Source: Pedinophyceae sp. YPF-701 (taxonomy: Eukaryota; Chlorophyta; Pedinophyceae). Taken from it: a stretch of 64,000 nucleotides of DNA. The notes below the pieces were generated by a model. It was not told the origin of the DNA. It saw only the letters and a program-made list of their open reading frames with translations, and ran no database searches. The position numbers were made by a program, and so were the translations under genes. Where the stretch lies: positions 62,001 through 126,000 of the forward strand of contig CAJZHL010000012.1 of assembly GCA_916048055.1 (NCBI GenBank), given 5' to 3'. Below, piece by piece: positions 1-64,000 of this stretch (its first letter is position 1; each line of letters begins with the position of its first letter).

Positions 1-767
1 GCTCTCCTCCGGCGTGGGACCCGCGGAACCCTGCGATGCGCAGGGCAGCGGTCAGCGATCGCTGAACACGTGGCTCATGCGTCTGCTGCTCGACTGGCGA
101 GGCCCCAGACGCCCGGGGACGCAGCGGGTGAGGTGCTCGGTGCGCAGTGAGGGCCCGGGACCGCCGTCGATCGCTCCGCACCTCTAGCGCAGCGCCATCT
201 CGGGGGAAGCCTGGCGGAGCCTTCACGGCCTTGCTGGCGCCGGGAGCCTTGAGGTCCAGCGCATGTGCCGCGAATTCCGTGCCCATCACTACGGAGCCAC
301 ACCAGGCCAGGGCCTGGGTCCCTGGATTCGTTCGACCTCGAGTTTCCCCGTCCCCTGCAGCCGCTGAAGCGCTCCTTCACGCGCCAACGCCGCGCGCCCC
401 GACGAACGCGGACAACGCGCGTGTGCGCTTGCAGTGAGCCGGTACCAGTGCGCTCCAGACCCTGCGTGCGCCACAAACACGGCCCGGATCTCCCTTTACG
501 CCGAGACCGTCGTTTTGCCTCGCGCATGGCGGCACGGACCCCTCGTACCGGCGAGCGCGCCCGCAGCCAGAGCGCTGCGAGCCCCCCAGTACAACGCACA
601 GCGCTGCTAATGGGCGCTCCGCGGCGGCCCCGGCGGCCACTCTCAGGCCAGGTCCGCGGCCGACCCGGAGACGCGAGCGCAGCGGACGCACCAGCACAGC
701 CAGCTGGGCACAGCAACGGCCGGGGGCGCCGCGGCAATTTTTGGCTGGGCCAGCACAGTTCTTCACC
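1..767. other. Upstream region, no gene supported
   Basis: GC-rich sequence before the Dpy-30/GAF gene. Open frames exist on both strands but they are arginine/alanine/proline-rich, do not resemble known proteins and run into frames antisense to the downstream exons. It presumably holds the promoter and 5' UTR of the gene starting at 768; no TATA box or other core element stands out. Confidence 0.4.
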
Positions 768-3633
768 ATGGCATCCGAGTACCTCAAAGACACCGTGGGC
801 GACATCCTGGCCCGCGGCCTCGCCGCGACGTGCAGGACGGTGCCCAGCGACCCCGTCGAGTACCTCGCCTACTGGCTCCGACAGTGCGTTCCACCCCGTG
901 CCGCGCGCGAGCTGTCCAGCTGCCCGCCCCGCCCGCGCACCACAGCGCCCCCAGCGAGCGCTCGCGCGGCCGCGCGCGCTGATAGCTTGCTGGTCAGTGC
1001 CGGCGCGGTGCGAACGGCGCCCCAGTCGCGCGCTCCCGCGCGCAGCGCCGCCCCAGGCTGTGTTGCTCACTGCTGGCCCGGTGCGGTTGCGCAGGTATGC
1101 TGACAACGTGCGCGAGATGTCGCAGTACGAGGGCGAGAAGGCAGCGGACCGCCACGCGAAGGAGAAGCAGGCGGAGGCGGACGCGGAGGCCAAGGCGCGC
1201 GAGGCAGCCCGCGCAGCGTCCCTCAACGCGGACCTCGAGCTCCTGGCCAACATGAACGACAACACGTGGGGCGCCTGGCAGGCTGCCGTCGACGTGATCA
1301 CGCGCTTCACGTCCGCGAACTCCGTCTACGTCGCCAACGTCTCCGAGGAGGAGGTGCCCGACCCGGAGCTGCCGCCTGCCGAGGAGCTGCCCCCGGACGT
1401 GCCGGAGGACGGCGCGGACGACCCCGACGTGCCCTTCGCCGAGCCCGAGCCCGAGATCCCCGAGGAGGAGGAAGGTGCGTGCGCGCCGCGCGCCGCCGCG
1501 CGGCCCGCAGCGCCGCAGACAGGCGCCACGGCGCCGGGCATGCCCGCGGGATTTCGCGCACGTCGGCGCGCCTCCGCGCTCCGCACGCGCGCTCCTCGAC
1601 GCCTGCGTCCTTCGCACGCCCGCGCCTGCGCCCGCGCGCGCCCTGGCGCCCCGCGCGCCCCCCGCCGGCCCGCACTGCTCCCAGTGGGCCCTGCGAGCAC
1701 CGCCGCGGCCTCGTCCGCCCGCCGCCGCCTCGCTCACGCGCGCTCCGCGTTCCTGTATCCGCGCAGAGGGCGAGGAGGGCGAGGGCGAGGAGGCCAAGGC
1801 GGAGGGCGACGAGGACGGGGAGAAGGAGGAGGGTGACGGGGGCGCGGCTGGGGAGGAGGAGGGCGAGCTGGCCGACGAGGACATCGAGCTGCCGGGCCCG
1901 CGGCCGTTCGACTACTCCAAGGCCTTCCTCGAGTACGTCGTCGCGAGCGCGGGCGAGGACTGGGTCAGCCGCTACAAGGTCATGCAGCGGCCCAGCGCCC
2001 AGGACGCGGAGGCGGCCGCGGCGGAGGGCGAGGCCGCGGGGCAGGACCCGAAGCCCATGATGTTCCGCATGCTCGACGACAAGCTCACGTCGCTGTACCT
2101 CCCCGACGTCATGCTGAAGCGCGACGAGGTGCAGTTCTTCAACAAGTTCCCGCGCGTGGGCGCCTTCCTCGCGCGCTCGCTGCTCTCGCACGAGAACGAG
2201 GTCAAGGCGATCCTCTGCGTCGACACCGTGAAGCCCCCCGGGCACGGCAACCCGCTCAGCGCCGAGGAGCGCGACGTAATTGAGCGCGCCGCCGCCGCCG
2301 TGGAGGCCGCGATGGTGAGCATGGCCAAGGAGGCCAAGCGCGCCACGCTCGCGCGCGCGCCGTACGCCGCGCGCGTCGAGCTGCAGGCCATGCTGCGCGA
2401 GCTCGCGGCGCCGACGCCCCCCCCCGAGGAGGAGGAGCCCGAGGAGGAGAAGCCCCCCAAGGGGAAGCCCGCGCCCAAGTCGAAGACGGAGAACGCGGTG
2501 GAGAAGGAGGCGTCCGCGGCGGGGTCCGGCGACGCGGAGGAGGAGGAGCCGGACTCGGACGCGGACGTGCCCGAGGAGGCGGACGACACGGAGCCGCCGG
2601 TCGTGGAGGAGCCGGCGGCCGCGGAGGCCGAGGGCGGGGAGGGCGCGGGGGAGGGCGAGGGCGGGGAGGAGGGCGACGCGGCGGAGGGCGAGGGCGAGCC
2701 GAAGGAGGAGGGCGAGGGCGAGGGCGGGGACGCCGAGGCTGCGCCCGCGGAGGAGCCGCCCGAGGACCCCGCGGCCGTGCAGGCGCGGAAGGAGGCCGAA
2801 GTCGACGTGCTGGAGAAGAAGCTGATGCGGCTGCGGTGGGAGGAGCGGCAGGAGCGGCGGAAGCGCGTCGCGGCGCGCGCGGAGCTCAAGGCGCAGTCGG
2901 CGGTGGTGGCCGAGAAGCAAAAGGGCGCGGACAAGCGCATGCAGCTGCTGCGGCTGGTGCAGGACGCGGTGCGCGGGCAGGAGGCGGCGGCGATGCGGGA
3001 CCTGCGCACGCTGTGCCGGTCGCCGCCGACGACCTTCCGCGTGCTGCGCGCGGTGATGGTGCTGCTGAAGAAGGGGAACAAGGCCTTCAACACGTGGACG
3101 AACTTCAAGAAGGGCCTGAGCCAGAACCTGCTCGACGAGATCGTGGACTACGACCCCGAGGCCTACGCCAAGCTCGAGGTGCGCGCCGCCCCGCCCGGCC
3201 CCGCCAGGCGCCGCAGGACCGCGCGAGCGCGCGCTACGTGCGCACGTGGTTGCTCCGCCGCGCGCTGACGTGCCGCGCCGGTGCCGTTTCCTTGCAGACG
3301 GAGGAGCTGCAGCGCATCTGGGGCTACATCAAGGGCCTGAACACGGAGGAGGGGCTCAAGCTGCTCGAGGAGGAGTGTCCGCGCTCGTCGTTCGGGGCCT
3401 TCCTGCTGGTCTTCCTGTACCACTGCCGGAAGACGTCGGTCGCGCTGCGCGCGCTGCACGCCGAGGAGGCCGTCGAGCGCGAGAAGGAGGCCGCGATGGA
3501 CGCGTGCACCGTGCTGGTCGAGGGCAAGAAGGAGGCGTGTCGCGACATGGAGGCCGACCTGCAGGCCAAGCGCGACGAGCTCACCGCCGCGATCGCCGCG
3601 GCCGCCGAGGCCAGCGCGCACGGCGCGGAGTAA
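768..3633 (+). CDS. RSP2: Dpy-30/GAF protein, radial spoke protein 2-like
   Basis: Four exons by my model: 768-883, 1095-1474, 1767-3178 and 3298-3633, giving 747 residues. Every junction is GT-AG and phases match. The start (CACCATGG context) opens directly into a Dpy-30/RIIa-type motif (YLKDTV, then DPVEYLAYWL) that is completed only across the first splice (WLRQ|YADNVR). A GAF-like domain follows; it is split by acidic Glu-rich insertions and resumes around KAILCVDT. A long Glu/Ala region, then a charged helical C-terminus with coiled-coil character, complete the protein. From family knowledge, Chlamydomonas RSP2 has a Dpy-30 motif plus GAF domain at about this length and sits in the radial spoke stalk/neck, where Dpy-30 motifs dock on the AKAP-like spoke protein. 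A nearby dynein gene agrees with a ciliary role. Another Dpy-30/GAF axonemal protein is the main alternative. Confidence 0.62.
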
Positions 3634-4774
3634 GCGCCCGCGGGCCGCGCCGGCCCCGCGCGGCCGGCAGCGCCCACTACTAGTAGACGTGTGAGGCCTG
3701 CTGCTGGCTGCGGTGTTGTCGCCGGGGGGACGCGTCGCGTGGCTGTGGGCGAAGCGCTGGGACGCGCGGGTGGAGTTGGGGGCGTCGGGCGCGCGCTGGA
3801 GCGGGGCCGGCGGGGCGCGGGCTGCTGCTGCGCGTGACGTACGGGTGTGTGTTGCGGCGCGTGGGAGCAGTGCGGGACGGGGACGGTGCCGAGACCGCGC
3901 TGTGACGGATGCGCGTGCGTCGAGGGCCGGGGCGCGCGGTTCTCGCGCGTGGGTGGCGGGGACCTGTGCGGGGGGGTGTGCCAACCGCTCTGCCTGGAAT
4001 CTCCAACGGACGCGCGGCGCGTTGTGGGGACGGGGCGGAGCTGCACGCGGTCAGTAGAGGCTCCCGAAGCGTGGAGGTGCCTGGGTTGCCCGGCGGAACA
4101 GGTAGTGTCGTTCACGGACCTCGGGGCGAGCTGGTTTGCGTGCAGCGGAGGCCAGGCGCACGAGCGTGCTACTCCCGACGGGATTCTTTGCCCCTGCCAC
4201 ATGGCAGGGCGCGCTGTCGGATATAGTCTGATGCGATTCGTCAACGGCCGGGCCGCAAGGTGCTCCAGGTGCGCGTCGCGCCCCCCCTCCGTCCACGACC
4301 AGCCCGCCCCTGCCATCGCGCGACGCACGCCAGCCTCCTGGCCCAGCGAGCGCCCCGGCTGACTGGGGATATTCGAGCTCCCGAGCCGTGCGGCACGCAA
4401 CCCATTTCCAGCCCAGCAGCGCGCTGTCAACGCTCCTGGCTCCCCAGCCCAGGTCACCGCTGCTGACGGCGCGCGAAGCTGCTCGACGCCGTACGCGTCT
4501 CCGCGGAGACCCCTGAGTTCCCGTTGCATACCCTCGCACCCGTCAATCCGGTATCTCACCGTGCACCACGCGTGCATCGCCTCTTGTGTGCAGAGGAGCA
4601 TGCTCGGTGCCTCGGGCCGTTCCGCGGCCGCCCTCCGGGGCTTCTGGGTCCCAGCCCCAGCGTAACGGACACGCCGGCCAGGGGGCGGCGCAGGCGACGC
4701 TCGCCAGGACGTTCGCGGGCGGTGCGTCGGTGTGCTCTGCGCTCGCAGCGGGTCGCAGCGCGGGGGCCGCCCGG
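3634..4774. other. Intergenic region between RSP2-like and PP2C genes
   Basis: About 1.1 kb without a supported gene. It carries the 3' end of the spoke gene and the promoter of the phosphatase. The phosphatase frame stays open upstream of its first ATG to about 4586 without another ATG, so an additional 5' exon encoding a targeting peptide could lie here. Confidence 0.4.
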
Positions 4775-6000
4775 ATGCCCGTGCCGTGCCGCGCGTCGAT
4801 GGGGGGGGACCGTCAGTCGGGACAGGGCACGGAGGCGGACCTCGGAGCGGCTGCGGCGCCGCAGAGGCGCGGGGAGGCGGCAAGCTCGGCGGGCAACGGC
4901 AGCACGTCCGAGAGCGTCAGCGTGAGCTTCGTGTCCGTCGAATCGTCCGAGACGGTCATGGTGCGCGGAAACGGCGCGGACGGACCCGGGAAGAGCGTCG
5001 GTGACGCAGGTGAGCCCCAGCGCGAGCCGCAGCCGCACCCCCACCCTGCCGCTGCTCACACCGCGGCCGCGAGGTTTCCCGCGCGCGTCTCCGGCGGCTT
5101 CGGCCGAACGAGCGGCCCAACGCCACCTCCACATCATGAACCAGCGTGTCCCCGCGCGCCGTCGCTGTTCGCGCAGAGCCGGGGTCGTTGCCGGGGTCGC
5201 TCGGCGCCGCGGGCGTGGGCGGCAACGGCTCGTCCGGCGTGCACCTCAACATGGGCGTCTTCATGATCCCGCACCCGGACAAGGCCCACAAGGGCGGCGA
5301 GGACGCGTTCTTCCTGTGCGAGGACTGCGGCGGGGGCGCCGCGGGCGTCGCGGACGGCGTGGGAGGCTGGGCGGAGCAGGGCGTCGACTCGGGGCAGTAC
5401 TCGCGGGCCCTGTGCGAGAACACGCGCGCGGCCTGCCACGGCGTGCAGCCCGAGCTCAACTCCCCGAAGGCGGCGCTGAAGGTCGCGCACGCGCAGACGG
5501 AGGGCCTCGGGTCGAGCACGGCGTGCGTGTTGATGATGGGCGCGGACGGCACGCTGCACATAGCCAACCTGGGCGACTCCGGCGTGATGATCGTGCGGGA
5601 GGGGAAGCCGGTGTTCGTGACGCCGCAGCAGCAGCACGACTTCAACTTTCCGTTCCAGCTGGGCAGCGAGCCGTTCAACGACCCGCCCGAGTCGGCGGAC
5701 GACTTTGCAGTCAAGGTCCAGCCGGGCGACGTGGTCGTGGCGGCCACGGACGGGCTGTGGGACAACATGTACGTGGACGAGGTCGCGAACCTGATCGCGG
5801 ACTCCCGCTCCAGGGGGCACAGCCCGCGCGAGGCTGCACGCGAGGTGGCGACGCGTGCGCAGGTGCTGGCCGCGGACGACCGGTACCTGAGCCCGTTCGC
5901 GTACAGCGCGCTGCAGCTGGGGTACGTGTTCATCGGGGGCAAGATGGACGACATCACGGTGCTGGTGAGCTACGTCGAGGAGGGCAAGGCGAAGCTCTAG
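4775..6000 (+). CDS. PPTC7-type PP2C protein phosphatase
   Basis: Two exons, 4775-5009 and 5177-6000 (phase 1, GT-AG), encode about 352 residues. The second exon carries the PPM/PP2C metal-binding motifs in order: GGEDAFF, ADGVGGW, the STACV strand, NLGDSG, ATDGLWDN and DDITVLV. The QQQHDFNFPFQL segment and overall size point to the PPTC7/plant PP2C80 branch, which dephosphorylates Ser/Thr residues using Mn/Mg and in animals and yeast acts in mitochondria. The first exon is Ser/Gly-rich and unconserved; 4775 is the first ATG in frame, and the frame stays open upstream, so a spliced-on transit peptide is possible. The stop lies about 200 bp from the converging dynein gene. Confidence 0.88.
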
Positions 6001-6203
6001 GCGGTGGCGATGGGAGCTGGGGTTGCACCCGCGTCGAGTGACACGACTCGCTCGGCCGGGCAGCACGTGTGACTCCCTTGCACACTCGCTGCTATTCACA
6101 TGCTGTGCTGATCGCGTCGAAGTCAACACGCGGCTACGTGCTATCTCTAGGTCTATTTCAGTCTTGTTTCAGTATTTATCTATTTTTCTGTCAACCGGGG
6201 TCT
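6001..6203. other. Shared 3' region of convergent genes
   Basis: A 203 bp gap between two converging stops. Positions about 6080-6200 are markedly richer in A/T than the rest of the window (T-runs and TATTTAT-like sequence), consistent with overlapping 3' UTR/polyadenylation sequence for both genes. No canonical AATAAA was picked out. Confidence 0.45.
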
Positions 6204-9200
6204 CTACGCCCTCATGGCCTTGGACGTCGGCTCGGGCGGCACCGTGGGCCTCACCGTCGGCCGCGTCACGGCCCGCACCGCCCCCGCCGCCGCCGCCATG
6301 GACGGTTGTGCCAGCACGTGCAGGTGCAACAACGGCCGGTCCGACCGCCAGCTCCCGGGCTCGAACACCGGCACCATGATCCCCGTGAGCTTCTCCGCGT
6401 CGGCCCCGCGCTCGCGGATGGCCTTCCCGCTCCACGCCGACAGCTCGCACCCCAGATCCAGGCTGCAGCGGTGCGTCTCAAGAACGAGCTCCACGAACGG
6501 CAGCGGACACTCCCCGCTCGACGGCGCGACCGCGGGCACGTCGTGCTTCATCAGCAGCGGGTCCAGGCTCGCCCCGACCAGCGAGATGCCCCCCAGGAGA
6601 ATCGACCCAATCTTCACCTCCTGCTCGCCCTCAATCAAGGTGCCCGACTGCACCGGCATCGGCGTGAGGTGCGCCTTCAGCGCCCAGCTCGGCTGCCCGC
6701 CGTCCCGGTTCGTCGCGGCGTGCTCGATCGGCGTGTCCGGGTTCACCAGCGCGCTCAGGACCATGGTCAGCGCCGAGGGCTTGCTGAGGATCGACAGGTC
6801 GACGGTCCGGACGCTCCCGATGAGGCCGCGCGTGCCGCCGTCGTCCATCTGGAGGTCCTCGCTGGAGCCCTCGGGCCCGTGCGGGTGAGCCCGCGCCGAC
6901 AGCTCCGCATGCCTGACGAGGTCGAGGATTCCAGTGCCGCGACGGTGCACCTCCGCGATCCACCGCGCCGTGCCGCCGCCCGCGGGGTGGCCAGCGAGGT
7001 CCCACTCCGCGAATCCGCCGATCAGGGCCTGGGCGAACGGCGAGCGCCACGTGCGCGACGCCCGGCGGCCCGCTCCAGGCAGGATGGCCAGCACAGCGTT
7101 GACGTCGCTCGCGGCCCCGGCGGCGGTCTGCGCGAGCGCGGTGGCCTCGAGCACGACGACGTGCGTGATGTTGACGCGCCAGCCGAGCAGCACCTGGAGG
7201 TGCCGGTCCTCTACTTGGCTGGCAATCAGGGACAGCTCCTCTGCCATGTTGTTCAGAATAGTGTAGAAGTGCTGCAGCTTCGGGAACGCGGCTGCGGCCA
7301 TCAACGGCGATACCGCAGGCGGGTCTAGGAGCGAGTAGCCCGGGTCCGGCTTCCGCAGAGCCATTACCATCAGCGACGATGCCATGCGCTCCAGATCGCC
7401 CCGTGTCAACTTCTTCAGGACCTCGTGCGGCAAGTGGTGCCCCGCGCCGAGCAGCCTGCTCCATGTCGTGAGCAGGGGCCCCGTGACGGGGCGATCGTCG
7501 CCCGGTTTGCGGACGCGCAGCAGTGCCTGAGTACCGTGGAAGACAGCGGACGCAATCGTCGCCGCCGCCTTGCCGCCCTGGCCGCCCATGACGCCCTCGA
7601 GCAGCTCCGGGAGCCCATCCTTGCGCCAGATCTTCTCCATGATCGGGTTGACGGCGGCCCGCGCAGGATCGCGCGGCCACACCAGCGACGTTGTATGTCC
7701 CAGCACGAGGCTGTACGGCTCGCCCTGCGGACCGGGCGCCGGCAACACCCTCGCGAAGGCGCGCCGCGCCGCCGCGTGGATCTCGGGGCCCGGACCGATC
7801 CCGCCGTAGCCAGCGAACGCCAGATAGGCCGGCAGCTCGTTGGCGACAGACAGGAGGAAGGAATGCGTGGTGGTGAGGTGCGCCACGGCAGTCATCGCGC
7901 GGCTCATGTCGAGCAGCGTGACGGCCGTGCGGTGCGCCAGGTCCCACGGCGGCACGTCGGGGCTTCCGTGCGCCCCCGCGTACGCGAGCGTCGCCAGGTG
8001 AGCCAGGGTGCTGCTGATGAGGAGCCGCAGCATCGCCGAAAGCGACCCCTCGCCGCGCTGGGGCGGCGCGCGGTCCTGGCGGCTGAGCCAGCTGTCCATG
8101 AGGAAGTGCGCGAGCTTCGTGGGGTGCCGCGGGAGCTGCACGGCGATGGGGCGCTGCACGGGCCGCGCCAGCGCAGCCCCGAGGAGGCGCGCCCTCCCGG
8201 GCCGGCAGCACACGAACAGCCGGAACGCCTTGCTCGCCTTGCTGGACCGCGAGAAGCGGATGAGCGCCAGCGTGCCCGCGATGTCGTCCTCCGGGTGCAT
8301 GAGGAGCACCCACCGGCCCGAGCGCTGCGCCTCGGCCAGTTGCGCCACGTGCTGCTGCGAACGCAGGGCGCCGCAGGAAAACACTGCGACCGCGCGAGCC
8401 TTCTCTCCGCCGCGCGCAAGCATGATGCCGACCGCACGGGCGCCCCCGAAGTCCCGGTTGGCGTCCTTGTTGACCCCCTCGATGGACGCACCCATAGCAA
8501 CAGCCGACCCGGACAGCGCATACGCCGTGTTGCGCGCCACCTGCAGGATGGCGCCAACAGGCACGCCTTCCGCGGCCTCCAGGACAACGATCGGCACCAT
8601 GCTGCGCGTGACGGCGCCGGCGCTGCCTGCAGCAGCACTCAGCATGACGTGGGTGACCGCCGGCGGCCGCGGCACCGCCGCGGGCGGTTCCTGCCCCGCC
8701 TTGAGCGCCGAGGCTTTCGTCAGCCCGTCGATGAACCACTTGGCCAGCTGCCACACCAGCGGCGGCTTCAGCACGGTGAGAACCATCACCTTTTGGATGC
8801 GCGTCATCTTCGAGCCCCACGGCTCCGGAACGCGGTCCGCGGGCGACTCCGAGGACACGGCGTCGCACCACTCGTCCTCGTTCTGCCAGACGTGCTCCGT
8901 GAGGCCCAGGAGAGCCACGCGGTCCGGGTCCCGCTCGAGCAAGGAGGCCAGCTGCTGTACCTGCAAGGTTTCGGGCAGGGCCGCCCCGCTGCGCGCGCTC
9001 AGGACCGCGTGCTCCGACACGCGCGACTGCTGCGTCGCCGGGCCCGACTCCGCGGGCTCCCCGCTCATGACGTGATCGACAAACCACCGCAGCCAATGCA
9101 CCCACTGTGCGTGCGCTTGCCCCTGGGCCTGCGCCGTCTGGTGGCCCGCCCACAGCACGAACGCGGCCACGTACGCGTCCGCATCGGCCAGGTTCCGCGC

Positions 9201-12200
9201 CACCTCGGCCACGTAGGCCTGGATGATGGGCTCGGATCGCAGCTTGCGCGTCGACTCGGACTTCTTCCCCTGCCTGTCTTCCTCCTCGTTCTCGTCCAGC
9301 GAGGTCAGCGGGGCCTCCGCAACCTTGCGGAAGATCGTCACGATGTCGTTCAGCGCGAGCTCGGCGCCGGGCACCGCGAGCGCGAGCTGTTGCAGGTCGG
9401 TGACTGCGCAGGCCACAGAGCGGCAGGCCAGACGGTCCGCTTCGAAGGTCGCGGGGAGGTTCGACATGATCGCCTGGCTCTCCTTCAGCGCCTGGTGCAG
9501 CTCGAGGCTGTCGTGCGAGGCCTCGACCAGCCCCTCCAGCACCCCCTCCACCTGCCACGCCTTCTCTTCAGCGGCGATGAGCTCGCTGATGAGGTTGATC
9601 CGCATCGACACCGTCTGCCGGCGCAGAACCTCGTTCTCCGCGTACGCCTCGAGCAGATGCGCCTCCCGCGACGGGCTGCGAATCCGCATCGCTTCCAGCG
9701 CCAGCCTCTCCTCGAGGTCCGACAGCGAGGGCCGGCAGTCGATGACATGCAGCGCGTCGTGGATCGAGTCCGGGAGGCCGACGGGCGCCCCCGGCGACCA
9801 CGCAATCAAGGCCCTGTGCCCGGGCCGGCTCAGGTCCGGCATCACGCGCCGCCACAGCCGCTCCTCGCTGCGCACCGTGTCCAGCACCGTCAGGATCGTC
9901 TCCGCGTCCTCGTGGGTCCCGGTGAGACGCAGAAGGATGTTGCCGCCCTGCTGGAGCCCGCGGATCACGTGCGCCGCCGCGGACTCGGACCCGCAGCGCA
10001 CGTGCTGCCAGTGCAGCTTCTCACGCAGGCTGATCAGCCACGCAGGCGGCCCGCCCGACGGGCACACCAGCAGCGGGACGCCCGGCACGACCGCGACGAG
10101 CATGAGGTTCGTGCGGTCCCCGGCCGTCAGCTGCAGGCTCGGCGGCACCATGGGCTCCGCGACGGTCGTGAGCAGCTCAGCAGAGCCAGGGAGGGAGAAA
10201 TGGCTCGAGTGCGTGACGTTGCACTGCTCGAGCGCGGCCCTCCACCGCTCGAGCAGGTCGTCGCGCAGGTGTCCGGGCAGCGGCCCTAGGTACGCCGCCG
10301 CGGCCCCGACCAGCGCCGCGTCGCCCCGCAACAGAGCGATCTTGCTGTCGACGGCAAGGTGCGACACGCCGTCCACCGGCGATGAGTGCGCGTGCTGCTC
10401 GAGCGCCTCCGCGAGCAGGCGCATGCGGCGGATGTTCTGCACGAGCTGCGCGCGCGCCCGCTCCTGGCGCGCCTGCATGAGCACGTGCTCGTCGCGCTGG
10501 ATCTGCAGCCCGCGCACTTGGAGCTGGAGTGTGTCCGACGCGCCCTGCTTGGCGTTGATGACCGAGTACGTGCACTGCACCGCGTACTCGCGCTGCAGGA
10601 CGCGCTGCTCCGCCATGGCAAACCGCATCTCGGCGATGCCCAGGTTGTGCACCGAGATCACCCACTGGCAAAAGGACTTGGCGGCGCGGGAGACCTGCGC
10701 GACGACGTCCGGCTTGAAGTTGTCCTGGACGACGTAGGCCTGCAGCGTCCGCACGATTTCGGGCGACAGGTTCCGCGGGTTGTACCGCTTCATGCGCTCG
10801 TGCAGCGGCAACTCGCGGTCGCACATGATACGTTTCGCCGTCTCCCAGTCGTTGTCCATGCCCAGGATCGACATGACCGCCTCGAGCACGCTCCGGACCA
10901 TCGCGGGCGGCGCGTGGTACGACCGCAGCTCGTTGACGTCGGCGTCGGGGATGGCCGAGAGGTCCTCGCGCGCCACCTCGAAGTTCACCTGCACCTCCTT
11001 CAGGTGCTTCTGCAGGTCCTCGCGCATCTGCTTGGCGACCTTGCCCGCCGTCGACACGCGGTCCTTGAGCGTCTTCATCTGCCGCGCAAGGCGGTCGCGG
11101 TGGCGCGAGGCCTGCGCGATGGCCACGCTCAGCGAGGAGATCACGTCCACCGTCTTCTCCTGGATCGGCTGGAGCTGCTCGAGCTGCGACATCGCGCCCG
11201 AGAGGTTCAGCTTGATCGCCGCGAGGTGCATCGACATTAGCATCTGCGCCACGTACTGCTCCTTCAGGGTGGACTCCGCCTGCCGCACGTATGCGCAGAA
11301 GACGCGCGCCGCGTCCGCCACGCGCGTGGCGAGGATCGGCGTCGCGTACGCCAAAGCCGGCTCCCACTCCCTGTACGACGCGACCGCGATGTCGTGCAGG
11401 ATGGCCATGGCCCGGGAGACCTTAGTCAGGTCGGTGCTGGATGCTAGTTGCTGGAACTGCACCTCGATGGACTGCATCTCCTGCCGGTGGCCCGCCTCGT
11501 CCGCGGCGGCCATAAGCGGCGACAGCGGCGGCGGCCGCAGGTGCCGGGCGATGATTGCGTTGATCGAGCTCGACAGCTTGTCCCGCCCCGGGATGCACGC
11601 GCCCAGGAGAGCCGCCCCGGCGAGCGGGGCGCAGTGCGCGATCAGCCCGGGCGCCGACTTCGCCGGCACGACGATCACGAAGCGCAGGTTCGCGCGCACC
11701 GCCTCCGCCATCTCCTCCATCAGCTCCATGCGCAGCTCCTGCATCTCGTACGTGTTGTCTCCGGCCTCGCCGCCGTCCGCCGTCGCGCGGCCCTTGCGCG
11801 GACTCGGCTCCGGGCTCTCGAACGCCTTGTCGTCGAGGCCCGGGACGAGGTACGGCGGCAGCGTCTCGGCCTCGAGCAGCTCCAGGATGGGCCCGAGGCC
11901 CTGCACCCAGTGGTGGGGGGTGGGCCCGAGACACTCGCAGCGCACGACCACCGCGCAGAGCGACTCGCCCTCGAGCGCCAGCGTGGCCGCGCGCTTGCAG
12001 GCTTCGCGGACGCTGTCCCGCTCCTTCTCGACGACGACGACGGAGCCGCGGTGAAGCAGCGCCGCCGTGCGCGTCGCCGCCATGCGCCCGGACCCCGGTG
12101 GGCCCTCAACGATGGTCGCGGCGTGTGGCCAGGGGAGCTCGAAGCTCGCGTAGATCCGGTAGGCCAGCTGCAGCGCGCCGGGCCACGTCATGCGCTCGGC

Positions 12201-15200
12201 GCAGTGCAGGCCCCACCACAGGCCAGTGTTCACGTCGCGGAGGGCCTCCGAGCCGACGGCGTCGTCGATGCGCTCGTGCACGATGTCGAGGTCGGCCTTC
12301 GTGACCGCGCGGCAGATCCCGCCCTCGAGGCGCGACCCGCCGAGGAGCCCCGACAGAGTCTGGTCAGACAGCAACTGTGGGTTGTCCGACCGCGGGCCCA
12401 CCTTGTAGTCCGTCGGGACGAGGTTCCGGACCACAGCCTGCATCGCGTGCATCCGGAGCCCGTTCTGCAGCTCCGGGTCCGGGAAGTCGAGGTTCCAGAG
12501 CACCGAGAGCGCCCGACACACGATGTGGGAGAGCTTCATTGATGACAGCGTCGTTGTGGCCGCGCTGGAGCGCTCCATGGCCCGCGCGACCTCCCTCTCC
12601 AGACCCAGCTGGTCGTTCGTCCAACGGCTGGACGACCGCGACATCATCCGCGCCTTCATCGCGGTCAGCGGCCCCTCCTGGTCGTCGCTCTCCGCGCCAC
12701 TGCCCGCCATTGTCGCCGTGCGCACCAGCGTCGGACTGCTGGGCTCGTCGGCCCTCCTCCTGAGCGTGTTGATCCGCGAGATGCGCATGCTCGGCATGCG
12801 CTGGCTGAACCGCGAGGCAGCAGCTTGCAGGGCTTGGAGGCTGGGAGCAGTCGCCAGCGCCTCGCTAGACCGATCGCCCAAAGGGAGGTGCCGGCCGCTC
12901 ACGGCCGCCATGCTCATGCTGCTCAGGGCCCGGCTCAGATCTTGGCGCGTGACCTGCCCGTGCAGGGCCTGCCCGAGCCGCGTGGCGAGGGAGCCAGAGA
13001 CCGACACCGCCACCGTGTGCAGCAGGGCGATCGCGCGCGGCACCAGCGCCGCGCTGCGCTGCGCCTTCGCCACCTGCTGGTTGGGCGAGGCGAGCTCGAC
13101 GAGGGCGCGCTGCACGGCCGTGCACACCCCGTCCGTGCGCTCCTTGTCCAGCAGGATGGCGTAGGCTGGTTCCATCACCGCTCTCACGACCTCGCCGAAC
13201 ATCTTGGTGGCCATGACCTGCGCCGGCGCGAGCCCCGGCGTCGCGAGCGGGCTCTGCTCGGCGGATACCGTCGCGAGGCGCGTCGTCAGCCGCGCGTCTC
13301 CGCGCAGGTGCGACCCGGACCCTTTGGGCCACAGTCCCTCGCGCGTGCCCGTCAGCGCAATCATCGTGCGCTGCAGCCTCAGCCGCTTCGGCCCGGAGGC
13401 TCCGACGTGATCCATCTCGCCGAGCTCGCAGAGCATCCGCACCGCGGTGATCAGGCGCGCCGCAGCCCCGCGGGCGGCAGCGGATGCGCCGCGGACGCAC
13501 ATCGCTGCAGGCTCGTGGAGGTCGTCGAGGAGCAGGAGCGCGCTGCCGGATCCGTGTGGGCGCAGCGTCGAGCTGCGGTCCTGGTGCAGAAAGGCCGCGA
13601 GCGTGCCGCTCAGCCCGACCGCCCCTGTTGAGGACACCAGAGGGTGTACGATCAGCTGGTGGTTCCCTGCCCCGCGGGTGATGCCGCGAGCGATCTCCGA
13701 CTTGCCCGAGTACGCGGGGCCGATGAGGACCGGCGCCCAGCCGGCGCGCATGTGCAGCCACGCGGCCGCCTGCACGCAGCGCGTCCCCGCGGTGTGGATG
13801 AAAATGTGCGAGCCCGGCTCGGTCGGCAGCTCGCTGCGGAGCCTGGCGCCCACGGAGGACACTGCCACCTTTGTGTGCGGGTCCGCCGGCGCCCAGGGGC
13901 TCTTTAGCGTCTCGGTCGGGTCCGGCCAGTGCACGAAGTCAACCGTGTCAGCGTCAATGACTTGCTCGAGCGGAGGGACCTTGCGCGCGAAGGCGACGAA
14001 GTTGTACGAGTCCGCCGTTTCGTCCACGAGCCTCGCCACGCTCTTGCCGACGTCCGGCTCCATCGCGCCGGCCGTGGCCCACAGCAGGCCGTAAGCGAGG
14101 CAGCACCGACCCAGGTAGTCCATGGGCGTCAGGTTCGAGTGAGGGTGGTTGCCTCGGAGCGAGATCGGCACCCGGGCCGAGAGGTCCGAGAACAGGACCT
14201 CCGCGATGCCGCACGCGCGCTCCAGCGCGAGGTGCTCCGGGCCCGGCAGCGCCCCCGGCGGCAGGTTGCTGAACGTGCCTTCCACGACAGCCTCGGCGAG
14301 CAGCAGCGAGCTCTCGGTGAGAACGCCCGCGGCGTGCAGGCTCTGTATGAGGCTGAGGCGCGTCGCTCCGAGCGTTGCGGGTCCGTTGAGGCACACGACG
14401 GGCAGGCGCGAGAGTACCCCAGGGGTCATGATGCTGATTGAGTCAGTCTCGACGGCGATCCGCGCGACCGGGTGCGGCACGATGACCGACCCGTTGCTCA
14501 GCAACAGCGTGCCGATCTCCAGGAGCGGCAGCACCGCGTCGAGGCTCGCGCCGCCCCCGCCTCCGGCGTCCCTGTCGCCGGGGGCCTCAACCTCCACGGC
14601 GAAGGGGCTCCGCAGGGCCGCGGTCAGGCCGGCGGAGACGTCGCAGACGACGATACGGCTGATGATCGCGTCGCCCTTCTCGACACGGCCGGCGTCCTGC
14701 ATCAGCGCGGACGACAGGACGCCGTGCTTCGAGGCCGCACCCCCGCCCCCACTGCCCTCCACCGACCCGCCACGCATGCCCAGGAGCTCGCCGTGGGACG
14801 ACGCGTCCAGGAACACCTGGTCCACCGTCACCGCGGTCCCCCCCTGCTCGACCGTCAGCGCGTACCCCAGCGCCCGCAGGAGCGCCGACTTCCCAGACGA
14901 CGGCGGGCCCACCACCATCATCGCGCCGCTAGACGAGTCCAGCGCCGCGCGCATCCGCTCCAGCGCAGCCACCACCTCCGCCTCGTGCGGCGCTACAGTC
15001 ATGCCCTCCCGCTCAAGCCGCGCCAGGGCGGCCGCCACCCCTGCTTCGAATGTCGCCTCAGGCTCCTTGGCTTTCCCCCCTGCCGTCTTGTCGCCGGCCG
15101 CGGCACGGTCGCGCGCCTGCGCGGCCTGCAGTGTCCCGCCGGCGAGCGACGCCTGGCTCACGAGCGACCCGGCCCTCGAGAGGTGGTCCGGGCGGTCCTC

Positions 15201-18200
15201 CTCGATGCCGTCCGTGAACACATCCGCCACAAGCGTGCGGTACAAGTCCTCGTCTGACGTGCCCGCGAGGAAGGAGCCCCAGCTCAGCTCGAGGGCCTCG
15301 GAGGCCAGCTCCATCCCCGCGCTCCCGGCGGGGTACTTCGCCTGGCCGAGGGCCACGCAGGTGCGCGCCAGCAGCAGCATCATGGCGTCCCCGCGCGGGA
15401 CATGCGGGCGCGTCGGGAGGTGCTCCGAGAGCAGCGCGACAGTCGCGCACAGCGTCCGCGCCGCGTCCTCTGCGTCGGTGACCACGAGGCTGAGCATGAC
15501 TGCGTGCAGCAGCACACCAGAGTTGCCTGTGGTGAGACACATGCGCCGCGCGTTCCAGCCGACGTGGAGCATGACGCGCTCCGCGGCGGCCTCGCCCTCG
15601 CTGGAGCCGACGCCGATGAAGATCTGCGGCTCGAACTCCATCCCGTTGTCGAGCAGGCCGGGTCGCAGCGTCTCCGTCGTCTGACTGACGGCGGCCGGCG
15701 ACCGGAACGCAGTCACCAGGCCCTGCAGCTTCTGCGCGACGTGGGAGAGCACGCACGGCGCCAGACGCTCGACGTTCGCGAGGCACAACCACGCCCCCGA
15801 CTCGATCGCCCCGACGGCCACGCGGCCCAGGGACTCGGCAGTGCCCAGCTGCACGGCACCGATGGCAACGCAGTAGCGCCCGAACGCGCCCGCGAGGGCC
15901 TTGACGGCCTCGGTTGCGCTCACGCTCCCCGGCGTCTCCTGCAGAGCGAGAACGTGGCCGTGCCCGAGCCCCGTGGCGACGGGCACGAGACCACCGAAGG
16001 CGTTGATGCCCATCAGCGGGCCGGGGTCGACGGCGGCGCCGGCGTACTCGAACCCGTATGGCAGGCTCGTGTCCAGCACGCGGACCGTCGTCTCCTTGTC
16101 CTGCTCGCCCATGTAGTACCGCACCTGGCGCACCCACTCCAGCGCCATGGGGGTGTCGGCCTGATTCGCCACCAGGCTGTCCGTCAGGTCCCGCCAGCGC
16201 AGCAGCACGCCGAGGCACGCGCGCGCCACCGCACCCGCGTGATCGCGGTCCTCCTCCTCCGCCGCCTCGACGTTGTCGTCCGCCTCCGTCCCCAGCACCC
16301 CGTCCTGCTTGGACCGCTCGCTCAGCTTCCCTCCCACAAACACCCCCTGCGCGGCGTTCAGCAGCAAGGCCTCGCGGTCCACTGAAGCCGCCTGAGACAC
16401 CCCCGGGTCGTCGTCCAATCGGCTCCCCCGCGCCCGCGCGGCCGCTTCCGCGGCGGAGCGCACCGCGTCCACCGTCTGCTCTAGGTTGGCGAGCAGGACG
16501 TCTTGCGCGGCGAGGAGGGCCTTGGCGTCCTGCCCGGCCTGCTGCCGGACGAGAGCGCGGTGGACGAGGTCGGTGAAGACGCACTGCTGCGCGAGAGAGA
16601 TGATTTGCAGCGGCGCCTGAGTCAAGTCCATGTCCAGCGAGTCGGTCGACGTGCTCTCCGACACGAGCGAGCGCCGCAGCGGCACCGCGTCCTCGACGAT
16701 CGACCTCCGAAAGCCCGCGTCCTGGTCGTCCTCCTGGTTCGGGCGCGACAGCTGCACGACCGCACGCAGCAGCGTGGTGTGCAGGGTGCGGCGGATCTCC
16801 GACACCAGCGCGGTGAGCTGCTCGGCGACGCTCGCGGGGCTGTCGACCACGCAGCCGACGGGCTTCACGAGCTGCAGCACCTCGGCGTGCCCGGCCCCGC
16901 GCACCGCGGTCACCGCGCGTCCCGGCTCGAAGCGCTTGGAGGCCGCATAAGACCCCCCAGCTGGCGTGGACGAGTCCCCCGCGTTCGTGCCGCCTTCCGA
17001 CCCGCGATCCGTCACGTCGAACAGCTCGACCGCCCCCGGGAGCACGCGTCGCACGACGTCGCGCGGAAGCTCGAGCGCGGAGCTCCCCGTTGAGATGATG
17101 TCGAGCAGGCGGTTGTCGTCGACGAAGTACAGGCGCGGGCAGTGCTCGCGCGCGTGCTCGAGGGCGCGCTCGAGACCCTCGTTGAGCGCGAGCACGCGCT
17201 GCAGGAGCGCCTTGCAGCGCGTGAGCGGGCCGCCGTCCATGCACGCCGAGGCCACGACGGGCTGCTCGCGCACCATGGCCATGATGTTGTGCCACTGCGC
17301 GCCGCAGTCCTGCACTTCGGCGTACTGGTCCGCCCCGGCGTCCGCCGACGCCGCGAACACCATCGCGACGATGCGGTACGCCTGCTGGAAGCGCCCCGTG
17401 GTCGCCAGCGAGTCCGCCACCTGACTCAGGGCGTGCTCGGTGCGCTGCAGGTCCTGCACGATGCCGCCGACGTGCGGACTCATGCTCGCGCTGTCGAGCT
17501 GCGTCTGGATGTTCTGCACCTGCTGGAGCAGGTCGGGGATGTTTGTGATGGTGGCCATGAGCGGTCCGGACGTCGCCGCGCCGAACGGGGCGCCGCCGCG
17601 CACGTCCTTCGGCCGCGCAGGCTCCGCGATCTCCAGCCGGAGGCGGTTCCACTCCCCGCGCAGCCGCATCAGCTCGCCCTGCAGCTCGGCCTCGCGTGAC
17701 GCCGTGATCCACAGTTGCTGCAGCGCCTGCTGCCCCGCGAGGTGCCAGCTCAGCAGGCGCGTCACCGCCAGCAGGGACGTCGCGAAGTCCGTCACGGTCA
17801 GCGGCGGTCGGTAGCGGTGCTGCACCGGGGCTGGCGCAGTGCTGCTCGCCGCTGAGTCTGACCGCGGGAGCCCCCGGCCCGCCAGCGACGACGGCGCTTT
17901 GGGGATTTCGGCCTTGCGAACTGCGCGCAGTGCAGTGATCTCGAACCCACTTCTCGCCGGCTCCAGCTGCTCCGCACGCGCACCGTGCATTGACTCCGCA
18001 GCGCTGTCGGGCCTCTCCGGCGACTCCGCACGCGCACCGTGCATCGACTGCGCGGCGCTGTCGGGCCTCTCCGGCGACTCCGCACGCGCACCGTGCATCG
18101 ACTGCGCGGCGCTCAGCACTGCGGGGCTCTGCGGCCGGCTCTGCACCGGGCTCTGCGCGCTCGCAGGGGACTCTGGGCGCGACTCGGCGACGTCCTCCTT

Positions 18201-21200
18201 GATCGCGTCCTCGAGCTGCATGACCAGATCCTGGCCGAGGATCTGCAGCAGGCGCGTCCGGTGCCGCGGGCGCAGCGAGCTGCTGCACAGGATGCGCGCC
18301 TGCTTGCACGCCGCCTTCCACCACTCCACCTCGACGCTCTTCTCCTTCGCCATGTTGTGCTCGTCCTGCGTCACCAGCGTCAGGTCCGTCAGCGAGTCCA
18401 GGCCGTCCCCCGGCGCGACTTCCCGCTCGAGTATTGGGGCCAGGGCGGCGTCCAGCGCCTCGACGCGCTCCTGGATCGACGCCTCGTTCGGGAGGTCCGT
18501 CCCGCCCGTCTCCGTCGTGCGCATCGTGTCGAGGAAGAAGTCCCAGGATCGCAGCGCCGTCCACAGCTTCGTCTTCTCCTCCAGGGCGCGGAACACCGCC
18601 TTGATGGTCACCGCCACGCCCTCCACCTCGGCCCCGCCGAGACGGTCCTCGTGCTTCCGCAGCGTCGTGATCGCGTCGTCGAGCTTGAGCAGGTCGATCT
18701 CCATGCGGTCGATCTCCATCAGCGCCGCGTGCGGCCGCGTGGCCGACGACGCCAGCGCGCCCATGCGCGCCCGCGTCAGCAGCGACATCGCGGCGTGCTC
18801 CTTGTCCTGCGCCGCCTGCGCCAGGCTCTGGTGCGCCATCGCCTTGAACCCATCGACGAAGTCCTGCGCGTCCCGCGACGTCGCCTCGAACTCCGTGAAC
18901 GCCGCGCGCGCCTCCGCCCACTCGGCCAACACGTCCCCGGTGGTCTGCGCCGGGCCGGGCCCGCTGAGCCGCTTCAGCAGCGCGTCCCCGCGCACCCGCT
19001 GCTTCTCGCCCGCCGCCTTCGCCCGCGCCTTCTCCTCGAGCATCGCCGACAGGTCGTCGGACGCGAACAGGCGCTCTGCCTCCTGCAGGCCCTTCGCCAG
19101 GTCCTCGAGGCGCGCGCGGGCCGACCCGGTCGGCTCGAGGTACGGCGCGAGGTCCGTCATGTAGGACAGGAAGTGCTCCATCTCGCTCGGGCGGTCCTTG
19201 AGCAGCGCGGTCGCGTCCGAGGCCGCCGCGATCAGTTCGCGGCACTGCTTGCTGATGAACCGCGCCACGAGGTCCGCGAGGCCGTCCACGACGCGCGTGG
19301 CCGCGGGGAGGAACTTGTCGCGCACGTCCTGCACGTCGAGGTGGATCAGCCCGGACCGCACCACCGTCGTCGCGTCCGCCAGCTTGGTCTGCCAGTCTTT
19401 CATCGACTCCATGTCTTCCTGGAAGGCCTTGAGGGACGTCTTGTCCACGTACCAGTGCTCGCTCCACCCGACCGCGAACCGGTGGCGGTCCGGGCCCTGC
19501 TCGAAGTAGAACGCGGTGTCGGGGTGCAGCACGGCGCCGCGGAAGTCCCGCCGCGCGCCCTTGACCACCGCGCGCACGTAGTTCTCGGGGTCCTCGCCCT
19601 GGCTCACCAGGATGCGCCGCACGGTCGGGAGGTTCTGCGGCGGCCCGCCCGAGCTGTGCCACTCCGTGTACGGCACCACCTGCTTGATGGCCACCAGCCG
19701 CGGAAACCCCGTCACCAGCGCGTTGACGCTGGCCACGAGGTGCTCGAAGTGCAGCTCCAGCGTCGACACGCGCGGTACGAGCTCCAGGACCTTGCGTGCA
19801 TCTGCCGGGGCCGCCTGATTGTCTGCAACGCGGCGAACGGGCGGAAACGAGTTAGGGTGCGGACGTGATGGGGGGGGGGGTGTTGCGCAGTGCGTCGGAC
19901 GGGAAGGGCGTATGGTGCCCTGCGCGTGGGGCGCGCAGCGGCGCACCTTTGCCGTCGACGCCCAGCATGGACTGCCGCAGCTGCCGCCGCTGCGCCGCGA
20001 ACTTGCGCTGTTCCTCGAGGGAGATTTGGCCTGGCTGGCGAAAGCGCCCCGTGAGCGATTTGCTCTGCACCTCGGGCTTCTCCTCCTCCTCCTCGACGAC
20101 CTGCGCCCTGACGAGCACGAGGCCCTGGACGCGCAGCAGCTGGCTCGTGAACGTCGTCACCGCGGTGGTCGCCAGCTGCAGCATGTTTTGCAGCATCAGC
20201 TGGTCTACCAGCCGCACGGCGCGCCACAGCTTTTCCTCGCGCGTCTGCGCCTCGGCCAGGAGCCGCGAGCGGTGCTCCCCACCGTCCTTGATCGCGCTCA
20301 GCGACTTGTCCCGCCACGTCAGTTGCGCGCCCCATGCGTCAGCCTTGGGCTTGCGCTCCTCCGCCGCGCACTGCGCGCGCACCTCCTCCACCTCCGTCGC
20401 GATCGCCCGGCCCATCGCGGCCGTCTCGTTCACCACCGTCTGCACCAGGTGGCTCATCGCGTCCGTCGCGCCGCGAATCGCCCCCTCCCGGAACTTGAGC
20501 GTGGCCTCAATCTGGGCGGGCAGAGCCGTCTTGTCGATCGCGGTGAGCGCGCCCAGGATGCCCAGCTCCTTCACGCCGGGCTTCCAGCTCCGCAGCTCCT
20601 GCGGCGGCACCACCCACGGGTTCCAGGGCCGCTGCGTCCACTTGCCCGTGCGCGAGTCCCGCTCCCACCGCTTCTCCGCCTGGTTGGCGTGCATCTCCGC
20701 GATCGCGGCGGCCGCGGCGCGGATGTGCGGGCCCAGCTGCGGGTGCCCCTGGAGCCACTGCGTCGACAGCCGGCGGCGGGCGTTCTCCAGCGCCGAGCTC
20801 CGCACGTTGTGCCGCCAGCGCTTGAAGGCCTTGAGAAGCCGAAACGACGTGAAGAACTTCATCCGCTTGATCATGCTGAACACCGCGCGGTCCTGCAGCC
20901 ACTCGGGGAGCTCCTGCGACGACGCCTCGTCGCCGTCCACCACGTGCGTCACGCCCGTCAGGCTGATTGTGAAGTAGTTGTCCGCGCGCGCCTCCTCGCG
21001 CGGGACGACCACCAGGCTGTACGGCTCCCACGACAGCGTCACCTTCGGGTCCTCCGCGAAGTTCGCGTACAGCAGCAGCCCCTCCTTCGCCTTCCCGCGC
21101 ATGAAGTACGTCACCGCCTCGGCGCCCGTGGTGATCCCGGGCGGCACCGTGTGGTCCAGGCCGTAGCGCATCGTGCTGATCTCCGCCGCCCCGCGGATCA

Positions 21201-21675
21201 CGTCGCGGATGTGCCCGCCCTGGGCCTTGGCCGCCGGGCGCCGCCCCGTGAGCGTGCCGACCGTGAGGTGCTGTGCGCCGCGCGTGGGCCCACGCAGGCC
21301 GTCGCTGAAGTCGATCTCGCGCGCGACGACCGAGTTGAGCTCCGCGACGCCGCGGTCCGGCGGGACGATACCGGCGTCCTCGAGCGCGACGCCGAGGCGC
21401 GGGCGCGGCGACGGCGGCGGCAGCTGGTACGTGTCGACGTCGGCGCTGACGGTGGTCGGCCCGAGCTGGGGAGGCGAGCCAGCGAGCACGGCCTCCGCGT
21501 TCTTCGCGTGGACCAGGCTGCTCGGGAACGTCGTGCGCGGCGGCCCTCGCGAGGACGACTGGGCGAACGACCGCGCGCCGAAGAGCCGGGACATGGACGA
21601 CGAGTGCAGGGGCTGGGTCCTGGCGCGGTCAGGACGCGCGGCGTCCGCGGCGGAGTGCGATGCCGCTAGATCCAT
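6204..21675 (-). CDS. Divergent dynein heavy chain with degenerate AAA1
   Basis: Two exons on the minus strand: 21675-19947 and 19822-6204 (intron 19946-19823, phase 1), about 5,115 residues. The start is the first ATG in the open frame and is uncertain. The N-terminal tail includes a helical FFTSFRLLKAFKRW segment; the linker follows, then the AAA ring. AAA1 is recognised by LPYGFEY and SGAW, but the P-loop (canonically GPAGTGKTE) reads ETPGSVSATEA near residue 1869, and Walker B (CFDEFNRI) reads CLANVERL. AAA2 (GPPSSGKS, about 2212), AAA3 (GPAYSGKSE, about 2610; Walker B LLLLDDL) and AAA4 (GPPGSGR, about 3148) look intact. The stalk and microtubule-binding domain lie near 3450-3650 (LRSYHAPP, then WETAKRIM and FCQWVIS). 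AAA5, AAA6 and a C-terminal domain follow. It is probably an axonemal or cytoplasmic dynein-like protein with reduced or no AAA1 ATPase, recalling divergent human DNHD1; that assignment is not proven. Confidence 0.85.
17971..18115 (-). repeat. 54 bp tandem repeat inside dynein exon
   Basis: Units begin at 17971, 18025 and 18079, exactly 54 bp apart, and the copies are nearly identical. Each encodes an 18-residue Ser/Pro/Glu-rich unit (MHGARAESPERPDSAAQS-like) without breaking frame. The third copy is partial and degenerate. It sits in a low-complexity insertion in the linker/tail part of the heavy chain, where insertions are tolerated; length variation between strains would be expected. Confidence 0.9.
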
Positions 21676-22958
21676 AGATATCTCCGTGGCCACGCGCGCC
21701 CGCCTGCGGTCCGTTCCGTCGCCCTGGAGGAGCGCGCGGACCTTGGCATTCGCAACTTGACCAAACGCGTCGGTCTCACCGCCCCGCGCGCTGGCCTGGC
21801 GCTGAGCCGGCGCCCTCGAGCGCTTGCCCTGCCGCGACGCCACAGACGTGCGACTGTGCACCGGCGGCACCCCATGTGCGGACGGCGGGCGGCCCTCGCG
21901 TTCAGCGTGCACTTGGGCCTCGGGGCGCCGGGGCGGTGCGGGCCCACCCGCGGCGCTGTCCACGGACTGCAGAGAGCGGAGAGTATCGTGAGGTGTTGCA
22001 CAGGGCGCCAGCGCACTCAACACGTCCCGAGCTTAGCCCGCGGGAGAGGCATGCAGGTGCTACGCCCATGAAGACAGAGTGGACGTCCCCAGGCGCGCCT
22101 GGGCCTCCTGGCGGGAGCAAGCCGCCCGGAAACGCCAGAGTACGCATGATGTATCACGCAGAGGGCAAAGAGAGGCGCGGAGATCCGCGGGGCAGCGTCC
22201 GGGCGCGGCCTGAAGGCCAATTCGCACAGCACGGTGCGGGCGTGACGGTCGCAGGGCGCGGGCGAGCCTCACCAGCACCGCCGCGAGGTCCTCCCGGAGG
22301 TTTGACATCGGCCCTGCTTCCAAACCTATCTCCAGCCCATGGTCCGTGTTGCTCCCCGACTACGCTGCATGTACTGCTCGGGCGGCGCAGTTGCCCCGCT
22401 GGCGCGCGCACCGGTCCACACAAGTGGCTGGACCTCGCTGTCTAGCCGCGAACAATCGCTTGCGCGTTCGAACGGAGGCAGCTACCCGCGGCTGAACGCT
22501 CACGGCTGCGAAACGAGTGATGAGTCGATCCTTTTGCGCACCCACGCCGTCCGGCGTGCTCTGTCGCGCCCCAGCAGGTACCAGACGGTACTTTCCGGCG
22601 AACGGCCGCCCGCAGGCGCAATGTTGCGGAGCGTGCGGCGCCGGTCTGACCGGGTCCGCAAGGTCAGACACAGCAGCAAAAGTGCACCTCGTCACGTCGC
22701 CTCCGCCGGCAGCCTGCTCAGAGCACCGTGGGCGACGTGACGGGGCGTGCGGCAGCCGCGCGGGGCGGCGCTCGGCGGTACAATGCTGCGCCACCAGCAC
22801 GTGCTGTGCTGCGCCCGCGGCCCAGGTGAACGCCGCCGACGTCGCGGCCCCGACGGCGCGTCGCGTATGCTCGATGTCACATGCGATCGGTAGTGGTTTT
22901 GCGCCGCTGCTACGCGGAGCCGCAAAGACGAGGGGGGGGGTGTTTTGCGACGACTGAG
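21676..22958. other. Region between dynein start and JMJD5-like stop
   Basis: About 1.3 kb. The dynein frame remains open upstream of its first ATG to about 22023 but has no further ATG, so this part may be 5' UTR, or coding if an upstream exon exists. The remainder, including a G-run at 22931-22940, shows no supported gene. It should contain the dynein promoter and the 3' UTR of the JMJD5-like gene, since both are on the minus strand. Confidence 0.4.
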
Positions 22959-24365
22959 TCAGTCCCACCAGTAGCTGACGGAGAACGACGGCGACAGCGA
23001 CCGCACGTAGTGCCACCACTTCGGCGGCACGTAGAGCATCTCGCCCGGCCCGATCACGCACTCCTGGAACGACGCCCCTGACAGCAGCGGGAACTCCCCC
23101 GCGTCGGGGCGGTCCAGGTCGACCCGGGACGTGTTGGTGTGCAAGCCGGACGGGTGCGGGTACAGCGCGTCGGACTGGTCCGGGCTGTACAGCCGCACGT
23201 ACTTGCGCCCGACCACCTGACACAGCAGGTTGTGGAAGGGGGGGTCGTAGTGGAGGGGTGTCACGGTCCCGCCCGGCCCGAGCCACGCGTTCACCGCGCG
23301 CACCTCGCCCTCGCCCAGGGAGCAGTAGTCCGGCGTGGCGACGTCGCGCGCCAGCGCCGGCACGTGGTCGAAGAGGGTGTATTGCGCCAGGTACAACTTC
23401 TCACCCCCCCCCGCGCCCCCGCCGTGAATGTGCCGCAGGAGGTCGCGCACGGGCATCAGCCGCGTCGCGAACGTCTCCGACATGTAGTTCCCGCGCTCGA
23501 CGGGCACCGTCCTCAGCCCCGCGACCCCGTCCAGGTACGATGGGTCGCGCCACCGTGTCAGCGCCGGCCAGTGGTCCATCGCGCCTCGGATCACCACGGG
23601 CACCCCGGGGGCCATGTACGCCGTCAGGAACGTCTCGAGCGACGGCGCAGGCGCCGCTGGCACGGGGCTGCCGCGTGCGCTGTCAAAGGACCCCGGGGGG
23701 AGTGCGGGAGCGTCGTCGTCGTCGTCGTCCGCGCGCGCGGCCCCGCCGGCTTCATCCAGGTCCGGCGACCGCGGACGCTTGCGCCCCGCCGACGTCTCGG
23801 AGGCGGGTCCGGGCTCCGAGGTGTGCGCCGCGGCCCGGTCCTGCGCAGTCGCCGCCAGCCGGTCGACCAGAGGGCGCGCCGCTGGCCCGCCGAGCATCGT
23901 GGCCATGTCGCATTCCTTGAGCATGGCCGTCCAGGGCCCCGCGCCCTCGTCCTGGCGTCGCGGCGGCAGCGCGCACCACGCGGCGAGCTTCAGGCACGTC
24001 GCGAGGGAGAAGAGGTCGCGCCACTGCTCGGCGACGGTGCTCCACTGGCCGGTGTGGAGGCGCTGGTGCGCGTACTCGCACAGGACGTCGGCGTACGTCA
24101 TCGCTCGCGACTCAGGCGACGTTGGCGGCACAGGAGCGTCGGCGGGGAAGGACGCGGCAGGCGGGGGCAGCTCGCACAGCAGCGCGACGCACCGCTGCAG
24201 GATGTCCGCGACGACGGGCTCGCCGAGGGTCTCCGCAATGCCAGAGTGGAGCGCGTCGTACACCGCGCGGCCCTCGGGCCCGGCCAGGTACTGCTGCACG
24301 GCACTCAGCATGGAGGCGCGCCCGGCCGCGGGGCCCTCCGCGTCGGGCACGGCCTGGTCCGACAT
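22959..24365 (-). CDS. KDM8: JMJD5/KDM8-like JmjC oxygenase
   Basis: A single exon of 468 residues. The C-terminal half is a JmjC domain of the JMJD5 (KDM8, plant JMJ30) type: HYDP gives the Fe(II) ligands His372 and Asp374, GRKYVRLYSP includes the likely 2-oxoglutarate-binding Lys388, and KWWHYVRSL supplies the distal His452. Numbers are by my count and the His-to-His spacing matches human JMJD5 within one residue. The protein ends in SFSVSYWWD, a family hallmark. The N-terminal third is helical, and a disordered Arg/Asp-rich linker with a possible nuclear signal (GRKRPRS) joins the two. Family members are nuclear 2-OG oxygenases reported as arginyl hydroxylases. The start codon is only 57 bp downstream of the stop of the SH3BGRL-like gene on the same strand. 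Confidence 0.92.
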   Translation of the reverse strand: MSDQAVPDAEGPAAGRASMLSAVQQYLAGPEGRAVYDALHSGIAETLGEPVVADILQRCVALLCELPPPAASFPADAPVPPTSPESRAMTYADVLCEYAHQRLHTGQWSTVAEQWRDLFSLATCLKLAAWCALPPRRQDEGAGPWTAMLKECDMATMLGGPAARPLVDRLAATAQDRAAAHTSEPGPASETSAGRKRPRSPDLDEAGGAARADDDDDDAPALPPGSFDSARGSPVPAAPAPSLETFLTAYMAPGVPVVIRGAMDHWPALTRWRDPSYLDGVAGLRTVPVERGNYMSETFATRLMPVRDLLRHIHGGGAGGGEKLYLAQYTLFDHVPALARDVATPDYCSLGEGEVRAVNAWLGPGGTVTPLHYDPPFHNLLCQVVGRKYVRLYSPDQSDALYPHPSGLHTNTSRVDLDRPDAGEFPLLSGASFQECVIGPGEMLYVPPKWWHYVRSLSPSFSVSYWWD

Positions 24366-24422
24366 GGGCGGAACTAATGGTGGGTCGCTCGGGTGATGGG
24401 GCCGGGAGCGCGGCGTGCTGTG
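24366..24422 (-). other. 57 bp intercistronic gap
   Basis: The SH3BGRL-like stop (TAG, 24425-24423) and the JMJD5-like ATG (24365-24363) are separated by 57 bp on the same strand. That is too short to hold a separate 3' UTR, polyadenylation site and promoter comfortably, so a shared dicistronic transcript or overlapping transcripts is likely. Confidence 0.7.
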
Positions 24423-24991
24423 CTACGCTTGCGGCGCTGGCGTTTCGCCCAGCAGGATGGGCCTGAGTTCTCCGAAGTCCTCCATCTCTTGCACGTCGTC
24501 GCACGATCCAACGAACTTCCCGTCTACGTGTAGCTGCGGCAGCACGGAGTTCCCGTCGCTCGCCAGCAGCATCTCGCTGCGCCGGTGCGGCGTCTGTGTG
24601 AGGTCCACCTGCACGGCGCGGAGACGAGCGCCTCGCCGCCGTTGCAGCGCGCTCACGCACCCAAAGCACGCGCCGCCCGCGTCGCAGCACGCCGCCGGCG
24701 CCGCAGCACGCCGCGCCGGAGGCAACCGACCTGGGTAACAAGGCAACCTCCGGCGTGCAGCGCGTCGACGGACGCGGCCCGCGATGCGACGGCGCGGCGG
24801 GCGGTTGGACGCGAGGCAGACCGTCCAGCGATGGCACGTGACCGGCCCGCGCGCACCGTTTCGTACTCGATGCCGATCTTGAGTGCCAGGGCAGCCAACA
24901 GGGCGCCGAGACGCTCCACGTCGGCGCGAATCTTGTGCGTGGTCGGGAGCGACGTTGTGTACACGATGATCTTGGGCGACGCCCGGGGCAT
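24423..24991 (-). CDS. SH3BGRL-like thioredoxin-fold protein
   Basis: Two exons, 24991-24857 and 24608-24423, joined in phase 0 by a 248 bp GT-AG intron, give 106 residues. The joined protein reads KIIVYTTSLPTTHKIR, an alpha helix, then GIEYETVDLTQ across the splice, VLPQLHVDGKFVGSCDD and a C-terminal helix. This is the SH3BGR/SH3BGRL pattern, a glutaredoxin-related fold that lacks the catalytic CxxC: the SLPTT segment replaces the CPYC site, so thiol-disulfide activity is not expected. The length is typical of the family. An ATG further upstream in frame would add a basic extension, but the one chosen starts just before the first beta strand. Confidence 0.8.
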
Positions 24992-25348
24992 CGTCGTCCC
25001 GCAGCGGCCGGGACGCTCCGGGGCGATCTCCTCACGATCGATGGAGCACCGCAGGTGGCTCACTCCGCTCATCGAGCCCCCGCAAAACCACCGCCTGCGC
25101 TCCCTCGCCCGCGGGCGCGTTCCGACGCTGTGCGCGCCGCTGGAGCGTCGCGGGCAGAAATGCGCGGCGCACACTTGCGTGAGGGGCCTCTGACGCCTGT
25201 AAATAGGTCCCGGCCTCAGAAGCGGCCCGCGCCTCGAAGGTGCGGCGCCGGCGCCGCATGGAGGGACATTGTCGAGCTGGGCACAGGTGGTGCGGAGCTG
25301 TTGGATCGCGTGTTGGAGCCGTGCGCGACCCAGTGGGAGTGAGACCTG
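24992..25348. promoter_or_regulatory. Putative bidirectional promoter, SH3BGRL-like/frataxin
   Basis: A 357 bp gap between divergent start codons (24991 minus, 25349 plus). Both promoters must lie here or overlap the first exons. No TATA box or recognisable operator is evident; the call rests on geometry alone. Confidence 0.45.
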
Positions 25349-26143
25349 ATGGCCGCAGCCCTCCGTGGCGCGCGCTCGGGCCGCGCCATAGGGGCTCTCG
25401 CCCGCCGCATCGCCGACGAAGAAGCCATGGCGGTGCCTTCGTCAGGCGGTGCCTGGCAGGCCGGAGCTGCCTGCTCTCCCTCACCTGCAGCACGGCCCGC
25501 CTCGCGCGAGACCCGGCGCGGCCCCGCCGCCGCCGCGCAGCCACAGAGACGGAGTACCCATTCGCACGCGGCATCGGCGACTGCGGATTCCGCTGTTTTC
25601 GCACTCGGCCCAGTCCGTGTCCGGCTGTTTGGCTCAGACGCGGGGCAGTTACGCGTGATGCACCCGGAGGAATTCCCCGAGGGCGAGTTCAACAAGGTCG
25701 CGGACCACACGCTCGAGCAGCTCGACGAGGACATCGAGATCTTCGTGGAAGAGCACGTGCGCCGCCCCCGCGCGCCCCACCAACAACCCTGTCCCTCCTC
25801 AACCCCGTCCCCGGCACCGCGCCCGCGCAGCGGTCCCCTCAGCGGCGCCGCGCCGACGGAGCCCACGCGCCCCGCGCCGCACGTGCAGGGCGGCGACGAC
25901 TGCGACGTCAACTTCGGGCAAGGCGTCCTCACTGTCAACCTGGGCAGCAGGGGCACGTACGTGTTGAACAAGCAGGGGCCCAACCGGCAGATATGGACGT
26001 CGTCGCCCGTCAGCGGGCCGCTGCGGTTCGACTACGCCGGGAACGGGCGCTGGGTGTACGCGAGGGACGGCCGGGAGCTGCACGCGCTCCTGGAAACGGA
26101 GCTGTCGGACGCGTTCGGGGTGCGGCTGGAGCTGCAGAGGTGA
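25349..26143 (+). CDS. FXN: Frataxin, mitochondrial
   Basis: Two exons, 25349-25756 and 25889-26143, give about 220 residues. The 132 bp intron is in frame and open, but its splice sites are good (CAC|GTGCGC, TGCAG|GGC) and removal joins EIFVEEH to GGDDCDV exactly as in frataxins. The conserved core follows: GVLTVNLG, GTYVLNKQ, PNRQIWTSSP, SGPLRFDY, WVYARDG and LHALLETEL. The first helix carries the acidic iron-binding ridge (EQLDEDIEIF). The N-terminal 80 or so residues are Arg/Ala/Ser-rich with few acids, as expected for a mitochondrial transit peptide. Frataxin assists Fe-S cluster assembly on the cysteine desulfurase/scaffold complex in the matrix. Length is close to the human protein. 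Confidence 0.95.
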   Translation: MAAALRGARSGRAIGALARRIADEEAMAVPSSGGAWQAGAACSPSPAARPASRETRRGPAAAAQPQRRSTHSHAASATADSAVFALGPVRVRLFGSDAGQLRVMHPEEFPEGEFNKVADHTLEQLDEDIEIFVEEHVRRPRAPHQQPCPSSTPSPAPRPRSGPLSGAAPTEPTRPAPHVQGGDDCDVNFGQGVLTVNLGSRGTYVLNKQGPNRQIWTSSPVSGPLRFDYAGNGRWVYARDGRELHALLETELSDAFGVRLELQR

Positions 26144-26662
26144 CGGGCGGCGCGGGCGCGGCGGGGGCGTCGCGTGTGAGCTTCGAGCGGCGGGGCGAGC
26201 GCGTTGCGGCGGCGCTGGTGTAGTCACAGTGATGTGCGGTGCTGGGGAGCGATGCTGTGCGCGGAGGGAGCATGGCCCGTGGGGCGTTGCGTGCGCGGCG
26301 TCGGCGCGCCTGTCCCTCGGGCCTCCCGTATGCCGGGGTCGCTGGCGAGGCTGACTCGGGCACCCGCTTTCGCGTGCCTGTGTGGCGCGCTCGTGCGAGG
26401 GCTCAAACGCCCCGCGGACGCGAATGCCTGCGTTGCAGACCGCCCGCAGTCGTAGTGGGCGGCGTGCGGAGTCAGCGCCCACATTCCTTCTCGCGCCATT
26501 TTGGCGGAAGTGGCGTGTCGCCCTGACAGTTGTGTGTTGCCCACGGGGTGGGTCGCGAACCGACCCCACCGGCGCAGATGTACTCCGTGTCCCGGTGCGC
26601 CGCGTCACCAAGGTGGCGAGGAGGTCGGTGGGGCTCGCAGGCACCCCGCACGGCCCGCCAAC
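26144..26662. other. Intergenic region, frataxin to NUP160
   Basis: About 0.5 kb between genes on the same strand. No supported coding sequence, repeat or RNA gene was seen. It should hold the frataxin 3' UTR and the NUP160 promoter. Confidence 0.4.
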
Positions 26663-29600
26663 ATGCCCGTGCTGCGGGAGGTGCTGGTTGGCAGCGGCCC
26701 GGACAAGGGGCGCGACGTGGAGCTGCCCGGCGAGCGAGACGTGCGGCCCGCGGAATTCACGTGTCGGAGTGGGAGCGAGTCCGGTGAGGGCGCGTGCTCT
26801 GACGCGAGCCACACGCTGTACTTCGAGATGGCGCGCAGCTGAGCCCGGCAACGTTGGGGTCTCGCCGCGCGGCGCTCGTGACGCGAGGCTCACGGACTGC
26901 GACGCGTTGCTGCGCTGCAGGATGTGTGGTGTTTCAGGGGCCCACGCCGGGCGACCAGAGGACGCTGTTCTGGTCGCGGAGGGCGAGAGGCGAGATGGAG
27001 CTGCTGGAAACGAGCTCGCTGTGGCCGTCGCTGCGAGGGAGCTCGGTCGTCCTGCGTGCCGCGGACGGCATGACGCCGTTCATGGCCGTGGATGTGCGCG
27101 CGCAGAGTGCGGGGGGCGAGGCGCTGCGGCTGTACGTGCTCACAGGCGCCGGCGTGTGTTGGTCCATCCCCGCTCTCTTCCCCCGCGAGGCCGATCCGCG
27201 CAGCTCGAGCAGGCCGGTAGAAAGCCCAGGGCGTGATTGGACGAGGGCCTGGCCGCAGGATCTCCAGGGACGCTTCACCAGCCCGGCGGAGGAGCGAGAG
27301 CAGTCCACGCCGCAGGCGGCGATCGCGAATTTGGCTGTCGAGCACGCGACGCGCCGTCTCCTCATCCCGACAGTCGCGGCGCTCGCCGAGGTGTCGGGCA
27401 TGGCGGTGTGCAGCGGGCGCGTGGTCCTCGCTGGCAACGCCCCGGACGGCGCGGGCGTCGTCGTCGCCATCCCGTGCGGCTACATCGACTCGGACCGCCC
27501 CACGGCTGGCGAACCGTTCTACGAGCTCCAGGTGAGCCACGACCCCTGCCCATCCCCACCGCTGCCTTCCATCCCATCCCTCGACAGCTGTGTTGCCGGG
27601 AGCCGGCACCCAGACGTCACAACGCTGCGCCAGCGCCTCGGCCGCGGTGCATGCGGCCCGCGGGCCGTCGCAGAAACGCAGGCGCTCACTCCCCCCGGAC
27701 ACCCCCCCCCCCGCAGCACTCGGAGTCCCTACCCCAGAGCATCTACAAGCGCATCTTCGGCGCGCCCGGCGGGCCGTCCGTGGCAGCGGTTGCGGCCCTG
27801 CCCACCGCGTCCCCCGTCCTCGCCGTCGTCCGTTCGTCCGGCGCGCTCGAGATATGGGACGTGGAGTTCAGCGACCGCCTCGCCAGCACGTCCACGCCGG
27901 CCTGCGACGGCGCCGTGCTCGTGTGCGAGGACGGGCGCGACGCGGCGCTTGTCGGGATCACGCACTCGCTTCCCGACGGGCGGTTCGCGGGCATGTCGCT
28001 GTACTGCGTCACGGCGGACGGCGGAGGCTCCACCGCGACGTCCGCGGGCATCGCGCAGAAGTGGCACTCCGCGGACGTGCGGGGGGAGGCAGTTGCGATC
28101 GCACGCGCCGGGCCCGGGCGGACCCCGGCCGTTGCGGTGCTGCTGCGGGCCGGCGACGTCCGCGTGTGGTCATCTGCGGACGCGCGCGCCCGCAGCGGAG
28201 ACGTCGAGTTCGAGACGGTGCGCGAGCGCGCCGAGGAGGCCGTGTCGTGGGCGCGCGGGAGCGGTCCGAGGGCGGCAGTCGAGCGCGTGGCGGTGCGGGA
28301 GGCGACCTCGGACGAGGCAACTGCTATGGTGCTGGAATCCCTGTGCGCCGCTGGCGTACCCGCAGCGGCCGAGAGCGCGCGCCGTGTGGTGACCGTGGAC
28401 CCGGAGCGCGGCGTGGACCCGGAGCGCGGCGTGGCCCCGCAGGCGGTACAGGACGCGTCGGTGCGGGCGTCGCTGGAGTGGCAGCAGGGTCATGTCGCTG
28501 TTGGCCTGGCGCGGGACCCGGCGGGGGCGGTCGTCGTTGGTCGCGCGGGCGGGATCCTCGGGATCGGCATTGCGAGCACGTCGGCGTACGGCGGCGCGGA
28601 TTCGGGGCTTGCCGAGGCATGTTCCGTCATGGTCAAGTTGATTGGGCCGACACTGCGCGCTCGAGTGTCGGTGGGCGCGCTGGCAGGGCGGGACCTCGCG
28701 GGGCTCGTCGAGGACCTCGCAGCGTCGCTGACGCGCGGGCCGGAGCTCGTGGGGCTGAACCAGCGCGAGCGCGAGGAGGCGGGCAGGTGGCGGGCGCGCC
28801 TGCGTGTCCGTGTGCTGATGGCGGCGCGCAGGACCGTGGACAGCCTCGGCGGGTCCGCTGCGGCGACGGTACGGGCGCTGGCGATGCAGCTGCTGCCTAC
28901 ACGAGAGGGGACGCAGGAGCTGCGCCCCGGGGACGTCGATCCGCGGCAGAAACTGCTGGGTGCAGCAGCAGCGTCAGTGCTCGCAGAAGAGCGGGTGCAC
29001 GAGGCGCTGGCGCTGGCCACCCTGCTGAAGCTGCTTCCGCGGACCGGCGGCGACGACGGCATCGCGGAGGTCTATCCGGACGTCCTCGGCGTCCTGCAGC
29101 GCCTGCTGGTCGTGCGGTGGGTGCTACGCCTGCGCTCCGGCGGTGCTGCGGCTCCGGACATCGATGCGCGGCCCCGCGGCCAGAGCCCGCTGACGGCGTC
29201 CGTTGGCGCTCGTGCAAGCCCTGCGCGAGCGCTCCGTGGGACGCCGCCGCTGTGGGAGCTGTTGGAGGCGGTGGGGGAGGGGGGGGTGCTGCACGTGCCG
29301 CGCGAAGGGGTCTCGGCGACGGCGCTCGGCCGCGCAGTGTGCGCGGCGTTCGTGTCTCTCGGCGACGATCTCCCGGGCATGTTGTCGTCGCTGTCCGTCG
29401 GCCTCCTGCGCAAACGGCCTGAGGACGCCACGCGTGGTTGGTTGAGTCAGCTCGCCGCGCTCGGAGCCCCGGGCAGCGCGTCGAAGAGCGAGCCCGCGCT
29501 GCTGCTCGCCAACGCCCTCGGCATGCTCGGCACCGTCCAGCGCCACGGCTCGGCCAGCAAGGCAACAGACCTGATGCTGCGTGCTGCTCGCAGCGCTGCA

Positions 29601-31193
29601 GCCACGGCCACCCAGGGCGACCGAGCCGCGCTGGACCGCTTCCTCGACCTGCTCAAGTGCCTAGTAGGCAGCCATGCGCGCCTCGCCGACGACCTCGCGG
29701 AGGCACGAATCTTGCTGGAGCTGTTTGAGCACGTTCGCTATCTTGGCATGGCGGTGGTGTTCTCTCCGCTTCTCGACGCCGCGCTGCAGGCGGCGCTCGC
29801 TCACAGCGCGGACAGCGAGGACGCGCGGACGCTGGCTTCGACCGTGTGGGCGCGGCGCTTCGCGGTGGCGCTGGCGGACTGCGACTACGCGTCCGCGTAC
29901 GCCAGCATCGTGTGCGCGCCCGGGTGGGTGAGCGGCGCAGCGCGGGACTGCCTCGAGGACCTCGTGCATCAAATGCTGTCGCGTGGGCTCGTCGAGGAGG
30001 TCTGCGGACTGCCTTGGGCGGGAACGCTGCCTTGCTCCCAGCCAGGCCAGACGCTGTGCACAGCCGCTCAAGTCGCCGACGTGCTCGCGCGGAGGGCGGA
30101 GCACGCGTCGGTTGCGGCCTCCAAGTGCCGCTACCTCACGCTCTACGCGTTTCACGCCACGCGCCACAACTTCCGCGCCGCAGCGGCCGCCATGCTCCAG
30201 TACGCACGGCGCCTGTCCGCGGAGGCCCCGGCGGGCGCGGAATCCGCCGACGAGGCCCACCAGGCCCTCATCACGTGCATCAACGCGCTCCACCTCGTGC
30301 CCGAGGAGCAGCGCTGGCTGCCACTGCCGCAAGAGTCCCCGGCAGACGCGGCTGTGGCCCAGCGGCAGCGACACCGCGACGCCGGCAGGGCGACCCGCTC
30401 GCTCGTGACGCTGTCGGAGCTAGAACAGGACGTTGCGCTCGCCCGCGCATGTCGCGACGCGACGCGACGCGGAGCGCAACTTCCGCTCAGCCGGGACCTG
30501 TCGCAGGTGGTTGAGCGCCTCGTGCAACTCCGGGACTTCGCGGCGGCGACGGACCTGATCTGCGGTGCCGCGCGAGCCGTGCCACCTCGCGAGGACCCAC
30601 AAGTGCTGCGCGGGCTCGCATGCAGGGCCGTCTCCGAGCTGGCGGAGGTCTGCGCAGAGCAGCAGCGCAACGCAACGCCTTCGCGTGCGGCTGCACCACG
30701 GAAGGCCTGGCACCAGCTGCGCGTATCGATTGAGTCTCTGCGGGGCGCTGCGCCGGCGCTCGACGTGGTCGCGGCGGCTGCGGACGCAGTGCTGGGCAGC
30801 GGCTCATTGGGTTCGGCACACAAGTGGCCAGTTGCCTTGCCTCGCTGGCTGCGGGACATGCTGGTCAGCCCGCAGCGCGGCACGGCGGGCTTCGCTGGCC
30901 CTGGGCACGACCCTGCTGCTCTTCTGCGGCTGCTGCTGCGGCAAGGGATGCTTGCAGATGCCGCAGAGGTGGCGCTCGAGTGCTTGCGTGCGGCGCACTG
31001 GGCGCTGGACCAGCCTCACGCTGCGGACCACGCTGGCGCGCAGTGGGTGCCGTACGACTTGCTCGCCGAGCTCGCAGGCAGGCTGGAGGAGGCGGGAGAA
31101 AGGAAGCTGCGGAGAGCTCTGCTAATGGCCTTGGTCGATCGGGGCGACCAGCTTGCCGTGTTCCGCGCCCAGGGCGTCGGACGGGGATGGTAG
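26663..31193 (+). CDS. NUP160: Nucleoporin NUP160
   Basis: Three exons, 26663-26783, 26921-27531 and 27717-31193, phases 1 and 0, give about 1,402 residues, close to human NUP160 (about 1,436). The N-terminal part is beta-propeller-like (GPTPGDQRTLFW, LYVLTGAGVCWSI, SGALEIWDV), and from about residue 450 the protein is alpha-helical. The most diagnostic stretch is YLTLYAFHATRHNFRAAAAA, followed by CINALHLV and RWLPLP, which matches the conserved helical block of NUP160 in plants and animals. NUP160 belongs to the Y complex (NUP107-160) that scaffolds both faces of the nuclear pore. A small in-frame repeat (DPERGV twice) lies near 28400. The first exon is short (40 codons) and rests on splice phase and propeller continuity, so it is the least certain part. 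Confidence 0.85.
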
Positions 31194-31820
31194 GGGGCGC
31201 TGTGATGCAGCATCAGCGCGCCGTGGCATGAATGACTGACGACGTCGCGTCAACAGAAAACCTCAGAGGGTTTTGAATGCGCTCGCAGCTTGCAAAGGAA
31301 GTGTTCGACACACCCGCGCAGGACACGCAACGTGCAGAGGCCCATGGGCCGCTGGCAAACGAGCCTGGGCGTCGAGACGGTCGTGGGACTGATTCGTGTT
31401 ACAGTACAGTATTACTGAGTCAGCACTGTCTGTCTAGCCGTGCGGGCATCCGCACAGTTGCGACGTGAAGACGTCCCCCTGATCTAGGGGGGAAAAGGGG
31501 GGGGAGGGAAGGCTGGTGGGCCGGGAGGATGGCTGCGGCGTTGTGGTGGTCAACGGGCCTTAGAGGGAATTTAGGGGTGGGGTGGGACGGGGGGGAACCA
31601 AGGGGGCGGCGATGACTCGTGCCCGCCGAGAAGAATGCGCCCAGCGCGAATGCATGACCGTCATCCTCATGGTGTCACGCATCCACGGAGGGGTTGCGGG
31701 CGACGGAGCTGGGGCGGCAGGTTGCGCCTCCCACCTTGCGAGCGTCACGGCGTCAAGCCTGCGCGGCTGCCGAGCCCCGGAGGACCCGCGCGCGCGCCGC
31801 GCCGTGCAGTGAGCGCGTGC
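31194..31820. other. Intergenic region between convergent genes
   Basis: About 0.6 kb separating the NUP160 stop from the stop of the minus-strand PAS protein gene. It contains G/A-rich runs around 31490-31600. No gene or structured repeat is supported; it is most likely the two 3' UTRs and a spacer. Confidence 0.4.
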
Positions 31821-34800
31821 TTACTTCCCCTTCTTGCTCGACGGGATCATCTTCTCCTTCTTGGAGCCCGACGCCACCTTGGCAGCAAGGTTGCCTCCTC
31901 CGGCCGCGGGCGCCGCGCCGCCGTCCCCGCCCTCCGCCTCGGCCTTCTTCGCGCCTCGCGTGAACACGCGCTTGAGGAACCTCTTCCACTTGGGCGTGAC
32001 CCGCTTCTTCCGGTTCGCGTGGCTGTCGCGGATCTTGGCCAAGAGCTCGTCCACCCCGCTGGCCTTGGGCACCAGGGTGAGCAGCCGCGACATGTGCTTG
32101 ATCTCAAGCGCGTTGAGGTGGAAGTACGGCTTGGTGACGATGTAGATCGCCGCGGGGATCAGCAGGACCGTCAGCACGAAGAGAATCACGTGCAGGGTCT
32201 TCACCAACTCGAGCATCTCGAAGTCGTCTCCGACCGCAACCTGCATCTGCTTCATCGCGTTCACCAGGTCGTCGCGCCCGAAGTCGTACAGGAAGTACCA
32301 CTGCGGGTTCCCGTCCACCAGTGCCAGGGTCGTGATGTCCGTGTACACCAGCGTGCGCGCCTTCTCGATGAATGCCGCCACCAGGTCGTTGATGCCGTTC
32401 TGCACGAGCGGCGCGTTCGGGTCCGTGGAGTTGATGCACGGAATCCACTGCGAGTAGCACCGCGGGGTGAACTGCAGGTCGCGCAGCTTGGGCGTCGAAA
32501 CAACAAAGCCCTCGGGGATGAAGGGGGTCTCGCGGCCGACGACGAGGTCCAGGTGGCGCTCCTTGAGCAGGATCGATGCGTCAAGCAGCTGCGTGCGGAT
32601 GCTCTCGATGGCGTCGCGCTGCTGCGTGTCGGTCAGGGCCTGGAAGATGCCCGTCTTGTGGATGAACTGGTTGGCGCGGACCGAGAGTTCCTGGCCGTAG
32701 AAGATGACGCGCACGCCCTCGTAGGACTCAAGGTGGGTCCACTGCGTCGCACGCAGGCGGTTGAGCGACGTCTTGCCCAGGGCGATCGACACGCCGATGA
32801 TGACTGCAACCATGACGCCCCACGTCATCAGCGGGACGCAGAGCATGGTCAAGCGCCGGATGTGCGACTTGAAGTTGCCGCGGCGGCGGTGCAGCTGCGC
32901 CGTGGCCGCGCGCATGTCCGAGTCGTTGATGCGCACGTTGCAGCGAGCCATGCGGTTGAACGCGTTGCCGTCGTCCGAGTTGTCCTCCTTCTTCTTCTTT
33001 TCGGCCAAAGCTCTTTCTCGCGCGTCTTCATTCTCGCGCTCGCGCTCCTCCTCGCTGTCGATGTCGTCGTCGTCGTCCACGGTGATCTTCGCGCGGGCCA
33101 GTTCAATCACCAGCGAGCGAGGCATCGACAGGAACAGGGCACCGAGCTGGACCTTGCGCTGCCAGAGGCCCCAGACCATCTTGAAGACGACGCACACGGC
33201 GAGCGGCGTGAAGAAGCCGATTTCGATCGCCAGGAAGACCGTGGCGATGACGTTGACCTTGGCCAGGTTGTCCTCGGCGCGTGTGGTGTACAGGTCGATG
33301 ACCTCCGCGAACGCCGGGCCGAGAATCGGCACGCCGTTCTCGATGATGAAGGTGAACTCGCGCGTCGTGTCCATCTTCGCCTTGTCCTCCGTCGAGAACG
33401 AGAGCAGATGCACTGCCATGGAGACGTACAGGCCGCCGAGGTCGTACAGAGTCATCTGCTCCGAGATGGTCGAGTTGACCTCGTGGTTGCGCGTCATGAC
33501 GGTGATCGTGTGCATCTTGCCCACCCACAGATCGAGCAGCGGGCCCCTGAACTTGTCCGTCGCGGCAACCGAGTCCTCGTAGATCTTCTCCTGGATCCTG
33601 GCCAGCGCAGTGGCGTCGGTGTACATGAAGACCTCCGTCTGGTTCAGGTTGCGCGTCGGGTCTGTCAGCATCGTCTGGTACGACACGCCCGAGTACACGG
33701 CCATGAGCACGCGGGTGTTGTAAGCAACCTGCACCGTACGCGTCATCATCTCGCCGCAGAGGTTGACCGACTGAAGCAGCGTCGTGTGCTGGTCGAGGAA
33801 CATGATCATGGTGCCGAAGCACGCCGAGTGCGCCGCCAGCAGCACGATTGCAAGCGCAATCATGTAGCGGCGGAGGGCAATCAGCGGCCAGCGCAGGGCC
33901 TCGCTCTCCAGCACCCGCACGAAGCGCTTCAGGCGGCGCGTCTTGCCAGCGCCGGACATGCCGCTCGTCATCGAGCCGGAGGCGATGGAGCCGCCGTCCG
34001 ACAAGCTGGCATTGATGTCAGCGAGCTGCTGCTCCGTCAGCCCCGTGCCCTCGTTGCGCGCGTGCACGTTGGCGTCGTCGACCAGCAGGCGCGAACGCGT
34101 GGCGTGGGAACCGCCCGCGGACCGCGGAGGGGACGCGTTGCCGTCGCCTCCCTTGCCCTCCTGGAACTGCGCCCTCTTTGCACCCGTGCCCTCGAGCAGG
34201 CGCTTGGCCGCGGCGGCAGCGCCAGGGCCGCTCGCCTCCTTGACATCCTCCGCAACGGCGCGCTCCTCGGCGGCCGGGTCCTCCTCGACGGCAGCGCTGT
34301 GGCTGCGCGAATCGTCCTCCGACACGTGCGCGGCAACCTTGAGCTGGCGCTCCGACTCCTTCATCTGCCGCAGGGCCGCCTTCGTGAGCTTCATGTGCTT
34401 GCCCGACGGCCCCGCAGCGAGGCCGCCGCGGCGCGACGTCTGCCCCGACATGAGACCCGATGCCTTCTCGTCGCGCATCATCCACTCCAAGATGCGGCCC
34501 TCCTTCTCGGGGGTGAGCTCCACCGCGTCCGGGTCCTCGACGGACGGGCGCGCCGGCGTCCCCACGGCCTCGAGGTTCGCCCACACGTTGACGGCCTGCT
34601 TCATCTCGCTGCCACTCTTCCGGCTGTCCGGCTCGCCGAGCAGCCCCAGCGAGTCCTCGTCGCCGCCGCCGTGGCCCGACATCCCAGGAGCGAGCCCCGC
34701 CTCGCGCGCCGCGCCCTCGAACGCGGCCGTGAGCATGGCGACCTTGCTGCCCTCCTTCTCGACCTCCCGCGGCCTCAGGCGCGAGCCCTCACGCTGCAGC

Positions 34801-37800
34801 CCGCCGTGGCGACCGACGCCCGCCGACATACGCGCACCCGTCGAGATGCGCGCCTGGTCGAGCGCGACCTCCTTCTTCGACACCATCTGCTGCGGCGGCT
34901 TGCCCGACTTGCGGGGCTTGGCCGGGACCGACGACTTGAGCGGAGCCCCGATGTCCGTCCCGTACGGCAGGACGAGGACCATGAAGCGGTTGGGGTACAG
35001 CATGCGCTCCGCGACCTGCGTGGTGGCGCGGAACAGCAGCTCGTCCGCATGCGCCATGATGGTGTCCGTCTGCGGGAGCCCGACCAGCTGCGTCGCTGTC
35101 TGCTTCTTGATCCCGCCCGTCTTGGCGACGGGCGCCGTGGCGTCGGCGACGGCCGCGTTCGACTCCGCGACCAGGTCCTGGACCGTCGTGCACTCGAGCT
35201 CGGGCATCAGTTCGATCAGGCTCTTGCCCACCATGGTGTCGATCGTGCGACCGAACATGCAGTTGAAGAGGCCCACGCTGCCCAGGATCTCCAGGTTCGC
35301 CGTGACCTCGATCACCGACCAGATGTTGCTGAACTTCTGCAGGTTGAGCGTCACCGTCTGGCGATCCACGTCGGGGATCACGTCGAGGACGGCGGCCTTC
35401 TCGGTACCGTCGGCACAGATGACGCAGCAGCGGCGGTGCTGCAGGCGGTCGCCGGCCGTGCGCAGCCACTGCTTGACCAGCGCGCCCGGATCGCCGTCGA
35501 CGGGCACGACCTCCTCCATGAAGCGGTCCACAACACCACCGGCGGTCCAGCCGAACGAGGCCGGGGTGGTGGACGAAGAGATGATGCGTCCGTCGGTGTC
35601 GACGATGAGCTGCATCACGCGGCGCAGACGCGCCTGCTCCGGCGTCATCGGCAGGCACCTCATCACGAATCTCTCCTCGCCAAGAGCAGAATTCCCAGAC
35701 TGCATCAATTCCTAGGTGGTTGCGGGAGGCAAAGTACCATGAGTCTTGGCTCACGCTGCATCAGGAACATCGGAGCACAGCCAAAGGGGTAAGCAACCGC
35801 CGGGTGACGACGCACCTTGAAGTCGGTCTTCTGGAAATCGGCCTCCACCGGAACCACCTTGCCCTTGCGGTGCAACAGGTCTACAATGCCTCCGCGGGAC
35901 TGCGGGCACTTGCCGATGCCACCCGTGCGCAGCCATGCGGAGAGCATCTGCCCGAACGGCTCCGGCATGATGGTAGATAGTTTGGCCCTCTTCAGCGTGG
36001 AGGCCGAGTGACCGAGCATGGCGGCCATGGCCGCGTTGCCACTGGTGATGTTGCCATTCGCGTCGACCGTCAGCATCGGCTGCTCCGTCGTGTCGCTGAT
36101 CATCGTCACCACGACGACGGGCACGCGATCGGACCCCACGATCTTCGTCGTGAGATTCACGCGCCCCTGCGTCCCCATGCGGTGCTTGAAGATCACGTCG
36201 TCGGGGTGGTTGATAGGCGGCTCCTTGGGCGCGCTCTGAGTGGCCGTCTCCAAGATGGAACGCCAGCCCTCGTTGTGCGCCAGGAATGACTCGAAGGTGT
36301 TCCCGGCGATGTCCGTGTAGTCGTACCCGAACTCGTCGTAGAAGAGCTGGTTGGCGCAGATCAACACGCCGCCCTTCGTCATCCATACGCGCGACTCCGT
36401 GTGCTCCTCTAGCTGACGGAATACGCCCATGAAGCCGTCCTCGCCGCCCTGGGCGATCTTGGTCAGGGCGAGCTGCACGGGGAAGACAGAGCGGTCCTTC
36501 CGGCAGCCCACAACCTCGCGGACCGTGTTGATGACGTGGGAGACGCCCGAGTCCGCGTACGCCTTCATGTAGCCGTTGTGCTGCGCGGAGAAGGGGAGCG
36601 GCATCAGGCACGACACGTTGCGCGTCGCCAGCTCCTCCTGCTTGTACCCAAACAGCTTGCAGAGCATCTTGTTCACGAACTGAATCGTGCCCTCCGAGTT
36701 CACCACCACCACGGCGTCGAGCGTCTCGTCGACCGCGGACGACTTGCCAAACGCGCCGCCGGAGAAGATGTCCTCGGTGTCGGCGCGCAGGGCGCTGTTG
36801 GCGTCCTCGAGCTTGTCCGCCTCCGCGATGTACTGGTGCGCCAGCGTTTGCTTGCCCTGCACGTCCTCGAGGAACTGCGCGTACATGCGCAGGACCTTGA
36901 CGTTGCGCGGGTAGCGTTCCAGCATCGCGCGGTAGTTGTGCTCCGCGCGGACCTCCACCTCCTCGATGCGGTTGAACGAGCCCGTCATGTGGTGCAGGCC
37001 GCAGTCGCGGCGCAGGCAGATGCCCCAGAACGCGTTCATCTCCGTCAGGACCAGGCGGTGCAGCTTCTTCAGGGCCTGCAGGTTGCGCTGGAGCTCCACG
37101 TACGACATCCAGTCCATGGCGCCGTCGCCAGCCGTGTTGTTCTCCTGGGTCTCGCGGAGCGAGAGCGACAGGCGGAAGACCAGGTAGCGCTCCGCGGCGC
37201 GCGGCATGAGCCCCTTGGCGCGCTCGAGGTGCCCGTGGGAGGCCTGGGTGTCGTCCAGGACGAAGGCGTGGAAGGCAGCGTCGAAGAGCGGCAAGATGGC
37301 CTTGTCCGGGAACTGCCCGCCGGCGTGCGTCAGCGCGGCCAGCACGCCCTCGATGTGCTCGGGGAGCGGCTCAACGCCCTTCTCCACGCCCCACGGGCGG
37401 ATCACGCGCACCAAGGTGCCAAGCTCGTCCACGTCGATGAAGCGGTGCAGCCGCTTGGGCTCGAGGAGCGCCTTCGGAGCCACCTCCTTGAGCTCCTTGA
37501 ACTTGTGCACGACGCGGAGCAGGTGCCGGCGCCGGGCGATGACCATGAGGAGGATCGCGAGGCCAAACACCACACAGCACGCCGACATGATCGCCGAGTA
37601 CGTGCCCGACTTGCTGGAGTCGCCGCCGAGCAAGAAGTCGAAGATGCCCATCGCGAGGAAGGCGCCGGCGACCACGCCCTGGGAGTAGTTGGCAACGCGC
37701 CCCACGAAGGGGTACCGCCGGACGTGAATGTAGGCGTACCACGTCAGGCAGATCGTCACGAGCGCGGCCGCGAAGCGCTGGTCGAGGCCGACGAAGAGGT

Positions 37801-39371
37801 GGTAGAAGATGACGACGGCCACGCGCAGGATGCCCAGGAGCAGCGCGGTGGTCACCGAGCCCTGCGCCATGGGGAAGGGCCCCGTGGGGTCGAGCTCGAC
37901 GTCCTTCAGGAGGATGATGCCGTAGTGGCCGATGTGGATCGTCAGGCCGATGATGGCCGCCACCGTGTGCAGCGCGTAGGCCCCGGAGAAGCACTTCGCC
38001 TCGTCCTCGCCGCCAATGTCGTGCCACTGCTGGTAGAGCGCAACCATCTTCGTGCCTGCGCGTGCGAGGCGGCGCGAGGGTTGCGCGTCGGACGGAGCCG
38101 CGGGGTGTGTGGGAGCGGGGGGCCGCCGGGGCCAGGGGCGGGCGCGGGGGGGGGGAACAAGGCGGGACGCACCTGTGAGCTTGCCTCTCCAGTCGCACGC
38201 GAGTGGGAGCATGTAGATGACCACGGCCGGGATGGCGAACGTGGTGAGCCAGGAGACCTCGAGCGAGCGCATGAGGTACTTCTCGGCCGGGTGGACGTGC
38301 TTGTTGTTGCGGGTGTTGTAAAACACGTGCAGCATCACGACGAAGGAGACGATGGTGAGGGTGAGCGCCGTGTACAGCAGCGCCTGCATCGTCACCCGGC
38401 CGTTCTCCCACGCGAGGATGCCGAGGGTGGGGCGCAGCGCCCACTGCCACCCCCTGCGCGAGCGGACGAGCGGTGCGGCCATGTTGTGCACTACGCCACC
38501 ACGGGGCCACGCTCGAGCACCGCGAACCGCGGGCCGCGAGGCGGCGGAAAGCACGACTGCGGGCGGGGCGCAGCGGGCGGGCGGGCGGCGGGGGCGGGAA
38601 GCGCGGCGGGGGGCTCTGGGTGCGCGGTCAAACCCCGGGAGAGCATCCCAGTCGAGGCTCACCGGTTCTCATAGTCGAAGTCCCAGCCCCAGAAGGGACC
38701 GAGGAGGATGCCGATGAGCACGAGGGTCTGGTAGGCCCAGATCGTGATGTACGCCCTCCGCAGACCCTCCCACTTGAACCGCTCCACGCTGTTGAGATAC
38801 CCGAAGATGTCATCCTGCGCGGAGACGGTCAACACGCGGGCGCAGGGTCGGGGCATGCCGCAGCGCGGAGCGGGGCGCGGCGTGCACCGCCGAGGCGCGC
38901 GTCTCGCGCAGGTGGGTGCGGAGGACGCGCGTCGCGGACGAAACGAGGGGGTCGCGGGCGGGTGCGCGCGGGGCGGCGGTGGTAGGCAGCGCAACCGCGC
39001 TGGCGGACGAGGGCGCGTTTCCGCGCAGGTGGCCGCGAAAACGTGCGCTTCGTGCGCGGATACGGCGGCGAGAGGCGTGGACTAGGTGCACGAGGGGCGC
39101 GGCGGGCGCGACTCCGGGGTGGGAGCGCGGGATCCGCGAGTCAAGGACTAGCAGCAGTTAGGGGGCGAGTCGGGGCCTGGGGCCGTGGAGGCGCGCTCGC
39201 GGGGAGTCGAGTGCGGGAGCTCACCAGCACTGTGCGGTTGCTGGTCAAGATGCCGCCGAACGCGATGTCCAGCGAGTTGTTGTCGTCGCCGCTGCCTGCG
39301 TCCGAGCCACGACTCGACGCCCCGAAGGACGTGTAGCTCCTCCCCGTGTACGAGCCCGAGGTCTCAGACAT
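31821..39371 (-). CDS. TmcB-like multi-PAS, multi-pass membrane protein
   Basis: Five exons on the minus strand: 39371-39225, 38814-38663, 38453-38173, 38055-35816 and 35699-31821, all GT-AG with consistent phases, giving about 2,232 residues. After a Ser-rich N-terminus there are about eight hydrophobic segments (residues 70-350, e.g. TLVLIGILLGPFWGW and LLYTALTLTIVSFVV). A helical region includes NVKVLRMYAQFLEDV, a hallmark of Dictyostelium tiny macrocysts B (TmcB) relatives. PAS-like domains begin near residues 632, 749, 852, 970 and 1063; the intron at 35815-35700 lies between the third and fourth. A disordered linker follows, then a second membrane block with segments near 1553, 1763, 1900 and 2110 and a Lys-rich tail. 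Such proteins are common in ciliates, algae and amoebae and are presumed sensors; ligand and output are unknown. Two gene models instead of one were considered, but the phase-0 join restores PAS continuity (DFQKTDFK to SGNSALGE). Confidence 0.8.
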
Positions 39372-40263
39372 CGAGAGAAGCTTCTAGTTGTTAAGGTGGT
39401 GTTCCCACAGCGCGGCTTTGCGCGCGCACTCGCACCGTCGAACCTGCGCAGGTGTTGGTCAAAGCCGGCAGGTTGGACCACCGCTCTCGCGGCTCGACCG
39501 GGCACGAACGAGCGACGAACTCAACGCTCGCGCTGTCTTCATCATATGAACACTGCGCGGTCCGGAGGTCGCCTCGTAACTCGGCTCGAGCGGCGCGCAC
39601 GCGAGAGGCAGCCAGCAGGGTGGTGGAGGGAGCCCGCTGCGCGTCGCTGCGAGCCGCAGGACGCCGCAACGTGGGCGCGTTCCCCCCCCGTATATGTGAT
39701 TGATCTGCCTAGACTACGGGCGCGCGGGTAGGGGCAGCGTGCGCGCGGGACAGAGGGACCAGCATTGGTCGCCCTAACGGACGTGCGCCAGCAGGCTCGC
39801 GGGGGCAGCTTCGCGGGATCAAACGCGCCAGATGAGAATAGTCTAGTTAAGCTCTTCGCATTGCCGCGGGAGGAGGGGCGCCGTACCCTCTGCGTGCCGG
39901 GCTCTGATCACCGTCTGCTGTCGCAACTCTAGCTGGCGCCTGCAGGTGTTCCTTTCAGGCTTCGTGTGCCATGTTCCTGCAGGAACGGTCCAGGCAGTCG
40001 TGGTCGTGCCGATAGTGCCGCCGCCGGCGCGCCCGCAGCGCACAAGGCGCGCGGTCAACCGCCCTGGCCTCTCCTGCGGACCCCCCCGTCAGTTGACGAC
40101 CGCGCCCCCGGTGCCGCCGAACGCCGCCGCCGCGATCGGACGCCGCGCGCACCTCCCCGCGAACTCAGACACCCCCGGCGGCACGCTCGTCGCGCCGCCG
40201 ACGGCCCCGCGCCGGCGCCGCGCGCAGTCAAAGCCCCACCAGCCTCCAACGAGCGGGGGCCTG
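39372..40263. other. Intergenic region, PAS gene to LSM11-like gene
   Basis: About 0.9 kb. It should hold the promoter of the PAS gene and the 3' UTR of the LSM11-like gene. A short AT-richer stretch is present near 39685-39710. Nothing else is supported. Confidence 0.4.
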
Positions 40264-41427
40264 TCACCTCACCTGCTGCCCGCGGCCCGGCTCCGCCGCC
40301 GCCGCCGGCGTCACGATCACGACGCAGTCCCCGCGCACCAGGATCTGCTTCGGCCGCTTCGTGCGCCTCTCGAGCCGCCACCCCCACCGCACCCGGTCCC
40401 GCACCCCCGCCGCGCCGCCGGCCTGCACGGGCGGCGCCTCCCCGCCCTCCGGCGCGAGCCCGTACAGCTCCCGCAGCTCCCTGTCCTCGTCCTGCGTAGG
40501 GATCCGCGAGTCGCGCGCCCGCGCACCGTTTCGTTCGCGCGGCTCGGCGCGCAACGCAGAGCCTCGGCGGCCCACGATCAGGGTGAAATCGCTCTTGGGC
40601 GGCCCCGCGCGGCGCGCGCCGGGACGATGGCGCGCTGCGGGGCGGCGCGATGCGCTTTCGGGTTCGGTGCGGCCCACCTGCGCCGCGTCGCTCGCGTCCG
40701 GGCGCCCCGGCGTGGTGTAGCGGCGCGAGGTGCGCACACGCACAGTGGACACCTCCACCACGTCGCGCAAGACGAGGTTCATGTGCTTGTCGTACGCCAC
40801 GACGCGGCCCATCGCGACGCCGCTCACGCCGCCTGCGTGCGAGAGGAGGCGGGCGTGGGTTCGGCCCGTGAGGTGCAGTAGGCAGGCGGTGGTGGAATGC
40901 GGAGTACACGCGTGCGGGCGGAGCGGGGCGCGGACCTGCGTGGCGGAGGACGACCTTGACCTTCGCGCCGGCCCGCTGGGCGGCGCGGAGGACGTCGAAC
41001 GGGCCGGGGTGGGCGCAAACGTCCATGACGCGTTGCAGGAGGGGGGCGCGGAGGGCTTCCCTGGCCTCCCGCTGCTGCCGAACGCCGGTCCGCGCGAGCT
41101 GTTGCCTCTTGTGTTGCTCGCGGGCGGCCTGTGGGGCGGCGTGGGCGGGTTCCGGGTCGACGGTGCGGGCCCGAGCGCGCTGTTGTGCTCAGTGGCGGGC
41201 GCGTCCCGGGAACGCACCTTGCGCGCCTCGTCTCCGGTCGCGGATCTGTGCGGAATGCTCTCTGGGTGGTCCTCGGGTAGAAGAGATCGGCATTTGTGGA
41301 GGTTGTCGAGCAGGGGCGCCGAGGGGTCGGGCGGCTGGAGATTCGGCTCGTACAGCGCCCGCAGCGCATCGAACTCCCGCGAGAGGAAGTCCAGCGAATG
41401 GCCTGGAGAGCCTGCGCCCCTCCGCAT
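40264..41427 (-). CDS. LSM11: LSM11-like (U7 snRNP-type) Sm protein
   Basis: Three exons: 41427-41218, 41128-40936 and 40832-40264, phases 0 and 1, giving 323 residues. The N-terminus has SLDFLSREFDALRALYEP followed by AP-LLDNL, which closely parallels the conserved start of animal LSM11. A basic helix and PFDVLRAAQRAG lead into Sm1, which is split by an intron (VVLRHA|GGVSG) and ends AYDKHMNLVL. Sm2 comes only after an insertion of roughly 130 residues (KQILVRGDCVVIV, near the C-terminus). A long Sm1-Sm2 insertion is a feature of LSM11 and not of ordinary Sm/LSm proteins. In animals LSM11 replaces SmD2 in the U7 snRNP that cleaves histone pre-mRNA. The second donor (GTCCGC) is weak but required for Sm1. 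A further in-frame intron inside the insertion cannot be excluded. Confidence 0.72.
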   Translation of the reverse strand: MRRGAGSPGHSLDFLSREFDALRALYEPNLQPPDPSAPLLDNLHKCRSLLPEDHPESIPHRSATGDEARKVRSRDAPATEHNSALGPAPSTRNPPTPPHRPPASNTRGNSSRGPAFGSSGRPGKPSAPPSCNASWTFAPTPARSTSSAPPSGPARRSRSSSATQVRAPLRPHACTPHSTTACLLHLTGRTHARLLSHAGGVSGVAMGRVVAYDKHMNLVLRDVVEVSTVRVRTSRRYTTPGRPDASDAAQVGRTEPESASRRPAARHRPGARRAGPPKSDFTLIVGRRGSALRAEPRERNGARARDSRIPTQDEDRELRELYGLAPEGGEAPPVQAGGAAGVRDRVRWGWRLERRTKRPKQILVRGDCVVIVTPAAAAEPGRGQQVR

Positions 41428-41776
41428 TGTACCAGGGAGCAGACCTACAGCCCCTGCGAGGCTTTGCGGCAACAAGGAGTGTGCGTCCACTCGCACCCGA
41501 CCGCCGAGGACGCACTCTGACGCAGTCTTGCCGTGAACACGGAGACCACGCTCTGCGCGACGTGCCGGCCCTGATTCCCCACCGTGCGGTGGCGCGAAGT
41601 GCCCCGAAACGACCACGTCAGTCCGACCTCCCGATGCTGGGACGAGGCCCGCGGACGCAGTGTCCGCTGGCTCAACGGGCTGGCTCGTGGGCGCGCGCTG
41701 GACTGCGCAGTCCGGGCTGTCGCGGCCGCCTTCCCACGCCTCGCTCGGCAGCCTCTGCGGGCGACCACCGGCATCG
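41428..41776. promoter_or_regulatory. Putative bidirectional promoter, LSM11-like/F-box LRR
   Basis: A 349 bp gap between divergent start codons (41427 minus, 41777 plus). Called from geometry only; no core promoter motif was identified. Confidence 0.4.
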
Positions 41777-44202
41777 ATGGCAGTGGTTGGAGCCCCGCGG
41801 GGGAGGGATGGGCAGGACGCTCACCGGGAATTTGCGTCCCAACTAGGGCGCTCGCATTCCAACGGCGGAAATCTGCTCCGGCCGGACGTTCTTCCGCGCG
41901 TCGTGGCGCACATCGGCCCCTCGGATGCATCCAGCCTTGCGCTCACTTCGCGCGCGGCCATGCGCGCCGTGCTGGAGGCGACGCATTTCGGCGCCCCCCT
42001 GCCGCTCTCAGACCAGATGTTGGCGGCACTCGGCGCGCGCCACGACCTGGGCGACGACCTGCCGCGCGGAACAGCCTTGGCAGTGAAGACCTCGCAGCGC
42101 CTGCAAGGCCTCGACACCGCCGCCTTCTCCAACGTCACGTAAGATCCATTCGCTCCCTGGGCGACTCGCCGCAGCTGGCCACATCGTCACGTCCGCAGCG
42201 GCGCCGGCGTCCCACGCTGCCCCCGGTCGCCATGGTGTGTGTGCAGGTCTATCACGATTTCCGCGCCCGTGGCCGTGGTGCGCCCGCTCGAGCAGGGCAT
42301 CCCGCTGGACCGCATGCAGCGGTGCGGGTGGCGCCCCGCGGCCCTCCGGGCCCTCACCCTCGAGCGCGTCATGGTGTGGGCACACGCAGAGACGCTCCTG
42401 GAGCAGCTCTCGGTGATCACGAACCTCCACACGCTCGCGATCGTCATGACGGTGCTCATCACCGGCAACCCGTTGAACCTGAGTCAGGAGCTCGTGACCG
42501 GGCCAGAGGGGGGGGGGGCGCACAACCTCTCTGGCGCCTGGGGACGTGGCGGCGTCGAGCGCGCCCTGCTGCGGGCCAACGCGGCAGGGCTGCGGCGCCT
42601 TGTCATCAACTCGGTCATGCAGGATTCGGCGTCGAGCGAGAGGGCCAGGGACATCATGCAGTGCATCGCTTCGATGCCGCGCCTGGAGTCGCTGTCGCTG
42701 GGCGCGCGCTGCTCGCGGATGTTCGCCGCGCTCCCCACGACGATGCCGCGCCTCACGGAGCTGCACCTGGACACGCCGCCGCGGTCGCGCGACGGAACGT
42801 CGCACGTGAAGCTCGCTCTCGCTTGCGTCAAGGCGGCACGGGAGACCCTCCGGCGGCTCGCCCTGACGAACGTGTGCGACTGGCCTGCGGAGGACGACTT
42901 CAAGGACGCCCTCGAGGTGTGCAGGGAGCTCGAAGCCCTGCGCCTGGTCGCGAACCCGGCGCCCGCAGTCAGGGCGCGGGTGGCGAGTCACGCAGTGACA
43001 GCATGCTCAAGGGCGAAAAGTCTGCGGCGCCTGGTCCTACACAACATCCTCGAGGTACGACCGGCCGTTCCGGTCCGGCCGCGTCCTTCCAACCCACGGG
43101 CCACAATTCGCCGCTGCGACGTTGGCAGCTCCCGAGGACGGTCCTCCCAGTGCATCTGACCGAGACGCACTGCGTGTGCGTCCCGTTGCTCGTGCAGACC
43201 GACAAGGACGTGCTGCTGCTGGGGTCCCTGGGGAAGTTGGAGCATCTCACCATCCTCGACGCACACAGGGACCGCGCGCTCGAACAGAGCGCCCTGAAGC
43301 ATCTGCCCAGCTTTCCGCACCTCCAGGGGCTCATGATCAGCTGGGTCAACGGGCCAACGCCCCGCATGGGGTGCCCGTGCGCGCACGACTTCGCTATGGG
43401 CGCGGCCTCGGGCGACGTCGACGCCGCACCTCCCCGCGTCGAGCTGCCGTCCGACCTCGTGGCGAAGGTTCCGGCTCTGCGCGAGCTCATCGTTCCGCAC
43501 GCGCACCTCACGGTGGCAACGGCGGCGCAGCTGCGCACCTTGCCCCACCTGCGCACCCTCTCCGTCGCGGGCACGACGGACGGAACTTGCGAGGAGACGT
43601 GGCAGCTGGTGGCGCGATGCCCGAGGCTGCGCACCCTGCGTCTCTCGCTGCCGCCCGGACTCGGCGGACCCAGCATGCCAACAGATCCCCCTCCTGCTGA
43701 CGCCGGGGGGGACTCTCTGCGTGCGGCTGCCGCCGCGAAAGCGCTCGGGTCCGCTCCGTCGCTGCGTCGCCTGGAGGTGGTCGTGCCGTGGCTGTACACG
43801 GAGTTGGCGGAGGAGTTGGGTCGCCTGCCGAAGCTGACACACTTAGCGCTGCTGTGCGTGGACTTGCTCGGCGCGCGCGGTGGGCCGGGGACGCCTCGGC
43901 TCGCGGCGTCGGAGGAGGCGCTGGGCAGGTGCTTGGACGCGCTCGCCGGGATCGACAGCCTGGAGCTGACCCTGCGCGTGAGGCAATTTGCCAAGCCAAC
44001 CAACCCCCCATGGGCGCTGGAGTCCGAGCTCACGAACGACTCGTACTTCGGGCCGCGCGACCATGCGGCGACCGCGCCCAGCGCTGAAGAGATGATCTGT
44101 CCAGAGATGATGCAGGTCGTCCGCGAGGCCTTCCGCACTCAGCGCGAGGCCGGGCGCCAGTGGGCGGTCGGCACCCTGGCGTGGAGCGCGAAGAGCGTGT
44201 AG
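41777..44202 (+). CDS. F-box/leucine-rich-repeat-like protein
   Basis: Three exons, 41777-42138, 42247-43054 and 43198-44202, phases 2 and 0, give about 724 residues. Near residues 35-65 is an F-box-like segment (LRPDVLPRVVAHIGPSDAS, then SLALTSRAAMRAV). Then come many degenerate leucine-rich repeats: LRRLVINSV, LESLSLGA, LTELHLDT, LRRLALTNV, LRRLVLHNI, LEHLTILDA, LRELIVPHA, LRTLSVAGT, LRTLRLSL and LTHLALLCV. F-box/LRR proteins usually recruit substrates to an SCF ubiquitin ligase through Skp1; here the F-box is weak, so an LRR protein without that role is possible. The first ATG in the F-box frame was chosen. A Gly-rich stretch (GPEGGGAHN) interrupts the repeats near 42500. Confidence 0.68.
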
Positions 44203-44946
44203 CGCTGCGCGAGCTGGCGACGGAGCACGTGCTGCCGAGCGCAGCGTCTGCGTGTGAGCCACGTGCGCGGTGCCGGATCCGATGCTGTCAGTCTCGCCGT
44301 CGCCGCGGGGCGCGTTTCTGCGTCGATGGAGCGCAGAATCAAACAAATCTTCAGGACAAGCTAGTTCAGCCTCCGGACAGCACGAATGCGCAACGCAGAC
44401 CGCGTCCGACGCCTCCCCTGCCGCGCCACGCCCCGCTGACTCAGGGGGGGGCACAGCCACGGTGCACGCCGAACCGGGCCGCGGGGGAGCGGTGATTGCG
44501 GGGCGGGGCCGGAGGCGGGGGGCAGATGTCGACGATGACGAGGAAGGAGCACAGACAGCCGAGCAAGAGCAACCTTCACCGCAAGCGACGAAAACGCTGA
44601 GCGCCACGCACGCGACTGCGCCACCTGCACACTTGGTGCACCAGTGAGGTCGAGGTGCGTGTTGCCTTGCGACGTTCGCGTGCCAGTCCTCGCAGAATGG
44701 TGATGAATATGCCAGCTCGCCACGTGAATGGTCTTTCTTCGCGGCACGGGCTCCCCAAAGCGCTCCCTCGTGATGCTGTGCCTCGCACATGCTGGCCGCG
44801 TCCGGCGCGTCATGGACCGTCGCACAATTCTTCGTTGGGGATTGACCTGAACATGCATTCGCGTCCACCGCGCTCTGCAGACCGTGGGCTCCCTCCTCTC
44901 GCGCTCCGTGGGCCGCGCCGAGGCGCAGGCTTCGCGCCCGGGCGAG
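44203..44946. other. Intergenic region upstream of ANK-1
   Basis: About 0.7 kb between the F-box/LRR stop and the first ankyrin gene. Its middle part (44351-44611) is a block also found upstream of the second ankyrin gene. No coding sequence is supported. Confidence 0.5.
44351..44611 (+). repeat. Upstream block A, uninterrupted copy
   Basis: A 261 bp block repeated upstream of ANK-2 at 47241-47329 and 48362-48539. The left part matches with one or two changes and the right part with small indels (for example an 8-10 bp insertion near 48470). This copy is contiguous and so shows the arrangement before the element at 47330-48361 inserted. Each copy lies 335-350 bp before an ankyrin-gene ATG, consistent with duplication of gene plus promoter. 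Confidence 0.9.
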
Positions 44947-46895
44947 ATGTCCGCCGTCGCGACCCGGACCTTCCCGGCCAGCGACGCTGCCGTCGCGCGC
45001 CTCGTCCGCCGCGCCGCCGACCTCGCCATCGACGAGGACCGCCGCCGCCGGGCCGCCGCGACGGCCCTGTACCAGGCCGCCCAGCGCGGGGACTCCGCGG
45101 CCCTGCGCCGGCTGCTGGCTGCGGGCGCGGACCCCGACGCCGGCAAGCCCGTGCAGGCGGGCAGCTGCGCGACCGTCCCGCCGCTGTGCGCAGCGGCGGC
45201 CCGCGGCCACACCGAGGCTATCCGCGTGCTGCTGGAGGCGGGGGCGTCACCAGAGGGGGCGACGCCGAACGGGGCGAGGGCGCTGCACCTCGCCGCGCGC
45301 AAGGGCCTGACGGAGGCGGTGCGGCTCTTGGTGGCGGCCGGCGCGGACACAGCGGCCGTGGACTTCAGCGACCACCAGCCGCTGTACTACGCGTGCACGG
45401 TGAACAAGCACGACACGGTGCGGGTGCTGGCGGAGGCCGGGGCGCCGACGGAGGCCGCGACGCCGGGCGGGCATCCTTCGGTGCCGGCGCTGCACGTGTG
45501 CGCGAAGAAGGGCCACGCGGCATCGGCGGGCGTGTTGCTCGCGTGCGGGGCGCACGTGGACGTGGACGACGGGAGAGGCATGTCGCCGCTGTACGTGGCG
45601 GCACGCGAGGTGCGTGCTAGCGACGCCCGCTGCTGCCGCTGCCCGCCTCGCTGCGTTGACAGCGTGAGCACAAACGGCCCGCTGACGGCCTTGGCGCCTC
45701 CCACCCACACGGACGTGTTGTGTTGTGTGCGCAGGGGCACCACCAGGTCGTCCAGCTGCTCGCCCAGTACGGCGCAAACGTCGATTGGTTCGTCGGGACG
45801 CAGTGGAACGCGCAGACCCCGTTGATGGCCGCGTGCATGGCCGTGTCGCCGCAGCCGAGGGGCACGAACGCGCACGCGCGCCGCCGGTTCGAGCAGACCG
45901 TCCTGGTCCTGGCTGACCTGGGCGCCGAGGGCGGCGGGAAGGCCATCGAGGCCTGCGCAGCCCGCGGAATGTTCACCGCGGTGCGGGTGCTCCTCGAGCG
46001 CGCGGCGGCGGGGACGCCTGGGTCGGCGTTCGTGCGAGAGATCGTCCGCAGCGTCCCGACGGCCATCCGGCACGTCGCGACCTGCTGGCACGTGTACTCG
46101 CAGGACGTGCTGGCCCGGCTGCTGGTGTTCCACTTCAACGTGGCGCCGGCGCTGGTCGCGGACCGCGGGAACGAGATGGCGCCGATCGCACACGCTCTGA
46201 GGCACGCGTGCTCGTTGGGACGGACCCCGGTGATCGAGGGGATCCTCGACGCGGTGACGGATGCTGGGCGCACCCTCCCGGTGCAGGACGGGATGGGTGC
46301 GCTGGCGGCGGCGTGCTCTGCGTGCCACCCGGCCGCGATCGGCGTGCTGCTGGAGCGCGGCGTGGGCTTCGACGCGGACGGGATGGCGTCCGAGGCGCTC
46401 GTGGCGGTGTGCGGTTCGTACTCGGCCATCGAGAGGCGCGTGGAGTCTGCCAAGCTGCTGATCGCTACGGGACGGGTCGACGTCAACTACGTGAAGAAGG
46501 GCATTCGCACGCGCATCACTCCGCTCGAGCAGTGCTGCAGTGGCCACAACAACATCGATGCAGCGCTGGTGGAGCTGTTGCTCGACGCCGGGGCGCGCCC
46601 GGTCCTGACCGGCCAGGCTTTCGTCCTTGCGAGGACCGCGAGATCCTTGCTGGAGGTCGCCGCGCTCGGGAAGACCGGCGCAAGCAACCAGCGCAAGCTT
46701 GAGGCCGCCCAGAAGCGCTGCGCGGTGGTGGCGATGATCGACGCACGCCGCGCGCAGGTGGAGGCGGAGCAGCTGTCGGCGCTGGCGTCCGCGCGGCGGC
46801 TTGACCTGGGCCTGTACGACGCCCTCCGGACGTGGATGCAGGAGCATGAGGGGTACCGGTGGAAGCCTGCGGCGCCGCGTGCAGGGCCGAGCTGA
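44947..46895 (+). CDS. Ankyrin-repeat protein, array member 1
   Basis: Two exons, 44947-45609 and 45735-46895, phase 0, encode about 607 residues. Exon 1 holds about five ankyrin repeats (ALYQAAQRGD, PPLCAAAARGH, RALHLAARKGL, QPLYYACTVNK, PALHVCAKKGH, and the start of MSPLYVAARE); the last repeat is completed by exon 2 (GHHQVVQLLAQYGANVDW). The C-terminal two thirds are helical and less repeat-like, with ANK-like units (GALAAACSACHPAAI, LLERGVGF). The protein ends in a block shared by all three paralogues: VAMIDARR, EAEQLSAL, RLDLGLYDALRTWM and EHEGYRW. The start is the first ATG in frame. Ankyrin repeats bind proteins; no enzymatic domain is present and the partner is unknown. Exon 1 includes a 345 bp tract identical to ANK-2. 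Confidence 0.85.
44982..45326 (+). repeat. 345 bp tract identical to ANK-2
   Basis: Base-for-base identical to 48921-49265 on visual comparison of every line. Identity ends abruptly on both sides (45327 onward CTTGGTGG versus CTGGTCCA). The flanking coding sequence of the two genes is clearly diverged, so the tract is best explained by recent gene conversion. Confidence 0.93.
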
Positions 46896-47240
46896 TGTGG
46901 CCGGAGCAGGCCACGAGCGTGCCGAGGATCTAAATGCATGATGTGATTCTTTCTGAAACGACGCGATCGCTCGTGGGCCTCGCCCGCACGAATGCCCGGC
47001 GCTGCCGGCACGGAGGCTTTGACGACACTTGTGGAACCAACGTAAAGGACGGCGCGCAGCTCCTGTCACGCTGGACCGCGCCGCGGGAAGACGCACCGCG
47101 GAAAGACGCGCCGGGCTCACTCGTGTGCGACTGGGGACGCGATGCAAGCTGCAACATCCCATGTTGTACTCATTGAGCACATGGCGTCAGTTGACTGCGA
47201 CGCTATGAGATGAGAATTCGACACGCACGTGCCGTCTTGT
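46896..47240. other. Intergenic spacer after ANK-1
   Basis: About 345 bp. It carries a short direct repeat of an AAGACGC-type motif around 47086-47110 and is less GC-rich than the genes. No gene is supported. Confidence 0.4.
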
Positions 47241-47329
47241 CCAGAACAAGCTAGTTCAGCCTCCGGACAGCACGAATGCGCAACGCAGACCGCGTCCGAC
47301 GCCTCCCCTGCCGCGCCACGCCCCGCTGA
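47241..47329 (+). repeat. Upstream block A, left fragment
   Basis: Matches 44351-44439 closely. It ends at the TGA (47327-47329) that forms the left target-site duplication of the inserted element; the rest of the block resumes at 48362. Confidence 0.9.
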
Positions 47330-47343
47330 GGGGCCGACTAGCC
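47330..47343 (+). repeat. Left terminal inverted repeat
   Basis: GGGGCCGACTAGCC, the exact reverse complement of 48348-48361. It is flanked outside by the TGA target duplication. Confidence 0.95.
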
Positions 47344-48347
47344 GTTCCTATTTCTTTCTCCAGTCCGAGCTCCGATCGAGGCGACTTTCGCGGAATCGCC
47401 CGAATGACCGCGCAGGCGTTGGACGAGACCCCAGTCCAACCGTTGACGCGGCGGTCCGGCGCGGACATGCGTGTTGGGGCGCGTGCGCGACATCCAAAGT
47501 CTGGGCTGGAGCTTGGAGACTGGAGCGGAGGGGCTCCAGTCCAGTCTCCGCTCCGGCCTGTGAACCACGCGCTCCGCCTTCATGAGCCACCGGAGCGCGC
47601 TCGTGGGCACATTGTCTTCGCGGTTGCGCGCTTACTCCGGCGTTTGAACGGCCTACCGCCCCGTTTCCGCGACCCACCAAGCAGTGCACCACCGCCCTTG
47701 CGTCGTGTACGGCAGCTCACTGAACCGCGGAATCTGACGTCCGTCATTCACGCACGTTCTCACAACTGCGCAGCGACAACTCCGACGCCACGCGCCCAAA
47801 TTCAGCGCAAAGGAGCGCCCTGAGCACTGTGCGGTCTGCTCTAGCTCCGGAACCAGCCGCTTCTTCTGCGCACGCGAGCAAATGACCGCGCGCGCCTTCT
47901 CCTGGTCATCGTCATCGTCCATCACAAGCGGGTACACACCCAGAAGGTCGACGAAAGTTGCACTTTCTGGGTGCTTGCAAATGGGAAGGCAGCAGCCTCC
48001 GCAGGCGCTCTAGGCCCGGCTGCAGCGCCTCCGAACCGCCGTCAGAGACGCATCTACTCATGCTCCAGCGGGTTATGGCACACTCGGTCGCGAAGGGGCG
48101 CGGATATCGTCACATTCGCAACGGGGAGTCCATGGGTGGCCGAGGGGCGGCTAGTCGGGCAACCACGACTGGTGTTGAGCAGGTGCCGGCACTACCGGTC
48201 TCTCGCCCGCGAGGCGTCATTGGAGCCGCACACAGCCCGCTGGACACGGACTCAGTCCAGCGCTTCGCGCGATTTCCGGGCGATTCCGCGACATTCGCCA
48301 AGATCGGAGCGGAGATTGGAGATCGGACTGGAGCAACACACAAGAGT

Positions 48348-48361
48348 GGCTAGTCGGCCCC
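48348..48361 (-). repeat. Right terminal inverted repeat
   Basis: GGCTAGTCGGCCCC on the plus strand, the exact inverse of the left terminus. It is followed directly by TGA (48362-48364) and the rest of upstream block A. Confidence 0.95.
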
Positions 48362-48539
48362 TGACTCAGGGGGGGGCACAGCCACGGTGCACGCCGAACC
48401 GGGCCGCGGGGGAGCGGTGATTGCGGGGCGGGGCCGGAGGCGGGGGGCAGATGTCGACGATGACGAGGAAGGAACGGAGCGGATACAGACAGCCGAGCAA
48501 AAGCAATTGCAAGCGACGAAAACGCTGAGCGCCACGCAC
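48362..48539 (+). repeat. Upstream block A, right fragment
   Basis: Matches 44437-44611 with a few substitutions and small indels. It starts with the second copy of the TGA target duplication. It is followed by about 350 bp of unassigned sequence up to the ANK-2 ATG. Confidence 0.88.
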
Positions 48540-48888
48540 CTGGCCCCCTCAATTCTGTCTTCTGCGCCAGGGAGGTGCGCGGCTGGCATAAGCCCCGAAA
48601 TCTGTCATCAACGTCGCAGAATAGCACAGAGCATGCATGACAGCGCAGTGGCTCAGCTTGAATCGCGGTCGCGCGCGTGCTTTCGCCACGCCCTGCTCGG
48701 GAGCCCCTCGCGCTTGCATTGTCGCTCTTGAGCGCAGAATGCCCCGTTCTGTTACTCCTCGCGTCACGATAGACCAAAAATCGCGAAATTCACTGATATG
48801 CGCACGTTAGTCTCGCGCCGCAGGTCCTGGGCGCGATTTTTCCTTGCACCTGCGGGCGGACGGAGCGCCGCGAACGCGACCCGACACG
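48540..48888. other. ANK-2 proximal upstream region
   Basis: About 350 bp between the duplicated upstream block and the ANK-2 start. No gene is seen. The last 30 bp resemble the region around the ANK-1 start; the rest is not recognisably similar to it. Confidence 0.4.
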
Positions 48889-50825
48889 ATGGCGACCGTA
48901 GACCGGACGTTCCCGGCCCGCGACGCTGCCGTCGCGCGCCTCGTCCGCCGCGCCGCCGACCTCGCCATCGACGAGGACCGCCGCCGCCGGGCCGCCGCGA
49001 CGGCCCTGTACCAGGCCGCCCAGCGCGGGGACTCCGCGGCCCTGCGCCGGCTGCTGGCTGCGGGCGCGGACCCCGACGCCGGCAAGCCCGTGCAGGCGGG
49101 CAGCTGCGCGACCGTCCCGCCGCTGTGCGCAGCGGCGGCCCGCGGCCACACCGAGGCTATCCGCGTGCTGCTGGAGGCGGGGGCGTCACCAGAGGGGGCG
49201 ACGCCGAACGGGGCGAGGGCGCTGCACCTCGCCGCGCGCAAGGGCCTGACGGAGGCGGTGCGGCTGCTGGTCCAGGCGGGGGCGGACGTGGCGGCCGTCG
49301 ACGGCAGCGGCAACCAGGCCCTGTACCATGCCCTGAGCTGCAACAACCACGAGACGGTGCGGGTGCTGGTCGAGGCCGGGGCGCCGACGGAGGCCGCGAC
49401 GCCGGAGGGTTACCCGAAGGTTCCGGCGCTGCACGTGTGCGCGGAGCGCGGGCTGGTGGCGTGCGCGGGCGTGTTGCTGGCGTGCGGGGCGCACGTGGAC
49501 GTGGACGACGGGAGAGGCATGTCGCCGCTGTACGTGGCGGCGAGCCAGGTGAGCTGATAGGTACCCCAGCCACGTCGACGAGGGTCCGTGAGATCGAGAC
49601 TCGTCATGGAGCTCGCTCACCCCCCGCCCTGCTGGGGCCACTGTTGCAGGGGTACTGCAACCTCGTCAAGCTGCTGGCGCAGCGCGGCGCGAACGTGAAC
49701 TGGAACTACTTCTCCGCTACCTCCGTTCTCACGCCCCTGACGGTCGCGATCAGCAACATCCCGTCCAGAAGCCCCCCCCCGCGGTTCGAGCGCACAATCC
49801 GGGCGCTGATCGACCTCGGAGCCAGCGACCCCGGTGACGGCCTCCTGCAGTGCCTGAACCAGTGCCGCGACTTGTCCGCTATCGTCGAGCTGCTCCTCGA
49901 GCGTGCGGCTGCGCGGCTCCCCGGCTCGCCGTACGTGCGCGACATCTTGTCGGCGGTGCCGAGGGCCATCAAGAGGAGCGTGAACGTCCCGCGCAGCGAC
50001 CCGGGGATCTTCCGAAAGCTGCTCGATTTCCACCTGAACGTCGGGCCGGCGCTGGTGGTGCTGGGCCCCGAGGACGCCCCCCGCGTGGACCCTATGGTGT
50101 GCGTCGGAGAGGCGTTCGACGCCGCGTTCACGGCCAACGGCAAGATGGAGTTCGTGAGCGTGATCTTCGAGGTGATCGAGGCCGCGGGGAGGAAGCTTCC
50201 GCCGGACCTGGCGCACGCGTCGCTGCGCCACGCGTGCTGGGCCTGCGACCCCAACAAGATCGAAGTGCTGCTGAGCCGCGGGCTGGGACACGGCAAGGAC
50301 GGGACGCTGTCCCACGGGCTGATCGCGATCTGCACCAACCGCGGGTGCGAGGCGACGCGCCGCATCCGTGCTCTGCGGGCGCTGCTGGCCCGCGGCCCCG
50401 TCGACGTGAACTATCGCCGGGTCAAGTCCCGGGGCATGGGCATGTCCGCGCTCGAGCACTGCGTGCTGGTCAGCAGCGCTGTCGACGTGGGGGCCTTCGT
50501 CCGGCTCCTGCTGGACCTCGGGGCCCGGCCCGTGATCGGCGAGGGCACGCGCAAGCAGTGCGCGGGGTCGTGCAAGCGTGTCAAGATGGCCGCCAACGGC
50601 AAGAGGGTGCCGAAGTGGCAGCTGGACGAGGCGGCTCGTCGGGTGGCCGTCCTCGACATGGTGGATGCGCGGCGCGCGACGGTGGAGGCGGAGCAGCTGG
50701 CGGCGCTGGCGGCGGCGCGGAGGGTGCACGTGGGGCTGTACGACGCGCTGCGGACGTGGATGCGGGAGCACGATGCCTACCGGTGGCAGGGACGATCTGC
50801 CGACGCGCAGGCGGGCGGGAGCTGA
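48889..50825 (+). CDS. Ankyrin-repeat protein, array member 2
   Basis: Two exons, 48889-49548 and 49650-50825, phase 0, give about 611 residues. The architecture matches its neighbours: about five ankyrin repeats in exon 1, one spanning the splice (MSPLYVAASQ|GYCNLVKLLAQRGANVNW), a helical middle region with the FHLNVGPALV segment seen in all copies (FHFNVAPALV in ANK-1), and the shared C-terminal block (LDMVDARR, EAEQLAAL, RVHVGLYDALRTWM, EHDAYRW). Residues 12-126 or so are identical to ANK-1 through the 345 bp tract, whereas exon 2 is substantially diverged. The intron sits at the same position as in the paralogues. Function is unknown beyond likely protein binding. Confidence 0.85.
48921..49265 (+). 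repeat. 345 bp tract identical to ANK-1
   Basis: Partner of 44982-45326, with no mismatch found. It covers the coding sequence for the first two to three ankyrin repeats. Confidence 0.93.
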
Positions 50826-51593
50826 CGGTCTGCGAGGCCCATCAAAGTAGTTGCTGTTGATGGCAGTGATTGGTGTGCAAGTGCTTGGGGACCGCCGCGG
50901 ATCGCACCTGCGGCTGCAGCCTGTGATGCACGACGCACACCATCTCTCGATCAGTGCCGCTTGGGATGCACGGTCGCACAGCCTTGTTGGGTCGTGCGCC
51001 GGCACTGCAACGGCAGCTGTCCGTTTCCCGGCGACGGGTTAAAACACCGCTTGCACGGCAGCCTGTGCACCGTCGTAGCAGGACCGGCCATATGGCCGAC
51101 GCCCTGTTGCACAATGCTGGAGGCCATCACGCAAGAGGGATGTGTCGCACTGACCCCCCTGCTGCGCCATGCCGCGTGCGTTCGTTGCTCTGCGCGCAGA
51201 ATGTCCACGTGATGATTCTCTGGGTCAAGTGAGAGGTGATCACGTGCGTCGTGCGCGAAAGGATCAGTCGCTGCGACGAGCCGAGCCCACCTGGACCCAA
51301 CGACTTGGCCGTGCCGTCGGAGACCGGGCGCCTGCGGCGTTGCTTTAGCCGCTTCTGCGGAGAATAGACATGACGAACACCGGGCTGCGCTCAAGTGTCG
51401 CTCAAATGCGCCTGATGCGCGTTCGGCGGGCCCACCAGCCCTGAGCATAAATTCCCCTCGCTCGCCCAAGGCTGAGACCCCATCGGCTCTTCAACCCTGC
51501 GTTGCGTCGCAACACATCTGGAACGTCAAGCGCATTCGTACGGCGCCGCCCCGTCGACCTGCTAAGCCACGGGACGCGGCGCTCGCGGGCCAC
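50826..51593. other. Intergenic region, ANK-2 to ANK-3
   Basis: About 0.77 kb, less GC-rich than coding sequence. Upstream block A is not recognisable here, so ANK-3 does not share that upstream sequence. No gene is supported. Confidence 0.45.
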
Positions 51594-53605
51594 ATGGACG
51601 CGGACTCACGGGCGGTTGCGCAGCTCGTGCGCCGCGCCGCCGACGTCGCGATCGCCGACGACCGCCGCCTCGCCCGCCAGCGCGCCGCCGAAACCAGCCT
51701 CTATCAGTCCGCGCAGGCTGGCGATGTTGCAAGCCTGCGCCGCCTGCTTGCCGAGGGCGCGGACCCGAACGTCGGCTCGCCGCGGCTGACACACGAAGGC
51801 GCGAAAGTTCCGCCGCTGTGCGCGGCGGCGGCACGCGGCCAGACGGAGGCGGTGATGGTGTTGCTAGAGGCTGGTGCGGACACCGCGCGCGTCAACTTTC
51901 AGGGCGGAACGGCGCTTCAGGTCGCCGCGCACCGGGGCCATGCAGGCATCGTGCAGCTGCTGGTTGCGGCCGGCGCGGACGTGGCGGCCGTGGACAACAG
52001 CGGCAAACAGGCGTTGTACTACGCTTGCTGCGCGGACGCGTGCGAGACGGTGCGGGTGCTGGTCGAGGCCGGGGCGCCGACGGAGGCCGCGACGCCGGGC
52101 GGGCATCCTTCGCTGCCGGCGCTGCACGTGTGCGCGAAGAAGGGTCACCTGGCATCGGCGGCGGCATTGCTCGCGGGCGGGGCGCACGTGGACGTGGACG
52201 ATGGCAAGGGCCTGTCGCCGCTGTACGTGGCGGCACGCGAGGTGAGCACAGCGACGGCTTTTTGCGCACGCTGCGCCGCATTCCGGGCACGCTGCGCATC
52301 CCGAGACGTGGTCGCTCCACGGCTGCGTGGCGACACATGCGCGTAAAACGAGTTGTGTGCGCCTCGCTGCAGGGGCACTGCGACCTCGTCAAGCTGCTCG
52401 TCCAGCACGGCGCGGACGTGAACTGGACGCTCAGCCTGCACTGGAGCACCACCTCGCCGTTGCAGGCCGCGTGCTTGAACGCGCTGCCGGCGTACGGGCG
52501 TGGCACGGACCCGCCGCGACACACGCGGTACCGCGAGACGATCCTGGCGCTGATTGACCTCGGCGCCCGCGGCGCGGGCCCTGTGCTGCGCCTGTGTGCG
52601 GAGCGCGTCATGGGGCCCGTGATCAGCATCCTCCTCGACCGTGCCGCCGCGGGGACCCCCGGCTCGCAATACGTTTGGGAAGTGGTGGCGAACGTCCCGC
52701 TGGCCATCCGCACGGCCGCCAAGTACACGTACGTGGACACCACGTCCACGCTGCAGCTGCTGATCGACTTCCACCTCAACGTGGCGCCGCGGCTGGTGCA
52801 CGACGACGATCCGCGCGCCGCGGACCTGCTGGGCATGCGCGGGATCCACCTCGCCCTGCTCGAAGCCTGCAGCTTGCGCCGCACCCGGAATGTGGAGACC
52901 ATCCTGCACGCGCTGCGGGCGGCCGGGGTGACGGTCCCGGACGAGCAGGGGCGCGAGGCCATGTGGACGGCGTGCAGCCACAGCAACGCGCCGCTGATCG
53001 AGGTGCTCCTCCGGCACGGCTTGGGCTGCACGCCGGACGGTACGCTGTCCGAGGCCTTCGTCGCGGTCGTGCAGACGCACTGGGACTGCGACCGGCGCCT
53101 GGCGGCGGCCCAGGTGCTGGTGAGCAGCGGCAACGTCGACGTCAACCACAGGACCAGCCAAGGCACGACGGCTCTCGAGGCGTGCGTGACGTACAGCCAC
53201 CGCGTCGACATCTCCCGGCTCGTCGAGTTCCTGCTCAGCGTCGGCGCGCGCCCGGTGCTCAGCGAGCGCGTCCGCGTGCTCTCGGACAGCGCGCGGAAGC
53301 AGGTGGGCGTCCTCGAATGCCAGGGCACCAGGCGAGGCGACACGCAGCTGGAGCGCGCGCAGCGGCGCGTGGCGGTGCTCGCGATGATCGACGCGCGGCG
53401 CGGAGCCGTCGAGGCGCAGCTGCTCGCGGCGCTCGTGTCGGCGCGGCGCCTGGACGTCGGCCTCTACGACGCGCTGCGGCACTGGATGCACGCGCACGAA
53501 GCGGAGCTGTGGCGCCCGCGGAGTAGCCCGCTACGGACCTGCGCGCCGGAGGGGCAGGGATCGGCCGGGAGCAGCACGGGCGATGGCTCGAGGTCGTGGC
53601 GATGA
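51594..53605 (+). CDS. Ankyrin-repeat protein, array member 3
   Basis: Two exons, 51594-52241 and 52373-53605, phase 0, give about 626 residues. The same layout appears: repeats starting at SLYQSAQAGD, PPLCAAAARGQ, TALQVAAHRGH, QALYYACCAD and PALHVCAKKGH; a repeat across the splice (LSPLYVAARE|GHCDLVKLLVQHGADVNW); FHLNVAPRLV in the middle; and the shared C-terminal block (LAMIDARR, RLDVGLYDALRHWM). Its N-terminal repeats are more diverged from members 1 and 2 than those are from each other, but the end of exon 1 (ATPGGHPS to VAARE) is closest to ANK-1. A short Ser/Arg-rich tail follows the conserved block. Function is unknown. Confidence 0.85.
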
Positions 53606-54092
53606 CGGTTGTGACGACGACGCATTTCACGTGCCCGGAGAAAGACAAGCTGCGCGCCCCAGACGAGCTCGGCCCACCGAACGGAAGGGAACGCCTCTCG
53701 CTACCTGGCGCGCATCTCAGGGCGCGAGCGGGAGACGGCGTGCGTTGTCTGAGGGTGACATTCTGTGTCGTGTACGCGTGCAGGGAATCTCGCCGCTGTC
53801 GCTCCGGGGTGCCGCCGGACCGCTGGTGTCGATACGCGCGGGGGTCGCCACGGCGCCGGGGAGGGGTCGGCGCGCACGGGTCGCAGCCGGGACCGGGCGG
53901 GCCGCGTGCCACGTCATCCGTGAGGCCCACGTGGGGGGGGGAAGGGCGACGGGGGACCCTGCTGGGTTGTTGAGGGCGCCGGTGGCCTCGCCGTGGGCAG
54001 TTGCGGTATTAGACCGTTCGATACTTTTCTCGCGACGACCCGAATTGGACTGTGTGACGTCGCTGGCGCGCTACAGCCTTCGAGAGGCAGGC
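53606..54092. other. Intergenic region, ANK-3 to coiled-coil gene
   Basis: About 0.49 kb, with no supported coding sequence. It probably includes the promoter of the gene starting at 54093. Confidence 0.4.
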
Positions 54093-57000
54093 ATGGCGGA
54101 GCCCAGCACCGAGGCGCCTCCGGTGGAGGAGGTCGCCAGCGCTGCAGTCGAGACGAATGATTCCACAGAGGCGGTGGACGCTCCCGCGAGCGCGCCCGAC
54201 GCGCCCGCGACGAGCAACGCGCGGCGCAAGAAGTCGGGCTGGTTGGGCAGCATGTTCGGGAAGGTGCGCGCGAGAAGCAGCTCGACAGGGCTGCGTGTGG
54301 TTCCTTTCTGAACCGCCGATGCACGGAGCCGCTCCGCCCCCCCGCGCACAGCACCATCGAAACGCGCGCGAGCCTCGAAGCTGTCTGGGATGGTTGTGCT
54401 CGGCCCCCCGAGTGGGTCCGATCGACGCTTTCCAGGCGATTCTCTCGCGATGGAGACGCCGATTCGTGTTTGATGAATGCTTCCGATCGAGCTTCGCGGC
54501 CCGTCCCGTCTTTTCCGGGGCGCGAGGGCGACTTCAGTTTTGCATGCTAGGCGTCCGAATCCTGCCCCACTACCGGGGTCGCGCGCCGCGTGCTGCACGC
54601 CCTGCCGTTCCCGTAGGCCTCAGGCTCCTGCCTAGCCCGCGCTGATCGCGTTTGGGCGCCGGGTGCGGGAATGCCACGCCCCGCGGGAATCTTGAATGCG
54701 CTCCACTCCCCGTTCGGCGCGCGCCTCGTGTCATCGTCGCATCTCCGAAACTCGATGCTCCGCAGGTCAACCGGGCCGTGAGAAAGGGAGCGGAGACCGC
54801 GGTGTCCAGCGGAACACGGTTTGCGCGCGCTGTGGTGACCGGAGGGCGCCTCAAGAGGGCAAAGGACGTCTCCGCGAGCCTCGAGATCGCCTTCGCGGGC
54901 ATCAAGGGCGCCGAGCGCACCGAGGCGAGACGCACCACCGCCCGCCCGCGCCCATGCAACTCCGGACGCGTCCAGCCCTGCGGCGCAGGCGCCACCTACC
55001 TTGCGTGCACCTTGCTGCGCGTAGCGCCCCCTGCGACGCCACCGCGATTGCTTGGAGCGCGGCCCTTCGCTCTCACGCACCGCCTCGGTCCCGCCTGACA
55101 GCCCGTTCCCCGCCTCTGCCCCTGCACGCAGACCTTGCGTCAGTGGGCGCCGCTGCTCCGCGCGCTGTGTCCCGACGCGCACGCCAGCGACGCCCCCGAG
55201 GGCGACATCGCGATGCCGCGGCCCCGCGCGGAGGTCAGGGGCCTCGGAATCACCTACGAGGAGGCGCTGACGGCGCGGTACTCGCTCCAGGAGGCCGACG
55301 GGGACCTGGACGCTCGCGGCGTGTTTCTGCTCTCGCCCGCCCTCGAGTGCCTCGTCAGCTCCGTCATGACGCACCCGCCCACCGACCCCGAGGACCAGCG
55401 CCTGATCGCCTCCATCTTCGTGTCGACGCTCCAGACCACCCAGGACGGCAACACCGCCGCCGACGGGAGCGCGGCCGCGAGCGCCATCGCCAAGTCGGTC
55501 ATCTCGCTCGCCGGCGTGGCCATGCGCCACCGGTCCACGATCAAGATGCCGCCCTCGGACCTCACGCGCGCGGCGGCGGCGGCCGTCACAGCCCTCAAGG
55601 CGGACCCGCGCCACGCGCTGCACGCCTCGCGCGCCGCCACGCTCGCGTCCGGCGTGCTCGCGGAGCTCGAGGGCGACGGCGCCGGCGACGCCGAGGGCCC
55701 CGAGCGCATCGAGTCGGACGGCGGCTCCTCCGGGTCCTGGAAGTCGGCCCCGGGCAGCAAGACTGCCACGCAGCGCACGACGCAGCTGCGCGACGTGGTC
55801 GGCCGCTCAGACGCCGCGCTGGCGTCCGCGCTGACGCTGTCGCACCTGCTGGCGGCGCTGGTGACGTCGATGGACTACGCCGGGTCGTCTACATCGATCG
55901 AGGAGGCGGCGGCGGGCGTGGCCGAGAGCGCCAAGGAGCTGCAGGCCGAGGCGGAGCGGCTGACGGAGGAGCGCGCGGAGGGCGTGCGGTTCCGGGAGCA
56001 GCGGGAGAGGGAGCTGGGGGAGAGCGAGAAGAAGCACGCGGACGAGCTTGCGGAGCTCAACACGCAGCGCACCGAGCTGCTGAAACAGGTGCGGCGGGCG
56101 GGGCGCGCGAGGCGGCGCGTGCGCGGGCGGACTGGAGCGCCGCGCGCCGCGGCGTGCGACCGTGCGTGTTGGGCAGCCGCACAGACCCCCTGAGCGCTTG
56201 TGTTCGTTCGATCCTTCTCGCAGCTCAAGGAGTGCGAGGAGAGCATCGCGAAGGCGACGATCAAGGTGTCTGAGGTCCAGGAGGAGCGCAGGCTGCTCGT
56301 GAGCTCCAACGAGCAGGTCCTGGAGGACATCGACCTGAAGCTGGCGACGCTGCAGGAACAGCAGACGCACCACGACCACGAGAGCGCGGCCCTGGGCGCC
56401 GCCGCCTCGCTCGTCGCCGCGTGCGCGAGCCGGCACAGCGCGGCGGTGGACGCTCGGTCCGCGGAGGCGCAGGCGGCGGCGCTGGGCGCAGCGCACGCGC
56501 TGCTGCACGCGGCGCAGGCCTCGCTGTCGCACGGGCTGACGATCGTGGAGCCCGCGCTGGGGCACTGCCGGGTGTTCAAGAAGGAGATCGGGGTGTCGCG
56601 CGGGCAGGAGAGCGCGATGGCGGGCGTGCAGGACGTCGCGGGGTCGATTCTCGTCGACGTGCGCAGCGCGTACAGCAAGCTGCGCAGGCGGTACCTCTCC
56701 GCGAGCGGCACCGCCGCGGCTGCGCTCGCCGAGGGCAACGCGGCCGCGCGGCAGTGCGAGGCGGCCGTGCAGCGCATGGCCAAGGTCGTTTCGGGTGCTG
56801 CAGCCGCGGCGCAGGACCTGCCGTCCGACGTCGAGACCGGGGCGTCGCTGGCCGGTGCGACGGAGCTGCTGGCGCGCTTCGTCGACTGGGCGAAGGGCAC
56901 GGAGTGCGAGAAGCCCCTCGAGGCGGTGCGCGAGGCCCTGAGTCAGTTCGAGGTCTTTGAGAAGGAGTACATCGAGGAACACCAGGACCTGACTCAGGAG

Positions 57001-57603
57001 CTGACGCTCGAGCTGCAGGCGCCGCCGGCGCCGACCGCGCCCATCACCGAGGCCGTCGCCGCCCCGCCCGCGGACGCCCCCCCGGCCCAGGACGCGGCAC
57101 TAGCGGCGGAGGAGACGCCAGCCGTCCCCCCGGCCGAGCAGCGCGACGCGTTCCTGAAGACCAGGCCGTGGATCCGCGTCGCAGACGCCACCAGCGCCGA
57201 CGCCACCGCCGAGGCACCAGCTGCTCAGGCAGCTGCACCAGCTGACGCGCCGCCAGCGGCTGCGGCGGCCGAGCCGGCGGCTGCCGCGGAGACCGAGGCC
57301 GACGCGACGGTCGAGGCCGACGAGGGGCAGGCGGCGGGGGAGGCGAAGAGCGAGGGGAGCGAGTTTGACGAGGACTGGGGCGCGGACGCGGACGTGGGGA
57401 AAGGCGGGGAGGGCAGCGGGGACGAGGGCGAGGAGAAGGAGGCGGGCGACGGGGGAGAGGGCGAGGGCCGGAAGGGCGAGGGCGAGGGCGTCGAGGGCGT
57501 CGAGGGCGGGGAGGAGGACGCGGCGGAGCCGGTGATGAGGCCTCCGCAGGGCGCGCGCCCCGGGGGGGGTAAAAAGAAGAAGAAGAAGGGCGGCCGCAGG
57601 TGA
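54093..57603 (+). CDS. Unrecognised coiled-coil protein with acidic, Lys-capped tail
   Basis: My model has exons 54093-54263, 54766 to about 54969 (or 55020), 55132-56088 and 56224-57603, giving about 900 residues. I do not recognise the family. The N-terminus is acidic with KKSGWLGSMFGKV across the first splice, a possible amphipathic, membrane-binding helix. A basic Ala-rich helix follows (LKRAKDVSASLEIAFAGIKG), then a helical domain (LLRALCPDAHAS to LASGVLAELEGD), a long coiled coil crossing the last intron (ELAELNTQRTELLKQ|LKECEESI to LEDIDLKLATLQEQQ), a second helical region with conserved-looking KKEIGVSRG, and a Pro/Ala then Glu/Gly-rich tail ending in a run of lysines (KKKKKKGGRR). 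The second exon's donor is uncertain because no strong GT site is in phase; both options keep frame. The first exon may belong to a separate gene. Confidence 0.55.
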
Positions 57604-57735
57604 TCGCGAGTAGATGGCGCGACGCTGTGACAGCGTGACGCGAGGGGCGACTCACAACTGCGCCGTGCGGGCGCAGGCGCGCGAGCGCGACGGACAGCCA
57701 TCTGTGTACACATGTGGTTCCACGGCGCAGGGCTG
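57604..57735. other. Convergent 3' spacer
   Basis: 132 bp between the stop of the coiled-coil gene and the stop of CstF77 on the opposite strand. Their 3' UTRs must overlap or be very short. Confidence 0.6.
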
Positions 57736-60700
57736 TCACGCGAACCGCGGCCTCCGGACCGGGCCCGGGCCAGGCGGTCCCGGCGGTCCTCGGTCGTAGC
57801 CGCGGTACCCGTCGCCGTACGCGGGGGGGGGTCCCCGGCGGTCAAAGTCGCCAGGGGGGGGTCCTCGGCCCGGGAACGGTCCGTCGCGCGGACCCGGCGG
57901 GCCCCTGTCGAAGCCGCGGTCGCCGTAGCCCGGCGGTGGCCCTCTGCGGTCGAACGGCGGCTCCCCCGGCGGCCCGTAGCGCCCCGGCGGCGGGGCGAAC
58001 CCTGCCTCTGGTGCGCGGCGCTTGCGCGACGGTGGCGGCATCGCCGCGGGGGCGTCGGGCTCGCCCGGCGGCGGCGGCACGGTGAACTGCTCAAGCGCTG
58101 CGATGACCATCTCCACGTCGAGCGTGGGTCCGTCGTAGGACCCCCCCGGGGGGAGTAAACGCAGAAACTTGTCCACGGCCGGCGGCAGGTCCGGGTTGGC
58201 CAGGGCCGCGGCCGCGCGCTCCTGCGGCGTCGGACGCGACGGGTCGAACTTCGGGCCACCCCGCGGGCGGTCCTGCGCCGCGCCCGCCGGCGCAGGGGCG
58301 TCCCGCGCTGGCGCTGGGCGGTCCTGCGCCGGGTCCGCAGGCGGGCCCCGCGCGACGATGCGCTCCGCGGGGGCCGACGAGAATCCGAGCAGGCGGCGCG
58401 CGTGGATGCGTTCGAGGGCCGAGCACGGCCACGCGGCCCAGCTCGCGGCAGCCTTGTAGCGCAACATCAGCACGCCAAACGCCTGCGCGTCGGTGTCGTC
58501 CTTGTGGTCGCAGCGGGCCCTGAGCTCCTCCGCGCGCTGCTTCTCGAGCTGCAGGCACGTGTCCGTGTTGCCGAACTCCGCCTCGAGCGCGATGCGCAGG
58601 TCCCACAGGTCGGCGAGGGTCTCCGCGGGGGCCTGGTCGAGCGCGCGGTTGAACAGGGCGCGCGCGTTGACGTGATCGCCGCGGGACACGAGCCACTGGG
58701 CGTACGTGTTGACGTAGCCCGGGTCGTTCAGGAACTGCGCGCCCATCTCGAAGATCTTGTTCACCACCCCCACGCTGTCGTGCGCAGGGTTGTGCCGCGC
58801 CTCCATGGCGGCCGCCGCGGCGTAGACCTGCCAGGGGCAGTTGGGGCGCTTCTTCACCTCGATGAAGAGCTTCCGCGCCTTCATGATGTCCTCGGTGCGC
58901 CGCAGGAAGTGCATGAACTGCACAAAGCACGTCGCGCCTGACGCAGGGTCGAACTCCCCCCTCGAGACCCCGCACTCGCGCGCCTGCGCCTGCAGCCCCG
59001 CGAGCCGCTCCTGCGCCGCCGCGTCGCCGCCCCGCGCCGCCGTCTCCGCCGCAGCGAGGTCCTTCGGGTCGGGACCCCACACGTGCGCAATTGCCCTCTC
59101 GTAGCACGCCCGCGCCTCCGCGAGCTCCCCGTTCGCCTCGTGCACGTCCGCCATCGCGTAACGCAGCGCGAGGCAGCCGGGGCACGCCTCCACGCCCCGC
59201 CCCAGCACCTTGACCGCCTCCGCGTGCCCCTTGCCTGCGGGGTCCGTCATGTGCCACCGCGCGTACTCGTACCACACCTCCGCGTGCCGGTACAGCCCCA
59301 GCAGCGCCTGCTCGTACGCGAGCACCACCCGCCGCCTCAGCGCCTCCCCCTCGAGCCGCTGCGTGTTGGATCGCTCCCATCGCACCACCTCCTTCCACCG
59401 CAGCGCCCGGGCGGCGTCCCCCGGGTCCGACGCCCCCGGCGGCACCGCGAGGACGTTCAGGCTGACCTTGGCGTACACCCTGACGCGCTCGCGGTACACC
59501 GCGCGCGCGTGGTTGACCTTGGGCAGCATGTCGTCGATCTGTTTGCGCGCGGCGGAGGGGTCCTTCCACGCGTCGCGCTCGAACGCCTCGTACTCCGACC
59601 ACAGCCGGTCGATCTCCCCGTGCGGCACCTGCAGCGCCGACACGAACGCCCGGCGCAGCTTGGCGTGCCGCGCGGAGAGCTCCTGCGACCCGAAGAGGGC
59701 CTCGAACTCCGGGGTGCCCTGCGCGGGACCCTGCAGGAAGGCGACGTACGCGCGCCACTGCGCCCCCGCGTTGATGTCGTTGCCGATGCGCGCGTTGCAG
59801 AACTCGAACGTCCTGCACACCTCCGCCACGCCCTCGGGGCCGCGCGACTCGTGCAGGCGCCGAATCAGCGCGAGGTACGCGCCGTACAGCTCCTGCGCGC
59901 GACGGTGAGGCCGTGTCCGGTGAGGCGGGGCCGGCCGGGTCGATGCGCGCGTCCAGGGGGGGATTGAGGGTGGAGGGTTGGCGTACCGGGTGGGGGGAGT
60001 CCAGGCCGCGCTGACACAGCTCGATGGCCCTCCCGAGCTGCCCGGCGGCGAGCTCGAGCTCGAGCGCGGCCTTCCACACGCGTCCGGCGGTCGGGTAGAG
60101 CGCGAGGAGCTCGTCGTGCGCCGCGCGTTGCAGGGCCACGGCGTCGGCGTCGGCGGTGCCCAGTTTCGCGGCCGCGTCGAGGAGGTCCTGCCAGGCCGCG
60201 GAGTCCCAGCAGTTGTCGTTGATCTTGGCCTCGCTCTCGCGGATGCGCTTGCGCGTGCCGTCCGAGAGCACCTGGGGGCTGAGCCTGTCCAGCTGCGCGG
60301 TGGCGCGCAGCGTGTACCTGCTCGCGCGCGCCCGCGCCTCCTGCTCGGCGGCGCGCTCGTCCGCGACGCGCACCTCGTTGACCTCCAGCGCGGGCTCGTG
60401 CACGGCTGCGAGCATGCGGGGGGTGCGGCTCCGTGAGTGTGTGAGCAGACGGACCGTTCGCGTGGGTGGCGCGGGGGGGCGGCGCGCACCCGTTCGAACT
60501 TTGACGACCGGAGGAACGCCGCCCGCGGCCGCGCCCTGGCCCTGCGCACTTGGTTCCGCCGCAGCCTGCACGCCGTGTACAACCACGCTGCGTTGCCTCT
60601 TGGGCTAGAGCCGGGTGTCCAGTTCCAGCCACAGCGCTGCCGTCGCGGTGAGGCATGGTATATCGACGAAGAGCGTGTTCGGCCGCATGTCTGTCCAAAA

Positions 60701-61186
60701 GCGGCGGGGTCACGCGCTGTGGACGGCTGTGAACCCGCACTGGCGGACAGCGCCGCGGGGCGCCGTGTGGGAGAGGAATCGGGGGTCTCGCCTTCGTCCC
60801 ACCAGCTTGGTGGTCTGATGCATCGTGCTGTCCCGCGTCCGTCCTCGCATTGTCCGCCGCGCTGCCGCCAGCGGTGTTCGGGGCTCCCACACTGGTGTGC
60901 GCAGCCGCCCCGGGACCTGCACATGCCGTGGGGGTGGGCGCAGAGCGGTCGCAGACGACGTCCGCCTGAAGATGCCGCCGAACTGGGCGTGTCGTCCAAC
61001 ATATGGCCGTGGAGTGAGCGTCCAGCGCCTGCGACTCCAGCACGCACCTTGGTCGTCCTCACGCTCGCCGAACAGGTCCTCGTCATCGTCGTTCACGGCC
61101 TGCGCTGGAGTCTCTCGCTTCGCATCGTGCTGCTCCGCCCCGCCGGCGCCAGCATCAGCCTGCGCAGGCGCCTCCGCGCCCTCCAT
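57736..61186 (-). CDS. CSTF3: Cleavage stimulation factor 77 kDa subunit (CstF77/RNA14)
   Basis: Three exons by my model: 61186-61048, 60405-59987 and 59892-57736, phases 1 and 0, about 904 residues. The two downstream exons are secure: HAT/TPR-like helical repeats with family signatures such as RWKEVVRWERSNTQR, RVVLAYEQALLGL, AEVWYEYARW, ARACYERAIAHVW, CFVQFMHFLRRTEDI, KARKLFIEVKK, VNKIFEMGAQF and YVNTYAQWLVSRGD. The segment PAVDKFLRLLPPG with VEMVIAALEQF corresponds to the C-terminal monkeytail that holds CstF64. CstF77 dimerises and scaffolds CstF in pre-mRNA 3'-end cleavage. An unusual C-terminal tail rich in Arg, Gly, Pro and Asp (RRGPPPGYGD-like units) follows. The first exon (acidic, ending DDDEDLFGERED) is inferred from a good donor and exact phase; if wrong, translation would start at 60415. 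Confidence 0.87.
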
Positions 61187-63394
61187 TCTCCTGCCGCTCG
61201 CACACACGTTCGCAAGCCCGGTGCCAGGTGCGTCGCAAACAGCGCACGAAGCCGGCCCGGCGCGCAGCAAGGTGCGGGCTCGCGCCTCGCCGCGCCACAC
61301 AAAACGCCCGGGCGCAGCGGGGTGCGTGGCAGCGAGGCAGTGCTCCGGGGGGCTGATGATGCGCCGCCGTGCAATAGGGCGAGCGCCGGAACCACCAGTG
61401 CGATGGAATCACCAGGCGCCTCAGGCGTGCTGTCCTCACGCCGTTCGAGGCGGGGCGTTGGGGCTGCTCGGTTTCCCGCCTCACCCGGTGCCGCCCGCAT
61501 CATCACGCCCGACCCGCTCCCCTCCGAGAGCAGTCCGGGCGCGACCCTGAACTCGTGATGGACACGCCATCGATGGCATCTGATGCCCGCCACCTTGGCA
61601 GGGCCAGCAAACTCACCACCCGTCGTGGGCGCGACCGATGCTGGCGAGGCAGGGTACATATGGCGCAATCTCGCACCAGTCGTAAGACCGTGGTTGAGCT
61701 CCCACATCCTATCGAGGGGGCCCTGTGCGCACGGTCGGCCTGCTGGTCGCTTCGCACCGCCCGGAAGTGGCTTCCGGAGGTGGCTTCGGATATTTTATCA
61801 CACGTAATCAGGAAGTGAGCGGCGTTTGCCGCGCGGGCAGCGCGTGCGCCGGCCAGCTGACGGGCACAAGCGCGCCGCCCCACAGCGAGCGCAGCGGCCG
61901 GTCACGATCTCACGATCGCACACCGCAGCGGACGCCCCGCCTCGACGCGCACAGTCCGACGATCGCGCCCCGCGGCCCCACTTCGCGAGAAACGCCCATC
62001 GCGCGCCGCGACACAGATGCCGCACTTCCGCGCCCTTTGATTTCACCGGCGCGCCTACGGACGTCACACGGGCAAACGCAGCGGATCTCGCCCGCGCAGG
62101 CATGGCTCCGCGCGACGGACGCCCGCTGGCCGCGGTCCGGCGGGTGCTCAAATCCCTGGGGCACCCTGAGTGGGCAGCAGCTCGCGATGGCCCGCGGGCC
62201 TGCGGGTCCTATACGGGCGTGCGGAGAGTATGAGAAATTCGTGGCGCGCTCCTCGTAGGCGTGGTTGCTGGGCGGGTGGGCCCCCGGTGAGCCGCTGAGC
62301 GGGCGCGTATGGAGTCAACCACCCCGAGGCCCTCGGAGGGACCGTCTCGGCCGTGGGGGCACAATGGGCGGGATGCGCGCGGCCGCTTCGATTCGCAGGG
62401 AACCGAGACTTCGGCGTCACGCGTCCCAGGCTGCAGAGGACGCACCCCCGCGCACCGCGACCAACCGCGCCGAGCGAGTAGGCCTCAAGCGCACGGGTCG
62501 ACGGAGGACGGCACCCGAAATGTGCGCGCCCGATCCAAACCTCGCCATTCGTCGCCCTCGCATGCCGCACGGGCGCCGAGCGGGGCAGCCGCGGCGTCGG
62601 AACGCCCGAGTGAGGGGGCAATGACGGCTTGCTCTGTTGGACGGGTTTGACGCGAGCGCCGCGCATGGTGACGCTGTCGTCGGGACTGTGCCCCCGCTGG
62701 CACCCGGAACCGCCCAGCGCAACGCCGCAGCCCCCCGCGGGAAGCTTTTTCCGGCCCTGCAGTACACATGCCACTGCTGCTTAGGGTGGGGGCGCTGGGG
62801 TCCGGCACACGCCCGTGCGGAGCAATGCGCGTCACCGCCGTGCTCTCCCACATCTTCTCCGCCGTTCCCGCCGAGACTGCGCGCAATGTGGCCCGCAGCG
62901 CTCCGATTGCCGCCAAGGGGCACCTGCTGCTGGCCCCCTGCGCTGAAGGGGCGCGCTGGGCGGCGTGTTGGCCCCGCGCGCCGGTCCGCGGATCGTCTGT
63001 GTCCCGCTGAACGCCCCCGACCGCCCCGCCGCTGCCGTGCAGGTTCCCGCGCGCGGCACGGCGCTCGTAGTTGAGCGTGCTCATGCAGGTTATCGACGCG
63101 CCCGCCTCGTAGCAGGGTATCGCGCGAAGCTGCGCGCCCGCCCGGCGAGCCAAGTTTCTGATCTGTCGAACCGCGGGGCCGACCGCGCGCGCGCCCCCAG
63201 CGTCGAGCGCCCGCGCGCAGCAAGGGTTTCCTGTGGCGGTTTCCCTGCATCCGGCTCGCGGCAGTCGATGCCCTAGAATTTCCTCCCGGGAACATTACAG
63301 TTCGACGCGTCGCAGTTCCCGGCTGCCCGCGTGCGCGGCGAGGTCCGCGGAGGGCGCCGTCCAGGCCGCGCGCGGGCTACCCTTGCGGAGCGCC
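61187..63394. other. 2.2 kb region without a supported gene
   Basis: Between the CstF77 start and the last gene, on divergent strands. Open frames of up to about 290 codons occur (for example minus strand 63295-62417) but their composition is Arg/Gly/Ala/Pro-rich, they have no recognisable domain, and overlapping frames on the other strand are equally open. A small AT-rich patch lies at 61790-61812. It should hold both promoters. Confidence 0.45.
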
Positions 63395-64000
63395 ATGAGG
63401 ACGCGCTACCAGGGCCACAGGCCGACGCAGTCGGACTCGAAGCAGGACAGGATCACCAATAGTCAGGACACGGCCATGCCGACCGGCCACGTCGAGAGCT
63501 CGCGCGGCACCGCGGCCGGGGGGCGCGCCTCCGCTGGCGGCGCCCCCGTGCACCGAAACGCCGGGCGCCACGCCGCCAGCGTGCGCTCCGACGGCATGCC
63601 GCCCCCGAGGCTGCTCCACAGCGAAGCAGACAGCCCGAAAGGCGCGGTTCGAGGGGCCAACGGCCACCACGCCGACCACGCGGGCAACGGCCACGCGCTC
63701 CACGCCACCTGGGCCGGCACCGCGGTTCGAGTCGACGCCGCGCCCGCACGCGGCCCGCGCGGCGACGCCGGCCACGCCCGCCACGCGCCCGCCGCGCCAC
63801 GCCCGCAGCCGCCCTCGAACGCCAGCTCCCAGCAGCGCGCGGTTGGTACGCCCCGTGCCGCCAACCACCCCCTGGCCGCGCCCGCACGACCCCCCCCCGC
63901 GCGCGACCCCGCCCGCGCGACCCCGCCGCCCGCCGCCCCCGCCCCCGCAGACCACCTCTACGCCGCGGAGGACGAGCTCACCGAGGGCGGCGCCGCCGTG
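63395..64000 (+). CDS. Partial unidentified protein, 5' end only
   Basis: From ATG 63395 (GCGCCATGA) the frame is open for 202 codons to the end of the window, so the gene is cut by the window edge. The N-terminus (MRTRYQGHRPTQSDSKQDR) is polar, followed by a His/Gly/Ala-rich and then Pro/Ala-rich disordered stretch, and the last residues become ordered-looking and acidic (DHLYAAEDELTEGG). Polar Gln/Asp/Ser content at the start and the turn to acidic sequence suggest a real N-terminus and not noise. Family unknown. An intron before the edge cannot be excluded. Confidence 0.45.
   Translation, partial: MRTRYQGHRPTQSDSKQDRITNSQDTAMPTGHVESSRGTAAGGRASAGGAPVHRNAGRHAASVRSDGMPPPRLLHSEADSPKGAVRGANGHHADHAGNGHALHATWAGTAVRVDAAPARGPRGDAGHARHAPAAPRPQPPSNASSQQRAVGTPRAANHPLAAPARPPPARDPARATPPPAAPAPADHLYAAEDELTEGGAAV

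Follow-up and report, generated by a model that had tools for sequence, protein, structure and literature searches.

A very divergent predicted dynein heavy chain with an inner-arm-type tail and an apparently inactive AAA1 site in a pedinophyte alga

The dynein motor described in PMC12338079 divides its labor among the sites of its AAA ring, in which AAA1 powers the cycle, ATP is held at AAA2, and regulation falls to AAA3 and AAA4. Single-headed inner-arm dyneins, as presented in PMC10266980, are positioned via divergent N-terminal tails. Two further systems bear on heavy chains that may have left this scheme. DNHD1 is characterized in PMC8754002 as an orphan dynein-related 'ghost gene', possibly one that is becoming a pseudogene, and the non-catalytic kinesin-14 heads Cik1 and Vik1 are described in PMC4338441 as binding microtubules without what ATP binding and hydrolysis need. 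Among the literature matches listed, which were judged by titles and the starts of abstracts and come from a corpus with most subscription journals outside it, we recognized none on a dynein heavy chain whose AAA1 is dead. Here we describe, in a 64,000-nucleotide stretch of the genome of Pedinophyceae sp. YPF-701 (the window), what the sequence indicates to be a very divergent dynein heavy chain variant with an inner-arm tail and a dead AAA1. AAA1 is regarded as dynein's engine, and a long, open, codon-biased gene that has lost it while retaining tail and microtubule-binding tip would suggest that the fold can persist as a structural part; such a gene offers a natural test of the role of the ring without AAA1.

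The gene occupies positions 22032-6204 of the window on the minus strand, on which all of its features given below lie, and comprises at least two predicted exons. Exon 2 (6204..19822) encodes the linker, AAA ring, stalk and C-terminal region and is part of a body frame, 20156-6204, that is open for 4,650 codons, the first 111-112 of which are probably noncoding. The Pfam families DHC_N2 (98.3 bits), AAA_6 (47.9 bits) and MT (43.6 bits) match the body above their cut-offs and in the order of a dynein heavy chain, and AAA_7 (22.1 bits) and Dynein_heavy (15.1 bits) match it below theirs. The DHC_N2 match places the linker at 16770..17765, and N-terminal of it an in-frame tandem repeat of SMHGARAESPERPDSAAQ covers 17970..18113 (54 bp, 2.7 copies, 96% matches). 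Exon 1 (19947..21675) is taken from Met120, the first Met and a guessed start, of the open frame 22032-19852; it encodes the N-terminal tail, and its frame has no Pfam match. The two are separated by a 124-bp intron predicted from sequence (19823..19946; GTGCG...TTGCAG), which is of the GT-AG kind, in phase 1, and has a CTAAC element 33 bases ahead of its 3' end. The predicted splice joins both frames in phase and leaves the final stop as the only one, giving a protein of ~5,115 residues if counted from that first Met, with further exons upstream possible. An upstream exon that would encode an inner-arm-type tail, joined to the body via a phase-matched predicted intron, is newly recognized here.

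The kinship of the tail comes from phmmer comparison with PDB chains and from matches in paralogues of the same genome, which define at 20689..21183 a domain common to single-headed inner-arm dyneins. Eleven PDB chains match at E<=1, with 8glv_Mm best (1.2e-14) and DNAH6 represented by three chains (2.6e-10 to 6.5e-9), led by 9d2f_T. The same region matches sequence upstream of the linker in five paralogues (E 6.7e-17 to 6.9e-6). Two of these five were typed, one on C19 that is nearest to 8glv_Fm and DNAH6, and one on C9 that is nearest to 8glv_Mm and then to others including DNAH3/7/12, so that the tail shows the DNAH6-type and DNAH3/7/12-type homology of a single-headed inner-arm chain. Single-headed inner arms sit on the doublet together with actin and p28 or centrin, and a gene for a p28-family light chain is also present in the genome. 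In tail type the protein is like DNAH6-type single-headed inner-arm dyneins, represented by IDAg as described in PMC10266980, by paralogue g5 on C19, and by PDB chains 9fqr_Xz and 8j07_g5; like those of g5 and g7, its microtubule-binding domain is short and lacks an extra loop. The body is less easily assigned. Its strongest PDB matches, among those listed, include 8glv_Fm (1.6e-38), DNAH6 (1.2e-35) and DNAH2 (1.6e-35), the last two practically equal, and DNAH6 and DNAH2 may be the best named matches merely as slowly evolving relatives. Among the paralogues, of which six were compared as long frames and the other eight in pieces, the DNAH6-type g5 scores best. No paralogue in the tree described below is more than 20% identical to the window protein. 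What separates the protein from the DNAH6-type chains aligned (g5, 8glv_Fm and 9fqr_Xz) is that they retain AAA1, whereas it has lost the Walker motifs of AAA1 and AAA4.

The sequence-only reading from which this work started had proposed that both Walker motifs of AAA1 are gone between preserved flanks, and MAFFT alignment with 14 paralogues bears this out. All 14 carry GPAGTGKTE and DEFNR, where the window protein reads TPGSVSATE and ANVER. The P-loop equivalent (15909..15929, GSVSATE aligned to AGTGKTE) has therefore lost its glycines and Lys: letter by letter against six paralogues, GPAGTGKT becomes TPGSVSAT without gaps (G to T, P to P, A to G, G to S, T to V, G to S, K to A, T to T), and only two of eight letters, the P and the last T, are kept. 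That reading had the Lys-Thr pair replaced, which holds for the Lys; the Thr survives as the final letter of the loop. Despite the kept Thr, an equivalent without the Lys and glycines should not form a P-loop. The Walker B equivalent (15765..15800, SGAWLCLANVER, ANVER aligned to DEFNR) has changed D to A, E to N, F to V and N to E and kept the R relative to the same six paralogues, so that the Asp-Glu pair is indeed replaced. The NP..GR stretch that follows DEFNR, NPGYAGR in most paralogues, has no counterpart in the window protein in the alignment with the 14. The flanking elements VKALAGAFG, SGAW and VLSHVAQ align in frame; both motifs fall inside the interval first assigned to the lesion, 15740..15960, and another flank cited for it, LPYGFEY, lies just outside at 16064-16044. 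With residues kept in all 14 paralogues gone, ATP hydrolysis at AAA1 is very unlikely, in line with the original suggestion, and the protein is most naturally read as structural or regulatory. Since a functional AAA1 bearing GPAGTGKT and DEFNR was not found, the gene is best regarded as a heavy chain by descent and not as a proven motor. An AlphaFold run on residues 1320-1720 without an alignment returned a pLDDT of 41.5 and no usable model of AAA1.

Several ways in which intact motifs could be hidden were considered. A P-loop in another frame was sought at 15601-16100, where GK[ST] and an Asp-Glu motif are absent from all three minus-strand frames. A spare or alternative AAA1 exon was sought in a six-frame search of the genome with the AAA1 family, and none of the 16 matches, a lower bound that corresponds to 15 genes, is an orphan. 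A frameshift was sought in the alignment and is not indicated, because the letters on both sides of each motif align in frame. Neither an alternative splice form nor a true P-loop elsewhere, possibilities raised together with the original claim, thus turned up in the frames, exons or gene copies searched. A sequencing, assembly or splicing artefact that masks an intact AAA1 is consequently extremely improbable: a single assembly is the basis of the analysis, which leaves room for it, but the flanks and the interior of AAA1 align in frame, the other frames hold no motif, and the genome search found no exon to spare.

The remaining sites of the ring present a mixed picture. The P-loops of AAA2 (14886..14909, GPPSSGKS) and AAA3 (13698..13721, GPAYSGKS) are kept, as is the loop GPPGSGR of AAA4 (12081..12104), in agreement with the earlier statement that AAA2-AAA4 retain nucleotide-binding loops; that statement did not mention that AAA4 has lost its Walker B, which reads VRCE where most paralogues have SDTQ or similar. 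The AAA4 loop resembles the GxGR/K of the paralogues, and at AAA2 the window gene has the canonical GK that three paralogues (g1, g8 and g12) do not. AAA3 also keeps the Asp-Asp of its Walker B (13509..13538, LLLLDDLHEP). Paralogue g4 does not figure in this comparison for the Walker B of AAA2 or for AAA3 and AAA4. From these motif states, AAA2 and AAA3 could plausibly bind nucleotide, and ATP hydrolysis would occur at AAA3 at most. The full P-loop and Asp-Asp Walker B of AAA3 suit a motor that is still active, with AAA3 powering it in place of AAA1. We know of no precedent for a dynein powered in this way, and consider it very improbable here. Known dyneins, as described in PMC12338079, are driven by AAA1, with AAA3 in a regulatory role, which argues against such an exchange.

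How far this protein has departed from its relatives is apparent in the complement of heavy chains around it. The genome assembly (27.9 Mb in 32 contigs) contains 15 dynein heavy chain loci by six-frame search with the linker family PF08393, and the 16 matches to the AAA1 family PF12774 fall in the same 15 genes, one of which is split; both counts are lower bounds. In the linker search the window gene is an outlier at 85.6 bits, compared with 311-493 bits for the 14 other heavy chains. In this genome one very divergent dynein accompanies a normal complement of 14 dynein motor genes. A tree placement, which the sequence-only reading had proposed as a check, was run on 14 rows consisting of the window gene and 13 of the 14 paralogues, the split chain g4 being left out. 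It gave the window gene an end branch of ~10 changes per site, no supported neighbor and no supported set to which it belongs, and the amino-acid composition of the protein is odd.

We examined the constraint along the motor against six of the 14 paralogues (g1, g2, g3, g5, g6 and g7), each available as a single long frame that begins at the linker and runs to the end; seven paralogues represented by ~5.5 kb each, and g4, which is split in two frames, were left out of these domain tables. In all, the window protein keeps 228 of 686 columns that are invariant among the six. The best-preserved motor domain is the microtubule-binding domain at the stalk tip (10662..10976, borders set by hand), which retains 10 of 13 invariant columns, the figure for the 14 other stretches combined being 218 of 669 (Fisher p=0.0015 uncorrected, ~0.02 allowing for 15 stretches). 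The other stretches keep 17-45%, apart from the short AAA3-AAA4 link with 0 of 4, and in the microtubule-binding domain held-out paralogues keep a similar share of the invariant columns to that of the window protein, 0.81. Mean BLOSUM62 scores agree, at 1.48 for this domain versus 2.14 between paralogues, and at 0.13-0.94 versus 1.7-3.5 for 12 other domains. The contrast at the tip rests on few columns and on hand-set borders, and it is not significant in a position-free scan, in which 1607 of 5000 shuffles contain equally good runs; an equally good conserved run also occurs at residues 1322-1373, before AAA1. A second alignment of the microtubule-binding domain with 11 paralogues, in which 9 of 14 conserved columns are kept, was not used because it contains wrong segments for g1 and g2. 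The stalk coiled coils are poorly conserved (2 of 12 and 5 of 18 invariant columns). Indels across coils and tip are few, with 3+1+0 inserted and 0+0+2 missing residues, so stalk length seems to be kept. AAA1 is the most conserved domain between paralogues, with identities of 0.66 and 0.60 in its two parts. In the window gene these parts keep 25 of 70 and 14 of 57 invariant columns, a share no larger than in other domains, and the extra constraint on AAA1 therefore seems to be gone. In raw identity only the microtubule-binding domain (0.28) exceeds the first part of AAA1 (0.27). Residues found only in the window protein number 146 in AAA3 and 183 in the C-terminal region.

Several of these features would be expected of a decaying gene, that is, a redundant heavy chain on which selection has been relaxed and which has little function left, in a genome that is GC-rich and poor in stops (G+C of the window lies between 63 and 75% across 2-kb steps). 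The long end branch and odd composition, the survival of only about a third of the invariant columns, the window-only residues, the tandem repeat inside the coding frame and the scan without a significant conserved run all favor this account. With the ring strongly diverged and AAA1 not set apart from its neighbors, general relaxation could explain much of the pattern. Against decay, there is no stop in the 4,538 codons of exon 2, much more than chance would give (log10 P ~-27 from the stop rates of five other frames, or ~-37 from base composition, both rough), and none in the joined frame before its end. G+C at the three codon positions is 0.71/0.49/0.92, steady along the gene including AAA1; its third-position G+C (GC3), 0.92-0.95, equals or exceeds the 0.80-0.92 of five other window genes, and falls below the 0.97-0.98 of seven paralogues measured, a shortfall that again suits decay. 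The open frame and codon pattern argue against a pseudogene and do not argue against relaxed constraint. Retention of the AAA2 and AAA3 P-loops, although so few invariant columns survive elsewhere, counts for a functional gene, and on balance we consider decay a rather unlikely explanation.

We favor, at about an even chance of being right, a functional heavy chain of the single-headed inner-arm type that has lost its AAA1 ATPase and acts as a microtubule tether, spacer, brake or scaffold. In its favor count the AAA1 losses against all 14 paralogues, the inner-arm-type tail, the retained AAA2 and AAA3 P-loops, the long open and codon-biased frame, the tip and stalk length that look preserved, and the p28-family gene. 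The tail would anchor the protein to a doublet of the axoneme or to an assembly intermediate, and the ring would hold a structural nucleotide at AAA2 or AAA3. Were AAA1 unable to bind ATP, neither a swing of the linker nor cycling of the stalk register would be expected, so that the tip would hold the microtubule without ATP-driven release, as a passive tether, spacer or brake that generates no force. A tip that still binds would make a static link, and a tip that does not bind would leave a scaffold. Cik1 and Vik1 offer an analogy in the way they work, each having, in the description of PMC4338441, a motor homology domain that binds microtubules without ATP use. They differ in being kinesins that form heterodimers with a catalytic partner, whereas the window gene encodes a dynein with a tail of the single-headed kind; with that difference, it would be a dynein analogue of Cik1/Vik1.

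Another possibility, which we regard as doubtful, follows DNHD1, to which the sequence-only reading had suggested the gene may be akin: the gene would be an old orphan paralogue, a 'ghost' dynein that is ciliary and serves flagellum assembly or scaffolding with no motor or tether role. The likeness to DNHD1 is by description only, as a full-length dynein-like orphan beside a normal heavy chain set (PMC8754002) and of similar length, 4,753 residues according to PMC9916431 compared with ~5,115 here when counted from the guessed start. DNHD1 variants are reported in PMC9916431 to accompany deformed sperm flagella. In zebrafish, a knock-down reported in PMC9749982 reduced both the number and the length of cilia and left ciliary motion unimpaired, in keeping with a role other than that of a motor. 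The microtubule-binding tip of the window gene looks preserved, however, and the gene has no supported place in the tree. None of the best 60 of 77 PDB matches of the body is named as DNHD1. Should the kinship be real, the gene might give DNHD1 a counterpart outside animals. The tether-like reading of the gene can also be widened, more speculatively and as a rather unlikely extension, to a standing class of pseudo-motor dyneins in flagellated protists, single-headed inner-arm chains in which the AAA1 engine would have been lost and the tail, stalk length and tip would be selected, and which would cross-link doublets as ATP-insensitive tethers or strain sensors.

Six short patterns compared with viral contigs confirmed no relatives there. 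Elsewhere in the genome a second fast-evolving heavy chain (L030, from G000:C13:334363 onward) has an end branch of 3.44 in the same tree; its AAA1 motifs are intact (GPAGTGKTES and DEFNR), and its AAA3 Walker B reads LHLKDVNLP. The window itself includes a 1,404-codon open frame on the plus strand (31578-35792) with no Pfam match at E<=0.01, opposite which runs an open frame of 1,296 codons. Four further open reading frames have no evident link to dynein: a KDM8-like JmjC/cupin frame (22962-24422, minus), a Nup160/120-like frame (27240-31193, plus), an ankyrin-repeat frame (51569-53605, plus) and a suppressor-of-forked (Suf) frame (57739-61092, minus). Another, on the minus strand at 35708-38668, carries TmcB-type TPR and PAS domains.
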